Assembly: GCA_003249035.1 (NCBI GenBank)
Contig: QBMK01000004.1
Span: 1-64,000, forward strand
Reading direction: 5' to 3'
Origin: Pseudanabaena sp.
GTDB lineage: Bacteria; Cyanobacteriota; Cyanobacteriia; Pseudanabaenales; Pseudanabaenaceae
DNA: 64,000 nucleotides
In this document: piece by piece, positions 1 through 64,000 of the stretch
How the letters are laid out: every line of letters begins with the position of its first letter
Position numbering within the stretch: position 1 is the first letter of the stretch
Program-made: the position numbers and the translations under genes
The notes under the pieces: model-generated
The model's input: the letters and a program-made list of their open reading frames with translations, nothing else
Databases searched by the model: none
Told to the model about the DNA's origin: nothing

Positions 1-49
1 CTTTAGGGGTAGCCCTACGGGAAAATAGCTCGATGCCAAGCTTAATTTT

Positions 50-102
50 AAAAAGAGAAGAGGAGATAGATAACATTGTTATCTATATCCTCTTCTCTTT
101 TT
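50..102. terminator. long inverted repeat near the window start
   Basis: Two 25-base arms (50-74 and 78-102) pair with a single mismatch around a 3-base loop. The left arm starts with an A run and the right arm ends in a T run, as in a bidirectional rho-independent terminator. Any gene it terminates lies mostly left of the window. An open frame of 62 codons across it is an artefact of the palindrome. Confidence 0.6.
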
Positions 103-217
103 GCCTTTTCTTGTTTGTTTATAAGTTCAAATTCTTGGATTGGTTTTACTACAGGACAAAGCACTGTAAGATAGCAACTACACCTTGGGTTATCAAAAAC
201 TTTGCTCGATTTTTGCT

Positions 218-979
218 ATGACGATCGCCATGACACTGAATGACGACCTAACTATCTTAGATATTGAAGCAAATCCATTGAGTCCATTGGATTTGCCCCC
301 CGAAGAGGATATACCTCTTCCAGATCCTGATGAGATGTTAGTACTTCTTAACTCGGCTATAGTTTTAGAAAAAATGCAAGCTGCGAGAGCATTTTGTGAA
401 TTAGAAGATCAAAGAGCAATACCCCGCCTCATTGAGTTGCTACAAGATGAATGTCCTCTAGTGCGTGTTAGTGCCGCTTATGCTCTTGGGCGAAATAAGA
501 GCGATGATGCGATCGCACCTCTAATCGGTCAACTCAAACAAGATTGGAATGGCTATGTCCGTAAAGGTATCGTCTGGGCTTTAGGAACCTGCCGTGCGAC
601 ATTAGGACTACAGTCTCTCATTTCTTCACTTAGGTATGACATCTCGGCGGTGCGCCTATGGGCGGCTAGTGCGTTGGGACAATTAGGAGATCTGCAAGCG
701 ATTGAGCCTTTAACCGAAGCGTTAACTAAAGATCCGATGTCTGCTGTGCGAGGTAATTGTGCATGGTCACTTGGTAAGCTAATTGTGCAAATGCGCCGCG
801 ATTTTGATACTCAAAATGAGATTTATCATGATGCAGTTGATGCTCTAATTTACGCTCTTGATGATGATGACCTTAGTGTGCAAACCGATGCTAGAAATTC
901 ATTGCGTAAGCTAGGAGAGCCACGGGGCTTAAAGGTGTTAGATCGGATTGAAATGGATCAAGGTTATTGTGAATTTTAA
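218..979 (+). CDS. HEAT-repeat protein (PBS-lyase-like repeats)
   Basis: A soluble protein of about 253 residues. After an acidic, proline-rich N-terminus (about residues 1-40) it has at least four consecutive HEAT/PBS-lyase-type helical repeats, seen as recurring patterns such as RAIPRLIELL, VRVSAAYALG, VRLWAASALGQLGD and AIEPLTEAL. These repeats build a superhelical protein-binding scaffold and are shared by phycobilisome lyases such as CpcE, but nothing here shows lyase activity. I chose the ATG at 218 over a TTG at 185. The ATG at 230 is an equally possible start. No operon partner is visible, and a tRNA gene follows after 66 bases. Confidence 0.8.
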   Translation: MTIAMTLNDDLTILDIEANPLSPLDLPPEEDIPLPDPDEMLVLLNSAIVLEKMQAARAFCELEDQRAIPRLIELLQDECPLVRVSAAYALGRNKSDDAIAPLIGQLKQDWNGYVRKGIVWALGTCRATLGLQSLISSLRYDISAVRLWAASALGQLGDLQAIEPLTEALTKDPMSAVRGNCAWSLGKLIVQMRRDFDTQNEIYHDAVDALIYALDDDDLSVQTDARNSLRKLGEPRGLKVLDRIEMDQGYCEF

Positions 980-1010
980 AAAAAGACTTTTAAAATGTTT
1001 CGATCGCTGC

Positions 1011-1016
1011 TATAAT
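1011..1016 (+). promoter_or_regulatory. -10 box of the tRNA-Gly gene
   Basis: A perfect TATAAT lies 30 bases before the mature tRNA start, so transcription would begin near 1023. The -35 region is weak (CTTTTA-like around 987-992). Confidence 0.45.
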
Positions 1017-1045
1017 TATTAAATGCATACACTAATCATTAACTT

Positions 1046-1116
1046 GCGAATGTAGTTTAGTGGTAAAACCTCTGCCTTCCAAGCAGATGTTGCGGGTTCG
1101 ATTCCCGCCATTCGCT
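1046..1116 (+). tRNA. tRNA-Gly (anticodon UCC)
   Basis: The acceptor stem GCGAATG (1046-1052) pairs with CATTCGC (1109-1115), and the discriminator is T1116. The anticodon stem TCTGC/GCAGA encloses loop CTTCCAA, with anticodon TCC at 1078-1080. The T arm has GGTTCGATTCC. The 3' CCA is not encoded. The 71-base length is typical of tRNA-Gly. Confidence 0.96.
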
Positions 1117-1130
1117 TAATCCAAAAAAAA

Positions 1131-1153
1131 CTGCACTACGTGCAGCTTTTTTT
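1131..1153. terminator. terminator between tRNA-Gly and tcdA
   Basis: A 6-bp stem (CTGCAC/GTGCAG, 1131-1145) is followed by seven T at 1147-1153 and preceded by eight A. It serves the tRNA on the plus strand and tcdA on the minus strand, whose stop codon lies in the T run. Confidence 0.8.
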
Positions 1154-1868
1154 AAGCTATCAGATCCCGAATTACAATACTGGCTAGATTTAACCCAAAC
1201 AGGGCTGGTAAATAGGAAATTGTTCCGTAATACGATCTCTTAAAATTACTGCCGTCGGTTAGTTGAAGCGAATCACGATTTACCAACTCTTCAGAATAAA
1301 CTGCAATAATATTGGCACTAGCAAAACCTTTACGGCGTAAACCTTTACGGATTTTATAAGCAAACCTACAACAATCAGTTTCAAAAATTGGTGCAATCCT
1401 TACTTTCTGGGGATCGACTCGACCACCTGCTCCCATACTACTTGCCACTTTTACTCCATTAGTGGCGGCTGCGCCAAGAAAATAAAGCTTGGGTTGCAGA
1501 CTATCAATGCAATCTAGTACCCAGTTAAACTTAGTTGTTACTAGTTCCATCATTAGGTCTGGAGTAAGGAATTCTTTGATTACCGTTAATTGCATGTCTG
1601 GATTGATATCATTCATTCGCGCTGCCATAACATCGGCTTTATGAATGTCGACAGTACTATTGAGTGCCACAATCTGACGATTTTTATTGGAAGGATCAAC
1701 GCGATCTCCATCAACAATCGTCATCTGTCCAATCCCAGCACGGCATAAAAACTCGGCGGCAAAGCTGCCCACTCCTCCCATGCCAACCACTAAAACGTTG
1801 GCACATTTGAGCTTGTTTAGGCTATCTGCACCAATTAATAATTCTGTACGTTGCAGCCAATCTGTCAT
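1152..1868 (-). CDS. tcdA: tRNA threonylcarbamoyladenosine dehydratase (TcdA/CsdL, ThiF-E1 family)
   Basis: TcdA cyclises the t6A37 modification of ANN-decoding tRNAs, using ATP to activate and dehydrate it. The 238-residue protein has the E1-like Rossmann motif GMGGVGS (residues 29-35), the IVDGDRVDPSNKNRQ segment typical of the YgdL/TcdA group (about 51-65), a conserved CIDS, and a basic KIRKGLRRKGF stretch. The length fits TcdA rather than the larger MoeB/ThiF enzymes, and no rhodanese domain is present. The gene is divergent from the pentapeptide-repeat gene that follows. The exact reaction rests on family membership. Confidence 0.88.
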   Translation of the reverse strand: MTDWLQRTELLIGADSLNKLKCANVLVVGMGGVGSFAAEFLCRAGIGQMTIVDGDRVDPSNKNRQIVALNSTVDIHKADVMAARMNDINPDMQLTVIKEFLTPDLMMELVTTKFNWVLDCIDSLQPKLYFLGAAATNGVKVASSMGAGGRVDPQKVRIAPIFETDCCRFAYKIRKGLRRKGFASANIIAVYSEELVNRDSLQLTDGSNFKRSYYGTISYLPALFGLNLASIVIRDLIA

Positions 1869-1922
1869 AAAAAATAATGTAGAACTTTATCTAGCAGAGT
1901 TGATATTTAGCGACACATCTGC

Positions 1923-1960
1923 TCTTAATATGAGAAATAGATCTTAATATGAGAAATAGA
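1923..1960. repeat. perfect 19-bp tandem duplication upstream of a gene start
   Basis: The 19 bases at 1923-1941 are repeated exactly at 1942-1960. Each copy contains an ATG, but 19 is not a multiple of three, so the two ATGs lie in different frames and the first is closed by TAA within a few codons. It lies in the divergent region between tcdA and the pentapeptide gene. Confidence 0.9.
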
Positions 1961-1981
1961 CCATCTTTTGAGTCTGGAGCT

Positions 1982-2365
1982 ATGACCTTACCTTCTCATG
2001 CTGCGCTAACCAAAGCCGAACTACTTGATCGTTATGCTAACGGCGATCGCAACTTTGAGCAATCACATCTGAATGATAGCGAAATGCAAGGCGTATCTTT
2101 GCATGGGATTGAACTAAGTGAATCAATTTTGACGCACATTAATTTTAGTGGCGCTGATCTACGTGGTGCTGATTTCGGATGGGCAGATTTGAGTAGTGCC
2201 AATCTCGAAAAAGTAGATTTGCGGGGAGCGATTTTGACGAGAGCAGATTTGAGCTACGCTAACCTAAGAGGTGCAAATCTGTTGAAAGCAGATCTAAGTT
2301 TGGCTAAATTAGATCATGCAAAATTGACTGGAACTATAATGCCTGATGGTTCTATACATCAATGA
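1982..2365 (+). CDS. pentapeptide-repeat protein
   Basis: A small cytoplasmic protein of 127 residues from the chosen start. From about residue 40 it is built of A(D/N)Lxx pentapeptide repeats (GADLRGADF, ADLSSANLEKVDL, ADLSYANLRGANL), which fold into a right-handed quadrilateral beta-helix. The first 35 residues are not repetitive. No signal peptide is seen, unlike the lumenal pentapeptide protein near 49.6 kb. I chose the ATG at 1982 because a purine-rich GGAG precedes it. An in-frame ATG at 1949 lies inside a tandem duplication. The function of such proteins is usually unknown. Confidence 0.8.
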   Translation: MTLPSHAALTKAELLDRYANGDRNFEQSHLNDSEMQGVSLHGIELSESILTHINFSGADLRGADFGWADLSSANLEKVDLRGAILTRADLSYANLRGANLLKADLSLAKLDHAKLTGTIMPDGSIHQ

Positions 2366-2444
2366 GATTTACTTTTGGTGAGGTAATTTACCAAAAAATT
2401 GAGACAAATTGCGAAGTTTTATGCTTCTGTTGGTGATGCATTTG

Positions 2445-3014
2445 TCAGTTTAATTTTTTCTTGATAAAGTCTACTAGCTGCTGGAACTGCTTTTGCTGCG
2501 AAGCCATTTGTTGTTCTAATAACTTTTGCTTAGCTTCTAGTTCTTCAATGCGTTTAACTAGAGCTTCATCTGTACGATCTGTAGAAGCTAAATCCGCACT
2601 GCCTAAAGGCATAACTGAGATGCGTGGGCGCTTCTCAGCCAAGACCATCGCTCTTTTGATTGCTGTGATTAGTTCCTTTTGCTCAAAAGGCTTTTCAATA
2701 AATACCAAGTATTTATCTTCAAATGGTTCCCCGATTTTACTAGTTACTTCTTCCTTTCGACCAGACATCAAAACTAGAGGAATACGGACCAGTTCGGGAC
2801 TCTGCTGCAAAGCTTCATAAACCTCAAAGCCACTCATCTTAGGTAACAAGAAATCTAGCATGATCATCCAAGGCTTTTCTTGCTGGATCATCTCCAGCCC
2901 TTTGATACCGTCGGCTGCCTCTAGAACCTCAAAGTTTGCTGGCGGGAGCATGTCACGTACCATGTTACGGATTACGCGACTATCGTCAATTACTAGTATT
3001 TTGCGAGCTGCCAC
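2445..3014 (-). CDS. CheY-like response regulator with C-terminal coiled coil
   Basis: A 189-residue protein. Residues 1-120 form a receiver domain: acidic pair D10-D11, phospho-acceptor D54 in MLDFLLP, a Ser in LMSG and Lys in EKPF. There is no DNA-binding output domain. After a linker, residues about 150-185 are heptad-like and rich in E, K and Q (RIEELEAKQKLLEQQ), indicating a coiled coil for oligomerisation or partner binding. No histidine kinase is adjacent, so its input is unknown. A short intergenic region separates it from the pentapeptide gene, and a 458-base gap lies upstream. Confidence 0.88.
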   Translation of the reverse strand: MAARKILVIDDSRVIRNMVRDMLPPANFEVLEAADGIKGLEMIQQEKPWMIMLDFLLPKMSGFEVYEALQQSPELVRIPLVLMSGRKEEVTSKIGEPFEDKYLVFIEKPFEQKELITAIKRAMVLAEKRPRISVMPLGSADLASTDRTDEALVKRIEELEAKQKLLEQQMASQQKQFQQLVDFIKKKLN

Positions 3015-3472
3015 TGCTGATAACCCCTCAGTTATTTTGGTGAATGGAGATTTAGCTTGATTGGTTAAACTTTTTGGGAATTACATCACTACCGTCGAAA
3101 GGATAGTTCAAATTTTAAACGAAAATGATAGCAATCACCTTTTAGTTTATTTAGCCAGTATTGATTAGCGATCAATCTGAGCATTTATTCTAAGCATTTA
3201 TAAATTAGAAGCTTGAGCAAGTAAATAAAAGCTTACTATTTTTTGTCGGGCTTACCTATTAAACCCGCAATAATTTAGCATATGACTACCCAAAAATCAG
3301 AGAATACCTTTTCTGATTTGATAACACTCTTTTGTATCAGATTTTTTATTAACTTGAGTTTGGCAGCAATAGCTGATGTTGATCCCTTGACTTGGTCTGT
3401 ATAATCTCAAGTACAAATATCGGTCATGGATTAACTATTCACAGATATTTTAGAATATTCAAGCGATCGCCC
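3015..3472. other. intergenic region with hairpins and an ftsE promoter
   Basis: No credible gene is seen in these 458 bases. A hairpin lies at about 3294-3319 (AAATCAG/CTGATTT arms) and a small one at 3247-3267 (CGGGCTT/AAACCCG-like). The left part is the leader of the minus-strand response regulator, and the right part carries the ftsE promoter. Confidence 0.6.
3379..3405 (+). promoter_or_regulatory. candidate ftsEX promoter
   Basis: A perfect TATAAT at 3400-3405 is preceded by TTGATC at 3379-3384 with a 15-base spacer, shorter than ideal. It overlaps the upstream in-frame ATG at 3392, so translation is more likely to begin at 3473. Confidence 0.4.
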
Positions 3473-4219
3473 ATGCTAAAACTCCCAACCAAATCAAACT
3501 CAACATCCTTCAACTCAAATACAGCAAAGACTTCTGCCGAAAATATGGCTAAGGGGCAAAAATCGGTCATTGTTAAATTAGAAAACGTTCGCAAAACCTA
3601 TACCAATGGTGCTGTTGGTTTACGCGATGTTAACATCGAGCTTTATAAAGGCGACTTTAAATTTATTACAGGTCATTCGGGATCGGGGAAATCCACATTA
3701 TTAAAGTTACTCTATGGCGCAGAGCAAGCTACAGATGGCGACGTAATTGTAAATGGGTTTAACCTTAATGGGTTAAAGGGGAATAAGCTAGCGATGTTGC
3801 GGCGGAAAATTGGCATTGTATTTCAAGACTACAAACTTGTTCCGCGTCGCACTGTTGCGGAGAATGTTGCCTTTGTCCTGATGGCTCAGGGCTACACCTA
3901 CAAAGAAATTCAGCGCCGTGTTCAGCCAGCCTTGAAGATGGTGGGATTGATGGATAAAGCGGATTGTTTTCCTGAAGAGCTTTCTGGTGGAGAACAGCAA
4001 AGAACTAGTATTGCTAGGGCAATAGTTAATACTCCGCCGCTTGTACTTGCCGATGAGCCAACAGGAAATCTTGATCCTGACAATGCTTGGCAGGTAATTA
4101 AAATCTTAAAAAAGCTAAATTCTTTTGGGGTGACGGTGCTTTTGACTACTCATGATGAGCAGTTAGTAAGAGCGGCCAATCACCCTGTTTTGCATTTGCA
4201 AAATGGTTACATCGTCTAG
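3473..4219 (+). CDS. ftsE: cell-division ABC ATPase FtsE
   Basis: FtsE is the ATPase of FtsEX, which couples the divisome to control of peptidoglycan hydrolases at the inner membrane. The 248-residue protein has Walker A GHSGSGKS (residues 67-74), signature LSGGEQQR, Walker B VLADEPTGNLD, and the switch histidine in TTHDE. An in-frame ATG at 3392 would add 27 residues but overlaps a TATAAT box, so 3473 is preferred. The ATG at 3545 (MAKGQK) would remove a low-complexity, Ser/Thr/Asn-rich N-terminus and is also possible. ftsX follows 70 bases downstream on the same strand. Confidence 0.92.
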   Translation: MLKLPTKSNSTSFNSNTAKTSAENMAKGQKSVIVKLENVRKTYTNGAVGLRDVNIELYKGDFKFITGHSGSGKSTLLKLLYGAEQATDGDVIVNGFNLNGLKGNKLAMLRRKIGIVFQDYKLVPRRTVAENVAFVLMAQGYTYKEIQRRVQPALKMVGLMDKADCFPEELSGGEQQRTSIARAIVNTPPLVLADEPTGNLDPDNAWQVIKILKKLNSFGVTVLLTTHDEQLVRAANHPVLHLQNGYIV

Positions 4220-4289
4220 TAGTCTGTCAATCACAATTTGAGTTTTGGTTTGCTATGCTGTCACTCCCCACAGTAAACCCTTTAAAATT

Positions 4290-5207
4290 ATGGTACAAAA
4301 TTTCGTTCGCTTATTTACTAAAATAGACTATCTGCTGCGTGAAACTTTTTTAGGATTGCGGCGCGGCGGCTGGATGAATTGGGCTGCCATTAGTACTGTG
4401 GCTGTATTGTTGTTTTTGTTTGGAGCAAGTTTACAAATCTCTTGGCAACTGGAAAATGTCTTGGGACAGCTAGGCAGCCAGTTAGAAATTTCGGTCTACT
4501 TGGACGAAAATATTGTCGGTGAGTCTATGCAACCGCGATTACTATTGGTGGATGGAGTTGCTGCCGCAAAGCTAATTCCTAAAGAAGATGCGTGGCAAAA
4601 TTTGATGAAAGATCTGGGCAAAAATGATCTTAATCAAGCAACGCAGCAGCTTGGTGGCAATCCTTTGGTTGACGAGTTTAAGGTGAGGGCTGTCTCTAGC
4701 GATCGCGTGCCTGACGTAGCAAAACGGATCTCTGGCTTAAAGGGTATTAACGAGGTTTGGTATACCAATGAAGTTGTAGAACGGATTGGGCAATTACGAC
4801 GCGCTTTGAGTAATAGCAGTGTGGTGATTGTGGCAATTTTTACAGTGATTGCGATCTCAGTAATTACCACCACAATTCGTTTGATTGTATTGGCAAGACG
4901 GCGAGAAATAGAGGTAATGCAACTGGTGGGAGCAACAGCAACATGGATTTATTTTCCGTTTGTCCTGCAAGGGGTATTCTTTGGAGTCACTGGTGCGGGG
5001 ACAGCTTATTTAATGTTGATTTTAAGCCTAAATCTTCTAGGTGATGCGATCGTCAATCAACCAGAACTTATCAAGTCTCTAACTTTAGGTTTGACTACTG
5101 ATCTAAGGGTGCAGCTGCTTCTCCCTGCAGTGTTGTTAACCTTTGGAGCCGTGATTGGCGTATTGGGTAGTTTATTGGCAGTAAGACGATTTTCTTTTAC
5201 CGCTTAA
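4290..5207 (+). CDS. ftsX: cell-division permease FtsX
   Basis: The membrane partner of FtsE. The 305-residue protein has the FtsX layout: a short cytoplasmic N-terminus, a first membrane span (about residues 32-52), a periplasmic domain of about 115 residues beginning LENVLGQLGSQLEISVYLDE, then three C-terminal spans (about 172-195, 220-245, 275-300). The coupling loop ARRREIEVMQLVGAT, which contacts the ATPase, sits between spans two and three. I chose ATG 4290 because the family usually begins near this point and the extra upstream residues from 4245 are not FtsX-like. The gene is co-transcribed with ftsE by position. Confidence 0.92.
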   Translation: MVQNFVRLFTKIDYLLRETFLGLRRGGWMNWAAISTVAVLLFLFGASLQISWQLENVLGQLGSQLEISVYLDENIVGESMQPRLLLVDGVAAAKLIPKEDAWQNLMKDLGKNDLNQATQQLGGNPLVDEFKVRAVSSDRVPDVAKRISGLKGINEVWYTNEVVERIGQLRRALSNSSVVIVAIFTVIAISVITTTIRLIVLARRREIEVMQLVGATATWIYFPFVLQGVFFGVTGAGTAYLMLILSLNLLGDAIVNQPELIKSLTLGLTTDLRVQLLLPAVLLTFGAVIGVLGSLLAVRRFSFTA

Positions 5208-5292
5208 TTTATCCCAGCCAGAATATATTCGGTGATCTTTTGTTTCTCTCTCGAGGGCTCTGCAAGTTAAGTTCGCTTTCGCTAAAATTTGA

Positions 5293-5325
5293 AAAGCACA
5301 AAATGGCGTAGCCATTTTGTGCTTT
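5293..5325. repeat. family A repeat, half copy (GGC/GCC palindrome only)
   Basis: Perfect 15-bp arms (5293-5307, 5311-5325) with centre AAAATGGC-GTA-GCCATTTT, followed by TTTGGTATAA. The same palindrome and the same TTGGTAT-like edge recur near 6.6, 13.9 and 29.4 kb. Here only one half of the element is present, lying between the convergent ftsX and pdhB genes, where it may serve as a terminator. Confidence 0.75.
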
Positions 5326-5346
5326 GGTATAACTCTCAAATAAACT

Positions 5347-6321
5347 CTAAGCTAGCAATTTCTCAACTGCATCAATCACATCCTCTGGCTGAGGAATTGT
5401 CAGATTCTCTAATCCGCCGTTGTAAGGGGTTGGGACGTCAAGCGCGGCAAGACGAACAATAGGTGCATCAAGCTCATCAAAATAGCTGTCGTTGATCGAA
5501 GCAATGATCTCTGAACCAATGCTGGCGCAACGCATTCCCTCTTCAACAATCACAATGCGATGAGTTTTTCTTAACGAAGTAACGATAGTTTCCATGTCCA
5601 AAGGCTTGAGAGAAATCAAGTCAATCACTTCAGGATCGTATCCTCTATCAACTAAAGTCTCGACTGCCTTGAGGACGTGATAACGCATCCGTGAATATGT
5701 CAGAATCGTAACATCGTTGCCTTCGCGCACGATTTCTGCTTTGTCGAGAGGCAACAAATATTCTTCGTCAGGAATATCTTCCTTGAGGTTGTACAGCAAC
5801 ACATGCTCAAAGAAAAGGATTGGGTTGTCGTTACGAATTGCTGACTTAAGTAAGCCCTTGGCGTTGTATGGAGTAGAGCAAGCAACCATTTTAATCCCAG
5901 GAACAGCTTGGAAATAGGTTTCGAGACGTTGTGAATGTTCGGCTCCGAGGTTGCGACCAACGCCACCAGGTCCACGAATGACAATTGGAATTTTGAAATT
6001 ACCGCCAGATGTATAGCGCAACATCCCTGCATTGTTGGAAATTTGGTTAAAGGCAAGTAGTAAAAATCCCATGTTCATGCCTTCGATGATCGGACGCAAA
6101 CCTGTCATTGCTGAACCGATCGCCATACCTGTAAAGCTATTCTCAGCGATCGGGGTGTCAAGTAGGCGTAAGTCCCCGTATTTTTTGTAAAGGTCTTTGG
6201 TTACTTTGTAGGAGCCGCCATAATGCCCCACGTCTTCGCCTAAAACATAAACGGCTGGATCGCGCTCCATTTCCTCATCGATCGCTGCTCTGAGGGCGTT
6301 GAAAAAAGTAACCTCTGCCAT
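5347..6321 (-). CDS. pdhB: pyruvate dehydrogenase E1 component, beta subunit
   Basis: The beta subunit of the E1 heterotetramer, which decarboxylates pyruvate with thiamine diphosphate and feeds acetyl-CoA synthesis. The 324 residues match the cyanobacterial and plastid-type subunit. They show [16 protein letters not shown] near the N-terminus, the thiamine-activating Glu in PIAENSFTG (E60), [15 protein letters not shown], and the C-terminal transketolase domain with [11 protein letters not shown] and IVVEEG. The start is at the conserved [11 protein letters not shown]. The alpha subunit is not adjacent, as is usual in cyanobacteria. The gene stands alone between two palindrome-rich intergenic regions. 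Confidence 0.94.
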
Positions 6322-6559
6322 ATAAATCTTTGATTGTGTCTATGATTTTGTAAACAAGTCTTAAGCGATTATATCTTTTGGGGTGCTCCTCAACACAAAC
6401 TTGCTTGGTATATTGGTTCTAGATTAATCTTTCTCAAAGCTGAATGCAGTCTCTTCGTTTATGAAACCATTAGCTGATGGAAAGATAAACTTCCTAAATT
6501 CCTTGGTTTGATGCCTAGTTCAGACTTTCTTGATTGCTTGCACCAAGAATTTTTCAGTC
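6322..6559. other. intergenic region upstream of pdhB
   Basis: No gene was found here. It is the 5' region of pdhB on the minus strand. No clear promoter box could be assigned. The hairpin at 6560 and a family A repeat follow. Confidence 0.5.
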
Positions 6560-6605
6560 AAAAAGAAGTCGTTTGAGTGTATAAGTACTCCAACGACTTC
6601 TTTTT
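6560..6605. terminator. 19-bp stem-loop between pdhB and ftsH
   Basis: Arms 6560-6578 and 6587-6605 (AAAAAGAAGTCGTT paired with AACGACTTCTTTTT, plus GAGT/ACTC) surround an 8-base loop. It has A and T runs on both sides. It lies downstream of ftsH but upstream of pdhB, both on the minus strand, so it most plausibly terminates ftsH transcription. Confidence 0.65.
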
Positions 6606-6705
6606 ACCAAAACTAAAAATGGCTACGCCATTTTTAGTTTTGAAAACCATTACTGGGTTTGTTTTTTAATCCACGAAAGTGTGACAACACTTTCGTGGAT
6701 TGGTA
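6605..6705. repeat. family A repeat, full copy
   Basis: About 100 bases with ACCAAAAC at the left and GATTGGTA at the right. It contains a GGC/GCC palindrome (about 6613-6640), a middle AACCATTACTGGGTTTG-like segment, and a CACGAAAGTGT/ACACTTTCGTG palindrome (about 6670-6700). The same arrangement recurs at 13871 (reverse) and 29361. It overlaps the 3' side of ftsH. Confidence 0.85.
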
Positions 6706-6722
6706 GTAGGGGTGCGTAGATT

Positions 6723-8609
6723 CTAGATTTGAGGTATAAAACGCGCTTTAACAGGAAGCGATGTGTATTCAGAAACAATTCGACGGAATTCGTCTCCATC
6801 TAAAGTTTCATTCTCAACTAGTAAATCGACAACACGATCAATCGCAGCCCGATTTTCGTAAACAATCTGGAGTGCAGACTGGTAGCACTTTTGTACGATT
6901 TCACGAACTTGCTGATCGATCTTTGCGGAAATATCTTCAGAATATTGAGAACCTCCACCCATGCTGCGTCCGAGAAAAACCTCAGAGCTTTGACCTTCGA
7001 GTGCTAATTGACCAATATTTGACATGCCATAACGAGTAACCATCTGACGTGCCATGCCTCCTACTTGTTGTAAATCGCCACCTGCACCAGTAGTAACTTC
7101 TGCCGCACCAAATACTGCTTCTTCAGCGGCACGACCACCTAGAGCCGCTGTGATACGGGCTAGGATTTGACCACGAGAAACAAGAGTTTGTTCTTCATCG
7201 GGAGTGAACCATGTCAAACCTGCTGCTTGACCTCTAGGAATGAGGGTAACTTTTTGAACTGGATCGTGTTCCTTGAGCAATGTACCGACGATCGCATGAC
7301 CAACTTCGTGATAGGCGATTAATCTTTTATTACGGCTATCAACAAGAGCTTTGCCTTCGAGACCAGCAATAACGCGATCTACTGCATCATCTATTTCAGC
7401 CATGGTCATCGCATCCTTGCGACGACGAGCGGTCAGAATTGCAGCTTCATTTAAGAGATTAGCAAGGTCGGCGCCTGCAAACCCAGGGGTACGGCGGGCG
7501 ATCGCCTCTAATGAAACTTCAGGACTGATCTTTTTGTCGCGAGCGTGAACGTTGAGAACTTGCAAACGACCTTTGATGTCAGGTGGATCGACGCCGATTT
7601 GGCGATCGAAACGACCCGGACGCAAAAGAGCTGAGTCAAGGACATCAGCACGGTTAGTTGCGGCAATTACGATTACGCCAGAATTACCTTCAAACCCATC
7701 CATTTCTGTGAGGATTTGATTGAGAGTTTGCTCGCGTTCGTCATTACCACCGCCGATACCAGCACCACGTTGACGACCGACAGCATCAATTTCATCAATA
7801 AAGATGATACAAGGCGCATTTTCTTTGGCTTTTTTAAACAAGTCGCGCACTCGAGATGCACCAACACCAACAAACATTTCGACAAATTCAGAGCCAGATA
7901 CTGAGAAGAAAGGTACACCTGCTTCACCAGCGATCGCTTTAGCCAGCAAAGTTTTACCAGTTCCAGGGGGACCAATCAACAAAACACCCTTAGGGATCTT
8001 TGCCCCAACAGCAGTAAAGCGCTCTGGTTTCTTCAAGAAAGTCACGACTTCCTGCAGTTCTTCCTTAGCTTCTTCGATGCCAGCAACATCATCAAACATT
8101 ACGCCTGTTTGAGCATCCATTGCAAAACGAGCCTTGGATTTACCAAAGTCCATTGCTTGTCCAGGACCGCCCATTTGGTTGGAGCGACGGAACAAGAAAA
8201 ACAAACCGGCGATCAATGCCACAGGGAAAATCAAATTACTAATGAATCCCCAGATTGCGCCATTGTTGCTAGGAGGATAAATGGCAAGATCCACCCCACC
8301 TTCGTTGAGTTTCTCCATCAACTCAGGTGCATACAAAGGCAAATCAACTCTAGCGCGTTGCTCTTTACCCTCAATTTGGGGATCGCTTGCTACAATTACT
8401 GCCGTGCGCCCACCATCAAAAATATCGACTTTGCGTACCCGATGCTCATCAAGATATTCAAGAAATCTTCCGTAGGCGATGCGAGTATTAGCTGCATTTA
8501 CAGTCGGGCGACTAGGGGCGGGACGGGCAACTAATGTTTGCCACCCAAAAAAGCCAATAATCGCTATGGGCAGTAACCACAGCAGTGCTGTTCTCCAAGA
8601 GGTTTTCAT
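6723..8609 (-). CDS. ftsH: ATP-dependent zinc metalloprotease FtsH
   Basis: A membrane AAA+ protease. In cyanobacteria FtsH hexamers degrade damaged D1 and other thylakoid or plasma-membrane proteins. The 628 residues contain two N-terminal spans (about 9-27 and 119-140) around a lumenal/periplasmic domain. Walker A GPPGTGKT is at 213-220 and Walker B IIFIDEID at 268-275. The SRH region [20 protein letters not shown] follows, and the zinc site HEVGH is at 434-438. The length is normal and no residue is missing. Which of the several cyanobacterial paralogues (FtsH1-4) this is cannot be told from the sequence alone. Confidence 0.96.
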
Positions 8610-8807
8610 ATAGCAAAGAGCCTGATGTTCAAAATAATTTCTTAACTAAACTTAACTTACCATGATCCTTAATTAATGGGATCGCGCGATCGCAAATATC
8701 TACCCAAAGGAAAGCGTACTAAGTGTGTTGAGAATTAAAACTCGGTAAAACCTTGTGTATGCCTCAAAAATTGGAAGTCCTAAACTTGCGAGGCACTTGC
8801 ACTTTAC

Positions 8808-9731
8808 TTATGCGTATTTTGCAGTGTAACTACGGGCGATCGCATCACAGCGTTCGTTATCAGGATCGCCAGAATGTCCCTCTACCCAATGCCATCGGAT
8901 ATTTGATGAATTGAGAGGATCGAGTTGTTGCCAAAATTCTTGATTTTTGACGGGCTTATTGTCCTTGGTTTTCCAACCATTCTTTTTCCAGCCCTTAATC
9001 CATTTAGTAATTCCGTCAAGCACATATTTGCTATCGGTATAGAGATCGACAGGCGTGGACTGTTTGTGAGATGCCAGAAATTCTAAAGCTGCGATCGCGC
9101 CTTGTAATTCCATTTGATTGTTAGTTGTCTCTCGAATGCCACCGCCTAGTTCTTTCGTGCTGCCATCGGAAAAATGGATAACTACACCCCAACCGCCAGG
9201 ACCTGGATTTTTGGAACAAGCGCCGTCAGTATGAATACTGATGATTTTGGATTCGGATGAAATAGTGGTTGAGGATTGGTAATTGGTGATTGGTGATTGG
9301 GCTTCTGTGGTTGATTTGGTTTGGGGGAGAGGAATGATTTCTGGTGTTGATTCTGATTTTGTAGTGGTTGCTTGATCACGCGATCTCAAAATTTCTACGG
9401 CAACAGAGCCTAGAAAATTGGGGATTGGTGGTTGCTTGATCACGCGTACTTCGACCTGTGCGATTTTTGCATCTTCGAGTAAGCTGTCTGCGATCGCGCC
9501 AACCAATCGCTCAATAAGTTTAAATTTCTTTGTCTGAATTAGGGTTTCAATCTTCTGAATACAGGAAATATAGTTAACCGTATCTTCAATTTCGTCGCTA
9601 TGGGTGGACTTTTCAAAATCTACCCACAGGGTTGCATCCACTTCAAACCATTGTCCTAATACATTCTCTTCGGGCAGATATCCCACATATCCATATGCCC
9701 TTACACCCTTTAAATAAATTTTGCTTGTCAT
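8808..9731 (-). CDS. fusion of dihydroneopterin aldolase (FolB) and ribonuclease HI
   Basis: One continuous 307-residue frame joins two enzymes. Residues 1-118 are FolB-like, making 6-hydroxymethyl-dihydropterin for folate: [14 protein letters not shown] with E22, Y54 and K99 at the positions of the known catalytic residues. Residues about 119-160 form a Thr/Ser/Gln-rich linker encoded by short ATTGG-type repeats. Residues about 162-305 are type 1 RNase H, which removes RNA from RNA-DNA hybrids: [16 protein letters not shown] with D169, E208, D233 in YTDSKYV and D291 in DPDNERCD. All four metal-binding carboxylates are present. I see no stop or frameshift at the junction. Normally folB and rnhA are separate genes. 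Confidence 0.88.
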
Positions 9732-9794
9732 CTGGTTGAGTAATTCTAGTTGAAATTGCTAAGTTTACAGTGAATCAGCACTTCACTATAAATG

Positions 9795-10634
9795 CTACTG
9801 AGGTGGCATTTCTAAGGCGATCGCCCCTAGTTTGCCCTTACGAAAATCATATAAAATTAGCCTTGCAACCTTATCTAAATCGCCTTGAAACTTATTTAAA
9901 GCTGCAACTTCGTGAATATACTCAATCCCTGAAGTTACTGTTGCAGGATCGATTATGTAACGGCTGCTCAATTTAGCATTCAGCTTAATCAACAAATCTA
10001 CTGCTTCTGCTGCCACTAAGACATTGTCGTAGGCAGCCTGACCGATATCATCACAAATTGCCAATTTCATCGCCGCATCTTGGTCATGGAGCAAAGGTGG
10101 AATTACTCCGGGGGTATCTAGCAACTCGATCTGATCGGAAATTCTAATCCAGCGTAACTGGCGGGTTACGCCCGCTTTATTGGAGCTCGCCACCACCCTT
10201 TTCTTAAGCAACCGATTAATTAGTGCCGATTTGCCGACATTGGGGAACCCGACTACAACAGCCCTTACAGGACGTGGCAACATGCCCCGACCATGCCGCC
10301 TTTCGTTTACTTTCTCGCCTGCGACTTGAGCTGCTTTGAGTAAATCTACCATGCCTTTACCAGCTTGAGCATCGGTGAAATATGCCATACGCTCCTGCTC
10401 TGTAAACCAACGCATCCACTGTGTTTTTACGTTCGAGGTGATGGCATCGATACGATTGCATACTAAAATGTGCGACTTTCCCTCCACCCATTTTTCGATT
10501 TTGGGGTGCTTACTAGACATCAAAATGCGTGAATCACGCACTTCAATGACCACATCAACCAATTTTAGTTGTTCTATCAACTGCTTTTCAGCTTTGGCGA
10601 TATGACCTGGATACCACTGAATTGGGCTTGCCAT
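9795..10634 (-). CDS. rbgA: ribosome biogenesis GTPase RbgA/YlqF
   Basis: A circularly permuted GTPase needed for late assembly of the 50S subunit. In the 279 residues the G4 motif (CNRIDA, an NKxD variant) precedes G1 (GFPNVGKSALINRL), and G3 follows as LLDTPGV, which is the permuted G4-G5-G1-G2-G3 order. The N-terminal WYPGHIAKA and VVIEVRDSRILMSS are family hallmarks, and a C-terminal ANTAR-like helical domain follows. The start is at MASPIQWYPGH, as in homologues. The gene is divergent from the TPM-domain gene. Confidence 0.92.
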   Translation of the reverse strand: MASPIQWYPGHIAKAEKQLIEQLKLVDVVIEVRDSRILMSSKHPKIEKWVEGKSHILVCNRIDAITSNVKTQWMRWFTEQERMAYFTDAQAGKGMVDLLKAAQVAGEKVNERRHGRGMLPRPVRAVVVGFPNVGKSALINRLLKKRVVASSNKAGVTRQLRWIRISDQIELLDTPGVIPPLLHDQDAAMKLAICDDIGQAAYDNVLVAAEAVDLLIKLNAKLSSRYIIDPATVTSGIEYIHEVAALNKFQGDLDKVARLILYDFRKGKLGAIALEMPPQ

Positions 10635-10734
10635 AGGAAAAAAATACGGAGAGAAAGTATCTTTAACTATATACTGTTGCTAAGATATTAAGAAATATTA
10701 AGATTCGCTTTTAATCTCAACTTTAAAAAAAATC

Positions 10735-11559
10735 ATGATTAAGTTCTCCTTACCAAAGATTATTCAGAGATTTGGCAAGATTGCGATCGCCATAATGTTG
10801 CCCTTAGCGATCGCTTTCACTCATATTCCTGAGGCTCATGCTTTTGATGCGCCAGAGCTATTGCCGGAAAAGTACACAAATGTGATTGATCTAGGGCGAT
10901 TTTTAACTGAGTCTGAAGAGTTAGCCCTCGATCAAAAGTTAACGAAATTTGAAGAACAGACTGGCTGGAAATTGCGTGTACTTACCCAAGTTGATCGCAC
11001 ACCAGGCCGAGCAGTTAAGGAGTTTTGGGGACTAGATGAAAGTAGCGTGATGCTTGTTGCCGATGGACGTGGTCGCAACTTGTTGAATTTTAGTGTTGGC
11101 GATGCGGTGTATCCATTGCTATCTCGTAGTTTCTGGATTGAGCTGCAGTCGCGTTATGGCAATCAGTTCTATGTAAGAGATCAGGGATACGATCAATCGA
11201 TCTTGTCGGCTATTGATGCGATCGCGACTTGTCTCGATCAAGATGGCTGTGCAGTTGTCCCAGGAATTCCTCAAGAACAGTGGATTTTGACGCTGATTAC
11301 TTCCATTGTTGGTGGCGTGATCTTTGGATTTGCGGGGCATCCTCGCAAAGAAGGAGAAATATTTGCTTGGAAATGGGCGCTAATCTTCACCCCACTTTGG
11401 GGCATGTTATTCATTTCATTTGGGCTTGGTCCAGTTCTGACTCGAACTAGTGAATGGGTTCCCATCGTTCGCAATGTGGCAGGTTTTGTCGGTGGTGCAG
11501 TGATTGCTTATCTAATTCCTTCACCAAAACGAATAACACCATCTCCTGAATCAAGATAA
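10735..11559 (+). CDS. exported TPM-domain membrane protein
   Basis: 274 residues with an N-terminal signal peptide ending near AHA (about residue 36). A TPM domain (about 45-165; YTNVIDLGRFLTESEELALDQKL, GWKLRVLTQVD, NLLNFSVGDAVYPLL) is followed by three hydrophobic spans (about 185-275). TPM proteins include the plant thylakoid protein TLP18.3, involved in photosystem II repair, and the cyanobacterial Psb32. Location in the lumen or periplasm with a membrane anchor is inferred. C-terminal spans after a TPM domain are common in cyanobacteria. The precise role is not proven. The gene is convergent with the GIDE-domain gene. Confidence 0.72.
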   Translation: MIKFSLPKIIQRFGKIAIAIMLPLAIAFTHIPEAHAFDAPELLPEKYTNVIDLGRFLTESEELALDQKLTKFEEQTGWKLRVLTQVDRTPGRAVKEFWGLDESSVMLVADGRGRNLLNFSVGDAVYPLLSRSFWIELQSRYGNQFYVRDQGYDQSILSAIDAIATCLDQDGCAVVPGIPQEQWILTLITSIVGGVIFGFAGHPRKEGEIFAWKWALIFTPLWGMLFISFGLGPVLTRTSEWVPIVRNVAGFVGGAVIAYLIPSPKRITPSPESR

Positions 11560-11560
11560 A

Positions 11561-11590
11561 TAAAAAGTGGAGCAATAGCTTCACTTTTTA
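11561..11590. terminator. bidirectional terminator between convergent genes
   Basis: AAAAAGTGGAGC pairs with GCTTCACTTTTT (one G-T pair) around a short loop, with T runs on both sides. It covers the stop codon of the minus-strand GIDE gene at 11588 and follows the TPM gene stop at 11559. Confidence 0.75.
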
Positions 11591-12388
11591 TTTTTTCAAG
11601 ACTAATCCCAAAATCAATAAAATTGCCCCGATCGCAAAGCAAGCAATCTCACCGTAGAGAAAACCTTTCGCAGCATTTGCCGTAGACTTGGCTAGCTCCT
11701 CTTCACTCTTGAGAGAAATGACAAACTTCTTATCGGTTTGAATTGGCTTGCGAAGCGTGACTTGACCACCATCATCGGCTGCTGTACCAATTATTAAAAC
11801 CTCTCGATCGCATGGCAAAATTGACTCCGTATAACGATAACCGATTGTCCGTCTGCCACCTCCCATCCCTGCCCCGATTGCCATACTAAATCCTCCAAAA
11901 GATATGGACGAGCCGCTAGAATTTTCTGGACGAAACTCATTTAATATTTGAACTGTCTCAATGCTTCCACCATCAGGGTTTACTACCAATTCTCCAGAAT
12001 TATCTTGCAAAGTAAAAGGGATTGACTGACTATTACTAGATACAGTCTCGGAGTTGCGGCGAGTTTCGGTGCGAGTTTTTCCTTCACTATCTATAGTTGT
12101 TTGCTGCTCCTCATATTCCCTGACAACTCTCATGGTGTAATACACACAGGGTTCTTGTTTAAGTTCTGAAATCAAAGGGCGATCGCAGCGAATTATGCCG
12201 CTCACTTTCACATATTCTCGCAAATTGCCGCTACCAATCTCACCTGCAATCTCATGCGCAATCCGTTGTAAATCTGCCACATTTGAGGAAGTTGCTAAAC
12301 GGATACTTTGTAATTTGCTGCTGTAGTTCTTTTGGACAAAAAAGAGAATGATGCCAACAACAATGAGAATGCCGCCAAAGATTGCCAT
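11588..12388 (-). CDS. GIDE-domain membrane protein
   Basis: 266 residues with one N-terminal span (residues 2-20), a soluble middle domain and a C-terminal span (about 246-264). The middle resembles the GIDE/BAM domain of the MULAN E3 ligases: GNLREYVKVSGIIRCDRPLISELKQEPCVYY..VVREYEEQ, then ..FTLQDNSGELVVNPDG. No RING finger is present, so bacterial members are not ubiquitin ligases. Their function is unknown. A Ser/Gly-rich insert (SSGSSISFGGF..GAGMGGG) interrupts the domain. Confidence 0.7.
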   Translation of the reverse strand: MAIFGGILIVVGIILFFVQKNYSSKLQSIRLATSSNVADLQRIAHEIAGEIGSGNLREYVKVSGIIRCDRPLISELKQEPCVYYTMRVVREYEEQQTTIDSEGKTRTETRRNSETVSSNSQSIPFTLQDNSGELVVNPDGGSIETVQILNEFRPENSSGSSISFGGFSMAIGAGMGGGRRTIGYRYTESILPCDREVLIIGTAADDGGQVTLRKPIQTDKKFVISLKSEEELAKSTANAAKGFLYGEIACFAIGAILLILGLVLKK

Positions 12389-12478
12389 AGTTTTTGCATT
12401 ATGTATACGCTTTTGCTATCGCTTAAAATTAACATGGGTTAACCTTGATTTAGAACTCAACTTTACAAATTACAAATT

Positions 12479-13870
12479 ATGGTCACCATACCTGCCAATA
12501 ATCTTGATATCCAAACCGCGATTGCTAGTCAACGTGCTTTCTATGCCACAGGTAAAACCAAGGACTATAATTTTCGAGTTGCTCAACTCAATAAGCTTTC
12601 ACAACTGATTCAAGATAATGAAAAGCTAATTCTTGATGCCGTTTATGCTGATTTAAGGAAACCTGCGATTGAGGCATTTGGTAGCGAGATTTTAGTTACT
12701 CTCTCAGAAATTAAGTTTGTCCTTAAGCATCTCAAAGCTTGGATGAAGCCTGAAAAGGTGGGAACTCCTATAAACTTATTTCCTAGTTCTAGCTATATCT
12801 ATACTGAACCCCTAGGCATAGTATTGATCGTTGCTCCTTGGAACTATCCCTTTGCTTTAACAATCCAGCCTCTCATCGGTGCGATCGCCGCAGGCAATTG
12901 TGCAATTCTTAAACCTTCGGAGCATACTCCCCATACTTCCACTGCGATCGCTAAAATCATTAACACCAAATTCGATCCCAATTTCATCACTGCTATCGAA
13001 GGCGGTATCGAAACTAATCAAGCTTTACTTGCCGAACAATTCGACTATATCTTCTTTACTGGTGGAACTGCGATCGGTAAAATTGTTATGGAAGCTGCGG
13101 CAAAACATCTCACTCCTGTAACCCTAGAACTTGGTGGCAAAAGCCCTTGTATTGTCGATTCAGAATGTGATTTGGATATCACCGCTAAGCGAATTATCTG
13201 GGGAAAGTTCTATAATGCTGGACAGACTTGTGTTGCTCCCGATTATCTATTGGTTCAGAAAAATATTAAAGCTGTCCTAATGGAGAAGTTAGTTGCTAAT
13301 GTCAAAACATTCTTCGGTGAATATCCTCAACAAAGCCCTGATTTTGCAAGGATTGTTAATGATCGTCAATTCGATCGCCTAGTGAGTTTACTAAATGAAG
13401 GTAAAGTTCTAATCGGTGGAAACAGCGATAGAAGCGATCGCTTTATTGCGCCCACCATCATTGATTCAGTGTCTCCTAACTCGAAAATCATGGCGGAGGA
13501 AATCTTTGGGCCGATTTTGCCGATTTTGGAATATGCCCAGCTTTCAGACGCGATCGCTTTTGTCAATGCTCAACCTAAACCTCTAGCTCTATACTTCTTC
13601 TCCAGAAATAAACAAAATCAGGATCGCATTCTCCAAGAAATATCCTATGGTGGAGGTTGTTTTAACGACATCATTATGCACTTGGGTAATCCCGAACTTC
13701 CATTCGGCGGAGTAGGGCATAGTGGCATGGGTAGCTATCACGGCAAGGCAAGTTTTGATACTTTCTCTCACCGTAAGAGTGTACTCAAAAATTCTTTCAG
13801 ATTCGACCTCAAGTGGCGTTATCCTCCTTACACAATGACTCTCGAAACTTTGAAAAAATTTATCAACTAA
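12479..13870 (+). CDS. aldehyde dehydrogenase (class 3-like)
   Basis: NAD(P)-dependent oxidation of aldehydes to acids. In cyanobacteria the related enzyme oxidises fatty aldehydes. The 463 residues contain N121 in APWNYPF, the general base E217 in LELGGKSP, the cofactor motif FTGGTAIG (193-200) and the nucleophile C251 in GQTCVAP. The C-terminal PFGGVGHSGMG is typical. The relatively short length and the APWNYPF signature place it with class 3/fatty aldehyde dehydrogenases rather than betaine-aldehyde types. A C-terminal hydrophobic anchor is not obvious. A family A repeat directly follows the stop codon. Confidence 0.9.
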   Translation: MVTIPANNLDIQTAIASQRAFYATGKTKDYNFRVAQLNKLSQLIQDNEKLILDAVYADLRKPAIEAFGSEILVTLSEIKFVLKHLKAWMKPEKVGTPINLFPSSSYIYTEPLGIVLIVAPWNYPFALTIQPLIGAIAAGNCAILKPSEHTPHTSTAIAKIINTKFDPNFITAIEGGIETNQALLAEQFDYIFFTGGTAIGKIVMEAAAKHLTPVTLELGGKSPCIVDSECDLDITAKRIIWGKFYNAGQTCVAPDYLLVQKNIKAVLMEKLVANVKTFFGEYPQQSPDFARIVNDRQFDRLVSLLNEGKVLIGGNSDRSDRFIAPTIIDSVSPNSKIMAEEIFGPILPILEYAQLSDAIAFVNAQPKPLALYFFSRNKQNQDRILQEISYGGGCFNDIIMHLGNPELPFGGVGHSGMGSYHGKASFDTFSHRKSVLKNSFRFDLKWRYPPYTMTLETLKKFIN

Positions 13871-13973
13871 TACCAATTCACAAAAGTGTGACAACACTTT
13901 TGTGAATTAAAAACTAAACCCAGTAAAGGTTTTAAAAACATTAAATGGCTTTGCCATTTAATGTTTTGGGATA
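13871..13973. repeat. family A repeat, full copy, inverted orientation
   Basis: It begins TACCAATTCACAAAAGTGT directly after the aldehyde dehydrogenase stop. It contains the AAAAGTGT/ACACTTTT palindrome, a middle AAACCCAGTAAAGGTTTT segment, and the ATTAAATGGC/GCCATTTAAT palindrome, ending TTTTGGGATAA. Read in reverse complement it aligns along its whole length with the copy at 6605. Arm bases differ but complementarity is kept. Confidence 0.88.
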
Positions 13974-13975
13974 AG

Positions 13976-14053
13976 GGACTTACACAAAATAATCAATCCC
14001 AAAAATATGGCGACAGGTATAGCCCGTCGCCATATTTTTGGATTTTATATGGA
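13976..14053. repeat. family B repeat, copy 1
   Basis: GGACTTACACAAAATAATC is followed by a palindrome with CCAAAAATATGGCGAC and GTCGCCATATTTTTGG arms and then TTTTATATGGAT. It matches the reverse complement of 37321-37411 nearly base for base outside the loop. It lies between the aldehyde dehydrogenase and nadE, which converge here. Confidence 0.85.
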
Positions 14054-14116
14054 TCATGTTTCTCTTGGAGCTCCCTAAATTTATTGCTCGAACTGCAATC
14101 TCAAAGCGAAGTTACG

Positions 14117-15820
14117 TTACGGCGTAACCTTACTAGCGATCGGCATCCTCCAACCAGACCCGAAAGCTCGATCGGTGATTTTCAGCCCTGGGGCAGCTTG
14201 ACGGCGTTTAAATTCCGCAATTTTGACCAAACGCACTACGCGATCGACGATCGCTGGATCGTGTCCTGCGGCAATAATTTCCGCAGCAGAGAGATGTTGA
14301 TTAATCAGCTTGTGCAAAATATCGTCAAGGATATCATAGGGAGGAAGCGAATCTTGATCTAGCTGATCGGGCTTGAGTTCGGCGCTTGGCGGCTTGGTAA
14401 TAATATTTTCAGGAATCACTTCTGTATTCCCTTGCTTAATCACTAAATGGGAACTAGTTCGATTTAGCCATTCACAGATAGAAAATACTCGCGTTTTTGG
14501 AACATCAGCAATCGCCGCAAGACCGCCATTCATATCACCATAAAGTGTACAGTAACCCACCGAAACTTCTGATTTATTGCCTGTAGAAAGAAGTAAATGA
14601 CCAAACTTGTTAGAGATTGCCATCAGCAGACTACCGCGAATCCTCGACTGCAAATTCTCTTCAGTCACATCACTAGGTTGTCCCGCAAATAGTTCAGCAA
14701 GACTAGCGTCAAAGGCTTCCATCATTGGTTGAATTGGAATTGTTTGCGTAGAGATTCCTAAATTATGCGCTAAGGCGATCGCATCGGTAATCGAATGTTC
14801 AGAACTGTAGGGAGAAGGCATCAGTACCCCCAGTACATTCTCTTTGCCGATCGCCTCTGCTGCGATCGCTGCCACTAGAGCCGAGTCGATGCCACCACTT
14901 AGCCCAATCACCACCTTGCGAAATCGACATTTCTGGACGTAGTCGCGCACACCGAGCACCAGAGCCGCAAAAATTTCCGCATCATCACTTTCATATCCAG
15001 ATGAATCTAGGCTTACTTCATCCAGATTAATTATCAGCAAGTCCTCTTCAAAGCTATTGCCACAGGCAATTATGTTCCCATGACGATCAAATGCCATACT
15101 CCGACCATCAAAAATCAGGTCATCATTTGCTCCAACCTGATTGGCATAAAGCAAAGGCAAATTATGCATAATCGCACTATGCCTTAGCATCGATTCGCGT
15201 AACTTCTGCTTCCCAACCGCATAGGGTGAAGCCGATAAATTAAGTAGCAAATCTAATTCATGATTCGCTGCTAGTTCAGCAACAGGATCATCAGCATAGT
15301 TACGCTTCCCCCAAAATTTCTCGTCGTTCCAAATATCTTCGCAAATGGTTACACCTACATTGAGTGATGTTCCCCCTTTCTGATTTAGAGTAAAAACATT
15401 ACTCCCATTCCCTACCGCAAAATAGCGGTCTTCATCAAATACATCATAGGTTGGCAGCAATCGCTTATGAAAAATTTGCTGAACCTTGCCATCTTGCAAT
15501 AGAGCAGCGCTATTAAATAGAGGCTTTCCTCCCGACTGATTAGCATCAGGGTTGACCGATACTGTCCCTACTAGTACTGTAACATCGGTTGGAAGTTTAC
15601 TGGCAAGCTCAGTGATCGCCTTTTGCATATCCTGCACAAATTGATGATTCATCAACAAATCGCGGGGCGGATAGCCACAGAGAGATAGCTCAGGGGTTAG
15701 TACAAGCTGCACCCCTTGATCCGCTAATTTTTGGACAGCAGCGAGTATGCGATCGCAGTTACCGACCAAGTCACCAATTACTGGATTAAGTTGTGCGATC
15801 CCAAAAAATGTAGGGGACAT
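14117..15820 (-). CDS. nadE: glutamine-dependent NAD+ synthetase
   Basis: It amidates nicotinate adenine dinucleotide to NAD+ in the last step of NAD synthesis, using glutamine. The 567 residues have an N-terminal nitrilase-type glutaminase domain with E44 (LTPELSLCGYPP), K119 (FHKRLLPTYDVFDE) and C160 (VTICEDIW). A C-terminal ATP-pyrophosphatase domain has SGGIDS at 308-313, followed by STGNKSE and KPPSAELKPDQLDQ. All catalytic residues are in place and the length is normal. It starts at MSPTFFGIAQLNP. The gene stands alone, with a long palindrome upstream. Confidence 0.95.
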   Translation of the reverse strand: MSPTFFGIAQLNPVIGDLVGNCDRILAAVQKLADQGVQLVLTPELSLCGYPPRDLLMNHQFVQDMQKAITELASKLPTDVTVLVGTVSVNPDANQSGGKPLFNSAALLQDGKVQQIFHKRLLPTYDVFDEDRYFAVGNGSNVFTLNQKGGTSLNVGVTICEDIWNDEKFWGKRNYADDPVAELAANHELDLLLNLSASPYAVGKQKLRESMLRHSAIMHNLPLLYANQVGANDDLIFDGRSMAFDRHGNIIACGNSFEEDLLIINLDEVSLDSSGYESDDAEIFAALVLGVRDYVQKCRFRKVVIGLSGGIDSALVAAIAAEAIGKENVLGVLMPSPYSSEHSITDAIALAHNLGISTQTIPIQPMMEAFDASLAELFAGQPSDVTEENLQSRIRGSLLMAISNKFGHLLLSTGNKSEVSVGYCTLYGDMNGGLAAIADVPKTRVFSICEWLNRTSSHLVIKQGNTEVIPENIITKPPSAELKPDQLDQDSLPPYDILDDILHKLINQHLSAAEIIAAGHDPAIVDRVVRLVKIAEFKRRQAAPGLKITDRAFGSGWRMPIASKVTP

Positions 15821-15883
15821 AATTATTTTATCTTTTTGCAGTTATTTGCGATTAGCCGTTAGCTTTTAGTCCTTAGTTTATCG

Positions 15884-15930
15884 AAACATATTTTAAAAGC
15901 CTTGCAGAGCAAGGCTTTTAAAATATGTTT
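15884..15930. repeat. perfect 21-bp palindrome
   Basis: Arms 15884-15904 and 15910-15930 are exact complements around the 5-base loop CAGAG. It lies upstream of nadE and downstream of the CPP1-like gene on the minus strand, where it can form an RNA hairpin but lacks a clean T run. Confidence 0.85.
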
Positions 15931-15972
15931 GAGTTTTCTAAAGCATTCTAAAAAGATGATGCCTAATCGCTT

Positions 15973-16593
15973 TTACCTTAAGAAACAAGCATGAAGCCAC
16001 ATTACCAACAAAATAATTACCATTTGGATCGCACTAGGGAAAAATCCATCCCCAGCCAAACGAGATAGTACTAAAACTTGATTAGTTAAAGCTGCTAATA
16101 CCACACCAATAGTAATTCCCGATAGAGAGATTAGCAAAGCACGTCCAAAACGATTTTCTTTGCGGGTTAGCCAATAAACACTGGCAATTAATCCAAAGGA
16201 CAGCCATGTGGTGGTGGCGGCGGGGACAAAAAAGCTAACTACTCCAAGACCTGTAAAAATTCCCAGAGAGATATATATATCTTTTTGACTTGGTGTGTCT
16301 AATAGTTTTGACAACCAAGACGGGGCACGGCGCTGTGTATTGTTTTGGAGGGCAGCAGGGATAGCCGCAGATAAGCGTTCGGGGTAGCGAATGCGATCTG
16401 GGACAGCGATCTTGCCTTCTTTGCGGGCGCGTAAACGATCCATGAGGATGGCATCGTAAGCAACCTCGATAATTTCTTGTTCAGACTCATCCCCCTCATT
16501 TTCGCGCAATAGGCGATCGCGTGCATCACGCACTTCTTCAAAGGAGGCTTCGTCGTTGACTCCTAGTTTCTCGTAGGGAGTTGGTTCGCTCAT
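15973..16593 (-). CDS. CPP1-like membrane protein with degenerate J domain
   Basis: 206 residues. Residues 1-65 look like a J-domain relative (TPYEKLGVNDEASFEEVRDARDRLL..EIIEVAYDAILMDRLRARKEGK) without a visible HPD motif. Residues about 105-205 contain three to four membrane spans, ending MWLHACFLR. This is the layout of plant CPP1, a chaperone-like protein that stabilises protochlorophyllide oxidoreductase, and of its cyanobacterial homologues. A role in pigment-enzyme protection is known for the plant protein and inferred here. No por gene is nearby. Confidence 0.78.
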   Translation of the reverse strand: MSEPTPYEKLGVNDEASFEEVRDARDRLLRENEGDESEQEIIEVAYDAILMDRLRARKEGKIAVPDRIRYPERLSAAIPAALQNNTQRRAPSWLSKLLDTPSQKDIYISLGIFTGLGVVSFFVPAATTTWLSFGLIASVYWLTRKENRFGRALLISLSGITIGVVLAALTNQVLVLSRLAGDGFFPSAIQMVIILLVMWLHACFLR

Positions 16594-16765
16594 TTTTCCA
16601 ACTATGAATGTTTGTAGAGTTCGCTATACATTTACTGAAAAAGTATCTTAGCAACTGATCAGAAAATAATATGTACCTTAATGTCTAAACATAGTATAAC
16701 GTCTGATTTAAAATACCTATCTAAATTTTGAATATCATAGGAGCCCATCCCGAAAGTGTGAAATC

Positions 16766-17482
16766 CTATAAATTATGGCTATATTTTTGCAAGAGCCATG
16801 CCCCAACTTCAGATTGTGATTTTTCGCGACTGAGTATTAGTGCGGCTTCGAGATCGGCGATCGCTAGACCGCCCAATAATTTAGATATGGTAATTTGCCG
16901 ACTACCACCGTCAATCATTTCAAAGGCAATAATTTTTACCTCTTGGACATCAACTATCCAATATTCACAAGTGCCTAACTGCTCATACAGCAAACGTTTC
17001 TTGCCTAAATCATCATTGATCGTGGAACTAGATATTTCAATCACCAAATTCGGTACAGGCGATTCGTCAAGGCTGACGATAGAACTGCTACGAGGTGCGA
17101 GGGCTGCGGCTTCACCAACATAGTACGAGATATCTGGCTGACAGCCTTGAACTCCTGTTTTGACATAACTAGCATTAATCAAACCAGCAAGGGGAATATT
17201 TTTTAGTGTGCAGTATAAGGCGATCGCAAAATAAATAATGCCATTATCTTGTGCATGTTCAGAGCCAACAGGCATAGTTTCGATCCTCATTTGCCTAATT
17301 TGATTTTTGTCGTAATAGCATCGCGATTCTGCATATAGAGGATTCTTGAGAACCTGCGCAAACTCGTCCCACGTTGCACTAATCCACTGATCGGTGATCA
17401 GTTGTTTGGATCGAGTATCTGCTAAATCTGCCTGTTGTTTGATAGGGGGAGGCGCGATCGCTGTCATTTTATATTCTCCCAA
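16766..17482 (-). CDS. Uma2-family (DUF820) putative restriction-like endonuclease
   Basis: 238 residues of the cyanobacterium-expanded Uma2/DUF820 family with a PD-(D/E)XK-like core: GCQPDISYYVGEAA..., VPNLVIEISSSTINDDLGKKRLLYEQLGTCEYWIVDVQEVKIIAFEM. The acidic D (QPD), E (VIEIS) and K (GKKRLLYE) positions of the fold are visible. Members occur in dozens of copies in filamentous cyanobacteria and their role is unclear. No methylase partner is adjacent. Confidence 0.85.
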   Translation of the reverse strand: MGEYKMTAIAPPPIKQQADLADTRSKQLITDQWISATWDEFAQVLKNPLYAESRCYYDKNQIRQMRIETMPVGSEHAQDNGIIYFAIALYCTLKNIPLAGLINASYVKTGVQGCQPDISYYVGEAAALAPRSSSIVSLDESPVPNLVIEISSSTINDDLGKKRLLYEQLGTCEYWIVDVQEVKIIAFEMIDGGSRQITISKLLGGLAIADLEAALILSREKSQSEVGAWLLQKYSHNL

Positions 17483-17658
17483 AAACGATACTTGACTCTT
17501 CTATGCTATCAAAACAAAAAGACTAAAAGCGGCGTGCCGCCTTTAAGGGTGTGTCTCTGACAACGCATTTTCGATAGCGATCGCCATACAATTCTGTAGA
17601 CTGACATGATATACGAATTGTTTTAGAAAATCCTTTTATTATTAATGGATCTGTCCAA

Positions 17659-18645
17659 ATGGATTTAGACCTAATTGTTTCTAATGTTCTTAACCCGCCA
17701 ATCCTGTTCTTTTTTCTGGGCATGTTAGCGGTGTTGATTAAATCAGATTTAGAAATCCCGCCGCCAATTCCCAAATTATTCTCTCTATATTTATTGTTGG
17801 CGATTGGCTTTAAGGGTGGTGTCGAACTCGTCAAAAGTGGAGTCAGTCAAGCGGTAGTGCTGACTATGCTTGCGGCGATCCTAATGGCTTGTATAGTGCC
17901 ATTGTACTCATTTTTTATTCTCAAGATTAAGCTTGACTCTTACAATGCTGCCGCGATCGCTGCAACCTATGGCTCGATCAGCGCTGTTACCTTTATTACG
18001 GCAAGTTCATTTTTGAACCAGTTGGGTATTGCCTTTGATGGCTATATGGTCGCAGCATTGGCACTGATGGAGTCTCCTGCAATTATTGTGGGACTAATCC
18101 TAGTTAGCCTATTTACTGCCGCAGAAAAGATGGAGAAAGGCGAAAATCGCGAATTTGCATGGGGAGAAGTATTACGTGAAGCTTTTCTAAATAGTTCTGT
18201 ATTTCTGCTAGTCGGCAGTCTGATTATTGGTTGCTTGACTGGAGAAAGAGGCTGGCATGTCTTGTCGCCTTTTACACAAGATATGTTTTATGGCGTGTTG
18301 ACTTTCTTCTTGTTGGATATGGGGCTAGTTGCCGCCAAAAGAATTAAGGATTTACAAAAAACAGGCATTTTCTTGATTGCCTTTGCGGTTTTGATGCCAA
18401 TTTTAAATTCGGGTGTTGGCATCGCGATCGCTAAATTAATTTCCATGTCGCAGGGAGATGCGTTGTTGTTTGCGGTGCTATGCGCCAGTGCTTCTTATAT
18501 AGCTGTCCCTGCTGCAATGCGTCTTACTGTACCTGAAGCCAACCCTAGTCTATATGTATCAACGGCTTTAGCCGTTACTTTCCCCTTCAATATTATTGTT
18601 GGTATTCCTCTGTATTTGTATCTGATTAATTTGTTCTGGGTGTAG
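17659..18645 (+). CDS. sbtA: sodium-dependent bicarbonate transporter SbtA
   Basis: High-affinity HCO3-/Na+ symport at the plasma membrane, part of the inorganic-carbon concentrating mechanism. The 328 residues form two inverted sets of about five spans. The first begins NPPILFFFLGMLAVLIKSDLEIPPPIPKLF and includes AATYGSISAVTFITAS. The second contains FFLLDMGLVAAKRI and CASASYIAVPAAMRL, all hallmark segments of the family. The cytoplasmic linker between the halves (TAAEKMEKGENREFAWGEVL) is short, and the protein is shorter than the 374-residue Synechocystis PCC 6803 protein. sbtB follows 166 bases downstream. Confidence 0.94.
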   Translation: MDLDLIVSNVLNPPILFFFLGMLAVLIKSDLEIPPPIPKLFSLYLLLAIGFKGGVELVKSGVSQAVVLTMLAAILMACIVPLYSFFILKIKLDSYNAAAIAATYGSISAVTFITASSFLNQLGIAFDGYMVAALALMESPAIIVGLILVSLFTAAEKMEKGENREFAWGEVLREAFLNSSVFLLVGSLIIGCLTGERGWHVLSPFTQDMFYGVLTFFLLDMGLVAAKRIKDLQKTGIFLIAFAVLMPILNSGVGIAIAKLISMSQGDALLFAVLCASASYIAVPAAMRLTVPEANPSLYVSTALAVTFPFNIIVGIPLYLYLINLFWV

Positions 18646-18761
18646 CCACGGACTTGAAAGAGTCGAATCCCTCAGTTTTGTCTCTCTCAAGTTAAGTAAA
18701 ATATTGGATTTCCCCACCACTGAATAAAAACGATCATAATTTTAAGTAATTTCAATATCTA

Positions 18762-18782
18762 AAGAAGAGCTTCGTTCTTCTT
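18762..18782 (+). promoter_or_regulatory. small hairpin in the sbtA-sbtB spacer
   Basis: AAGAAGAGC pairs with GTTCTTCTT (one G-U) around TTC. There is no long T run, so it could be an attenuator or an mRNA-processing and stability element adjusting sbtB expression relative to sbtA. Confidence 0.4.
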
Positions 18783-18811
18783 AAACAATATTTTTCAGTA
18801 GAGATAAAACT

Positions 18812-19126
18812 ATGCACGCGGTCAAAAGGATCGAAATTGTTTCTGATTCTGTCGAATCCCACAAAATTATCAAGGTTTTAGAAAGCGTTGGAGTTCTGAA
18901 CTATACAGTAATTCGCAATGTGGTTGGTAAAGGTGTAAGTGGCACTAATTCGGGCGATCTTGATATGAGTATGCTAGAAAATGACTATGTGATTGCTTTC
19001 TTTTTGGCTGACAAAACGAAATCCTTGGTCGAAAAGCTACGCCCTGTGACGAAGAAATTTGGTGGAGCTTGTTATATTTCCGATGCAATGGAAATTAACT
19101 CTGTGCAATGTGTAGCTTCGCCATAA
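18812..19126 (+). CDS. sbtB: SbtB, PII-like regulator of SbtA
   Basis: A PII-like trimeric regulator that binds adenine nucleotides and controls SbtA. The 104 residues show the ferredoxin-like PII fold: VKRIEIVSDSVESHKIIKVLESVGVLNYTVIRNVVGKGVSG, then a T-loop-like region (SGTNSGDLDMSMLENDYVIAFFL) and a C-terminal GGACYISDAMEINSVQC. The protein stops about where other SbtB proteins carry the C-terminal redox loop ending CGPxGC, and that motif is absent here. It lies downstream of sbtA on the same strand. Confidence 0.9.
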   Translation: MHAVKRIEIVSDSVESHKIIKVLESVGVLNYTVIRNVVGKGVSGTNSGDLDMSMLENDYVIAFFLADKTKSLVEKLRPVTKKFGGACYISDAMEINSVQCVASP

Positions 19127-19129
19127 ATA

Positions 19130-19252
19130 TTGTGTCGATTGAAATTACGCCTGCGACACAATTTCAATCGACACAATTTTAAAGAGTTTTCAGCAACTGA
19201 ATTGCTGAAAACTCTTTAAAAAAGGAGCCGTGCTATGCACGGCTCCTTTTTT
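19130..19252. terminator. three consecutive long palindromes between sbtB and murJ
   Basis: Three stem-loops stand side by side. The first, 19130-19176, has 17-bp arms. The second, 19177-19221, has 20-bp arms with loop CTGAA. The third, 19218-19252, has 16-bp arms with loop TAT, flanked by A and T runs and overlapping the murJ stop codon. The third is a classical bidirectional terminator between convergent genes. The other two are extra structure downstream of sbtB. Confidence 0.85.
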
Positions 19253-20972
19253 ATCGCGAAAAGCGTCGCTTGATTTGATTGGTGAGGGCTTTAATTTCAG
19301 GGATTTGCATTTGGATAGCGATCGCCCCAAAAACGGTGAACCCGACCCCACTGGCGATCGCTAAACCGCCCAGCTTTGCGCCAAATTTCGCAACTGTGCC
19401 GAAAGTATCAAAACTCTGACTGAGCAAATGATAAACGCCCCAGCTAGCGCCACCTGCGATCGCACTGGCGATTATCAAACCAAAAATTGTAATGCTCCAA
19501 CTTTTGAGGGGCATTCCATTTAAGCGGCGATCGAGGAAGTAAATCATAGCGACCATAGAGAGCACATTTACCGAAACCGTCGCTAGGACAATCCCTGCTG
19601 CTCCATATTTTTGGACTAAAAAATAATCAAATAGTCCATTCAAGAAAATGTTAACAATGCTGATCTTAAAAGGGGTATCTGCATCCCCTAGGGCATAAAA
19701 CACCCGTACCAGAATATCGCGACCTAAATATACAAACATGCCTACCGCATAAGCCATCAAAACTTCAGCAGTTAACTGTGAAGCCGCAGTGTCGAAAGCA
19801 TAGCGTTCATAGACCACCTGTGAGATTGGCAAGGCTAGTGCTACCATCACCGCACTGATCGGCAACATCGTTAGCGCTGTAAGCATCAACCCTTGACGAA
19901 TTCGCTGTTTCAGTTCATCCCAATTTTCGGGATCGGTGAGCTTAGAAAGGACGGGAAACAGTGGTACGAGGATTACGTTCGACAAAATCCCCAAAGGAGT
20001 TTGCACTAAAAGTCCTGCGTAACCCATTGCCGAGACTGCTGCTGCTGCATCGGGAATAAATGAAGCAAAAAACAAATCTGTCCAGACATTAATTTGCAGC
20101 ATCCCCGATGAAAAAGTGGCTGGGATCATGATTTGCATTACTTCTTTGACTTCAGGACGCTGAAAGTCAAACCGCAGCTTAAATCCACCCATGCCAGCCT
20201 TAAGCTGCACGGGTAATTGCACTAGCCATTGTAAAACTGCCCCTGCCAAAGTAGCCCAAGCTAATACCGCTCCGCCTAACACCGCGTTTTCTGGAAGCAA
20301 AATTTTGCTGCCCATAGTCCAAAACAAGCCGCCGATGCCAATGAGCACGGTCAAACTAGAAAATATGGGGCTAACCGATGGCAACCAGTAAGCATCAGCA
20401 GCATTGAGCGCTCCAAAGCCGATCCCCACGAGTCCTGCTAAGACCGCCATCGGAGCCATGATCTGAAACTGCTGGATCGCAATATCTTTGGTGATCTTCA
20501 GATTTTGAATAGTTTCAGGGGTAATCCCTCTGGCGAGTAAATTTGCTTCTGGCACAAATAGCCCTGGGGCAACTAAATGCATCAATGGTTCCGCAAAAAT
20601 CACTAACGCAATGCTCACCAGTAATAAAATTCCTGTAACGAGGGTGGTGATGCTATCGATGATTGCGGCAACTTCTTTGCGATCGCGTTTTACTAAAACA
20701 CTAACGATCGCGCTGTGAAAGGGCCCATTAATGCCACCAAGTAAGATCAATAAAAATCCTGGGATCACATAGGCGAAGTTATATGCACCGTAGGCAGTTC
20801 CGTTGCCAAAGGTAGCTGCGATCGCCACTTGACGCAGTAATCCAAATATTTTGCTCAGTAAAGTAGCGATCGCCACAATCGTCGCGATATTTAGTAGCGA
20901 TCGCTTGGCAGCCTGTCCAGCAGTTTGCGGTTCCTGTGTTTCCGTGACGATTTCTTCTTCGTTGCCAGACAA
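19251..20972 (-). CDS. murJ: lipid II flippase MurJ (MviN)
   Basis: It moves lipid-linked peptidoglycan precursor across the plasma membrane. The 573 residues have about 14 membrane spans of the MOP exporter superfamily. Near the N-terminus lies SLLNIATIVAIATLLSKIFGLLRQ, with the conserved KIFGLLR. Further features are AYNFAYVIPGFLLILLGGINGPF, FQIMAPMAVLAGLVGIGFGALNA, and the internal RQGLMLTALTMLPISAVMVALALPI and GDADTPFKISI segments. The first 20 residues are hydrophilic. The length is slightly above the E. coli protein. Confidence 0.92.
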   Translation of the reverse strand: MSGNEEEIVTETQEPQTAGQAAKRSLLNIATIVAIATLLSKIFGLLRQVAIAATFGNGTAYGAYNFAYVIPGFLLILLGGINGPFHSAIVSVLVKRDRKEVAAIIDSITTLVTGILLLVSIALVIFAEPLMHLVAPGLFVPEANLLARGITPETIQNLKITKDIAIQQFQIMAPMAVLAGLVGIGFGALNAADAYWLPSVSPIFSSLTVLIGIGGLFWTMGSKILLPENAVLGGAVLAWATLAGAVLQWLVQLPVQLKAGMGGFKLRFDFQRPEVKEVMQIMIPATFSSGMLQINVWTDLFFASFIPDAAAAVSAMGYAGLLVQTPLGILSNVILVPLFPVLSKLTDPENWDELKQRIRQGLMLTALTMLPISAVMVALALPISQVVYERYAFDTAASQLTAEVLMAYAVGMFVYLGRDILVRVFYALGDADTPFKISIVNIFLNGLFDYFLVQKYGAAGIVLATVSVNVLSMVAMIYFLDRRLNGMPLKSWSITIFGLIIASAIAGGASWGVYHLLSQSFDTFGTVAKFGAKLGGLAIASGVGFTVFGAIAIQMQIPEIKALTNQIKRRFSR

Positions 20973-21063
20973 AATTGGTGATGCCCCTTACAGTTTAGAC
21001 TTTGAGAAATGTAGCATCAAAATAGCACTCATATAGCAATGCAAGAGATGGCTAGGACAAATC

Positions 21064-21118
21064 AAAACCCAAAAGATGAGTTGCGGCGCGGAGCGCCGCA
21101 ACTCATCTTTTGGGTTTT
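21064..21118. repeat. perfect 26-bp palindrome between divergent genes
   Basis: Arms 21064-21089 and 21093-21118 are exact complements around GGA, with a GC-rich tip (TTGCGGCGC/GCGCCGCAA). murJ starts to its left and cobD to its right, both pointing away, so it is upstream of both and cannot be an ordinary gene-end terminator. Confidence 0.9.
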
Positions 21119-21261
21119 ATGTCCAAAGCAAAACTTACCTTGCAATTAGGACTTACTCAAGAACCATCCATCGCCTTTTGACTTGCTATATCCTGCTGTG
21201 ACTTAAGACGAACCGTGGGAATGTAGCAAAATAGTTATTAATTCAACTAAAACAATAAACT

Positions 21262-22344
21262 ATGCAATCAAACGATCGCTTACGTCCAATACATGGGGGA
21301 AATCGTCAATGGGCTTCAAGTATCGCTAGTGCATCTCCAGAAAGTATTTTAGATTTCTCTGCTAGCATTAATCCCCTTGGACCCCCTGCATCAGCGATCG
21401 CTGCAATTCAAGCTCATTTAAACGATCTCAATCATTATCCCGATCCCGAATATGCATTGCTCAGGCAAGCCCTAGGAAAGTTTCATCAGCTTGAGTCTGA
21501 CTGGATATTGGCAGGAAATGGTGTAGCCGAGCTATTAACTTGGGTGGGGCGAGATCTTTCGCAATTGTCGGCAACGGTTTTATTTAGTCCAGCATTTACA
21601 GATTATTATCGTGCTCTCAAAACTTTTGATTGCGTAGTGGAAAAATATCCACTGCTGTCTAAAAAAGAGCTTTTTTGTTTGAATGCAGAACTTCCGGAGG
21701 TTGAGGATGCTCAGAAAAAAGGAATATTAATCAATAATCCGCATAATCCAACGGGATATTTATTCTCTAGGGATAGCTTGTTGCCCTATCTTGAGCGGTT
21801 TGCACTGGTGGTAATTGATGAAGCGTTTATGGATTTTCTATCGCCAGAAATACAACAAAGTTTAATCGATCTAGTTCCATCGCATCCTAATTTAGTGATT
21901 TTGCGATCGCTTACTAAGTTTTACAGTTTACCTGGGCTACGTCTTGGCTATGCGATCGCTCATCCAGAGCGTCTACAGCGTTGGCAAGCATGGCGCGATC
22001 CTTGGTGTGTGAATGCTTTGGCAGTAGCAGCAGGAATGGCGGTACTTGAAGATAAGGAATTTCAACAACAAACGTGGACTTGGCTAGCGGAAGCAAGATC
22101 GCAACTATCTACAGGGTTATCGCAAATAACTGGGTTAAGTCCCTTGCCAAATGTTGCTAATTATCTATTAGTAAAAACTGAAGTTGCAGGTTCTATTTTA
22201 CAAAAGGAACTATTGCAAAATGACAAGATTCTCATTCGAGATTGTTTGAGCTTCCCAGAATTAGGCGATCGCTATTTTCGAGTGGCTGTGCGTCTGGAAC
22301 ATGAAAATCAAAAATTGATAAATGCTCTATCAAAGCTAAGTTAG
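21262..22344 (+). CDS. cobD: threonine-phosphate decarboxylase (CobD-like PLP enzyme)
   Basis: It likely makes (R)-1-amino-2-propanol phosphate for the nucleotide loop of cobalamin. The 360 residues belong to class I aminotransferases: N-terminal HGGNRQWA..ILDFSASINPLGPP (the CobD/CobC signature), NNPHNPTG at 158-165, IDEAFMDF, and PLP lysine K219 in RSLTKFYSLPGLRLGY. Histidinol-phosphate aminotransferase is the main alternative, but the N-terminal HGGN and FSASINPLG favour CobD. No other cob genes are adjacent. The 3' end faces the accessory block. Confidence 0.85.
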   Translation: MQSNDRLRPIHGGNRQWASSIASASPESILDFSASINPLGPPASAIAAIQAHLNDLNHYPDPEYALLRQALGKFHQLESDWILAGNGVAELLTWVGRDLSQLSATVLFSPAFTDYYRALKTFDCVVEKYPLLSKKELFCLNAELPEVEDAQKKGILINNPHNPTGYLFSRDSLLPYLERFALVVIDEAFMDFLSPEIQQSLIDLVPSHPNLVILRSLTKFYSLPGLRLGYAIAHPERLQRWQAWRDPWCVNALAVAAGMAVLEDKEFQQQTWTWLAEARSQLSTGLSQITGLSPLPNVANYLLVKTEVAGSILQKELLQNDKILIRDCLSFPELGDRYFRVAVRLEHENQKLINALSKLS

Positions 22345-22367
22345 TGTCATGCGTCGCTTACCTCTAT

Positions 22368-22589
22368 CTACACATAATGCAAAACTGGATTCTGGTGATT
22401 CTTCGTTGAATCTCTGACTAGATCTTGTTGGTGTATGGGTTTGACAATTTGTAAATGTTCTGAAAGTTGCTCTGCAACATTGCGAGGTAGTATCGTAACG
22501 CAGATTTCCATGCCTTTACTATCACGAACAATGGGTAGTCCTAAAAAGGCAAGGATAGGCTGCGCGAAGCGCAGCCTATCCTTGCCTTT
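22368..22589 (-). pseudogene. remnant of an integron-type tyrosine recombinase (IntI/XerC-like)
   Basis: An open stretch with no usable start ends at a stop at 22368. It reads LPIVRDSKGMEICVTILPR and then NVAEQLSEHLQIVKPIHQQDL. This parallels the integron-integrase core segment that follows the catalytic fold, of the form VRDGKGxKDRVTMLP..L..HL..VK.LHEQDL. The following integrase-specific YLPYALERKYP part is absent and replaced by unrelated codons before the stop, and the upstream domain is missing. A long palindrome interrupts the 5' side. The identification is by recall of the family and rests on about 40 residues. Confidence 0.6.
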
Positions 22590-22600
22590 TTAGACTACCC
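22533..22600. repeat. 68-base palindrome at the left edge of the accessory block
   Basis: GGGTAGTC..TAAAAAGGCAAGG and its complement close a stem of about 32 bp with one bulged base and tip GCTGCGC-GAA-GCGCAGC. It lies inside the recombinase remnant, between cobD and the first GC-rich gene. Confidence 0.85.
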
Positions 22601-22687
22601 AGCCTGAACGGTCTAATCACAATTGCAACGGAAGCCCCGACAAGATTTGCGGTAATTCACGCTCACTCTCAAACATCTCACTACCGG

Positions 22688-24181
22688 TCACTTCGACTTC
22701 CTGACCCCGTTCTTTTCGAAATCCGCCTTGGTCGTGTAATAGCCCTTGGGGTAGTAAGGGCCCATCACCTTGGCAAGGTCGCCGGGTTGCGACGGATTGT
22801 ATTTCCAGTCCTTTTGGGGAACGATGAAGCGCATCAACAGAGCGCCCCAGCCCTTGCGGTTGCGCGGGTCGTCGATTCCCTCGCCCGGTCCCCAGTTGAT
22901 CCAGGCGACCCCATCCTTCTCGGTCGCGTTTTTTGGCCGGTCCTCGGGCAAGCTCACCACGATGGTGTAATAGCCGTCTTTGTCCACCGGCACCTGCATG
23001 TCGTACACACCGTCCCACAGGCTGCCATTGGTGAATGATGCCACAGTGGAGACTGACCAGTACTGCACCTCTCCGCCAGGCATGGTCTTGGCGTTAGCCC
23101 AGGTGTTGGGGAAAGTCGGCATTTTCGCACGGAAGACATACACAGGGCCGAATACCCTAGAAGTAAAGTTTACCAGATAGGCTGTCGAGGCATTGGCACC
23201 GCCCCCAGTGCTTTTTGGCACCGGGATCTTTGCCCGCTCCGCCGGTGGCATGAAGGAGCCTTCCACGACGTCCTTCATCCCGGTGAACAGAAAGAATTGC
23301 GAATCTGGGCAGGCGGGCGCTGTGGCCGGTGTCATGCAGGGATTGTTGTTCGGGTTGTTGACCAGCTTATACCAGCCATCAGCTTTAATCGGCGGCGGCG
23401 CTTCACCCATTATCTTGCCGAACCGCTTGGTTGCTTCTTCTTGTGAAAGTTTACTGCCATCGGCGAGCGTCGCCTCGTAGGTCAGACCCGGCCCATCGCG
23501 CGAAGGCACATCCGCCGGACCCAAACCGGTTCCGTCATAGCCTTTGTCCGATACATACATTCGGAAGCCGCCGAGGATCGTCTGAGCTTTGTTGCCGAGA
23601 TAGACCGTGTTCTTCGTCCGTTCTGCCGCGTTCTTGGGCGCGTCCTTGGTCAAAATGCGAACGGTGAAATTGCGCTTTGTTGCGTCCCTGTCAGCGCCCG
23701 CGACGAAAGGATTGGTTGACCCTGCATCGGGTTCTATGTCATAGCCGTCGATCGAGCCGCCGTCGGCACTGACGAATGTATTCCGCTCCCACTGATAGAT
23801 CGAGAAGTTGAAGAACCGAACATGCGGGAACCGACCGCGCACCGTCAGCTCAGTCCCGGCGGGAAGGGCGATTTCACCAAAAAGATAGGTCGGACGCTTG
23901 TCCGGCCAAAGGTTGGGGTTCTGGTAACCTTGCGGAGCAGGAAGAGTATTCCAATAGTCCCAACCGCGTGGCCCGCTGAACAGGCTGCCGTTGTTATAGC
24001 GCTCGTCGGTGCGAAAGATCGCGCCCAGTGGCAGATCGCCGGTGCGCCTGACAGCACTGCCTTTGGCCCGGTTTGCTAAGGTGGAGGGATCGATGTAGGA
24101 ATCCGCAAGTGCCGGAACCGTCATTGCCGCAACGGCTAAAGCCAACGGTGCTGTAAAAAGAAAGTGTCTGCTCGTTTTCAT
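22688..24181 (-). CDS. exported protein of unknown function (possible distant DUF1214/DUF1254 relative)
   Basis: 497 residues with a clear Sec signal peptide (FTAPLALAVAAMTVPALA, cleavage near residue 26), then a periplasmic or secreted body rich in Gly, Pro, Trp and Tyr. Visible landmarks are WDYWNTLPAPQGYQNPNLWP, RFPHVRFFNFSIYQWERNTF, YTIVVSLPEDRPKNATEKDG, and INWGPGEG followed by LLMRFIVPQKDW. The last part recalls the C-terminal DUF1214 module, but I am not sure. Base composition is visibly richer in G+C than flanking genes, codons favour C/G at third positions, and no GCGATCGC occurs in it. This suggests transfer, perhaps from a proteobacterium. It is divergent from the propeller gene. 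Confidence 0.65.
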   Translation of the reverse strand: MKTSRHFLFTAPLALAVAAMTVPALADSYIDPSTLANRAKGSAVRRTGDLPLGAIFRTDERYNNGSLFSGPRGWDYWNTLPAPQGYQNPNLWPDKRPTYLFGEIALPAGTELTVRGRFPHVRFFNFSIYQWERNTFVSADGGSIDGYDIEPDAGSTNPFVAGADRDATKRNFTVRILTKDAPKNAAERTKNTVYLGNKAQTILGGFRMYVSDKGYDGTGLGPADVPSRDGPGLTYEATLADGSKLSQEEATKRFGKIMGEAPPPIKADGWYKLVNNPNNNPCMTPATAPACPDSQFFLFTGMKDVVEGSFMPPAERAKIPVPKSTGGGANASTAYLVNFTSRVFGPVYVFRAKMPTFPNTWANAKTMPGGEVQYWSVSTVASFTNGSLWDGVYDMQVPVDKDGYYTIVVSLPEDRPKNATEKDGVAWINWGPGEGIDDPRNRKGWGALLMRFIVPQKDWKYNPSQPGDLAKVMGPYYPKGYYTTKADFEKNGVRKSK

Positions 24182-24355
24182 TGCTTTCGCTATGCTTGCT
24201 GTTCGCGATCAAGGGATATAGGGATATATAGCATCGCCACTTTGGTTAGGACGCTAGTTGAAGGTTCTGCTCCATTGCCTTCCTGAGGGTATCAAACCTG
24301 GTGGATTGACAAAACTCTTAGAGGCTTTAAGCAGCGCCTCGTTTAAGCTAATAAG

Positions 24356-24600
24356 TTACAACGCTAATCGGCAACAACGAGACTCCAACTTCCCGCGTTT
24401 TATGATGCAATAAAAGTTTTCCTGCGTCAATAGAATATCCCCTGGCGCGATTTCCGCCACCTCAAAGCGCTCTGCTGGATGATGGTGATGGTCGGCATGA
24501 TTGAAAGCCAAAATGTTCATCTGAATGGCTTCGGGGTCTAATGAATAGACTTGCCCAGTTCGGAGTTATACCAACAGTCGATGGCAGCAATTTTAGGATA
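24356..24600 (-). pseudogene. frameshifted 3' remnant of an unidentified gene
   Basis: On the minus strand KIAAIDCWYNSELG is read in one frame and then continues, after a one-base shift, as GQVYSLDPEAIQMNILAF, then NHADHHHHPAERFEVAEIAP and onward through GDILLTQENFYCIIKRGKL to a stop at 24356. The peptide looks like real coding sequence, with plausible composition and a His cluster, but it has no start and is broken near 24550-24560. Base composition is native and A+T-rich. I do not recognise the family. It lies in the 540-base gap between the two divergent foreign genes. Confidence 0.5.
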
Positions 24601-24801
24601 AAATCAATCGCTATGGCTTCTCTCTCTAAATTAGTACATCAAATTCTGGTCACACCCGTTTGAAGCAAAGGGTCCTGAGATTATCAAATCGCTGGAACCA
24701 AAATAATAACAAGGATCTGTATGCCTGCGATCGCGGGCATCCATGACTCCAACCGAGATACTGTTTACCCTAGCAACCTTGGAACCAAAGAGAACATAGA
24801 A

Positions 24802-26472
24802 ATGACACACTCGCAGAATGGTAGCGACAAAGAAGCGAAGCCACCGGATAGAAAGCCCCATTCAACTGCAAAGCCAATTTTCACAGCCTTGGCATTGATT
24901 GTGACTCTTCCTTTGTTAGCTGTGGCAGCATACCTCTTGTTACCTCTTCTAGCCCGAAAGGCTGACTCCGAGGTCGGAAAAATCGGACTTACCTCGAACG
25001 AGATCGCTGCGAACGGACCGCTTCCCGGCGACTTGACTCTGTACGCGCAAGAGTTGGCTTGTCAGGAGAAACTGAAGACTGGCTATTACCCTTCGCTAAA
25101 CGGCGCGGAAATTGCCGACACACAACGGAGCGGCATCTTCCCTTGTGCTACCTTTACTGGATCCTACACAGGTCTCAATCAAGTGTTCGCGTGGCGTAGC
25201 CAGGACGGATACCAGGGAACTTCGTATCTCAACAACCGCAGGCCCGGAGAGATCTTCGTCGTCGGTGGCGACACTCCGCCCTTGAGTGGACCGATGCCGC
25301 CTGGTCCCTATGTGGCTAAGGCTGATGCCACCACCGGCAGACAGATCTGGCGTACCTATCTCCACAACGGGAATACTTCCGATGCATGGATCGGCAACAC
25401 CAATCTGAATATCCTTCCCAACGGCAATATCGTCCAAGCCTGGTCCAACCGCATTGTGTTGCTCGATCCGGACACGGGACTCATTTTGAAAGAGAAGACG
25501 CTGCCCACCGGAGCAACACCGGCGGTTGACGTGAACTTTAAGCATGTGACCATCGCTCCTGACGGAACGCTAATCGTCAAGAACCAGACTCGGCCTACTG
25601 GCTGCACCAAGCAAGGTACTGTAGCACTCATGGTTTGTGCTAATGAGTATAAGAAGTGGGGCAACTCGATCTTGCTGGCTCTCAACCCCGACACGCTCGA
25701 AGTGATCGACGCCATTGAATTGCCGCAACCGGCTGTAGTTCCCCACACCATCACGAACTTCGAGGACAAGATCGCGATCTACATCGGTGCGAACAGCGGA
25801 GCCTTCCGTTATTTCTGGGACCCGAAAACAAAGAAACTCTCCCAAGACACCTCCTGGATTCCAGAAGTGCTGGAGGCTGGTCAAACCACCCCAGCCGCAC
25901 CCAGCATTCTTGGTGACTGGATTGTCTTTCAAACCAACGGCATACTCAGCAATAAGAAGGCTTCGAGCATCGTCGCCGTCAGCGCTAAAGACCCGACGAA
26001 GTTGAAAAGGATCTTTCCCTTCGGGCAAATTAAGGATCGCGAGGTAAGTTTTGCCCCGCCGAAGCCCCAAACTGACCCAGAAAACAGCATGATTTATTCG
26101 GCTGATATGGGGATGGGGAAAGTTGCGGGCATCACGATCGACCAGGCAACAGGCGAGTTGAAGACCAAGTTTGTCCTCGATAACCCGACTAGCGGATTCC
26201 AGCCTCTCTATGGACAGAAGGATAAGCGCGTCTTGGTCATTTCCAACTTCAAGAGCAATGTGCCAGAGCTGCCGCTTCAAGCGATGCTCGCTACCCAAAG
26301 TTACAAGGAACAAGTCACTTGGCGAGATGCATCGACCGGCCGAGTTCTGGCTGAGTCTGATTTCTTCGAACCGATGGGACTCAACAACCTGATCACTCCG
26401 GGCTTCGGCGGGCGAGCGTATTACTTGACGAATAAGGGATTCATAGTGCTGCAAGTTCTTCCGAAACGATAG
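24802..26472 (+). CDS. membrane-anchored PQQ-like beta-propeller protein
   Basis: About 556 residues from ATG 24802. An in-frame ATG at 24721 lies upstream in native-looking A+T-rich DNA. A hydrophilic N-terminus precedes one membrane span (about residues 25-50). The rest is extracytoplasmic and looks like a propeller. Repeated blades pair a hydrophobic strand with a turn: VAKADATTGRQIWRTYLHNG, LLDPDTGLILKEKTL, LLALNPDTLEVIDAIELP, AGITIDQATGELKTKFVLD, TWRDASTGRVLAES. These resemble PQQ-dehydrogenase or quinoprotein-like repeats, but no PQQ-binding or catalytic residues can be assigned. It has four cysteines. It is G+C-rich, lacks HIP1, and is followed by the arylsulfatase on the same strand. 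Confidence 0.6.
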   Translation: MTHSQNGSDKEAKPPDRKPHSTAKPIFTALALIVTLPLLAVAAYLLLPLLARKADSEVGKIGLTSNEIAANGPLPGDLTLYAQELACQEKLKTGYYPSLNGAEIADTQRSGIFPCATFTGSYTGLNQVFAWRSQDGYQGTSYLNNRRPGEIFVVGGDTPPLSGPMPPGPYVAKADATTGRQIWRTYLHNGNTSDAWIGNTNLNILPNGNIVQAWSNRIVLLDPDTGLILKEKTLPTGATPAVDVNFKHVTIAPDGTLIVKNQTRPTGCTKQGTVALMVCANEYKKWGNSILLALNPDTLEVIDAIELPQPAVVPHTITNFEDKIAIYIGANSGAFRYFWDPKTKKLSQDTSWIPEVLEAGQTTPAAPSILGDWIVFQTNGILSNKKASSIVAVSAKDPTKLKRIFPFGQIKDREVSFAPPKPQTDPENSMIYSADMGMGKVAGITIDQATGELKTKFVLDNPTSGFQPLYGQKDKRVLVISNFKSNVPELPLQAMLATQSYKEQVTWRDASTGRVLAESDFFEPMGLNNLITPGFGGRAYYLTNKGFIVLQVLPKR

Positions 26473-26589
26473 ACCACAGTAGCTGTCGCCGAGATTGCTG
26501 ACATAAGCAATCTCGGCGTATCCGAGTAGAATTTTGAATTATCATTATAAATTATTAGAAGTTGTGAAAATTAGCCTAAGATTGCGGCT

Positions 26590-26683
26590 ACTCCCTTCCC
26601 AGTCTAAAAATAGACAGTAAAACCCAAGAAATAGTGGTGCGGCGCTCCGCGCCGCACCACTATTTCTTGGGTGGGAAGGGAGT
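26590..26683. repeat. compound palindrome with nested stems
   Basis: An outer 11-bp stem (ACTCCCTTCCC at 26590-26600 with GGGAAGGGAGT at 26673-26683) encloses two hairpins. One is small (GTCTA/TAGAC, about 26602-26615). The other has 24-bp arms (26622-26645 and 26649-26672) with loop TCC and a GC-rich tip. It would fold as a three-way junction. It sits between the propeller and arylsulfatase genes. Confidence 0.85.
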
Positions 26684-26724
26684 AAGAATTTTTTCGACAA
26701 CTAGGTACTCTCTATCTAGCAATT

Positions 26725-29289
26725 ATGCTTAAAAAACTCAAAAACCTGCTCGATCGCTTCTTGCCAAAACAATTCCAGCCGATAGTTGCTGGAGTATTGA
26801 CGATGGTCATGGCGGTCACCTCTAGCTTCTGGTTAGCTCCTTTGAGCGCCCAACAGATCTTCGGCACTCTCGGTTCACCCAGTGCCACCATGTCCATCAA
26901 GGGGGATCAACTTCCTGCCCCAGCTCCCAAATTTGGCGGAGTGATCAAGGACGGCGCCCTGCAATCCAAGCCATGGTGGGCACCTCGCATCGTGCCGCCC
27001 CAGGACGCCCCCAACGTGCTGCTGATCATCACTGACGACTCTGGGTTCGGCGTACCAAGTACGTTCGGCGGTGTGATTCCAACTCCGACCATGGATTTCA
27101 TTGCTAGTGAGGGCTTGCGCTACAACCGGATGTTCTCGACCGCGCTATGTTCTCCGACTAGAGCTGCGCTGATCACTGGGCGTAACCACCACTCAGTTGG
27201 GTTTGGTGTGATCTCCGAGCAGTCCACTGGTTTCCCCGGCTATAACAGCATTATTGAACGGGACAAGGCGACGATCGGCCGCATGCTAAAGGACAACGGC
27301 TATTCCACCGCATGGTTTGGCAAGGATCACAACGTACCAGCGTTCCAAGCTAGTCAGGTTGGTCCCTTCGACCAGTGGCCGATCGGCATGGGCTTCGAGT
27401 ACTTCTATGGCTTTATCGGTGGCGATGCTAACCAGTGGCAACCCAACCTGTTCCGCAACACTACGCAGATTTATCCTTTCAAGGGTAAGGAAGGGAAATG
27501 GAACCTTATTACTGGCATGGCTGATGACGCGATCGATTACATGACGCGGATGAATCAGATCAGTCCCAGCAAGCCGCTCTTTATCAAGTACGCTCCTGGC
27601 GCCACCCATGCTCCGCACCATCCGACTCAGGAATGGGTGGACAAAATTCACTCGATGAAATTGTTTGACGATGGCTATGAAAAGCTGCGCGAACGTATCT
27701 TTGAGAACCAGAAGAAACTTGGCGTAATTCCTAAGGATGCAAAGCTGACGCCCTGGCCCAGTGACTTGCTGACACCTTGGGATAAGCTCACCGCAGACGA
27801 GAAGAAGCTCTTTATTCGTCAAGTCGAGGTCTTTGCTGCCTACAGTGCCTATAACGACTACGAAGTCGGGCGTGTGGTTAAGCAATTCCAAGATCTCGGC
27901 AAGCTTGACAATACACTGATCATCTACATTAACGGTGACAACGGCACCAGTGCCGAGGGTGGTCCTCTGGGTACGCCAAATGAGGTGGCTTTCTTTAATG
28001 GCTTGAATAAGCTGCCTGCTGAAGTACAGCTGAAGTTTTATGATGTCTGGGGTACTGAGCAGACCTACAACCACATGTCTGCTGGCTGGTCGTGGGCTTT
28101 CGACACCCCGTTTGATTGGTTCAAACAAAATGCTTCCCGTCTGGGTGGCGTTAACCAGAATATGGTGGTGTCTTGGCCGGCGCGCATCAAGGATAAAGGA
28201 GCTTTACGCGAGCAGTTTGTCCATGTGATCGATGTCGTGCCGACAATCATGGAAGCCGCTGGCATCCGCCCACCCGAAGTTGTTGATGGCATCAAGCAAT
28301 CGCCGATCGAGGGCACCAGCTTCCTTTACACCTTCGACGCCAAGAACGCCAAGGCTCCCTCGCGCCACACCACTCAGTACTTTGAAATGATGGGTCAGTG
28401 GGCATTGTATAAGGACGGCTGGGTTCTCAGCACCAAGGTGAATCGTGCCCCTTGGGAAGCATTTGGAGCCGCCAACCCAGATCCACTGAACAACCAAGTA
28501 TTCCAGCTCTACAACCTGAACGATGACTTCACCCAGTCTCAAGACATCGCGGCGCAAAACCCGCAAAAGGTGAAGGAAATGAAGCAGGAGTTCCTGGCAG
28601 AGGCAAGAAAGTATCAGGTCTTCCCGTTTGATGCTTCGGTGGCTGCTCGCATCGTTGCCCCTCGACCCAACATCACAGCAGGTCGTAGCGAGTTCGTATA
28701 CACCCGGCCGATGGTCGGTCTGCCCCAGGGTGACTCACCGGTCTTGCTCAACACCTCCTACACCGTCACGGCTGACATTGACGTACCGCAAGGTGGCACT
28801 GAGGGCATGATGCTGACCTCTGGCGGGCGCTTTGGTGGTTATGGCTTCTACCTGCTCAAGGGCAAACCAGTATGGCTCTGGAATCTGGTTGACCTCGAAC
28901 GTCTCAAGTGGGAGGGCTCAGATGCGCTCACCCCCGGCAAGCATACTGTGGAGTTCGACTTCAAGTACGATGGTCTGGGTGCCGGCACACTCCTCTTCAA
29001 TAACTTCTCTGGCGTCGGACGCCCTGGCGTTGGTATGCTAAAGGTTGATGGCAAGGTAGTTGCTACTAAGACTATGCCCAAGACCCTGCCGATGATCCTG
29101 CAATGGGATGAGAGCTTTGATATTGGCTCCGACACCCTGACTGGGGTGAATGACGCCGATTACAGACCTCCATTCGCGTTCACAGGCAAGCTCAACAAGC
29201 TGACTGTGAAGCTCGATCGCCCACAACTTACACCGGAAGATATCAAGAAACTCGAAGCTGCTCAACGCAACAACCGCGTTTCTGAGTAG
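26725..29289 (+). CDS. large exported arylsulfatase
   Basis: It hydrolyses sulfate esters, probably outside the cytoplasm. The 854 residues begin with a signal sequence (hydrophobic about 20-43, ending LSAQ). The sulfatase domain (about 94-520) carries metal-binding D104-D105 in IITDDSG, the catalytic C142 in CSPTRAALITGR (to be oxidised to formylglycine), and THAPHHPTQEW. The C-terminal part (about 690-835) resembles a beta-sandwich. No formylglycine-generating enzyme is seen in the window. Most of the gene is G+C-rich without HIP1 octamers, whereas the first 25-30 codons look native. It is convergent with an ABC permease. Confidence 0.88.
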   Translation: MLKKLKNLLDRFLPKQFQPIVAGVLTMVMAVTSSFWLAPLSAQQIFGTLGSPSATMSIKGDQLPAPAPKFGGVIKDGALQSKPWWAPRIVPPQDAPNVLLIITDDSGFGVPSTFGGVIPTPTMDFIASEGLRYNRMFSTALCSPTRAALITGRNHHSVGFGVISEQSTGFPGYNSIIERDKATIGRMLKDNGYSTAWFGKDHNVPAFQASQVGPFDQWPIGMGFEYFYGFIGGDANQWQPNLFRNTTQIYPFKGKEGKWNLITGMADDAIDYMTRMNQISPSKPLFIKYAPGATHAPHHPTQEWVDKIHSMKLFDDGYEKLRERIFENQKKLGVIPKDAKLTPWPSDLLTPWDKLTADEKKLFIRQVEVFAAYSAYNDYEVGRVVKQFQDLGKLDNTLIIYINGDNGTSAEGGPLGTPNEVAFFNGLNKLPAEVQLKFYDVWGTEQTYNHMSAGWSWAFDTPFDWFKQNASRLGGVNQNMVVSWPARIKDKGALREQFVHVIDVVPTIMEAAGIRPPEVVDGIKQSPIEGTSFLYTFDAKNAKAPSRHTTQYFEMMGQWALYKDGWVLSTKVNRAPWEAFGAANPDPLNNQVFQLYNLNDDFTQSQDIAAQNPQKVKEMKQEFLAEARKYQVFPFDASVAARIVAPRPNITAGRSEFVYTRPMVGLPQGDSPVLLNTSYTVTADIDVPQGGTEGMMLTSGGRFGGYGFYLLKGKPVWLWNLVDLERLKWEGSDALTPGKHTVEFDFKYDGLGAGTLLFNNFSGVGRPGVGMLKVDGKVVATKTMPKTLPMILQWDESFDIGSDTLTGVNDADYRPPFAFTGKLNKLTVKLDRPQLTPEDIKKLEAAQRNNRVSE

Positions 29290-29300
29290 GGACAATTTTG

Positions 29301-29335
29301 GCGATCGCATTACTTTAATTGGTTAATGCGATCGC
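29301..29335. repeat. palindrome with a HIP1 octamer in each arm
   Basis: GCGATCGCATTA (29301-29312) and TAATGCGATCGC (29324-29335) are complementary around an 11-base loop, just after the arylsulfatase stop. HIP1, absent from the foreign genes, reappears here at the block edge. Confidence 0.75.
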
Positions 29336-29360
29336 ATATTCCCCTTCTTATCATCCATTC

Positions 29361-29464
29361 ATACCAAAACACAAAATGGCTATGCCATTTTGTGTTTTTT
29401 AAGCCATTATTGGGTTTGGTTTTTAATTCACAAAAGTGTCTGCACACTTTTGTGAATTAGTATT
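29361..29464. repeat. family A repeat, full copy
   Basis: ATACCAAAACACAAAATGGC-TAT-GCCATTTTGTGTT is followed by a middle AAGCCATTATTGGGTTTG segment, the AATTCACAAAAGTGT/ACACTTTTGTGAATT palindrome and AGTATT. It has the same layout as the copy at 6605 and ends on the stop codon of the following permease gene. Confidence 0.88.
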
Positions 29465-31199
29465 AAACAACTAATTGATATTTGACCTGAGCTAATCGAT
29501 AAAGTGGTCGCCATACTAAGCGGTTAGTTGTGACAACTAGTAGCGACATCACAATTGTGGAAGCTAATAAAAGAGGGAAATCTCCCACGTCCGAGGCTTG
29601 TGTAATCGTCGAGCCTAGACCTGTTGCTGTAAGAACTCTTCCTTGAAATTTGACATATTCACCCGCAATACTTGCATTCCATGCTCCACCAACGGCTGTA
29701 ATAATTCCTGTCACTAAATAAGGGAAAATTCCCGGCAAGATCAGAGTTTTCCACCGTTGCAAGGACGAAAGCTTATACACTCGCGCTGCTTCAAATAGTT
29801 CCGAAGGAATAGCTTGCGCTCCAGCAATTACATTGAAGAGAATGTACCACATACTTCCTAAAGTCATCAGGATCACTGCGCCAATCTCCAATCCACCAGC
29901 TATATTCCCTAAATATAGTAATAGAACTGGAAATAGAGCCGTCGCAGGAACTGAAGCCGCAATTTGAACAATTGGTTGCAAAAATTGGGCTAGCTTAGGA
30001 TTGCGCCCGATTGATACACCGATTGGAACTGTGATTATCAAAGAAATAATTAGGACGATGAATACTCGAATAGATGTAAAAAGAGCACCGATCGCTACCT
30101 GTTTCCATGAACTCAATGGCATATGACTCAGTAATGCGATCGCGCTTGATGTCCCACTCAAAACAATAAAACCTGTTAACCCCACTAATAGCCAGTTAAA
30201 CCAATTAATCCATTTTGATGCTTTATACTGAGCGATTAGAGAGCTTGGAGCTTTGCGCCTAAAGCCATGATTGACAGCTTCCGAGATCGGCATAAACAGG
30301 CGATCGCTAATAATTCGCATCGTAGGCGATCGCCTTAAAAAGTCTAAGACTCGCGATTCTGGGACTTGAGCAGCTTCAACTGTCTCATTCTTGAACTTCT
30401 CTGCCCAAGCAATTAGAGGTCGCCACACAAAATAATCAATGATCGTAATTATGCCGATTAAAACTGCCAGTCCAGTAAAAATTGCCCGATTATCGCCTGC
30501 ATCCGCCGCTGCCTTCAAAAACGAACCTAGTCCTGGAAGTGTAAAGTCTCGATTAGAAAGCGTGAAAGATTCTGTTTGCATTAAAAAGAACCATCCACCC
30601 GCAACAGACATCACACTATTCCAAACTAGCCCGACTGCACCTGAAGGTAATTCTAGAGTCCAAAAACGTTGCCAAGCACCGAGACGATAAACTTGGCTTG
30701 CCTCGATCAATTCTTGGGGAATACTAGATAGCGATTGATAGAAACTAAAGGTCATATTCCAAGTCATGCCAGTAAAAATCAGCAAGATCGAAGCAATTTC
30801 TATTCCCATTCTTTGCCCAGGGAATAGACTAACTAAAGCAAGTACAACCGCAGGTAAAAACGACAGCACTGGAATAGATTGGAGAACGTCTAATAATGGA
30901 ATGAGAACTTTTTCCCATAAAGTAGAACGATAAGCAACATAGGCATACAATAGACTAAAAACTAATGAGATAGAATATGCAGCTAGCATTCTTACTAATG
31001 TCTGCAATGCATAACTAGGTAAGAAGCTCAGCGATAAATTAACTACATAGCCATTTTCGTATGTACCTGTAAAATTTCTAGCAGTCTGCACAATGATGAA
31101 TATAAAAGCAATGATCGCTAAAGGTAATAAAACATCACCAAGGCTCCAACGCGAGCTAAATTTTGATTTTGGATCGATAGTGGGCTGATACATGAGCAA
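29463..31199 (-). CDS. ABC transporter permease with two fused permease domains
   Basis: 578 residues carrying two binding-protein-dependent permease domains (about 75-275 and 350-570), each with five to six spans and an EAA loop. The first loop is QELIEASQVYRLGAWQRFW, the second SELFEAARVYKLSSLQRWK. The loop signature and WNSV/WNAS segments resemble the NitT/TauT (nitrate, sulfonate, bicarbonate) class, of which two-domain permeases occur in bacteria. An ATPase and a binding protein would be needed but are not adjacent, so the substrate is unknown. It converges with the arylsulfatase. Confidence 0.85.
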   Translation of the reverse strand: MLMYQPTIDPKSKFSSRWSLGDVLLPLAIIAFIFIIVQTARNFTGTYENGYVVNLSLSFLPSYALQTLVRMLAAYSISLVFSLLYAYVAYRSTLWEKVLIPLLDVLQSIPVLSFLPAVVLALVSLFPGQRMGIEIASILLIFTGMTWNMTFSFYQSLSSIPQELIEASQVYRLGAWQRFWTLELPSGAVGLVWNSVMSVAGGWFFLMQTESFTLSNRDFTLPGLGSFLKAAADAGDNRAIFTGLAVLIGIITIIDYFVWRPLIAWAEKFKNETVEAAQVPESRVLDFLRRSPTMRIISDRLFMPISEAVNHGFRRKAPSSLIAQYKASKWINWFNWLLVGLTGFIVLSGTSSAIALLSHMPLSSWKQVAIGALFTSIRVFIVLIISLIITVPIGVSIGRNPKLAQFLQPIVQIAASVPATALFPVLLLYLGNIAGGLEIGAVILMTLGSMWYILFNVIAGAQAIPSELFEAARVYKLSSLQRWKTLILPGIFPYLVTGIITAVGGAWNASIAGEYVKFQGRVLTATGLGSTITQASDVGDFPLLLASTIVMSLLVVTTNRLVWRPLYRLAQVKYQLVV

Positions 31200-31687
31200 T
31201 CCAGACTAAGAGATTAATTTGATGATTTACTGATATCGCAATTTCCAAAGGAGTAAGAGCCCAATCGTTTTTTACAGATTAAGCATAGATAAAACCTCTG
31301 TCCAGACTATATTTAACCTCATTAAGTATTAAACTCTTTGACTAAATACGTGATGAAGTTTAGATGTTTTGTTCGAGCAATTAAAAATAAGTATAATTCT
31401 CCTGAAATTGAGTGGAATTAGTCAAATCATGAAAAGGCTACAGTCACTTTGTGATTTTAAAACCCTCACGGGGTTTGTGCTTTAATTCAAAAAAGTATCG
31501 CCGCACTTTTTGAATTGGTATTAGAATCATTTTGCGAGACATCAAAAGAATTCAATTAAACAGTAAAAGAAACCCTTCTCTGCAGATAGAGGGAAGGAAA
31601 ATTCAAGGGTGGGGTGGAAGTTAGAGATGAGTTACTCCCCCCTATGAAGATTGAAGCTCAGAAATTTTCTTCTCAGAGAGATCAGAG
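31200..31687. other. intergenic region between permease and VOC genes
   Basis: A 488-base gap holding a partial family A repeat (31453-31522) and otherwise no credible frame on either strand. It is the leader of the minus-strand permease and the trailer of the VOC-purF pair. Confidence 0.5.
31453..31522. repeat. family A repeat, partial copy
   Basis: AAAACCCTCACGGGGTTTG (the middle segment) is followed by AATTCAAAAAAGT/ACTTTTTGAATT arms and the terminal TTGGTATTA. The GGC/GCC palindrome half is missing. Confidence 0.7.
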
Positions 31688-32149
31688 TTACTGCGAACCT
31701 ACAGGAACCTGTTGAGCAAAGTCTGCATCACCAACTTCGTGAAAATCAGTCTCTCCAAAAATTGCATTTTCAAATTTATAATGCTTGAACTCCAAAATGT
31801 TGCCTGAATTATCAGACAAGAAGAAGGTTCGATGTTCTAAAGGGGTATCCACAAAGCGAACCTTCGGTTTTTGATAAAACTTAAGGCGCTTATCATGAAC
31901 TTTCTCTAAAAGAGCCATCCAGTTGTTTTCGGAATAAAAAACTAGCCCGAAATGTCGCGGATAGATGCCACGAGGAGAATCAACATGCTCGCGATCGACA
32001 TGTGCTACTAACTGGTGACCATACAAACTCATGATCAGGGAGTCACTTGATTCACGCCCTGCCAAACAACCCAAACCATCAATATAAAAAGCCTTAGTAC
32101 TTGGAATATCTGTGACTGGAAATGCGAGATGAAAGAGGATCTTGGTCAT
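31688..32149 (-). CDS. VOC (glyoxalase/dioxygenase-fold) family protein
   Basis: 153 residues with two beta-alpha-beta-beta-beta modules: LFHLAFPVTDIPSTKAFYIDGLGCLAGRESSDSLIMSLYGHQLVAHV and a second half containing RFVDTPLEHRTFFLSDNSGNILEFKHY. Possible metal ligands are His near the start of each module and the Glu of ILEFKHY. The family covers glyoxalase I, dioxygenases and resistance proteins, and nothing here picks a substrate. The start ATG overlaps the purF stop (ATGA at 32146-32149), so the two are translationally coupled on the minus strand. Confidence 0.85.
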   Translation of the reverse strand: MTKILFHLAFPVTDIPSTKAFYIDGLGCLAGRESSDSLIMSLYGHQLVAHVDREHVDSPRGIYPRHFGLVFYSENNWMALLEKVHDKRLKFYQKPKVRFVDTPLEHRTFFLSDNSGNILEFKHYKFENAIFGETDFHEVGDADFAQQVPVGSQ

Positions 32150-33669
32150 GTTGCCGTGTTTTCTAGCATAAGTTTGGTGCGCTTGAGTTTATCAGGAACT
32201 TCAATTGGATATTTCCCAGTAAAACAAGCTGTGCAAAAATGCGTGGTATCAATTTGTGTCGCTTTTAACATTTCGTCGTGACTGAGATACGCAAGGGAGT
32301 CAACCTCAATCTGTTTGGCGATCGCATCTACAGATTTTTGCGCCGCGATTAAATGATCTTGCGAGTCCGTATCTATACCATAAAAACAAGGGTGAGTAAC
32401 AGGAGGAGAGGAAATACGCATATGGACTTCACTCGCTCCAGCTTCACGCAATGCTCTTACTATTTTACGACTCGTCGTTCCCCTTACGATCGAATCATCG
32501 ATCACAATTACGCGCTTACCTTGCAAAACATCTTTGAGCGTATTGAGCTTCATGCGGATGCCAGACTCTCGCATTGCTTGGGTTGGCTGAATGAAAGTCC
32601 TTCCAACATAGCGGTTTTTAATCAAAGCCTCACCGTAAGGAATCCCTGACTCTCGTGAAAATCCGATCGCCGCAGGAATACCTGAATCTGGAACACCGAT
32701 CACAATATCGGCTTCTACAAAACTTTCTCTAGCCAATGCTCGACCGATCCGCAGTCTATAGGTATAGAGACTTTCATCATGCATGATACTATCTGGCCTT
32801 GCAAAATAGATCATCTCAAATACACATAGCTTCGGCTTGGCTTCCTCCCATTGTAAAGATTTAATCCCATTTTCTAGCGTAATGATCACCAGTTCCCCAG
32901 GCAGAACCTCACGCACATATTCAGCGCCAATAATATCTAAGCCGCAGGTCTCAGATGACAGAACATAAGAACCATCTTCAGTTTTGCCAATTACCAAAGG
33001 GCGTACACCGTAGGCATCTCTTGCTCCGACGATCGCATTTGGCATCGCCATTACTAAGCTAAATGCTCCATGACATCGATGCAACGCCGTCACGATTGCC
33101 TCTTGCCAATCTTTGCCCTCCTCGACCGCCTCACCAACTGCAAAAGCAATCCCTTCAGAATCCGTAGTTGATTCAAGAGCGTGACCTTGTGCCGACAGTT
33201 CACCGCGTAACTCAGTTGCGTTTACTAGATTGCCATTGTGCGCAAGGGAGAAATCGCCCAATCTGGTATTCACGACAATCGGTTGAGCATTGCAAACCTT
33301 ACTCGAACCCGTAGTCGAATAACGATTATGTCCAATCCCCAAAGACCCTTTCATTTCCGACAAAATTGTTTCGTTAAAAACCTGGGCGACTAAACCCATC
33401 GCCTTGTGGGTATGTGTATTACCTTGATCGTCATATACCGTAATCCCTGCTGACTCCTGCCCTCGATGTTGCAAAGCATAAAGTCCAAAATATACGAGCC
33501 TAGCAACATCCCCTTCTGCCGCTAGTACTCCAAAAACTCCGCAAGCTTCCTGTGGCTTGTCTGTTTCAATATTATTATCAAGATCTAGGTCGTCAAAATT
33601 ACTAGTATTTAGCAAGTCATTAGGCATCTCATCAGCAAAAACAGAATGGTCAGAATAGTCTGGCAACAT
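32146..33669 (-). CDS. purF: amidophosphoribosyltransferase PurF
   Basis: It catalyses the first committed step of purine synthesis, PRPP plus glutamine to phosphoribosylamine. From ATG 33669 the protein has 507 residues, with a propeptide-like N-terminus ending before the nucleophile Cys of EACGVFGVL (about residue 43). Then follow HNRYSTTGSS, NGNLVN, the PRPP-binding VIVIDDSIVRGTT, and a C-terminal CTACFTGKYP consistent with the Bacillus-type enzyme that carries a [4Fe-4S] cluster. An in-frame start at 33762 would add 31 unlikely residues. It overlaps the VOC gene by 4 bases and is divergent from glpX. Confidence 0.95.
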   Translation of the reverse strand: MLPDYSDHSVFADEMPNDLLNTSNFDDLDLDNNIETDKPQEACGVFGVLAAEGDVARLVYFGLYALQHRGQESAGITVYDDQGNTHTHKAMGLVAQVFNETILSEMKGSLGIGHNRYSTTGSSKVCNAQPIVVNTRLGDFSLAHNGNLVNATELRGELSAQGHALESTTDSEGIAFAVGEAVEEGKDWQEAIVTALHRCHGAFSLVMAMPNAIVGARDAYGVRPLVIGKTEDGSYVLSSETCGLDIIGAEYVREVLPGELVIITLENGIKSLQWEEAKPKLCVFEMIYFARPDSIMHDESLYTYRLRIGRALARESFVEADIVIGVPDSGIPAAIGFSRESGIPYGEALIKNRYVGRTFIQPTQAMRESGIRMKLNTLKDVLQGKRVIVIDDSIVRGTTSRKIVRALREAGASEVHMRISSPPVTHPCFYGIDTDSQDHLIAAQKSVDAIAKQIEVDSLAYLSHDEMLKATQIDTTHFCTACFTGKYPIEVPDKLKRTKLMLENTAT

Positions 33670-33765
33670 AACAGTTATACGCAATACATTAAGTTGGGTA
33701 GAAGAGAAAAGCCCACTCTTAGATCGTACCAGTGTTAAGCATTTCTTAACCAAAATTAGCAAACC

Positions 33766-33820
33766 AAACTCAGAAGAAGAAAGTGTGGTAAGAAGCGTCC
33801 CACTCTCTTCTTCTGGGTTT
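33766..33820. repeat. palindrome in the divergent purF-glpX region
   Basis: AAACTCAGAAGAAGA... pairs with ...TCTTCTTCTGGGTTT over about 22 bp with a few mismatches. It lies upstream of both purF and glpX, so it is not at a gene end unless it marks a leader transcript. Confidence 0.7.
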
Positions 33821-33969
33821 TAATTTGTCCTTCTGCCCTGTAAACTTAATTACGAGGTTGTGTAGTAAGGCACAACTAAACTTAGTTTTGTTTTCTGACT
33901 CTGGAAAATTTCTAGAACATAACGAAGAATTAATAGTTATAAAATTTAGGTAAATAGGTATTTCTATAC

Positions 33970-35013
33970 ATGGATAGTACAATCAGTCTTGAGATTATTG
34001 AGGTCGTTGAACAAGCGGCGATCGCATCTTCTAAGTGGATGGGTTTGGGTAAAAAAGACGAAGCCGACGAAGCCGCAGTTGAAGCAATGCGCGAACGTAT
34101 GAACAAGATTCATATGCGTGGACGTATCGTCATTGGTGAAGGTGAGCGCGACGAAGCACCTATGCTATATATCGGCGAAGAAGTTGGTATCTGCACACAG
34201 GCAAATGCCGCAGAATTCTGCACAATCGAAGAACTACAAGAAATCGATATCGCTGTTGATCCTTGCGAAGGTACAAACCTCGTTGCTTATGGTCAAAATG
34301 GATCGATGGCAGTTCTTGCCATCTCTGAGCGTGGCGGGTTGTTCCAAGCTCCTGACTTTTATATGGACAAACTAGCAGCGCCACCTGCGGCAAAAGGTCA
34401 TGTAGATATCCGCAACACACCTACCAAAAATCTACAAATTCTTTCTGACTGTTTAGGTCGTGCGATCGAAGAGTTGGTCGTTGTCGTTATGGATCGTCCT
34501 CGTCACAAAGGCTTGATCGCGGAAATCCGTGCTGCTGGCGCTCGTGTACGTCTCATCAGTGATGGTGATGTATCTGCCGCAATTTGTTGTGGGTTTGCTG
34601 GGACAAACATCCATGCTCTGATGGGTATCGGTGCTGCGCCTGAAGGTGTCATTTCTGCAGCCGCAATGCGTTGCTTGGGTGGACATTTCCAAGGCCGTCT
34701 GGTGTATGATCCAGCCGAAGTTAATACTCCTGAAAGTGCTAATTGGACTCGCGAAGCTAACTTGGCTCGTCTCAAGGAAATGGGTATCACCGATGGCGAC
34801 AAAGTCTATGATGCAAACGAATTGGCTTGCGGCAAAGATGTCTTGTTTGCTGGTTGTGGTATTACCCCTGGCACTTTGATGGAAGGCGTGCGCTTCTTTG
34901 CTGGCGGTTGCCGTACCCAGTCTTTGGTGATCTCGACTCAATCGAAGACTGCTCGTTTCGTTGACACCATTCACTTGACAAGCGACAAACCTAAAACGAT
35001 TAATTTGCGCTAA
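33970..35013 (+). CDS. glpX: class II fructose-1,6-/sedoheptulose-1,7-bisphosphatase (GlpX-type)
   Basis: A Calvin-cycle phosphatase acting on both FBP and SBP, the standard enzyme in cyanobacteria. The 347 residues include [18 protein letters not shown] (about 53-70), metal- and substrate-binding DPCEGTN (97-103), [19 protein letters not shown] and a cysteine-containing C-terminal region ([15 protein letters not shown]). The length and motifs match cyanobacterial F/SBPase. It stands alone and is divergent from purF, with a hairpin terminator after it. Confidence 0.94.
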
Positions 35014-35064
35014 TTATATAGAAATACAAGCGCCGTAGGCTCTAAAAATATTAACTCAAATATT

Positions 35065-35115
35065 AACTAAAAAGATGAGAGGCAGGGCTTTGCGTTGTCT
35101 CTCATCTTTTTAGTT
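35065..35115 (+). terminator. terminator after glpX
   Basis: AACTAAAAAGATGAGAG pairs with CTCTCATCTTTTTAGTT around a 17-base loop region that can pair in part (GGCA.. / ..TTGTC). The 3' arm supplies a T run. It is about 50 bases after the glpX stop. Confidence 0.7.
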
Positions 35116-35253
35116 TTAAAGAATGACAATAGCTTTATTACAGAACGTTAAGGAGTAATAAGTACCTACTACACTGGTAGCTATCTCCTGATAAGCTCTT
35201 CCCATAAGATAATTTTTTCTAGTCCAGTTCTTAATAAGAAACGCATTTACGAT

Positions 35254-36555
35254 ATGAATATTGCAGTTGTTGGCTTGAGTCACAAAACCGCGACTGTAGA
35301 AGTACGTGAAAAGTTGAGCATTCCCGAAGATCGCATGGAAGCTGCGATCGCCCAACTAATGAGCTATCCAAATATCGAAGAAGCTGCGATTTTAAGCACC
35401 TGCAACCGATTGGAGTTGTATGTCGTCACTAGCGAATCCGAAGGTGGTATTCGCGAAATTATGCAGTTTCTTTCAGAGTTTAGCCAGCTACCTCTACAGT
35501 ATCTACGTCGCTATCTGTTTATTCTGCTCCGCCAAGATGCCGTGACCCACCTGATGCGAGTTGCGTCGGGTTTAGATAGTCTTGTGCTTGGTGAAGGACA
35601 AATTCTCGCTCAGGTCAAAAACACCCATCGACTCGCACAGCAGTATAACGGCGCTGGTCGGATTCTCAACCAACTTTTTAAGCAATCTCTATCGGCAGGT
35701 AAACGAGTTCGCACGGAAACCGAAATTGGCACTGGTGCAGTTTCGATCAGTTCGGCAGCAGTTGAGCTTGCTCAAATCAAGCTCCAAAATTTATCCGACA
35801 AGCACACGACGATCGTCGGAGCTGGTAAAATGTCTCGCCTGTTGGTGAAGCATTTGATCTCTAAAGGGGCACAAAAAATTGCGATCGTTAACCGATCTAG
35901 CGATCGCGCTGCTGCGATGCTTAAAGAATTTGAATTAAGCGATGCCCAGTTTGATATTCGTCCGCTCGATCAAATGCTGGATTGTGTTTCAATTTCGGAT
36001 CTTGTGTTCACTAGCACCGCTTCTACAGAAGTGATTCTTAGTCGCAAAAATCTCGAAGCGATCGTCTCAAATCACACTGGGTTGACTCTGATTGATATTT
36101 CTGTACCCCGCAATGTCAGCTCTGATGTCAAAGAATTGCCGAATACGAGAGCTTACAACGTAGATGACCTGCAAGCGGTGGTAGCGGGAAATCAAGAAAG
36201 CCGTCGTCAAATGGCAATGCAAGCTGAGATTTTGTTGGAAGGTTGTGTGGCGGAATTTGATAGCTGGTGGCGATCTCTTGAGACCGTCCCAACAATCAGC
36301 AAGCTACGTCAAAAAATGGAAATCATCCGCGAACAGGAAATGGAGAAAGCTCTATCTCGTCTAGGTAATGACTTTGCAGATAAGCACCAAGATGTGATTG
36401 AAAGCATGACTCGCGGCATCATCAATAAAATCTTGCATGATCCGATGGTACAGTTACGCGCTCAACAAGATATAGAGACACGCCGTCGTGCGATGCAAAT
36501 GTTGCAGGTACTGTTTGATCTAGATTCACCATCTAGTCAATTCAAGGAAGGTTAA
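35254..36555 (+). CDS. hemA: glutamyl-tRNA reductase
   Basis: It reduces glutamyl-tRNA(Glu) to glutamate-1-semialdehyde, the entry step of haem, chlorophyll and bilin synthesis. The 433 residues start [20 protein letters not shown]. They have nucleophile C50 in STCNRLELY, the active-site region [20 protein letters not shown], the NADPH-binding [14 protein letters not shown], and a C-terminal dimerisation helix. All hallmarks are present. A rho-independent terminator overlaps the stop codon. Confidence 0.96.
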
Positions 36556-36585
36556 AAAAAAGCTGCCTGTAGGCGGCTTTTTTTT
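36554..36585 (+). terminator. hemA terminator
   Basis: A run of A, AGCTGCCT, a 2-base loop and AGGCGGCT followed by nine or more T form a short, typical intrinsic terminator directly at the hemA stop. Confidence 0.85.
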
Positions 36586-36766
36586 CGTCGCAGCTATTTG
36601 CTCTTCTAAAGGCAGATTGTTTTTGCAGTATGGACTAAAGTAAAATTTTTTAACAATTAGTTTAATCTTGGCTTTTACTGTGCATAGCATCGTAAGAATT
36701 TCAAAAAAAATCATTAAACTAATTTAAATTTATAAAAATATCTTTAGAACTATAGTGGGAAAATAA

Positions 36767-37210
36767 ATGTCTGAAACTAAGGCATCTGGATTTGGGCAGG
36801 TTTCAGGTAAGCCCAAGAAAAAAAAGAAAGCACCAAACAAGCGCGAGGTTGCTGCGAGTAGATATGATGAGATGAAGGGTAAGGGTTTGCCTGAGTTTAA
36901 TATTTTCATCCGCATCAGGGGCAAGGAATGGGTTCCAGCAGGTTCGATGGCGGTTCAACGCAGTAGCCAAATCAGTCAAGCAATTTTCCAACAAGAAGCT
37001 GAGCTACTTAAGAGCGCGATCCGTTTGTATCCTATTTTGCGTAAGTTTAAAGATGATTTGGAATATGGCTACAGGCTGAAAGAGTTTCCTGACGAGGAAA
37101 TTACGGTTGCGGTTCTGCCCGATCTAACTGTTGGCGATAGGGTGAAATACGCTTTCACAAAAGCTAAGGAATATTTTAATAGTCTAACAAAGAAAAAAGA
37201 AGCTATTTAA
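36767..37210 (+). CDS. HHL1-like protein
   Basis: 147 residues with no membrane span. The N-terminus is basic (SGKPKKKKKAPNKREVAASRY). A conserved core runs GLPEFNIFIRIRGKEWVPAGSMAVQRSSQISQAIF, with further LRKFKDDLEYGYRLK and DRVKYAFTKAKEYF. This resembles the soluble part of HHL1, a plant thylakoid protein that protects photosystem II under high light, which has cyanobacterial relatives. The plant role should not be transferred with certainty. It has its own region between hemA and the convergent GNAT gene. Confidence 0.7.
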   Translation: MSETKASGFGQVSGKPKKKKKAPNKREVAASRYDEMKGKGLPEFNIFIRIRGKEWVPAGSMAVQRSSQISQAIFQQEAELLKSAIRLYPILRKFKDDLEYGYRLKEFPDEEITVAVLPDLTVGDRVKYAFTKAKEYFNSLTKKKEAI

Positions 37211-37262
37211 CTCTGTAAATTAGCGATTTGAGCCTGTCAAGATTTTCAACATAGTAGGTTGA

Positions 37263-37427
37263 CGTATCAATAAGCAGATGCATAAACATACAAAGCTTTT
37301 GGGAACTCCAAGTAAAAAACAATCCATATAAAACCCCAAAATATCGCTACGGGCGGAGCCCGTCGCCATATTTTGGGGATCGATTATTTTGTGTAAGTCC
37401 ATTAATATGTTCATACATCTGCTTATA
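37263..37427. repeat. family B repeat nested inside a larger inverted repeat
   Basis: The outer arms are ACGTATCAATAAGCAGATG-type at 37263-37290 and the complement ATACATCTGCTTATACGT at about 37410-37431. Between them lies a family B element (37321-37411, reverse orientation) with CCCCAAAATAT..GGGCGGAGCCC..ATATTTTGGGG. The right outer arm overlaps the stop codon of the GNAT gene. It looks as if the family B element landed in the loop of an older palindrome. Confidence 0.75.
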
Positions 37428-38622
37428 CGTGCAAATCAGGAGGAGCAAAATCAAAGGGTAGTTCGTTATTAATCGCTTGAATTTGCTTAGATTCGTATGT
37501 ATTTACCTCACTGATGTAAGGCACAAGAATTTGCCTGAGCCGATCGCGATAAAAGCGATGCAAACTGTAGTTTGGTGTCGCGGGAAATCCTCGCCTTTTT
37601 TTATGTTGTCCACCTGCCCCTGGGTCAAAGCGTTTAATGCCCTGTGAGATCGCCCATTCGATCGGCTTGTAATAGCAAGCATTGAAATGTAAACAATCGA
37701 TTTCCTGCACCGCTCCCCAATAACGCCCAAATAATTGATCGCCCTTGCGAATGCAAAATGACATTCCCAATGGTTGCGGATGATCCTCAATCTCACCCGC
37801 CACAAATACAAGGCGATCGCGAAAACTATGGGCAAGATTTTCAAAAAACTTGCGATTTAAATACTTGCTACCACCCCAAAACTTATTGCAATGATCGTTA
37901 TATAACTCATACATATAGCCATAAAAGTAGTGGGGAATCTCTTCACCTGTATAAACGCGCATGTTAATCCCCGTGCTTTCCACCGATTTACGCTCACGCT
38001 TAATATTGCGGCGCTGATTAGCATTGAAATTTTTTAAATAATCATCGAAATCGGTAAACTCTTGATTTTCCCATACATAACTATGGTGCATCCAGGTTGT
38101 GAAGCCTCGCGATTCCAACTCATGCTTCCAGTTGGGATCGACGTATAGAAAGTTGCACCCCGACATTTGGTGTTTGTCGCATAAGCGATCGATTTCCACC
38201 AACATCAGATCATAAATTTTTGATAATTCATCAGTGCGATCGCTAATCTCAGGATGAACCAAAAAGCGATAACCTACGGCAGGTGTAAAGGGAGCCATTC
38301 CCAATAATTTCGGATAATACTCAATTCCCAACCGATAGGACAAATCCGCCCATTGATGGTCAAACACAAACTCGCCTTGGCTATGCCCTTTCAAATATAA
38401 AGGTGCAGCCGCCACCAATACATCTCCTTGCCATACTAATAAATGACTGGGTAGCCATCCCTGCTGCGCGATCGCACAACCTGAAGATTCCAGATTCGAG
38501 AGCCATTCCCATTCAAAAAAAGGAGTTGTCAAAGGTTTTGCGAGTGTATTCCATGCTTCAGCCTTGACCTTATTAACCGTATCCACCCAAGTCGTCGTAT
38601 AACGGGAAGCTTGTTGAAGCAT
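37423..38622 (-). CDS. FemAB/GNAT-like acyltransferase (DUF482 type)
   Basis: 399 residues of the peptidogalycan-synthesis/DUF482 family, a double-GNAT fold: PFFEWEWLSNLESSGCA near the N-terminus, LPSHLLVWQGDVLVAAAPLYLK, FNANQRRNIKRERKSVESTGI, and a C-terminal GRYWGA..CLHFNACYY followed by FDPGAGGQHKKRRGF. Similar proteins are annotated as N-acetyltransferases, but the acceptor is unknown. There is no membrane segment. A long palindrome lies just upstream. Confidence 0.82.
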   Translation of the reverse strand: MLQQASRYTTTWVDTVNKVKAEAWNTLAKPLTTPFFEWEWLSNLESSGCAIAQQGWLPSHLLVWQGDVLVAAAPLYLKGHSQGEFVFDHQWADLSYRLGIEYYPKLLGMAPFTPAVGYRFLVHPEISDRTDELSKIYDLMLVEIDRLCDKHQMSGCNFLYVDPNWKHELESRGFTTWMHHSYVWENQEFTDFDDYLKNFNANQRRNIKRERKSVESTGINMRVYTGEEIPHYFYGYMYELYNDHCNKFWGGSKYLNRKFFENLAHSFRDRLVFVAGEIEDHPQPLGMSFCIRKGDQLFGRYWGAVQEIDCLHFNACYYKPIEWAISQGIKRFDPGAGGQHKKRRGFPATPNYSLHRFYRDRLRQILVPYISEVNTYESKQIQAINNELPFDFAPPDLHV

Positions 38623-38680
38623 AGTAAAAGTCTTGGCAGTATTTAGGTAAAGTGCTTAGTATACATAGCTTAACAAATGT

Positions 38681-38732
38681 AAACCCAAAAGTCAGGATGA
38701 ACGCAGTGTCATAGTTCTGACTTTCGGGTTTT
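38681..38732. repeat. palindrome in the divergent GNAT-tpiA region
   Basis: AAACCCAAAAGTCAG pairs with CTGACTTTCGGGTTT (one mismatch) with partly paired loop sequence. It lies 59 bases upstream of the minus-strand GNAT start codon. Confidence 0.75.
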
Positions 38733-39331
38733 GGAGAGAGAAGAAACTTGTGAATTTATGTAAACAAATAGTGTTATTTAACACCACCTGCGTTAATGTA
38801 TATACATGGCACAAGAGACAGAGCAACTCAATCCAAACGCGAACCTAGCTTAAATTTTGAAAGCAAAAAGGAGAAGCAAAAAGAAAGAGTTAAAAGTCAA
38901 ATCGGATTGACGCTTTGTTGCTCCCCACGATTCTTTCGATCTTTACGGGGCAGTGCTTATTCTAAAGATCGGTGCAGTTTTGATAACTTCGATAGCCTGT
39001 ATTGTTAATGGGATCTCTTAAATTTTTGTCCAGTGTTTCTTAGGTTTTGACCTAGCACGAAGACGAGATGAGACAAACTTATGTAGTTGAAAAGAAAAGG
39101 CTACGGCGTACAGTTAATCAATGCCAGCACGTTCCAGTAAACCTCTAGTAGAAACTTTAATTGAATTATTTTAAAACATGAGTCTAGCAGCCTTCTGCTA
39201 GACTCATTCAGTTTTGGGGTAAAAGCAAAGGCAATCTCTTCACAACTACCTTTGCTTTTAATGATCCATTCTTCGGTAAAATAAATAACAATTCTTTATT
39301 TTCATGATCTTAACTCAGGGGTAAATCAGCA
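38733..39331 (+). other. long intergenic region with structured elements
   Basis: About 600 bases without a convincing gene. It contains a 15-codon frame at 38806 (MAQETEQLNPNANLA), a 26-codon frame at 39069 and a 17-codon frame at 39121 (MPARSSKPLVETLIELF). There is a possible hairpin CGATCTTTA/TAAAGATCG near 38938-38973. Two strong stems follow at 39178-39207 (13-bp arms) and 39220-39260. The two stems look like the end of a short transcript, so an unassigned small RNA or micropeptide gene is possible. Confidence 0.4.
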
Positions 39332-40081
39332 TTGCGTAAAATCGTTATCGCTGGCAACTGGAAAATGTATAAAAACCAGTCTGAAGCCAAAACATTTTTC
39401 TCAGAATTTCCCACCCACCTCAAAGCCACCGCCCCCCAAGCGGCGATCGCCGATCAGCAAATCCTTATTTGCGTTCCCTATACAAATCTTTCCCTTTTGC
39501 AAACAATCTTGCCAGCGATCGGTCAATCAAATCTCAGTATTGGCGCTCAAAATGTACATTGGGCTGAGAATGGCGCATTTACAGGTGAAATATCGGCGTC
39601 GATGCTAATTGAAATGGGCATCAAATATGTGATCATTGGACATAGTGAGCGCCGTCAGTTCTTCGGTGAAACTGATGAAACTGTCAACAAACGTCTTAAG
39701 GCTGCACAAGCCCATGGACTTACCCCCATCCTTTGTGTTGGCGAAAGTAAGCAACATCGTGATGCTAATAAGACAGAATCTTGGATTTTTTCACAATTAG
39801 CCGCCGATCTCGTTGATATTGACCAGCATAATTTGATCATTGCCTACGAACCAATCTGGGCGATCGGCACTGGAGACACCTGTGCCTCTACCGAGGCTAA
39901 TCGAGTGATTGGACTAATTCGTGGTAAGCTAACATACCCTAACGTCACAATTCAGTATGGTGGTTCCGTCAAAGTTGATAATATTGACGAGATCATGGCG
40001 CAACCTGAAATTGATGGTGTGCTGGTTGGCGGAGCAAGTCTTGACCCAGCAGGCTTTGCCCGAATCGTAAATTATCGTTAG
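39332..40081 (+). CDS. tpiA: triosephosphate isomerase
   Basis: It interconverts glyceraldehyde-3-phosphate and dihydroxyacetone phosphate in glycolysis and the Calvin cycle. The 249 residues have N9 and K11 in [10 protein letters not shown], the His loop [13 protein letters not shown], the catalytic Glu in [12 protein letters not shown], and phosphate-binding YGGSV and [10 protein letters not shown]. The start is TTG at 39332. It fits the family N-terminus exactly, and a stop codon closes the frame just upstream, so no ATG is available. A GGGG-containing Shine-Dalgarno-like stretch precedes it. Confidence 0.95.
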
Positions 40082-40204
40082 TTTTTCCTCTATTGCCTTT
40101 TGTCTCAAGTTGTCCATATATTTTTTATATATTTTTAAAGACAGCGATCGCCACAGCCGTTATAACCTCAAAGCCTATCAAATCACTACAATTGTTTTTA
40201 ACAA

Positions 40205-40233
40205 TTGACTTTGTAAGATAGACTTTGTTATAG
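40205..40233 (+). promoter_or_regulatory. candidate promoter of the str cluster
   Basis: TTGACT (40205-40210), a 17-base spacer and TTATAG (40228-40233, or TATAGT one base on) lie about 50 bases upstream of rpsL. This is a good sigma-70-type match. Confidence 0.5.
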
Positions 40234-40285
40234 TTGTATGCTGTTGATTAGAATACACAGCCGCAGATATACCAAATCATCACTT

Positions 40286-40699
40286 ATGCCCACGATCCAA
40301 CAGCTCATCCGTAGTGAGCGCCAAACCATAATTACAAAGACAAAGTCTCCTGCACTAAAAAGCTGTCCTCAACGCAGGGGAGTATGTACTCGTGTCTACA
40401 CTACAACACCTAAAAAGCCCAACTCTGCACTTAGAAAGGTTGCACGGGTACGTTTGACTTCTGGCTTTGAAGTCACTGCATATATCCCTGGGATTGGGCA
40501 TAACCTCCAAGAACACTCAGTTGTGATGATTAGAGGCGGTCGTGTAAAAGATTTACCAGGTGTGCGTTATCACATCATCCGTGGAACTCTTGATACTTCG
40601 GGTGTTAAAGATCGTAAGCAAGGACGCTCCAAGTATGGTGCTAAGCGACCTAAACCAGGTCAAGCTGCCGCTGCCAGCACTGGCAAGAAGAAGAAGTAA
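40286..40699 (+). CDS. rpsL: 30S ribosomal protein S12
   Basis: A decoding-centre protein of the small subunit. The 137 residues start [12 protein letters not shown] and contain [37 protein letters not shown] and [21 protein letters not shown]. The C-terminus is longer than usual and ends GKKKK. An upstream in-frame ATG at 40238 would overlap the promoter and is rejected. It is the first gene of rpsL-rpsG-fusA-tufA, with 84 bases to rpsG. Confidence 0.97.
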
Positions 40700-40783
40700 G
40701 AATCATCCGTAAAAGGTTTTAGCAACCATTTAGCAAATTAGTAAAATTAGTAATTCATTTTATAAGGTGAATTTAGTACCAAG

Positions 40784-41254
40784 ATGTCCCGTAGAACGAA
40801 AGCTTCCAAGCGCATAACTCCACCTGACTCTGTTTATAACAGCCGTCTCATCACTATGCTTACTCGTCGTGTAATGTCACGTGGTAAGTATTCTGTAGCT
40901 TCACACATTGTCTACAAAGCTCTTGATACAATTGGCGAACGTACTGGCAATCCACCTCTAGAGGTGTTTGACCGTGCAATCCGTAATGCTACACCATTGG
41001 TAGAAGTTAAAGCTCGTCGTGTTGGTGGTGCTACCTATCAAGTCCCGATGGAAGTCCGCACTGATCGTGGCGTTGCTCTAGCACTTCGTTGGCTAGTCCA
41101 ATATTCTCGCTCTCGTGCCGGACGCAGCATGGTAACAAAGCTGGCTAACGAATTAATGGATGCTGCCAATGAAACTGGCCAAACCATCCGTAAACGTGAA
41201 GAAACCCACAAAATGGCAGAAGCAAACAAAGCTTTCGCTCACTATCGTTACTAA
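40784..41254 (+). CDS. rpsG: 30S ribosomal protein S7
   Basis: It nucleates assembly of the small-subunit head. The 156 residues show [46 protein letters not shown] and the C-terminal [16 protein letters not shown]. The length is standard. It is the second gene of the str cluster, 84 bases before fusA. Confidence 0.97.
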
Positions 41255-41338
41255 CCTAACGTTATTAAACTTTAGCTTGCCTCGCTATACTATTCTTAAT
41301 ATAAATTTTTAATTCCTGACAAACACGAGGAAACTATT

Positions 41339-43420
41339 GTGGAACGCTCTATTGCCTTAGATAAGGTACGCAATATAGGTATTGCGGCGCATATTGACGC
41401 TGGTAAAACCACAACTACAGAGCGTATTCTCTTTTACTCTGGCGTTGTGCACAAGATCGGTGAAGTCCATGATGGAACTGCAACGACAGACTGGATGGCG
41501 CAAGAACGCGAACGCGGCATCACAATCACTGCAGCAGCAATTAGCACCAGTTGGAAAGATCATCGCATTAACATTATCGATACCCCTGGACATGTAGACT
41601 TCACAATTGAAGTTGAACGTTCCATGCGAGTACTTGATGGCGTAGTTGCGGTTTTCTGCGCTGTAGGTGGTGTGCAACCTCAGTCTGAGACAGTATGGAG
41701 GCAAGCAGATCGATATAAAGTGCCTCGCCTTGTATTCGTTAACAAAATGGATCGCATGGGTGCGAATTTTTTGCGAGTAAGGGAACAAATTCGTGCTCGT
41801 TTTGGCTCCAACGCTGTCCCTATCCAGTTACCTATCGGTAGTGAAGCAGAACTGGTAGGAATTATCGATCTCGTCAAAATGAAAGCCTATATCTATAAAG
41901 ACGAAATAGGCAAGGATATCGAAGAAATAGATATTCCTGCTGATTTAGTCGAACTCACCAATGAATGGCGCGGTAACCTGCTTGAATCAGTTGCCGATTC
42001 AGATGATGTTTTGATGGAAAAATATCTTGAAGGTGAAGAACTAACCGAAGAAGAGGTCAGAATTGGTCTCCGCAAGGGAACTTTGAGCGGCTCAATCGTT
42101 CCGATGACTTGTGGTTCAGCATTCAAAAATAAAGGCGTACAGCTTTTACTCGATGCTGTGATCGATTATCTTCCCGCTCCTAGCGACGTTAAGCCAGTTA
42201 CTGGTTTGTTGCCAAATGGCGAAGAAGCTATTCGTGAAGCCAAGGATGATGCCCCCATGTCGGCACTTGCTTTCAAGATCATGGCTGATCCTTACGGTCG
42301 TCTTACCTTTGTTCGTGTTTACTCTGGCATCTTGAAGAAAGGTTCCTACGCATTAAACTCCAGCAAAAACAAGAAGGAACGTATCTCGAGACTAATTATC
42401 TTGAAAGCTGATGATCGTCAAGAGGTCGATGAACTCAGAGCTGGAGATCTTGGAGCAGTATTGGGACTAAAAGACACCTTTACCGGTGATACCCTTTGTG
42501 ATGATACTTCTCCGATTGTGCTTGAGACTCTGTTTATTCCCGAACCTGTGATTTCTGTGGCTGTAGAGCCAAAGACAAAGCAGGATATGGAAAAACTATC
42601 CAAAGCCTTGCAATCTCTTTCTGAAGAAGATCCTACCTTCCGAGTCATGACCGATCCAGAAACCAATCAAACGATTATCTCTGGTATGGGTGAGCTTCAT
42701 CTTGAAATTCTTGTTGATCGGATGAAGCGTGAGTTTAATGTTGAAGCTAATGTAGGTGCGCCTCAAGTTGCTTATCGCGAGACTATCCGCAAGACCGTCA
42801 CTGATATTGAAGGCAAATTTGCTCGTCAAAGTGGTGGTAAGGGTCAATATGGTCACGTTGTGATCAATTTAGAGCCTACCGAACCTGGTACAGGATTTGA
42901 ATTCGTATCGAAGATCGTTGGCGGTGTCATTCCTAAGGAATTCATCAAGCCTTCTGAGCAGGGTATGAAAGAAGCCTGTGAATCGGGAATTCTTGCAGGT
43001 TATCCTGTGATTGACCTCAGAGCTACTCTTGTGCATGGTTCTTTCCACGATGTTGACTCTTCAGAAATGGCTTTTAAAATTGCTGGTTCTATGGCAATCA
43101 AGGAAGCTGTGATGAAAGCTCAGCCAGTCTTGCTAGAACCAATGATGAAGGTTGAAGTCGAAACTCCTGAAGACTACATGGGTGATGTAATCGGCGATCT
43201 TAGTCGTCGTCGCGGTAATATCGCTGGCATGGAAGATACCCCATCTGGAAAAAGCGTTGAGGCAAGGGTTCCTTTGTCTGAGATGTTTGGTTATTCTACT
43301 GACCTTCGCTCGTCAACCCAAGGTAGGGCAAGCTTCTCAATGGAATTTAGCCATTACGAAGAAGTACCGAAAAATGTGGCAGAAGCCATCATTGCTAAAA
43401 ACAAGGGCAAAAAAGAGTAG
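41339..43420 (+). CDS. fusA: elongation factor G
   Basis: The translocation GTPase. The 693 residues have G1 AHIDAGKT (17-24), [21 protein letters not shown] and the full five-domain length, ending [11 protein letters not shown]. The start codon is GTG at 41339, preceded by a GAGGA Shine-Dalgarno sequence. It is the third gene of the str cluster. The spacer to tufA carries tandem small palindromes. Confidence 0.97.
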
Positions 43421-43440
43421 TCCTTTAAAATACTCGACAA

Positions 43441-43503
43441 ATACTCTATAAACTAGAGTAATAATTACCGAAAAATGCTCTATGTACTAGAGTAACAATT
43501 ACT
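43441..43503 (+). repeat. tandem near-repeat with palindromes in the fusA-tufA spacer
   Basis: Two imperfect copies of about 28-35 bases (ACTCTATAAACTAGAGTAAT.. and GCTCTATGTACTAGAGTAAC.., each followed by AATTAC) stand head to tail. Each includes a CTCTA/TAGAG stem. They lie 25-87 bases upstream of the tufA start. Confidence 0.8.
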
Positions 43504-43527
43504 AAATTTAAGGATAATTACGAAAAA

Positions 43528-44793
43528 ATGGCACGCGCTAAATTCGAGAGAAACAAACCCCACGTCAATATTGGTACTATCGGTCACGTTGACCATGGTA
43601 AGACAACCCTAACTGCTGCAATCACGATGTCTTTGGCAGCTGCAGGTCAAGCAACAGCCAAGGCATATGACCAAATTGATGCTGCTCCAGAAGAAAAGGC
43701 TCGCGGAATTACGATCAATACTGCTCACGTTGAGTATGAAACCTTAGCTCGTCACTATGCTCACGTTGACTGTCCTGGTCACGCTGACTATGTTAAAAAC
43801 ATGATCACCGGTGCTGCACAAATGGATGGAGCAATTCTCCTCGTGTCTGCCGCCGATGGCCCTGAGCCTCAAACCCGTGAGCACATTTTGCTAGCACGTC
43901 AGGTTGGCGTACCTAACCTTGTGGTTTTCTTGAACAAAGAAGACCAAATGGAAGGCGAAGAAGAACTAGTTGAACTCGTTGAGTTAGAAGTTCGTGAGTT
44001 GCTATCTTCCTATGACTTTGACGGGGACAATATTCCGATCACTCGTGGTTCTGCCCTGAAAGCAGTTGAAGCAATGACTGCTAACCCTAAAACTGCTAAA
44101 GGAGATAATCCTTGGGTTGACAAGATTTGGGCTTTGATGGAATCTGTGGATGAGTTTATCCCTACTCCTGAGCGTGATGTTGATAAGCCTTTCTTGATGG
44201 CTGTTGAAGATGTGTTCTCGATTACTGGTCGTGGCACGGTTGCTACAGGTCGGATTGAGCGCGGTACTGTTAAAGTTGGCGATGTTGTTGAGCTTGTTGG
44301 TATCACTGATACTCGCACTACAACCGTAACTGGTATTGAAATGTTCAAGAAGAGCCTAGAGCAAGGCTTGGCTGGAGACAATGCTGGTCTATTGCTTCGT
44401 GGTATCCAGAAAGATGAAATTGAGCGCGGCATGGTTTTGGCTAAGCCTAAGTCGATTAATCCTCATACTCAGTTTGAAGGTGAGGTTTACATATTGACTG
44501 AGAAAGAAGGTGGTCGTAAGACTCCTTTCTTCCCTGGTTATCGTCCTCAGTTCTATGTACGTACGACTGACGTAACTGGAACCATTGTTACCTTCACGGC
44601 TGATGATGGTAGCGAAGCTGAGATGGTTATGCCTGGCGATCGCATCAAGATGACAGTGGATCTAATCAACCCAATCGCAATTGAGCAAGGAATGCGCTTT
44701 GCGATTCGTGAAGGTGGTCGTACTGTTGGATCTGGTGTTGTCAGTAAGATTCTTGACGCTCCTAAGGGCGGTGACGACAAGAAGAAGAAATAA
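43528..44793 (+). CDS. tufA: elongation factor Tu
   Basis: It delivers aminoacyl-tRNA to the ribosome. The 421 residues contain GHVDHGKT (19-26), [22 protein letters not shown], and NKED in place of NKxD. The segment [20 protein letters not shown] is typical of cyanobacterial EF-Tu, and the C-terminus ends GGDDKKKK, which makes it somewhat long. An AAGGATAA Shine-Dalgarno precedes the ATG. It is the last gene of the cluster. The rpsJ gene that follows tuf in many cyanobacteria is not here. A strong terminator comes next. Confidence 0.97.
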
Positions 44794-44807
44794 TTATTTC
44801 TCCTAAA

Positions 44808-44845
44808 CACAAAAAAGAGCCTCGCATAGCGAGGCTCTTTTTTGT
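44808..44845. terminator. bidirectional terminator between tufA and devC
   Basis: CACAAAAAAGAGCCTCGC and GCGAGGCTCTTTTTTGTG form a perfect stem with loop ATA. A and T runs make it active on both strands between these convergent genes. Confidence 0.92.
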
Positions 44846-44849
44846 GGAT

Positions 44850-46019
44850 TTAATTAAAAATCTCGGCAGGATCTGCTGTTTGAACTTTGCGCAGCGATAA
44901 TGTCCCTGAAATCGAACCCATTGAAACTGTTACGAAAAATAATTGCAAAATGCGATCGCCGTCTAACTCCATCAATAAACCTGTAGAGCTTTGAGTGAGT
45001 TTATAGAGAATTACACAAATTAATATGGCTGGTAAAAAACCACATAGCGATAAAAGTAAAGATTCTTGTAAAATCAGTCCGAATAGATATAAATTGCTAT
45101 ATCCCATAGCTTTGAGTGTGGCATATTCCGCAAGGTGATCGGAAACGTCTTTATATAAAACTTGATAAACGATTACGACTCCGACAATGAAACCCATGCC
45201 TACGCCTAAGTTGAAAATAAAGCCAATTGGTGTTGCCTCTGCCCAATAATTTAACTCTAGGTCAATAAATTCTTGCCTTGTGAGTATGTTGATATCTTGA
45301 TCTAGTTGTGATCGCATCGCATCTCGAACCCTGATCGCATCCGCATCTTTTTCCAACTGGACTAAACCTAAGCTGATATTTCCGACAAGGCGATCGGGGA
45401 AAATTCGCAAGAAATTTTGCTCGCTGGTAATGAATGTTCCATTGGCGGCAAAGGAGACTCCCATATTAAACAAGCCACCAATTTTGACTGTGCGGTTGGC
45501 AACTTCTTTGGTGAGGATTTTCCCTTTAGCGATCGCGGCTTCATATTCAGAAGCAACCGTTCCATAAAAATCTTCCCTAGATCCGCGATCGAACAATATG
45601 ACATCGGGTATCAGCGTTTTATCTAAATCAGGTTTGATATTCGGAAAAAGGAACGGATTGGCTTGAGGGGAAACGCCAATCGCTAAAATATCCTCCTTTA
45701 CTCCAAGTTCAGGTGCATTCCACACTGCTAAGCCAATGTATACAGGATAGATTGACTTTACACCTGCAAAACCACCTGCTTGATAGAGTCGGCGGCGAGA
45801 AAACTCTTTTAAATTCAGCAAATTGTTAGAGCTAGGATGAATTAACACTAAATCGCTGCGCAGATTTAGGTGCAGCAAAACAGCGCTCTTAAACAAAGCC
45901 TCCTGAAAGCCTAATTGCATAGCAATCAAGATTACGGCAAACATAATGCCTGCGATCGCGATCGCTAACCTTCCCTTTTGATAAGTAAGTTGTATCCATG
46001 CAAGAGGAATGGTAAACAT
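44850..46019 (-). CDS. DevC-family ABC transporter permease
   Basis: 389 residues from ATG 46019. Four membrane spans (about 15-38 and three in the C-terminal third) surround a large extracytoplasmic domain. MFTIPLAWIQLTYQKGRLAIAIAGIMFAVILIAMQLGF is the DevC N-terminal signature, and EYATLKAMGYSNLYLFGLILQE is the coupling loop. DevC works with DevB (membrane fusion) and DevA (ATPase) and, in heterocystous species, TolC to export glycolipids, but neither partner is adjacent. An AAGGGAG Shine-Dalgarno sits 4 bases before ATG 46022 and 7 before ATG 46019, so the latter is preferred over 46061. The phosphatase-WD40 gene ends just upstream on the same strand. Confidence 0.88.
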   Translation of the reverse strand: MFTIPLAWIQLTYQKGRLAIAIAGIMFAVILIAMQLGFQEALFKSAVLLHLNLRSDLVLIHPSSNNLLNLKEFSRRRLYQAGGFAGVKSIYPVYIGLAVWNAPELGVKEDILAIGVSPQANPFLFPNIKPDLDKTLIPDVILFDRGSREDFYGTVASEYEAAIAKGKILTKEVANRTVKIGGLFNMGVSFAANGTFITSEQNFLRIFPDRLVGNISLGLVQLEKDADAIRVRDAMRSQLDQDINILTRQEFIDLELNYWAEATPIGFIFNLGVGMGFIVGVVIVYQVLYKDVSDHLAEYATLKAMGYSNLYLFGLILQESLLLSLCGFLPAILICVILYKLTQSSTGLLMELDGDRILQLFFVTVSMGSISGTLSLRKVQTADPAEIFN

Positions 46020-46078
46020 CATGTACTCCCTTCCTAGTGAATAATTAGCGGTGTGAGGCAAATCCTTGTACAGCTCAA

Positions 46079-48991
46079 TTATTCACTAATATCTAATTCT
46101 TTTGATGCTGAGGGAGTTGGAGGAGTAGATTTGAGGTATTTGTAGAGCCAGCCACATCCACCTAAACAGGTGCGCTTATCCTCTTGAGAAACGTTTATAT
46201 TTGTTCTTAAATACTCTTGTAACCATTGACATCCACGCATTAGGAGATTTTCGAGATCGAGATTCCACATGATGATTTTGTGATCCTCTCCCGATGACAC
46301 TAAAATTTTGCCGTTTGGACTAAAGCAGACACTTCTTACAGGACCCTGATGTCCATTGAATGTTCGCAAAAGCGTCCCATCCCCACTCCAAAATTGAATC
46401 GTGGAGTCTTCGCTGGCTGACACAATCGACTTACCATCAGGACTAAAACATACACTGGTAACTTCAGCACTATGTCCGTTTAAAGTTTTAAGTAATTGTC
46501 CTTCGACACTCCAAAGTTTTACACTTTGATCCATACTGCCAGTGGCAATTGTCTTGCCGTTGGGGTTAAAGCAAACTGTATATACTTCAGCGCTATGCCC
46601 GTCTAAGGTTCCAAGTAGAGTGCCATCCCAACTCCATAGATGGATTAGTTTATCTTTGCTAGCTGAAGCGAGCATACTGCCATCGGGAGCAAAGTCGATA
46701 CTGTACACCTCAGACTCATGCCCAGTGAGAGTCTGAAGCCATTTACCCTCAGCGCTCCAAATTCGGACAGTACCATCAGCACTACAAGAAGCAAAAACCT
46801 GACCATCGCAACGGTAAACAACTTTATAAATTTCGGCACGATGGGCGCTAATTGTGTCAATTAAGGTTCCATCAGTTCTCCACATTTTGATGCTGGCATC
46901 AGCGGCGGCGGTCAAAATGGTAGAACTATCTGGGCTAAAAGTGACGCAATTAACTTTATCATTATGCCCTTCTAAAACTGCCTCAAGAGTGCCATTGGCA
47001 TTCCAGAGATTGACTGTTTTATCCTTACAGGCAGATGCTAAAAATTTAGAGTTAGGACTAACTGCAATAGAGAACACCTCATCGGTATGCCCCATTAAAG
47101 CCCTTAGAGGAGTCCCACGAATTGACCAAAGCTTTACAGTGGTATCTCGGCTGGCTGAGGCAAGAGTTTTGCCGTCTGGACTAAAAGCAATACTATGGAC
47201 AACGTCACCATGTCCTTGGAATGTATATTGCAAGCCTTGTTCAGTATCCCAAATCCGAATTGACCGATCAAAGCCACTCGAAGCGATCATGTGGTTGTCA
47301 TGGCTAAATGCGACGCTCCAAACCTTGTCTGTATGACCTTCAAAAGTTTTGATTAAAACTCCATCTGATCCCCACATTTTGACTGTGCGATCGCGACTTC
47401 CGGAAACAATTGCTAAACCATTGGGGGCATAGGCAACACTCTCGACAAAGCTATCATGACCGCGCAGATGTTTGAGTCTTACACCAAGGGTATTCCAGAC
47501 AATTAAACTGCGATCGGCGCTACCTGAGACCAGAGATTTACTATTTGGGTGAAAAGCGACACAGGTCACCCAGCGATCGTGACCACCGCGCAAAGTACGG
47601 ATCGAAGTGCCGTCAGCTTTCCAGAGCTTAACGGTTGTATCTTCGCTTGCTGAGGCAATCATTGCACCATCATTGCTAAAACTTACATCTAAAACAGGAC
47701 CTTCATGACCTCTGAGAGTGGCGATCGGTTGGGATGCAAAGGTACCTGTAGATTCATCGCGTTTCCAAATCTTGACAATATTATCGCGGCTGCCTGAAAC
47801 TAGCAGATTGCCGTTTGGACTAAAGGCGACACTGGTTACCCAGTTTGTATGACTTGTTAAAGTTTGTAGTAAAACTCCGGATGCATCCCAGATCTTGATG
47901 GTGCGATCGCTACTAGCCGAAGCAATAAATTGACCATCGCGAGAATAGCTAACTTTATTTACCCAAAAGCCATGCCCTTCAAGACGATTAAATTCGTGAA
48001 GACCATAGACAACTTGCTCTAAAGCAGTAATGGCGCGAATTTGGGTATTGGCACGAAGATTCTCAAGCGCACTCTCATCAACTTGAGTTGTGAGTCGTTT
48101 AAGCTGGACGCCGCCAATTACGCCAGCAATCATTGCTTCAATATGATTGTTGGACAGATAGAGAGATTCTGAAGAAATGGTATAAGAAACAATTTTTTCA
48201 TTGATCTCGCCCATTTCGGCAACTATGCGCTGACGTCTCTCCGCATCTAAACTTTTTTCTAGCTCTTGGCTCAATTTTTCGAGTCGATCGGCATCAGATG
48301 CACGAGCAGCCATAAGTTGCTCTCGTTCATTGACTCTTTGAGAAGCTTCTAAAAAATTAAGATCAATCCTAGGTAATTCTGATTGTCCTTCCGCCCAAGC
48401 TAATGATTCAGCAAGACGTGTTCCTCTCAATAAACAAGATTCATCTTTCTCTTCTGAACGTTGCCACGCCTGTAAAGCTTCAAGATAAGGACAGTTACGA
48501 AGTTCAGAAAATTTAACTTTGGATTTAAGCTTGATTACCACGATCGAAACATCATCGTCGGGAATTTCTAATTCCGAAAATTTATCAAGGGCAATCTTTA
48601 AGCCTTGTAAAATATCTGTGGCAGAAGATTGAGCTAGTTCAATTACGGATTTGCGTAGTGGTGAAATGCCTTCACCTTGAGATCTGCCAAATTCATCCCC
48701 CGAAGGACTTGTTGCTTCAAATAGTCCATCACTAAAGAAGATCGCGATATCTCCTTCATTAAGCGATCTCGAAGCGGCTCTATAGGTAGCACTATCAAAA
48801 CGTCCCAGCGCGATCGCAGGATTGACAACTTCTTCACAAGTATTAGTTTCAGCGCGATAGATCAATGGTCCTGGAATACCAGCATTACCTAAATGCAGCT
48901 CATAGGTAAAAAGGTCAAGCGCACCATAGCAGAAAGCGATCGCATCATCAGTGCCACTTTTACACAGCAATTGATTTAAGGAACTGAGCAT
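46079..48991 (-). CDS. SpoIIE-type phosphatase (C-terminal half) fused to 14 WD40 repeats
   Basis: A 970-residue frame. Residues 1-155 are the second half of a PP2C/SpoIIE serine phosphatase (FCYGALDLFTYELHLGNAGIP, DIAIFFSDGLFEA, IPDDDVSIVVIKLK). Residues about 215-270 form a helical, charged stalk. From about 345 to 925 come 14 WD40 blades (GH..V..VAFSPDG..LAS.S.D.TVKLW), enough for two seven-bladed propellers. Upstream the same frame continues beyond one TGA at 49049-49051 into the first half of the phosphatase, so this is most likely the 3' part of one split gene. It precedes devC, 60 bases from it. Confidence 0.85.
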   Translation of the reverse strand: MLSSLNQLLCKSGTDDAIAFCYGALDLFTYELHLGNAGIPGPLIYRAETNTCEEVVNPAIALGRFDSATYRAASRSLNEGDIAIFFSDGLFEATSPSGDEFGRSQGEGISPLRKSVIELAQSSATDILQGLKIALDKFSELEIPDDDVSIVVIKLKSKVKFSELRNCPYLEALQAWQRSEEKDESCLLRGTRLAESLAWAEGQSELPRIDLNFLEASQRVNEREQLMAARASDADRLEKLSQELEKSLDAERRQRIVAEMGEINEKIVSYTISSESLYLSNNHIEAMIAGVIGGVQLKRLTTQVDESALENLRANTQIRAITALEQVVYGLHEFNRLEGHGFWVNKVSYSRDGQFIASASSDRTIKIWDASGVLLQTLTSHTNWVTSVAFSPNGNLLVSGSRDNIVKIWKRDESTGTFASQPIATLRGHEGPVLDVSFSNDGAMIASASEDTTVKLWKADGTSIRTLRGGHDRWVTCVAFHPNSKSLVSGSADRSLIVWNTLGVRLKHLRGHDSFVESVAYAPNGLAIVSGSRDRTVKMWGSDGVLIKTFEGHTDKVWSVAFSHDNHMIASSGFDRSIRIWDTEQGLQYTFQGHGDVVHSIAFSPDGKTLASASRDTTVKLWSIRGTPLRALMGHTDEVFSIAVSPNSKFLASACKDKTVNLWNANGTLEAVLEGHNDKVNCVTFSPDSSTILTAAADASIKMWRTDGTLIDTISAHRAEIYKVVYRCDGQVFASCSADGTVRIWSAEGKWLQTLTGHESEVYSIDFAPDGSMLASASKDKLIHLWSWDGTLLGTLDGHSAEVYTVCFNPNGKTIATGSMDQSVKLWSVEGQLLKTLNGHSAEVTSVCFSPDGKSIVSASEDSTIQFWSGDGTLLRTFNGHQGPVRSVCFSPNGKILVSSGEDHKIIMWNLDLENLLMRGCQWLQEYLRTNINVSQEDKRTCLGGCGWLYKYLKSTPPTPSASKELDISE

Positions 48992-49048
48992 AGAGGCTGG
49001 GTTTTGAAGCCTGCCTTGCTGTCCATACGCATCAAGTTGTCCTTTGAA

Positions 49049-49345
49049 TCAAGCTGCATGGATTGCTCCGGCCACAGACTTGCCTGAAGAGTCAGCGATC
49101 GCTACAGCTAATGTCCCTGACTGCTCTAAAAACTGATAATAATCGCCACCAAGATCCACTGCTGTCCATACTTCCGCAGCAATCTCTAGCCCTGGGTAAG
49201 AAGGCAAGCTTTGTGGCAATAAGCTTCTTTGCAGTAATCTGCCACTTGTTAGATCGTTGGAAGTTTCATTTAACTGCATAGACTTATAGGCAGAGCGAGC
49301 CTCAGAACAATTATTGTTAGTACATATACTCAGTGTTTGTATCAA
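49049..49345 (-). CDS. SpoIIE-type phosphatase, N-terminal fragment ended by an in-frame TGA
   Basis: 98 residues containing the start of a SpoIIE/RsbU phosphatase: LQRSLLPQSLPSYPGLEIAA, the metal-binding VDLGGDYYQF and LAVAIADSSGKSVAGAIHAA. The frame then meets TGA and continues without shift as FKGQLDAYGQQGRLQNPAS into the 970-residue frame. Alone it lacks the second metal-binding aspartates. Possible readings are a nonsense mutation, a sequencing error at TGG, or regulated readthrough. The start may instead be the ATG for MQLNET, 22 codons downstream. Confidence 0.75.
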   Translation of the reverse strand: MIQTLSICTNNNCSEARSAYKSMQLNETSNDLTSGRLLQRSLLPQSLPSYPGLEIAAEVWTAVDLGGDYYQFLEQSGTLAVAIADSSGKSVAGAIHAA

Positions 49346-49566
49346 TAAAATGATTTATTGAAAATAGCTTCGCAAAAATTTAATGCTATGCACACACAGA
49401 ATCATACTCCCTAAGATAGGCTAACTTAATACTAATATGGCAATTCTCTATAAAGTTAAGACATTAAGCCCACAAAGTAGAATTTCTGCCAATCTTGATG
49501 TTTTTACTTGGCAATCCCTAATTTTGGCTTAAAATTCGCTCGAATTAAAATCAAAAATCATGTCGC

Positions 49567-50070
49567 CTAGTCACATTCAAGAGTTTCGCGCGTCATTCTC
49601 CCAGTCACTGGGTTTTGTCCCTTCGCTAATAGACAGAGCTTTTGACGGACTGGTGGACGTAAATCAACATCAGTAAAGTCAGCACCATCAATTATCACAT
49701 TATTAAAAGAAGTACCGTAAGCAAAAGAACCTTCGATTACAGCATTAGTTAAGTTTGCCTTATCCAAACGCGCATTATCAAGGGTGCTATAGCTGAGATT
49801 TGCTCCAGTCAGGTTTGCTTCTTTCATATTGGCGGCAAAAAAACTGACTCCTTGGGCATCAGCATTAACAAATGATGTATTTCGCAGATCGGATTCATTA
49901 AACTGATAGCCTTGAAGCGATCGCCCCGAAAAGTCAGCGCCTTCCAGAAAAGCCTTCACGTATACGTCGGCAAAAACCGGTTTAGCTCCAGCAAAGATTA
50001 GAGCTAAACACAGCAGCATATTTATAGCTTTGAAGATAATGTTACTCAGCGTAAAATCTGTAATTTTCAT
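49567..50070 (-). CDS. exported (probably thylakoid-lumen) pentapeptide-repeat protein
   Basis: 167 residues. A signal peptide (IINMLLCLALIFAGAKPVFA-like, cleaved near residue 34) is followed by pentapeptide repeats (GADFSGRSLQGYQFNESDL, ANMKEANLTGANLSYS, NARLDKANLTNAVI, DGADFTDVDL). The C-terminal tail is VRQKLCLLAKGQNPVTGRMTRETLECD, with two cysteines. The layout matches lumenal pentapeptide proteins of chloroplasts (TL15/TL17 type). Function is unknown. It is divergent from yraN, 35 bases away. Confidence 0.8.
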   Translation of the reverse strand: MKITDFTLSNIIFKAINMLLCLALIFAGAKPVFADVYVKAFLEGADFSGRSLQGYQFNESDLRNTSFVNADAQGVSFFAANMKEANLTGANLSYSTLDNARLDKANLTNAVIEGSFAYGTSFNNVIIDGADFTDVDLRPPVRQKLCLLAKGQNPVTGRMTRETLECD

Positions 50071-50105
50071 AATCTTTATAATATCTTGGCTTTAAGATTA
50101 AGTTT

Positions 50106-50471
50106 ATGACAAAAGAAGTAGGCGATCGCGGGGAGATATTAGTAGCTAAGCTCCTACAAGCTAATGGCTGGCAAATTTTAGCAACTCAGTGGCGCTGTCG
50201 TTGGGGAGAGTTGGATGTGATTGCTTGCGATCGCCAATGGTTGCTATTTATAGAAGTAAAAACTCGTAGCGATCATAACTGGGATGGGGATGGCAGTCTT
50301 GCGATCACACCAAAAAAACAAGCCAAAATAATTAAAGCCGCATCCACATTTTTAGGCGAAAATCCTCAGCTATCTTCGCTTGCTTGTCGGTTTGATGTTG
50401 CCCTAGTTCGGCGCATAACATCAGAAGATTTCTGCTTACAGACTTATATTGAGCAAGCATTTGTCACATAG
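50106..50471 (+). CDS. yraN: YraN/UPF0102 family nuclease-like protein
   Basis: 121 residues of the UPF0102 family with a PD-(D/E)XK-like core: GDRGEILVAKLLQANGWQIL, CRWGELDVIACDRQWLLFIEVKTRS (the E-D-ExK catalytic pattern), and KKQAKIIKAASTFL. Biochemical function is not established. The start ATG at 50106 follows a TAAGATTAAG stretch. Confidence 0.88.
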   Translation: MTKEVGDRGEILVAKLLQANGWQILATQWRCRWGELDVIACDRQWLLFIEVKTRSDHNWDGDGSLAITPKKQAKIIKAASTFLGENPQLSSLACRFDVALVRRITSEDFCLQTYIEQAFVT

Positions 50472-50503
50472 CTATAGCCATTTATTCTGAAATAAAACCT
50501 AAT

Positions 50504-51283
50504 TTATAGGTGGCTCTCGGTTTTTATCATACGTTTATAGGCAAGCCAACCTGAGGCGATCGCTACGACAAAAAAACCCACTAAAAATCTAAGATGCAGA
50601 ATCATATCTGGACTTGTGATGGTTTTGCTATCAGTTGAGAGCGCTGTAAATGCTTCACTCATATGATAGACAGGATTAAATTGAGTAATCAAAAGTAAAT
50701 CTTTTGATAAAAAGGTGGTTGGGAAAAATGCCCCGCCTAAAATTAAGAGTGGTACACCTACCCCTGCAACTAAGGAATTTACATCTTCAACCTTGCGCGC
50801 AAATTTGGTAGCCAGAACAAATCCAATACCTACATATGATCCAATGCTTGCCAAAATCACAAAACTCCCCAAAACGAGCGAGCCGCTAAAACGTACTTCC
50901 CAGAACGAAGCTACTGTGTAGATAATTAGCGTCTGCCCAATACCAATGACAGCATAGGCAAAGAAAATACCGAGAAAGTATGAAATTCCATTAATCGGCG
51001 AAATTAATAAACGCTTAATTGTCAGACTTTCTCTCTCCGAGACAATCGTGGACATTGTGCCGCCAAGACAACTAAAAAACAACGCTGAACCGATTAATGT
51101 TGCGGGGGCAGAAAGTTTAAAAGATTCTATGGTTGTAATTCTTGAACCTTCAGCTAAGACAAAGCCGTTTAATAACAGCATCGAAATTGGAAAGATTACC
51201 CACAAAAGCAAAGTTCGATATGTGCGAAACAGTTCCAATAAAATACGTCGCCCGATCGCGATCGCTTCATACCCATAGTTCAT
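50504..51283 (-). CDS. ABC-2 type transporter permease
   Basis: 259 residues with six predicted spans. The N-terminus EAIAIGRRILLELFRTYRTLLLWVIFPISMLLLNGF is typical of DrrB/daunorubicin-resistance-like permeases. The central VSERESLTIKRLLISPI is the conserved cytoplasmic ABC-2 coupling segment, and the C-terminal NPVYHMSEAF is also family-like. The ATPase is not adjacent. Substrate is unknown. Confidence 0.85.
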   Translation of the reverse strand: MNYGYEAIAIGRRILLELFRTYRTLLLWVIFPISMLLLNGFVLAEGSRITTIESFKLSAPATLIGSALFFSCLGGTMSTIVSERESLTIKRLLISPINGISYFLGIFFAYAVIGIGQTLIIYTVASFWEVRFSGSLVLGSFVILASIGSYVGIGFVLATKFARKVEDVNSLVAGVGVPLLILGGAFFPTTFLSKDLLLITQFNPVYHMSEAFTALSTDSKTITSPDMILHLRFLVGFFVVAIASGWLAYKRMIKTESHL

Positions 51284-51388
51284 GTGAAATTTTCAGTAAT
51301 TGAGTGGCTTGCTATGGTAATTATAGTTAGAGGCGGCAAGAAGCTTTGCTATATCCATATAACTGCCAATCAGAGATAATACCTAATT

Positions 51389-52456
51389 GTGTTAAGTGGC
51401 AAAAAATTTCTTAGCAAATATCTAAAACGCATTGTAATAATTGCTGTGGCAATTTATCTTGCCTTTCGGTTGCGACAAACCGTGCAATTATTGCTGACTA
51501 GTTTGTTCTTAGCGGGATCGATCACGCCAATTGTTGAGCAGCTTACAAGTTTTCGCATTAAAGTTAATCACTGGAAAATTGGCTTAAATCGATTATGGGC
51601 TGTGGTAACACTCTATTTGTTTTTATTGATAGTTATTGTTTTGGCGATTACTCCAGCCCCTCAAATTATTCTTGAGCTTGGTCAATTTTTTATTAAGCTG
51701 CCCAATTTGTTAGAGCAGATCCAATTGCCCAAAGGTGGGCTATTTAACCTCAGCCAAGATCAACTCAGTCGTATTTTGCAAACCCAACCACTAATCGATC
51801 AAGCTCAAAATTTTGGTAAAGACCTTGTTAGTCAGACTTTTGTGTTTACTTTGCAAATTGTAAATGCAATCGGGGTTGGGATTTTAAGTATGTTGATTGC
51901 AGCTTATATGGTGATCCATTCCGATGGTCTGGTGCGCAGGTGTTTACGTCCTTTTTCGAGCGAGATTCGCCAACAGGTAGAAATTCTCATCCCGCCAATT
52001 AGCAGATGTCTCGGAGCCTATGTGGTGGGGAGGGTTGGTACTTCCAGTTTTCTCGGCTTTTGCACATATTTAACGCTTTCAATATTTGGGATCCCCTACT
52101 CAGGGGCGTTGGGGCTATTGGTAGCGATCGCAAATTTAATTCCTTATATTGGGGGGCTGATGGCTCTAGTCGCTATTTTTATTGCGGCATGGGGCGTTGA
52201 TTTTAATAGAGGCGCGATCGCTATATTTATTTGTTTTGCACTTCAACAGATCGAAGCTTTTATTCTTCAGCCTTGGCTAGTTGCACCATACTTAAACCTT
52301 GATGCCTTTGAGCTTTTGCTCTCAATTATCGTTGGGGCAGAGCTTTTTGGTGTAGTTGGCGCAATCATCGCTCCACCGATCGCGGGGACGAGCAGAATTC
52401 TTTTCAATCATTTTGCTGCTAGACCTATTAATGAAGATCCTAATAGTGAAAGATAA
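51389..52456 (+). CDS. AI-2E/PerM family membrane protein
   Basis: 355 residues with about eight spans. The N-terminal LRQTVQLLLTSLFLAGSITPIVEQLTSF, central LISMLIAAYMVIHSDGLVRR-like segment, and C-terminal FGIPYSGALGLLVAIANLIPYIGG and LQPWLVAPYLNLDAFELLLSIIVGAELFG are family signatures. Members include proposed autoinducer-2 exporters and Na+/H+ antiporters. The substrate here is unknown. The start codon is GTG at 51389. It ends in a strong hairpin shared with the YciI-like gene. Confidence 0.85.
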   Translation: MLSGKKFLSKYLKRIVIIAVAIYLAFRLRQTVQLLLTSLFLAGSITPIVEQLTSFRIKVNHWKIGLNRLWAVVTLYLFLLIVIVLAITPAPQIILELGQFFIKLPNLLEQIQLPKGGLFNLSQDQLSRILQTQPLIDQAQNFGKDLVSQTFVFTLQIVNAIGVGILSMLIAAYMVIHSDGLVRRCLRPFSSEIRQQVEILIPPISRCLGAYVVGRVGTSSFLGFCTYLTLSIFGIPYSGALGLLVAIANLIPYIGGLMALVAIFIAAWGVDFNRGAIAIFICFALQQIEAFILQPWLVAPYLNLDAFELLLSIIVGAELFGVVGAIIAPPIAGTSRILFNHFAARPINEDPNSER

Positions 52457-52474
52457 AAGAATCTTGGTGAGATT

Positions 52475-52525
52475 TTATTAAAAGAAGAGATGCGGTGCTT
52501 CGCGCCGCATCTCTTCTTTTAATAA
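52475..52525. terminator. terminator between convergent PerM and YciI genes
   Basis: TTATTAAAAGAAGAGATGCGG and its exact complement (52505-52525) close a 21-bp stem that extends inward by several pairs around TTC. A and T stretches on both sides and overlap with the YciI stop codon indicate a bidirectional terminator. Confidence 0.85.
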
Positions 52526-52836
52526 ACTTGAATCCATTCGTGGATTTCGTAATCAGTCCAAATGCCATTCTGCCAATAAATATCGTCTTCAACCAGCTGC
52601 CGCGCCGCCGCTATATCGGGTGCAACATAAACTGCAAATACTTTGGTCAAATCTTGAGTTGGCCCAATTGTCAGTAAGCTGCCAGATTCATACATGTATT
52701 TGATGTTATCAAGATGGACTTGGCGAAAAGGTGCACGTTTTTCTAGTACGTTTTCGCAATAGCTGCCCCACACTACAAATTTTTTAAGTTCAGTGTTCAA
52801 TTCTCTACCGATTCCTATAGATATAAATTCATACAT
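52519..52836 (-). CDS. YciI-like protein
   Basis: 105 residues with the ferredoxin-like YciI/muconolactone-isomerase-type fold: FVVWGSYCENVLEKRAPFRQVHLDNIKYMYESGSLLTIGPTQD, KVFAVYVAPDIAAARQLVEDDIYWQNGIWTDYEIHEWIQVY. The conserved His (VHLDNIK) and Asp (GPTQD) of the family are present. YciI proteins are small, possibly catalytic, of unknown role. The start codon lies inside the 3' arm of a perfect 29-bp hairpin, so translation initiation may be structurally masked. Confidence 0.85.
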   Translation of the reverse strand: MYEFISIGIGRELNTELKKFVVWGSYCENVLEKRAPFRQVHLDNIKYMYESGSLLTIGPTQDLTKVFAVYVAPDIAAARQLVEDDIYWQNGIWTDYEIHEWIQVY

Positions 52837-52886
52837 AAAATAATAGGGGCGTGCTTTGCACGCCCCTATTATTTTATGTATGAATT
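52826..52886. repeat. perfect 29-bp palindrome covering the YciI start codon
   Basis: Arms 52826-52854 and 52858-52886 are exact complements around TTT, with a GC-rich tip (GGGGCGTGC/GCACGCCCC). On the minus strand it follows the stop of the 58-residue gene by 7 bases and contains the ATG and first codons of the YciI gene. It could terminate transcription of the small gene or sequester the YciI start. Confidence 0.92.
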
Positions 52887-52893
52887 ATTAGGC

Positions 52894-53070
52894 TTAGTTA
52901 AAAAACAAGCGATCAACAATTAACGCAACTGTTGTTGCAAAAGCAGTCACGCCGATCGCTACAAAAATATTTTGACCTTGGCTGACACTAAAACAAGCAA
53001 CTGCCCCCGCACCCAAGCCTGCTGTAACTGCAGCAACTACTGGATCTTTGGTTGATTTATGATTGTACAT
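52894..53070 (-). CDS. small hydrophobic protein, 58 residues
   Basis: A short frame reading MYNHKSTKDPVVAAVTAGLG... to ...DRLFFN, with two hydrophobic stretches (residues 11-29 and 35-53) separated by SQGQN. It looks like a two-span membrane hairpin. A cytoplasmic-style N-terminus (KSTKD), native HIP1-like bases and a good ATG support a real gene. I do not recognise the family. It is upstream of the YciI gene on the same strand. Confidence 0.6.
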   Translation of the reverse strand: MYNHKSTKDPVVAAVTAGLGAGAVACFSVSQGQNIFVAIGVTAFATTVALIVDRLFFN

Positions 53071-53232
53071 TTTTTAAAATACCGACTATGTAGATAAAAA
53101 CTTTTGATGCTTTAATGATTGCTAGCCTACAGCAGCTAATCAAATCTGTTGATAGTTCTCAATAATTCTTCTTGCTAGCTGGTATTTTCGTAATATTCAG
53201 TTACATACCTAATTTCTCAATCTCAATTTATA

Positions 53233-53281
53233 AAACCAAAAGACAGAGGAAAAGCTTAGCTTCTCCTCTGTCTTTTGGTTT
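53233..53281. repeat. palindrome in the divergent small-protein/ycf39 region
   Basis: AAACCAAAAGACAGAGGA pairs with TCCTCTGTCTTTTGGTTT, with AAGC/GCTT continuing the stem after one mismatch, around a short loop. It lies upstream of both ycf39 and the 58-residue gene, not at a known gene end. Confidence 0.8.
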
Positions 53282-53394
53282 AGATTAATGTCAATAGATA
53301 GATATCGCGATCGCTAATATCGCTTACCAAAAGTTGTCACCAAATATCTGTTAGATTTATATATGTTTACAAAGTCAATTTAATAAAAAATTTT

Positions 53395-54348
53395 ATGAGC
53401 TTACTGATCGTCGGTGCGACAGGTACTTTAGGTCGTCAAATCACCCGTCACGCACTGGATCGGGGGCTAAAAGTCAAATGTTTTGTTCGTTATCCTAAAA
53501 AAGCAAACTTCCTTAGGGAGTGGGGCGCAGATTTAGTAGCAGGAAATCTGAACAATGTTCAGAGTATAGAAGATGCATTAGAAGGTGTCACCGAAGTTAT
53601 TGACGCAGCTACAACTCGTGTTACGGGATCGATGCGAATTAAAGATGTCGATTGGCTTGGTAAAGTTTCACTGATCCAAGCTGCTGAAAGAGCTAAAGTT
53701 GAACGCTTTGTATTTTTCTCGATCCTCAATGCCGAGAAATATCCTAATGTTCCACTTATGGACATTAAATATTGCACCGAAAAGTTTCTGGCATCTACCG
53801 ATCTTAACTACACCATTCTCAAGCCATGCGGATTTTTCCAGAATTTGATAGGGGAATATGCGATCCCCATCCTAGAAAATCAAACAATCTGGATCGGTGG
53901 CGAGTCTTCACCGATCGCTTATATGAATACTCAAGATATCGCTAAGTTTGCCATTCGAACCCTAACTGTCAAAGAAACTGAGCGCCAATCCTTTGCGATC
54001 GCGGGTCCTAAAGCATGGCAGCCAAGCGAAATCATTAGACTCTGCGAAAGAATGTCAGGACGAACCAGAAAAACTGCCAACATGTCCATCGGATTGCTGC
54101 GATTTGCCCGTAAAGTTGCTCTTGGTTTTGAATTTGGCTGGAGCTTCGCCGAGCGAATGTCCTATGCTGAAGTTCTTGCCAGTGGTATTCCTGTCGATGC
54201 TGACATGAAGGAAACTTACAAAATCTTTGGTCTTGAAGAAGAAGATATGACTACGCTTGAAGCTTATATGCAGGATTACTTTAGCCGCATTCTCAAGAAG
54301 TTGAAGGAGCTAGACTACAAAGAACCAAAAATTAAAGCGCCTTTTTAG
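53395..54348 (+). CDS. ycf39: Ycf39, atypical short-chain dehydrogenase (NmrA-like)
   Basis: In cyanobacteria Ycf39 binds Hlip proteins and delivers chlorophyll to newly made D1 during photosystem II assembly. The 317 residues start MSLLIVGATGTLGRQITRHAL with the NAD(P)-binding GATGTLGR (7-14). They continue RYPKKANFLREWGADLVAGNL, VERFVFFSILNAEKYPNVPLMDIK, and a helical C-terminus ending LKKLKELDYKEPKIKAPF, all typical of Ycf39. Length and motifs match. A long palindrome lies upstream. Confidence 0.93.
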   Translation: MSLLIVGATGTLGRQITRHALDRGLKVKCFVRYPKKANFLREWGADLVAGNLNNVQSIEDALEGVTEVIDAATTRVTGSMRIKDVDWLGKVSLIQAAERAKVERFVFFSILNAEKYPNVPLMDIKYCTEKFLASTDLNYTILKPCGFFQNLIGEYAIPILENQTIWIGGESSPIAYMNTQDIAKFAIRTLTVKETERQSFAIAGPKAWQPSEIIRLCERMSGRTRKTANMSIGLLRFARKVALGFEFGWSFAERMSYAEVLASGIPVDADMKETYKIFGLEEEDMTTLEAYMQDYFSRILKKLKELDYKEPKIKAPF

Positions 54349-54517
54349 CGTCTGGAGCTGTGAGTATGTGTTTTGTAAAGCTTCTACTTTTAGGCTTTGT
54401 TGCTATATTTGAAGTAGTAGACATAAAAAGCAGCTTTCAAGCAACATTCGATTGTCGAGTGGTAACCAACTAAGTAATCCCAGTAATCCCAATAATTTAG
54501 ATCCAATAATTAAAATC

Positions 54518-54817
54518 ATGAGCAAATCACCATTAGACGCTTTCTTTATTGGTAGAGCCACTGCTGAGGCTGTAATTGATCGCATTGAAGAAACGGTAAC
54601 AGATGCCCTAAGTGCCTTAGGTAAGTTTGATGCCGAACAACGCGAACAGATTCGTACTTTCGTCGAAACAGTCTTAGAAAAAGCCGAACTACAGAAGGGA
54701 ACCGTGACAACTGACGATGGCGATATCTCTCCCGACGAGTTGCAAGAAACCATTGATAACCTTCGCGCCGAAATTGCTCAACTAAAATCTGAATTACAGC
54801 AATATAGAGACCGATAA
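54518..54817 (+). CDS. small conserved cyanobacterial protein (FIGRATAEA motif, DUF6825-like)
   Basis: 99 residues from ATG 54518. It starts MSKSPLDAFFIGRATAEAVIDRI and ends in a coiled-coil-like, charged segment (ELQETIDNLRAEIAQLKSEL). The FIGRATAEA start recurs in small proteins of cyanobacteria and plastids, which I recall as DUF6825, without known function. An in-frame ATG at 54452 would add 22 Asn/Ser-rich residues encoded by short AATCCCAGT-type repeats and is less likely. Confidence 0.65.
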   Translation: MSKSPLDAFFIGRATAEAVIDRIEETVTDALSALGKFDAEQREQIRTFVETVLEKAELQKGTVTTDDGDISPDELQETIDNLRAEIAQLKSELQQYRDR

Positions 54818-54850
54818 CTAAAATGGTGCATAATATGCTCCTTTTTCTAT

Positions 54851-54876
54851 AAAAGCCACGCATTGCGTGGCTTTTA
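54851..54876. terminator. terminator between convergent genes
   Basis: AAAAGCCACGC and GCGTGGCTTTT pair perfectly around ATT, with T-rich flanks, between the FIGRA protein gene and the nucleoside-transporter gene. Confidence 0.85.
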
Positions 54877-54881
54877 TTCTT

Positions 54882-56477
54882 TTAACGTGTTGCTGGTAGA
54901 GAAGGTGCGGCTTTAGGTGAAGCAGTAGGCGAAGGATTAACATTAGGCGGCGAAGTACTTGGCGAAGTAGTAGCTGATGGCTTAACTTGCGCTGGTTCAG
55001 CTTTTTTCTTTTCTCCCAGAATGCTAGGGCTGCCGTCGTCAAATACACCTGCAATGCAAGAAATCATTAAGGTCGCTAATGTACCAACAAATAATGCTTT
55101 CCATCCCAATTCAGAAATATCATGTCGGCGCGAAGGGATCAGGGCTATAGTTCCACCAACGAAAATCCCTACAGAGGCAAGATGGGCGAATCCCGATAAG
55201 GCATAACTTACGATGATTACAGTGCGATCGCTAATTAAGCCATCCTTCGCAGCCTGAGCCAAGGCCTGATAGGGCGGGATCGCTGTCTCTAACAAGCGAC
55301 GACCAATAATTACCGAAGCCGTCCAAGAATCATCCAGTGATACGCCTGTAAGTAAAGTCAAAGGATAAAATAAGGCTCCTTGAATATTTGGTAGATTAAC
55401 TACCTTGAAAATGTCACTGATAGTAGCCAGCCAACCAAAAATTTGGTTAACGAGATCGACTAAACCTACGATCAAGATCAAAATTGCAGCGATCGAAGCT
55501 GCCATTTTAAGCCCATCCAAAGCCCCAATAATCGTTGCATCCATGGGACTCATCCGCTTCATCGTCTCACCACCTGCATTTTCGAGTTCACCATCCTCAA
55601 CTGGCTTCGCTGATTTGTCTTCCCTAGGAATTCCACCCATCGTCAGAGGTACGCCAGTTTCAGGCACAAGAATTTTCGACAACACAAAACAAGCGGGGAT
55701 CGCAATGATTGATGCGGACACCAAGTGCCCCAGGATATTTGGGAAAACGGGGCGCAAAAAACTAACATAAATTGCTAAGGTCGAAGAAGCCGCCGTCCCA
55801 AAGCAACAAGCCAAAATTGCACATAGTTCACTGCGCGTCATTTTGGGGAGATAAGGCTTAACCACGATCGCAGCTTCAATACCCACAAAAATGTTTGCTG
55901 CACCGCTCAGAGCCTCAGCACCACTCAAGCGCATTGTCCAGAAAAATAACTTAGCAAACACATCCACAATTCTCTGGATAATGCCAAGATTTTCCAGCAA
56001 AGCCATAAACCCTGAGAAAAACACCACTGCAGGCAAAGCACGAAAGGCGAATACATAAGCCAAACGATTTGTAGTACAGAAATTAGCTGCGGCATTCCCT
56101 ACACTCGTTAAATCATCTAATAGAACCTGTCCTGGAGGGCAAGTACCATCAGGTCTGAGTGGCAACAACACATAAGGCTCTTGCCCTGTTGGGGGCACAA
56201 GTAATCGCCCAAAGACAAACCTAGCGCCAGTATCTGCCGAGGCAAAGAGTCCATCCAACAATTCGCTAAACCATCGCAATCCATCTCTAGTTTGCGGCTG
56301 CTGAAACACTAAATAGCCCAGTACTAACTGCAAGCCAATTCCCCAGATAATGACACGCCAAGAAATGACTCGGCGATCTTCTGAGAAAAGCCAAGCCACA
56401 AAGCACAAGCCAAAAATGCCAAAGAAAGAAACAAAATTCAGGTAGGTCATGGGCGTTTGAGTGTGTGATTTAGTCAA
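54882..56477 (-). CDS. NupC/CNT-family nucleoside transporter
   Basis: Cation-coupled nucleoside uptake. The 531 residues include an N-terminal three-span region (possible true start MTYLNF, ten residues in). Next come ADTGARFVFGRLLV, FAFRALPAVVFFSGFMALLENLGIIQ, SGAEALSGAANIFVGIEAAIVVKPYLPKMTRSELCAILACCFGTAASST, and TGVSLDDSW..GRRLLETAIPPYQAL. Between FVFG and FAFRALP lies an extra hydrophilic insert of about 45 residues with two cysteines. The last 60 residues are Pro/Ser/Ala-rich and disordered. Substrate preference cannot be read. Confidence 0.88.
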   Translation of the reverse strand: MTKSHTQTPMTYLNFVSFFGIFGLCFVAWLFSEDRRVISWRVIIWGIGLQLVLGYLVFQQPQTRDGLRWFSELLDGLFASADTGARFVFGRLLVPPTGQEPYVLLPLRPDGTCPPGQVLLDDLTSVGNAAANFCTTNRLAYVFAFRALPAVVFFSGFMALLENLGIIQRIVDVFAKLFFWTMRLSGAEALSGAANIFVGIEAAIVVKPYLPKMTRSELCAILACCFGTAASSTLAIYVSFLRPVFPNILGHLVSASIIAIPACFVLSKILVPETGVPLTMGGIPREDKSAKPVEDGELENAGGETMKRMSPMDATIIGALDGLKMAASIAAILILIVGLVDLVNQIFGWLATISDIFKVVNLPNIQGALFYPLTLLTGVSLDDSWTASVIIGRRLLETAIPPYQALAQAAKDGLISDRTVIIVSYALSGFAHLASVGIFVGGTIALIPSRRHDISELGWKALFVGTLATLMISCIAGVFDDGSPSILGEKKKAEPAQVKPSATTSPSTSPPNVNPSPTASPKAAPSLPATR

Positions 56478-56610
56478 CGTAGATAGCTAAATAAAAAAGC
56501 AATCAAAAAGCTAATTAAAAAGTAAATTGAATTTACAGTTGCAAAACCCAATCAAAATGTTACGATGATAAATGCTTTAAACCATGTCATTTCGCTAAAA
56601 GGAATAAACT

Positions 56611-56904
56611 GTGGCAAACATCAAGTCCGCCAAGAAGCGCATTCAGATCGCTGAGCGCAACCGTCTGCATAATAAATCATATAAGTCAGCCGTCAAGACT
56701 TTAATGAAAAGCTATTTAGAAGCAGTTGATGCCTACAAGGCAAATCCAACTCCTGAAGCTCTTGAATCTGTTAATTCAAAGCAGTCTCTCGCGTATAGCA
56801 AGATTGATCGTGCCGTTAAGCGTGGAGTACTTCATGGCAACACGGGTGCGCGTCGCAAGTCTAAACTAGCAGTGGCTCTTAAAAACGCTACTGTCAGTAA
56901 CTAA
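56611..56904 (+). CDS. rpsT: 30S ribosomal protein S20
   Basis: A primary 16S-binding protein. The 97 residues start [26 protein letters not shown] and include [33 protein letters not shown], as in the family. The start codon is GTG with AAAGGA upstream. It is a single gene with its own terminator. Confidence 0.96.
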
Positions 56905-56961
56905 GTATTGATCCAGTTGCTTCACATTCTTTCGCAATCACAGGTCTTGAGCAATAATCCA

Positions 56962-56995
56962 AAGTGCTAGGTATTCCAAAGCACTTCGGCTTTTT
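56962..56995 (+). terminator. rpsT terminator
   Basis: AAGTGCT pairs with AGCACTT around 11 bases, followed after CGGC by five T. It is 58 bases after the rpsT stop. Confidence 0.6.
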
Positions 56996-57213
56996 CTAAA
57001 ATCGCTATAATCTTGACCAGTGATGTTTTTAAGATTGATTAACTTAGATTTTGGGATTGCAGTTTTTCGGCAATTTATCAATTTCAGATAATCTGCAATA
57101 AGAATGCTTATTTGGACAGGTTGTAGAATAATCGCCTATCCCTACAGCTATTTTCGTTTGCGATTTTCAGATCATCTCAGCCTGTCCCAATTCCACCTGC
57201 TGGCTAAACCTCT

Positions 57214-57447
57214 ATGTCTGAAATTGATAAAGATCGGCTTATAAACCCTAAATTTAGTTATAGGGGTGAATTTACTCCAGAGAATTTAACGTTTAATGCT
57301 AATTTGCAAGAATTTGCTAATCGCATCTCGATCATATGTGCTTTGGAAACAGGTGGAAAGATCTCACCAAACGACGCTTATGCACAGATTAAAGATCTTT
57401 GGAAAGAACTAAAGCAATCGAAAAAAAATCTTTTATCTGAAGAATAA
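57214..57447 (+). CDS. small hypothetical protein, 77 residues
   Basis: Soluble and mixed-charge: MSEIDKDRLINPKFSYRGEF, then TPENLTFNANLQEFANRISI and a helical DLWKELKQSKKNL end. The pattern of a short N-terminal strand followed by two helices resembles small conserved cyanobacterial proteins, but I cannot name the family with confidence. It has its own 309-base upstream gap, in which no other gene is visible. Confidence 0.6.
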   Translation: MSEIDKDRLINPKFSYRGEFTPENLTFNANLQEFANRISIICALETGGKISPNDAYAQIKDLWKELKQSKKNLLSEE

Positions 57448-57778
57448 TTCAACTTGCAACGATTCTTCAGTCAATATCATTGAAGACGACTAACCCATAC
57501 TATAGGTATAAATCCTCGAAAAGATTGTTTACAATCTTTAACATAGGTTTATACTAGAAACAATTAACTTCATTTTGCTGACTTCTCCCATTGCATGACT
57601 ATCCAAAGCAATCTAAATCTTTGGAAGCTGAGGTTTTCATAGAAAAACTCTTTTTAAACCGATTAAAATATAGGGCAGAGATGTCCTTCGGCTTTGTTAG
57701 TGATTGTTTATCCCGTGCGATTGGCAGAATAGGCGAACTGTTCGTAGAACAAATTTGCTGCAAATCTTAGGATCATCC
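57448..57778 (+). promoter_or_regulatory. long leader region of the DEAD-box helicase gene
   Basis: 331 bases without a gene. It contains an AAGATTG/CAATCTT hairpin (about 57519-57536). Cold-induced cyanobacterial RNA-helicase genes commonly have long structured leaders, so this may be a 5' UTR. That is inference. An alternative start at 57704 would add 25 non-conserved residues. Confidence 0.4.
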
Positions 57779-59311
57779 ATGCCCTCATCTTTTCTTTCTC
57801 TCGGTATTTCTGAAGCGCGAGTTGCTAAGCTCGAATCAATTGGCTTTACAGAGCCTACAGCTATTCAAGAACAAGCAATTCCTCAACTGCTCGCAGGAGC
57901 AGATGTACTCGGTCAAGCACAGACTGGTACAGGTAAAACAGCTGCTTTTGCTCTCCCAATTTTAGAGCGCTTAGATCTAAACAACGACTCTTTGCAAGCG
58001 CTAATTTTGACTCCAACTCGTGAGTTGGCTATTCAAGTTGGTCAGGCAATTCGCAGCTTTAATACCAAACCTGGCGCAAAAATTCTCACCGTATATGGTG
58101 GATCTGACATTAGTCGCCAAATGATTCAATTGGATCGTGGTGTCCATGTGGTTGTCGGGACTCCTGGTCGTGTCATTGACTTGATGGAGCGTGGCAAGCT
58201 GAAACTAGAGCATCTTGCTTGGTTTGTTTTGGATGAAGCCGACGAAATGCTCAATATGGGCTTTATTCAAGATGTAGAGAGAATATTAGTCACAACTCCT
58301 TCTACTAAGCAGAGCACTTTCTTCTCGGCTACTATGCCCCCTGCGGTCAAGCGCTTGGTGAAGAACTTCTTGAAATCTCCTGTCACCGTTAAGGTGGAGA
58401 GCCAAGATTCTACGCCTACTCGCATTGATCAACAGATTTATCTGGTTCCATATCACTTGACAAAAGAAGAGGCTCTATTGCCTGTTCTAGAATTTGAAGC
58501 TCCGACCTCAGCGATCATCTTCGTTCGGACTAAGGACTCTGCTAGCAGACTAACCGAGATTCTTCAATCCTGTGGACATAGCGTCGATGAATACCACGGA
58601 AATCTGTCTCAGTCTCAACGTGAGAATTTGCTGCGTCGCTTCCGTAATCAACAAGTTCGCTGGGTAGTGGCAACTGATATTGCCGCCCGTGGTTTAGATA
58701 TTGATGGTTTGACTCACGTATTTAACCTTGATATTCCTGACGATCCTGAGCGTTATGTTCACCGTATCGGACGGACAGGTCGTGCTGGTAAGAAGGGTAT
58801 TGCGATTACCTTGATTTCTGGAAAGGAGCGCTATAAGTTGCGCCAATTGGAACAGCAAGTTGGTATGCCTCTTCCTCCTCAGCCGTTGCCAAATGTCGCC
58901 CAAATTCAAGAACGTCGTATCGGTCGCTTTACCGAACAAATACTTGAGGCATTGACTGGTGAGCGTTTGGCTTCGTTCTTGCCTTTGGTGTCTCAACTGG
59001 TTGAGGATTACGATCCTCAAGCGATCGCAGCCGCAGCGTTGCAGCTTGCATATACTCAATTGCAATCTGATAAGGCTGAACAAGCTGCATTGCAAGTGTT
59101 GGCTAAGCAGCCTCACAATCCTGAGGGTGGTCGCGGTCGCGATCGCGATGGCGGTGGCGGTTACAGTGGTAGACCAGTTAAGCGCGGTCAAAGCGGAAAT
59201 GGTTCTCGCTCTGGTCGTGATGGTGGTGGTCGTGATGGCGGCGGATATGATTCGCGCCGTTCTTCTTCTGGTCGCGATCGTGCTCCTATCCCTGCTCCAG
59301 TTAAGTACTAA
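57779..59311 (+). CDS. DEAD-box RNA helicase (CrhR/DeaD type)
   Basis: It unwinds RNA secondary structure, and relatives act in cold and redox acclimation. The 510 residues show the Q motif (GFTEPTAIQ), motif I AQTGTGKT (47-54), PTRELA, TPGR, DEAD (152-155), SAT, and motifs V-VI ARGLDI and HRIGRTGR. The C-terminus has a Gly/Arg/Asp-rich tail with RGRDRDGGGGYSGR-like repeats. I chose ATG 57779, which starts MPSSFLSLGISE, as in homologues. Confidence 0.93.
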   Translation: MPSSFLSLGISEARVAKLESIGFTEPTAIQEQAIPQLLAGADVLGQAQTGTGKTAAFALPILERLDLNNDSLQALILTPTRELAIQVGQAIRSFNTKPGAKILTVYGGSDISRQMIQLDRGVHVVVGTPGRVIDLMERGKLKLEHLAWFVLDEADEMLNMGFIQDVERILVTTPSTKQSTFFSATMPPAVKRLVKNFLKSPVTVKVESQDSTPTRIDQQIYLVPYHLTKEEALLPVLEFEAPTSAIIFVRTKDSASRLTEILQSCGHSVDEYHGNLSQSQRENLLRRFRNQQVRWVVATDIAARGLDIDGLTHVFNLDIPDDPERYVHRIGRTGRAGKKGIAITLISGKERYKLRQLEQQVGMPLPPQPLPNVAQIQERRIGRFTEQILEALTGERLASFLPLVSQLVEDYDPQAIAAAALQLAYTQLQSDKAEQAALQVLAKQPHNPEGGRGRDRDGGGGYSGRPVKRGQSGNGSRSGRDGGGRDGGGYDSRRSSSGRDRAPIPAPVKY

Positions 59312-59321
59312 TTTATCAACT

Positions 59322-59356
59322 CTATCTAAAGCGTTGTAGAGCAACACTTTAGATAG
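59322..59356 (+). terminator. hairpin after the helicase gene
   Basis: CTATCTAAAGCGTTG pairs with CAACACTTTAGATAG (one mismatch) around TAGAG. There is no T run, so it may act as an mRNA 3' stabiliser. A second inverted repeat (AACCCAAGCC/GGCTTGGGTT, 59430-59488) precedes the next gene. Confidence 0.5.
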
Positions 59357-59537
59357 ATGAAAGGGATTCACCCAATCGCTTGATATCTTTAATCTGTAAC
59401 TTAAGAGACAATCTTAAATAAGTAATCGCAACCCAAGCCATTTGTAGAAGGTTCTTGAAGAAAGAATTATCTCAAGCGGCTTGGGTTCAATATTTTATTG
59501 GTCATTTATTGGTCATTTAGTTGGTCACATTCAGATC

Positions 59538-60800
59538 ATGCAGTCCCTAACAACTTTCTCTAATCTTGATACTCACCTTCGCAAAAATCTGACTGCGGTT
59601 TTTTGGGCTGGTCTATTTTTCTGGTCGAGTATGGCATCACAATTGCCTACCTTACCTCTTTATATCCGCAGCTTGACACAGTCTTTTGATCAAATCGGAA
59701 TGGTAATGGGCTCCTTTGCGATCGGCTTACTTATTTGCCGCTCCTATCTTGGCAAACTTTCCGATCGCAAAGGTAGACGTTACACGATGCGAATTGGGCT
59801 GATTGTGGCAGCTATAATTCCGTTATGCTATGCGACCTCACCATCCATTCCTTTGTTAATGTTCTTTCGAGCAGTACATGGGATTAGTATTGCTGCTTTT
59901 GCATCAAGCTATAGTGCCTTGATTGCTGACCTTGCACCCATTGAGAAGCGAGGCGAAGTGATTGGCTATATGAGTTTAGTTAATCCTTTAGGATTGGCTT
60001 TTGGTCCAGCAATTGGAGGATTGATGTATGAAGCTTGGGGATATCAACCTCTATTTGTCTCGGCGTCATTGCTTGCCTTTGCTGGTCTATTGTTAACTAC
60101 CCAGATAGAAACGGAAGGTAAAGTAGGAGATCGCCAATCTTCATCAATGTCCGAGTTAAAGTCAGGATTTTGGCAAATGTTACTTAATCCTAGGATCAGA
60201 GTTCCTTCTACGGTTTTATTGCTAGTGGGACTCTCTTTTGGAACCCTTAGCTCTTTTATGCCCATTTTGATGCAGCAGAAGCATATCGCACTGAACGCTG
60301 GATTGTTCTATATGGCAGCGGCATTGGCTGGATTTATTATTCGGTTTCCCGTGGCAAGACTTAGTGACGAATGGGGACGCGGTATTTTTATTTCGATTGG
60401 CATCTTTTTTTATGGCTTGTCGATGGCAATTATCTATTTTGCTAACCATGACTATGCATTTTTATTGTCTGGAATTGCAGAAGGTATTGGCTCAGGAATT
60501 GTTATTCCTGCGGTGGTAGCGCTGCTTGCCGATCGCACGGTTCCGCAAGAGCGCGGCTATGTATTTGGAATGACATGGATTGGCTTTGATATGGGGCTTG
60601 CTTTGGCTGGCCCAATTATGGGCAAGATGATTAGTTTTGTGGGGATCAGCAATATTTTTGCGATCGCTACAGGACTGTGTGTCGTAGGACTAATTGTTTT
60701 TGGAACACAGTCCAACAAAACTGTATCTGAGTCGTTTAAATTTGCGATCGGTAAGTCAAGCGATCGCTATGCAATCAAAACAGCGGCAGTTAGCGCTTAA
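59538..60800 (+). CDS. MFS transporter
   Basis: 420 residues with 12 spans in two six-span halves. The first half contains motif A GKLSDRKGRRYTMRIG (loop 2-3). The second half has ARLSDEWGRGIFISIG. LIADLAPIEKRGEVIGYMSLVNPLGLAFGPAIGG is the family motif C-like region of exporters. Substrate is unknown; drug or metabolite efflux is plausible. The start is at MQSLTTF. The upstream 19 residues from 59481 are encoded by ATTGGTCATTT direct repeats and are unlikely. Confidence 0.9.
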   Translation: MQSLTTFSNLDTHLRKNLTAVFWAGLFFWSSMASQLPTLPLYIRSLTQSFDQIGMVMGSFAIGLLICRSYLGKLSDRKGRRYTMRIGLIVAAIIPLCYATSPSIPLLMFFRAVHGISIAAFASSYSALIADLAPIEKRGEVIGYMSLVNPLGLAFGPAIGGLMYEAWGYQPLFVSASLLAFAGLLLTTQIETEGKVGDRQSSSMSELKSGFWQMLLNPRIRVPSTVLLLVGLSFGTLSSFMPILMQQKHIALNAGLFYMAAALAGFIIRFPVARLSDEWGRGIFISIGIFFYGLSMAIIYFANHDYAFLLSGIAEGIGSGIVIPAVVALLADRTVPQERGYVFGMTWIGFDMGLALAGPIMGKMISFVGISNIFAIATGLCVVGLIVFGTQSNKTVSESFKFAIGKSSDRYAIKTAAVSA

Positions 60801-60816
60801 TCTTTTTATCAAATCC

Positions 60817-60867
60817 AAAAAAGAAATGAGAGAGTTGTACATCGTACAACTCTCTCATTTCTTTTTT
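60817..60867. terminator. perfect 24-bp palindrome after the MFS gene
   Basis: Arms 60817-60840 and 60844-60867 are exact complements around ATC with terminal A and T runs, 16 bases after the MFS stop. Confidence 0.9.
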
Positions 60868-60988
60868 TGCGATCGCTATATCATATTTATATTGAATTAT
60901 GTTGATGTTTGTTTGGGCGGATTGCACAAAAACATCTTGATACGGGACTAATCTCAAACTAAGGCTTAATAAACTGAGAGAGGATTTT

Positions 60989-62722
60989 ATGTCCACACCG
61001 GAATCAGAATTTCCGCAAAAAGCAGGACGGGCTGCTCAAGTTGGCGCAAGTCTTGCCACTGCTAAAATCGCAGGAAACCTTGCTCTTGCCTCTGGCATTA
61101 CGATCGCCTTACTTGTGGGGATCGTATTTTCACTGGTTACCGCCACAATTTTTATTGTTAATAGTCCTAACCCTATCCTCGGATTTGGCGTTGCAGTGCT
61201 AGTCACGATTGTGGTAAATGTGACTATTTTCTTTGTGTCCCCTTGGATCATGGATTTGACTCAAGGCTGGCTCTATCACACTCGTTGGGTCGAAATAGCA
61301 GAAATTGAACGGCTCAGCCCCGAATCGGCTCGTGTGATTCAGCGTATCTGTAGCCTTAAAAAGCTGAAGCAGCCTCGCCTTGGCATCATTGACGACAACA
61401 ATCCCACCGCTTTTACCTATGGCGCTCTGCCAGATAGTGCGCGTCTGGTGGTTAGCGCGGGCTTGTTTAAATATCTTGACGATGATGAATCCGCCACCGT
61501 TTATGCCCATGAACTTGGACATATCGTACATTGGGATTTTGCGGTGATGACCGTTGCTTCGACATTGGTGCAGATCACCTTTTTACTCTATGTGACTATT
61601 CGCGAAATAGGCAGAAAAATTAATGATGATCGTGCCGAAAGTGTGGCGATGATCACTGCTTTTATCGCCTATGTGTTTTTCATCATTGGCACATATATGG
61701 TGCTTTATCTATCACGCACTAGAGAATATTTTGCTGACCATTTTGCTGCCGAGCAAACTGGTAATCCGAATGCTTTATCTCGCTCTCTGGTCAAAATCGC
61801 CTATGGCATTGTCCAAGAAACTGAGAAGTCAAAAGAGCCAAGCCGTTTGATGGAAGGCACTCGCGCTCTAGGTATTTACGATGCTAAAGCTGCGGCTTCT
61901 ACTGGCACTGCTTATCAGATTTCTTCTTCTCCCGAAAAAGTTGGCCGCCTATTTCTCTGGGATTTATTTAATCCTTGGGCATGGTGGATGGAGTTAAATT
62001 CGACTCATCCACTCACGGGTAAGCGAGTCCGTGCTCTCAGTAACTATGCTGAGCAACTGGGCCTAGCGATGGAATTTGATATGGGTCGTGTGGTTGCTGA
62101 AGGTAAACAACTCGACGAAAAACGTCTCTATGGAACTTTCTATCAAGATTTCCTGCTCTTTGGGGCAGAATTCATCGCGATCGCAGTAGGTTTAGCGATC
62201 GGAGCTGCCACATACACTAGTATTGGCGGGATCAGAGCATTTGGAGCAATTCCTCTATTGTTACTTGGCGCTGTGATGCTCTTTAAGCGATCGGTGATGT
62301 TTCCAAGTTCTAAGAATGCGCCTGCGAATGATGTGATTACGCTCATGTCTGATGCCTACGCTAGCCCCTTGCGCGGTCAACCTGTGCAATTGGAGGGAAC
62401 TCTCATCGGTCGTGGTGATGCGGGTTATGTATTTGGTTCTGACCTGAAGTTGCAGGACAAAACTGGCATGATGTATCTGCTCTATGCTTCGCGTTGGGGT
62501 CCCTTGGGTAATTTCTTCTTCGGCATGAAGCGTGTAGAAGGCTTGATCGGAACAGAAACCACTGCCAAAGGTTGGTTCCGTCGCGGTGTTGCATCTTGGA
62601 TGGATTTAGAACTTCTATCTACCAAAAATGGCAACAAAGTTTCGAGTCATCCTGCTTTTTGGGGGCTGTTATGGTCAATCGTCTTTTTAGCGATCGGTGC
62701 ATTACTATTTTTTGTTAAATAG
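60989..62722 (+). CDS. membrane-bound M48-family zinc metalloprotease (HtpX-like)
   Basis: Membrane protein quality control is the usual role. The 577 residues have two N-terminal spans (about 33-57 and 65-88), the zinc site HELGH (174-178), a further pair of spans, and the third-ligand Glu in SRTREYFADHFAAEQTG. A C-terminal half of about 200 residues beyond HtpX adds two more spans and a soluble domain (PVQLEGTLIGRGDAGYVFGSDLKLQD), so it is larger than E. coli HtpX. It ends in a C-terminal span. Confidence 0.9.
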   Translation: MSTPESEFPQKAGRAAQVGASLATAKIAGNLALASGITIALLVGIVFSLVTATIFIVNSPNPILGFGVAVLVTIVVNVTIFFVSPWIMDLTQGWLYHTRWVEIAEIERLSPESARVIQRICSLKKLKQPRLGIIDDNNPTAFTYGALPDSARLVVSAGLFKYLDDDESATVYAHELGHIVHWDFAVMTVASTLVQITFLLYVTIREIGRKINDDRAESVAMITAFIAYVFFIIGTYMVLYLSRTREYFADHFAAEQTGNPNALSRSLVKIAYGIVQETEKSKEPSRLMEGTRALGIYDAKAAASTGTAYQISSSPEKVGRLFLWDLFNPWAWWMELNSTHPLTGKRVRALSNYAEQLGLAMEFDMGRVVAEGKQLDEKRLYGTFYQDFLLFGAEFIAIAVGLAIGAATYTSIGGIRAFGAIPLLLLGAVMLFKRSVMFPSSKNAPANDVITLMSDAYASPLRGQPVQLEGTLIGRGDAGYVFGSDLKLQDKTGMMYLLYASRWGPLGNFFFGMKRVEGLIGTETTAKGWFRRGVASWMDLELLSTKNGNKVSSHPAFWGLLWSIVFLAIGALLFFVK

Positions 62723-62746
62723 TTTCTAACCTAGATCCCAAAGCAA

Positions 62747-62773
62747 AAAGAGAGGGCGATCGCTCTCTCTTTA
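62747..62773. terminator. hairpin with a HIP1 core after the M48 gene
   Basis: AAAGAGAG and CTCTCTTT enclose GGCGATCGC, giving a short stem with a T run, 25 bases after the stop codon. Confidence 0.6.
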
Positions 62774-62828
62774 TTGTGAGATATAGACAAGTAATTTCAT
62801 AGACGTTTAATTAAGCTTTCAATCAACT

Positions 62829-63458
62829 ATGAATCGAAAAAAAGCAGATGAATTAAGTAAGGAATTTGGATTAAATGTTGTTCAATCTCGCTATAGTGAT
62901 TGGGGGAATTTCTACGGTTTAGTTCAAAATTATCCTTGTGCTCTCTGGGATAAATCGGGTTATGTCATTTTTAATAACGAGGATGATCTAAATATCCCTG
63001 AAATCTCTGTTGCTAAAAGAATCAACATACCAAAACGCATATCCTCACTAAAAACTTATAAGCTAGTGCTGCATGAAGCTCAACTACCAGAAGAGCTACC
63101 TAGCGGAGTTGAATATCAGGAAGGTACTGTACAAAAAATTATAGTAAATAAGTATGAAAGAGATAAAAACGCACGATACGCTTGCTTGTCACATTACGGT
63201 TATATCTGCCAAGTATGTCATGTGAAACTCAGCGATGTTTACGGAGATATAGCTGAAAATCTTATTCATGTACATCACCTCAAGCCAATAAGTGAGATTG
63301 GTGAAAACTACACAGTAGATCCAATCTCCGATTTGCTTCCTGTTTGCCCGAATTGTCATACAGTCATTCACTTAAGAAATCCTCCATATTTACCTCAGGA
63401 AGTAAGCCACATGCTTCATAAAGCTTCTACATCTCAAACTGATAAAATCGCCATTTAA
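62829..63458 (+). CDS. HNH endonuclease-domain protein
   Basis: 209 residues. Residues 1-105 are an N-terminal domain of unknown type. Residues about 115-185 are an HNH nuclease: zinc-binding C127-C130 in ICQVC, catalytic HVHHLKPIS (147-155), a second zinc pair in CPNC (173-176) and H181. It resembles McrA-like HNH proteins that cut modified or foreign DNA. No methylase or specificity subunit is adjacent, so it is an orphan. An IS1-like remnant follows. Confidence 0.82.
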   Translation: MNRKKADELSKEFGLNVVQSRYSDWGNFYGLVQNYPCALWDKSGYVIFNNEDDLNIPEISVAKRINIPKRISSLKTYKLVLHEAQLPEELPSGVEYQEGTVQKIIVNKYERDKNARYACLSHYGYICQVCHVKLSDVYGDIAENLIHVHHLKPISEIGENYTVDPISDLLPVCPNCHTVIHLRNPPYLPQEVSHMLHKASTSQTDKIAI

Positions 63459-63624
63459 CAGCCCATTAGTCTACAGAAATATCTTTAATCGCAATTCAAG
63501 TTATTCTGCTAATTTTTACGACACTTTATCAAGCGATCTATCTGATGTCTTGAATCAAATTTAGAGGGAAGTGAACAAGAGCGCATGGTACAAGTAAGAA
63601 AGTATTTGAACAAGCTAAGAATCT

Positions 63625-63772
63625 ATGGAAAAAGAATGTCATCACCGCGAATCTAAGAGGATTACAAAAAGATGGCACAACTCGCCATGGTAAACAAAAT
63701 CATAAATGTAAGGATTGCCATCGTTAATTTGTCAGCGATCCTCAAAATCAGCCAATACCTGAATTAACAAAG
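63625..63772 (+). pseudogene. remnant of an IS1-family InsA-type transposase
   Basis: After an indel the sequence reads DGTTRHGKQNHKCKDCHR, a stop, then FVSDPQNQPIPELTKQ. This is the N-terminal zinc-finger part of IS1 InsA-like proteins, which have C-x2-C pairs and GxxRHGxQ. The upstream part reads MEKECHHRESKRITK in another frame, which matches the degenerate start. At least one frameshift and one stop make it dead. No terminal repeats were identified. Confidence 0.7.
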
Positions 63773-63777
63773 CAAAT

Positions 63778-63815
63778 AAAAAAGAGAGTAACGCTCTGCG
63801 TCACTCTCTTTTTTA
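63778..63815. terminator. terminator of the minus-strand gene at the window end
   Basis: AAAAAAGAGAGT/ACTCTCTTTTTT with ACGC/GCGT at the tip and loop TCT; one mismatch. It lies 2 bases beyond the stop codon of the partial minus-strand gene. Confidence 0.85.
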
Positions 63816-63816
63816 T

Positions 63817-64000
63817 TTAGTGTTTGAGTTGCGCGATCGCATCATATAGAGGTTGCCAATCATCATCAACGGTAATCCTTTCCCAGAGTTCTTCAATTTT
63901 AGGACGCAGGAAAATGATGCTGGGATTAGCTTGTTTAAGTTGCTGGGCAATATTTTCCATTTCCGCGATCGGCTGACGGATTAGCAATTGATGGTAAACG
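63817..64000 (-). CDS. C-terminal part of an unidentified protein (truncated by the window)
   Basis: The minus-strand frame is open to the window edge and ends at a TAA at 63817. It reads QPIAEMENIAQQLKQANPSI, then IFLRPKIEELWERI and ends AIAQLKH. It is mixed-charge, helical and without a membrane span. I cannot assign a family from 60 residues. Native GCGATCGC octamers support a resident gene. Confidence 0.55.
   Translation of the reverse strand, partial: VYHQLLIRQPIAEMENIAQQLKQANPSIIFLRPKIEELWERITVDDDWQPLYDAIAQLKH

Follow-up and report, generated by a model that had tools for sequence, protein, structure and literature searches.

A foreign three-gene block in Pseudanabaena sp. that probably encodes an extracytoplasmic sulfatase and two undescribed accessory families

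In this study, we identified a block of three genes within a 64-kb stretch of the Pseudanabaena sp. genome (hereafter, the window). The block is probably a laterally acquired module for sulfate-ester hydrolysis outside the cytoplasm, in the periplasm, composed of a sulfatase and members of two undescribed accessory families. Its foreign composition, gene content, targeting-like segments, ligand motifs, recurrent linkage, and the availability of a formylglycine-generating enzyme (FGE) can be read directly from the sequence. The block consists of gene 1 (22688–24181, minus strand), which encodes an exported protein of 497 aa; gene 2 (24802–26472, plus strand), which encodes a membrane-anchored protein of 556 aa, predicted to be a β-propeller of the eight-bladed type; and gene 3 (26725–29289, plus strand), which encodes an exported type I (formylglycine) arylsulfatase of 854 aa with a C-terminal extension. 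The initial annotation had given the coordinates and reading frames of the three genes correctly.

The three genes differ in composition from the rest of the window. The GC and GC3 values are 0.577 and 0.691 for gene 1, 0.532 and 0.621 for gene 2 (counted from its likely start at 24802), and 0.536 and 0.634 for the sulfatase gene. The remaining 44 ORFs in the window with a length of 120 aa or more, which served as the reference set, have a mean GC of 0.437 (sd 0.024) and a mean GC3 of 0.381 (sd 0.041; maximum, 0.469), so that the block genes are outliers by 5.8–7.5 sd in GC3. The G+C richness that the initial annotation had seen by eye is thus borne out gene by gene (GC3 of 0.69, 0.62, and 0.63 against 0.38 ± 0.04), and a composition normal for the window is excluded. 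The octamer GCGATCGC occurs in 83 copies across the window, and only one copy was observed in 22396–29300 (at 24727), compared with 9.8 expected (Poisson P 0.0006). This copy is within the longest ORF of gene 2, which starts at 24721, and ahead of the likely start at 24802; the earlier statement that none of the three genes contains the octamer is therefore correct on the coordinates used for it. Because GCGATCGC-free gaps of comparable length occur elsewhere in the window (40144–44636 and 55224–59021), the octamer gap by itself is weak evidence, and the case for a foreign composition is carried by GC3. Homologs of the three genes in other organisms have a GC3 of 0.77–0.90. The block lies between these values and that of the host (0.38), which indicates that it is partly ameliorated and has been in residence for some time.

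DNA similarity to a relative of the same genus (G008) covers 21237–22395 and 29461–31234, with none between. The genes flanking the block are present in 24–25 of 25 genomes of the genus, yet they are not adjacent in the relatives; a comparison with an empty site was therefore set aside, as the scrambled gene order leaves no clean empty site. Composition, absence in relatives, the break of DNA similarity, and the phylogeny of the sulfatase (described below) together make the foreign origin of the block well supported, as its earlier description as foreign-looking had anticipated. It is highly improbable that a piece of another organism was joined to cyanobacterial DNA in assembly or binning. 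Such an artefact would suit a draft genome of 60 contigs and a block of alien composition, but host-style palindromes (at 22541 and 26622) and the octamer at 24727 lie within the block, its GC3 has moved toward that of the host, and host genes flank it on either side.

The left border carries the remnant of a tyrosine recombinase of the integron-integrase type (22390–22560, minus strand). About 40 residues are recognizable, matching positions 152–191 of the 315 in NCBIfam TIGR02249 (E 0.0012) and sharing 50% identity with a protein of a Kovacikia plasmid that is annotated as an integron integrase; the recombinase remnant noted earlier at this border is thus real but weak. A palindrome scan of the window located large palindromes at 22541–22593 (25-bp arms) and, between gene 2 and the sulfatase gene, at 26622–26672 (24-bp arms), the latter in the style of those in the host flanks. 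The view that such palindromes mark the borders did not hold, and they were rejected as element borders, being distributed throughout the window at about one per 8 kb (arms of at least 18). The palindromes at the block borders are ordinary repeats of the genus, and the one at 22541–22593 is probably a mini-repeat of the type dispersed in this genome. The stretch holding another palindrome, at 21064–21118, has multicopy relatives on Pseudanabaena plasmids, which agrees with the genus given for the host. Genes 1 and 2 diverge from a non-coding spacer (24182–24720), in which six-frame reading revealed a broken ORF at approximately 24390–24580 on the minus strand. A pseudogene proposed earlier at a gene border is present in the form of this broken ORF, but it has no match in Pfam, NCBIfam, PHROGs, or plasmids.

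The sulfatase matches Pfam PF00884 with an E value of 3.2e-48 (165 bits; curated cut-off, 25) and begins with a hydrophobic signal-like segment. Alignments were made to the arylsulfatase of P. aeruginosa (1hdh) and to 7all. Like the type I sulfatase 1hdh, the window enzyme has the α/β sulfatase domain; its C/S-x-P-x-R motif for formylglycine formation is CSPTR (residues 142–146), and in the pairwise alignment its DD and DNG (metal ligands), GK-H, PHHP, and a late lysine coincide with the metal and sulfate ligands of 1hdh. It differs from 1hdh in its larger size, in the signal-like segment, and in a C-terminal extension of approximately 220 aa. The initial annotation had suggested looking for an FGE elsewhere in the genome, and two FGE genes (PF03781, E 3e-78 and 5e-82) were found on contig C22 (L035:9077–10138 and L036:6886–7893), each beside other sulfatases. 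Given the CSPTR motif, the ligand motifs, and the FGE genes, it is plausible that the sulfatase is active as an enzyme.

The closest copy of the sulfatase (90% identity) is on a plasmid of Synechocystis sp. B12 (CP101712.1), where it is split into several reading-frame pieces. Further copies are found in another cyanobacterium, G045 (81%, directly after an FGE-like gene), on a Microvirga plasmid (80%), and in Ruegeria (68%). In the phylogenetic tree, the window copy groups with that of B12 (100/99), then with G045, and then with Microvirga, nested among plasmid-borne sequences of Alphaproteobacteria. The sulfatases of the genus itself and of Nostoc (approximately 49%) stand apart from it, so the window sulfatase is not of the type native to the genus. 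It belongs to the same subfamily, with identities from 90% (Synechocystis B12) down to approximately 57%, as the arylsulfatases of plasmid-borne cassettes in Alphaproteobacteria and a few Cyanobacteria. These cassettes combine a sulfatase with an FGE and in some cases with DUF2092 and DUF1254/DUF1214 genes, and a recombinase is near two of the copies; the B12 locus, for example, contains AraC, DUF1254/DUF1214, FGE, DUF2092, a Gly-rich protein, and the sulfatase. In contrast, the window sulfatase adjoins genes 1 and 2 and has no FGE, DUF2092, or DUF1254 gene beside it.

The gene 1 protein has an N-terminal signal-like segment and matches no family in Pfam, NCBIfam, or PHROGs. It probably represents an undescribed family with tandem β-sandwich domains distantly resembling DUF1214. 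Homologs were found in Eremiobacterota (71%), Myxococcota (58%), and Micromonosporaceae (53%). At high score, in counts that refer to sampled genomes, gene 1 is present in one of 386 cyanobacterial genomes (this one, and absent from the 385 others), in one of 149 genomes of the phylum of the Eremiobacterota locus L028, and in two of 297 of the phylum of locus L029, which is labeled Deltaproteobacteria by its title and Myxococcota by the tree program. Far relatives are most numerous in the phylum of L030, and a tblastn search of plasmids yielded only two far matches. The gene 1 sequence itself reaches neither DUF1254 (PF06863) nor DUF1214 (PF06742) at the Pfam cut-off, although its family is fused to both domains in another genome, G296, and has weak profile and fold similarity to them. 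One of 25 members of the gene 1 superfamily matches DUF1214, weakly (E 0.0016). In the hhalign profile comparison, each half of gene 1 aligns to one and the same part of DUF1214 (E values of 0.004 and 0.03 as a single comparison, with a probability of only 8%). The AlphaFold model is of low confidence (pLDDT 40, from an alignment of four sequences), and its first fold match is VPA0735, a DUF1254/DUF1214 protein of solved structure (Z 6.9 over 137 residues), tied with unrelated β-sandwiches. A search of PDB sequences with the gene 1 profile gave no credible match. The kinship with DUF1214 is therefore suggestive, as judged from profiles and a model.

The gene 2 protein has an N-terminal transmembrane helix at about residues 29–50. 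Its longest ORF starts at 24721, and the start at 24802 is more likely because the membrane helix of the G296 homolog sits near its start. Together with the signal-like segments of gene 1 and the sulfatase, this helix agrees with the earlier reading that all three proteins are directed out of the cytoplasm. Comparison of the AlphaFold model with YxaL, BamB, and tetrathionate hydrolase gave Z scores of about 18–20, the best being YxaL (19.8 over 267 residues, rmsd 3.1); the model is of low confidence (mean pLDDT 47, from an alignment of two sequences). On this model, gene 2 is predicted to have the β-propeller fold and the extracytoplasmic location of BamB, YncE, and PQQ-like propellers and of tetrathionate hydrolase. 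It differs from the BamB, YncE, and PQQ-like propellers in its anchoring helix, in an identity of about 12–16%, and in a match to Pfam PQQ_2 (E 0.0026, 17.9 bits) that is under the cut-off of 27.6. The propeller named in the initial annotation is thus retained as a prediction, and binding of PQQ is not supported at the PQQ_2 cut-off. The gene 2 profile had no credible match among PDB sequences, and tblastn found no match to gene 2 on plasmids. Homologs of gene 2 (66% in L028 and 56% in G296) are rare: among 58 relatives, it occurs in this genome only (0 of the 57 others), and in the L029 phylum it occurs in 3 of 395 genomes, one copy being a fragment. No viral contig matched the gene 1 or gene 2 profiles, so that no phage carrier came to light. 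In pairwise comparisons, dN/dS (NG86) is about 0.15 for gene 1 and 0.10 for gene 2, both against the L028 homologs, and 0.06–0.07 for the sulfatase against G045, B12, and Microvirga. These values indicate purifying selection on all three families and do not prove function in this host, as the larger part of the divergence may have arisen in other hosts.

The co-occurrence of the genes elsewhere, a check set beforehand, was found in pairs. In L028, gene 1 (71%) is followed by gene 2 (66%) on one strand, 36 bp apart. G296, from the L029 phylum, encodes a protein of 950 aa with DUF1254 and DUF1214 in its N-terminal half (PF06863, 5e-45; PF06742, 2.5e-39) and a gene 1 homolog (47%) as its second half; gene 2 (56%) starts 60 bp later. 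Upstream of this pair are genes that read as MCE/Mla-type transporter components and another DUF1254 gene, and no sulfatase is present within the surrounding 19 kb. These two loci hold the tightest pairs. On pPAMH19, a distant relative of gene 1 also lies in a cluster without a sulfatase, with DUF1302, DUF1329, YCF48, and MMPL genes. Genes 1 and 2 could accordingly have been acquired together as one unit that handles a hydrophobic compound, by way of DUF1254/DUF1214 proteins and MCE- or MMPL-type transport, with the sulfatase as a passenger or later addition. We regard this as quite unlikely, since gene 2 and gene 1 are each found with sulfatases in other genomes. In G950 (Myxococcota), a sulfatase 77% identical to that of the window over 823 aa is followed directly on its 3′ side by a C-terminal remnant of gene 2 (33 aa, 70%, tblastn E 5e-12) and then by DUF2092 and a Gly-rich protein. 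A cluster in L029 that includes DUF2092, a Gly-rich protein, and DUF3604 also contains a sulfatase of 39% identity, and gene 1 (58%) lies downstream of this sulfatase at a distance of about 1 kb.

More distant relatives have similar neighbors. A distant gene 2 homolog in G968 adjoins a sulfatase with a Tat-like signal, and in G1320 a gene of the gene 1 superfamily and a sulfatase gene overlap by 4 bp. A sulfatase is present in 4 of 9 gene 1/gene 2 loci compared with 1 of 29 loci that have far gene 1 relatives only (Fisher one-sided P 0.0075, a guide only, as the set is small, the contigs are of unequal length, and the loci were collected during the work). The loci were found via gene 1 or gene 2 and not via sulfatases. 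The linkage of gene 1 with gene 2, of gene 2 with the same sulfatase subfamily, and of gene 1 with a sulfatase therefore recurs in other phyla. No other genome among those examined has all three genes intact and linked, and the functional set proposed in the initial annotation is accordingly supported pair by pair and not as a complete trio.

That the three genes arrived jointly is unproven, because gene 1 is inverted relative to gene 2 (it diverges from genes 2 and 3, unlike the same-strand order of L028 and G296), 540 bp of debris separates the two, and neither gene was found in the examined flanks of the nearest sulfatase copies, those of Synechocystis B12, G045, and Microvirga. The same features would fit separate transfers into a tolerant spot, in which case the sulfatase would scavenge sulfur by itself and the other two genes would have an unrelated role; the integrase remnant, which suggests repeated insertions, and the GC3 of gene 1, somewhat above that of the other two genes, point the same way. 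We consider such a gene sink a minority possibility that deserves some weight. Random arrivals would not produce the pairings recurring in other phyla, among them gene 2 with a 77%-identical sulfatase.

We propose a working scheme for the sulfate-ester hydrolysis module. An FGE from contig C22 would convert the cysteine of the sulfatase and thereby activate the enzyme. In the periplasm, the mature sulfatase would cleave sulfate off an organic sulfate ester. The membrane-tethered propeller and the β-sandwich protein of gene 1 may bind or present the substrate or hold the sulfatase in place, and the desulfated product and sulfate would then be imported. We infer that the three proteins cooperate, that substrate is bound, and that the released sulfate serves nutrition. 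DUF1254/DUF1214 proteins accompany such sulfatases, and a kinship of the gene 1 protein with them is suggestive. The substrate might be guessed to be a hydrophobic sulfate ester, because relatives of gene 1 adjoin MCE-type genes in G296 and DUF1302, DUF1329, YCF48, and MMPL genes on pPAMH19. A bolder extension, which we consider rather doubtful, is that genes 1 and 2 represent two undescribed families that are obligate partners of one clade of large exported sulfatases and present a hydrophobic sulfate ester to them, forming a mobile sulfur-acquisition system exchanged among Myxococcota, Eremiobacterota, Proteobacteria, and Cyanobacteria.

Annotations commonly present a sulfatase as an enzyme on its own, and most sulfatase substrates are guesses. 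The searchable literature on DUF1254, DUF1214, DUF2092, and DUF3604, or on Pseudanabaena with sulfatase, held nothing useful. A recurring accessory pair without a Pfam name would provide a testable handle on the substrate of this sulfatase clade, and gene 1 would give a relative of the DUF1254/DUF1214 proteins its first functional context. The block also documents the entry of a sulfur-related module into a lineage of cyanobacteria, which is a rare event.

The same genome carries a further sulfatase cluster on contig C22 (approximately 196.6-215.9 kb; L035 and L036), which comprises four sulfatase genes, two formylglycine-generating enzyme (FGE) genes, and a HAD-type hydrolase gene. It also encodes, in duplicate, an exported and so far undescribed protein of approximately 210 aa. 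A protein similar to the latter is encoded next to a DUF1254 gene in the Myxococcota genome G296 (L070:18016-18705). On a plasmid of Synechocystis sp. B12 (L031:7362-12592), neither the 90%-identical sulfatase nor its FGE occupies a single frame; each is broken across several, reflecting either recent decay or sequencing error. One in-frame TAA was reported for each of the ~49%-type sulfatases of same-class and same-genus relatives (L012, L015, L016, and L017).

In G296, a gene 1 homolog is naturally fused to DUF1254-DUF1214 in a 950-aa protein (L070:8652-11504), the neighbors of which include genes for MCE/Mla-type transport, a transposase-like gene, and a second copy of the propeller, which is truncated. 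A far relative of gene 1 (29%) is present on the P. aeruginosa plasmid pPAMH19 (L032:7830-9209), in a cluster with SDR, sterol desaturase, DUF1302, DUF1329, YCF48-related, and MMPL genes that is adjoined by mercury resistance genes.

Long gaps free of the octamer GCGATCGC also occur elsewhere in the window (40144-44636 and 55224-59021). Long near-perfect palindromes are scattered across it, for example at 21064-21118, 22541-22593, 26622-26672, and 52826-52886, and the stretch around the first of these is multicopy on Pseudanabaena plasmids.
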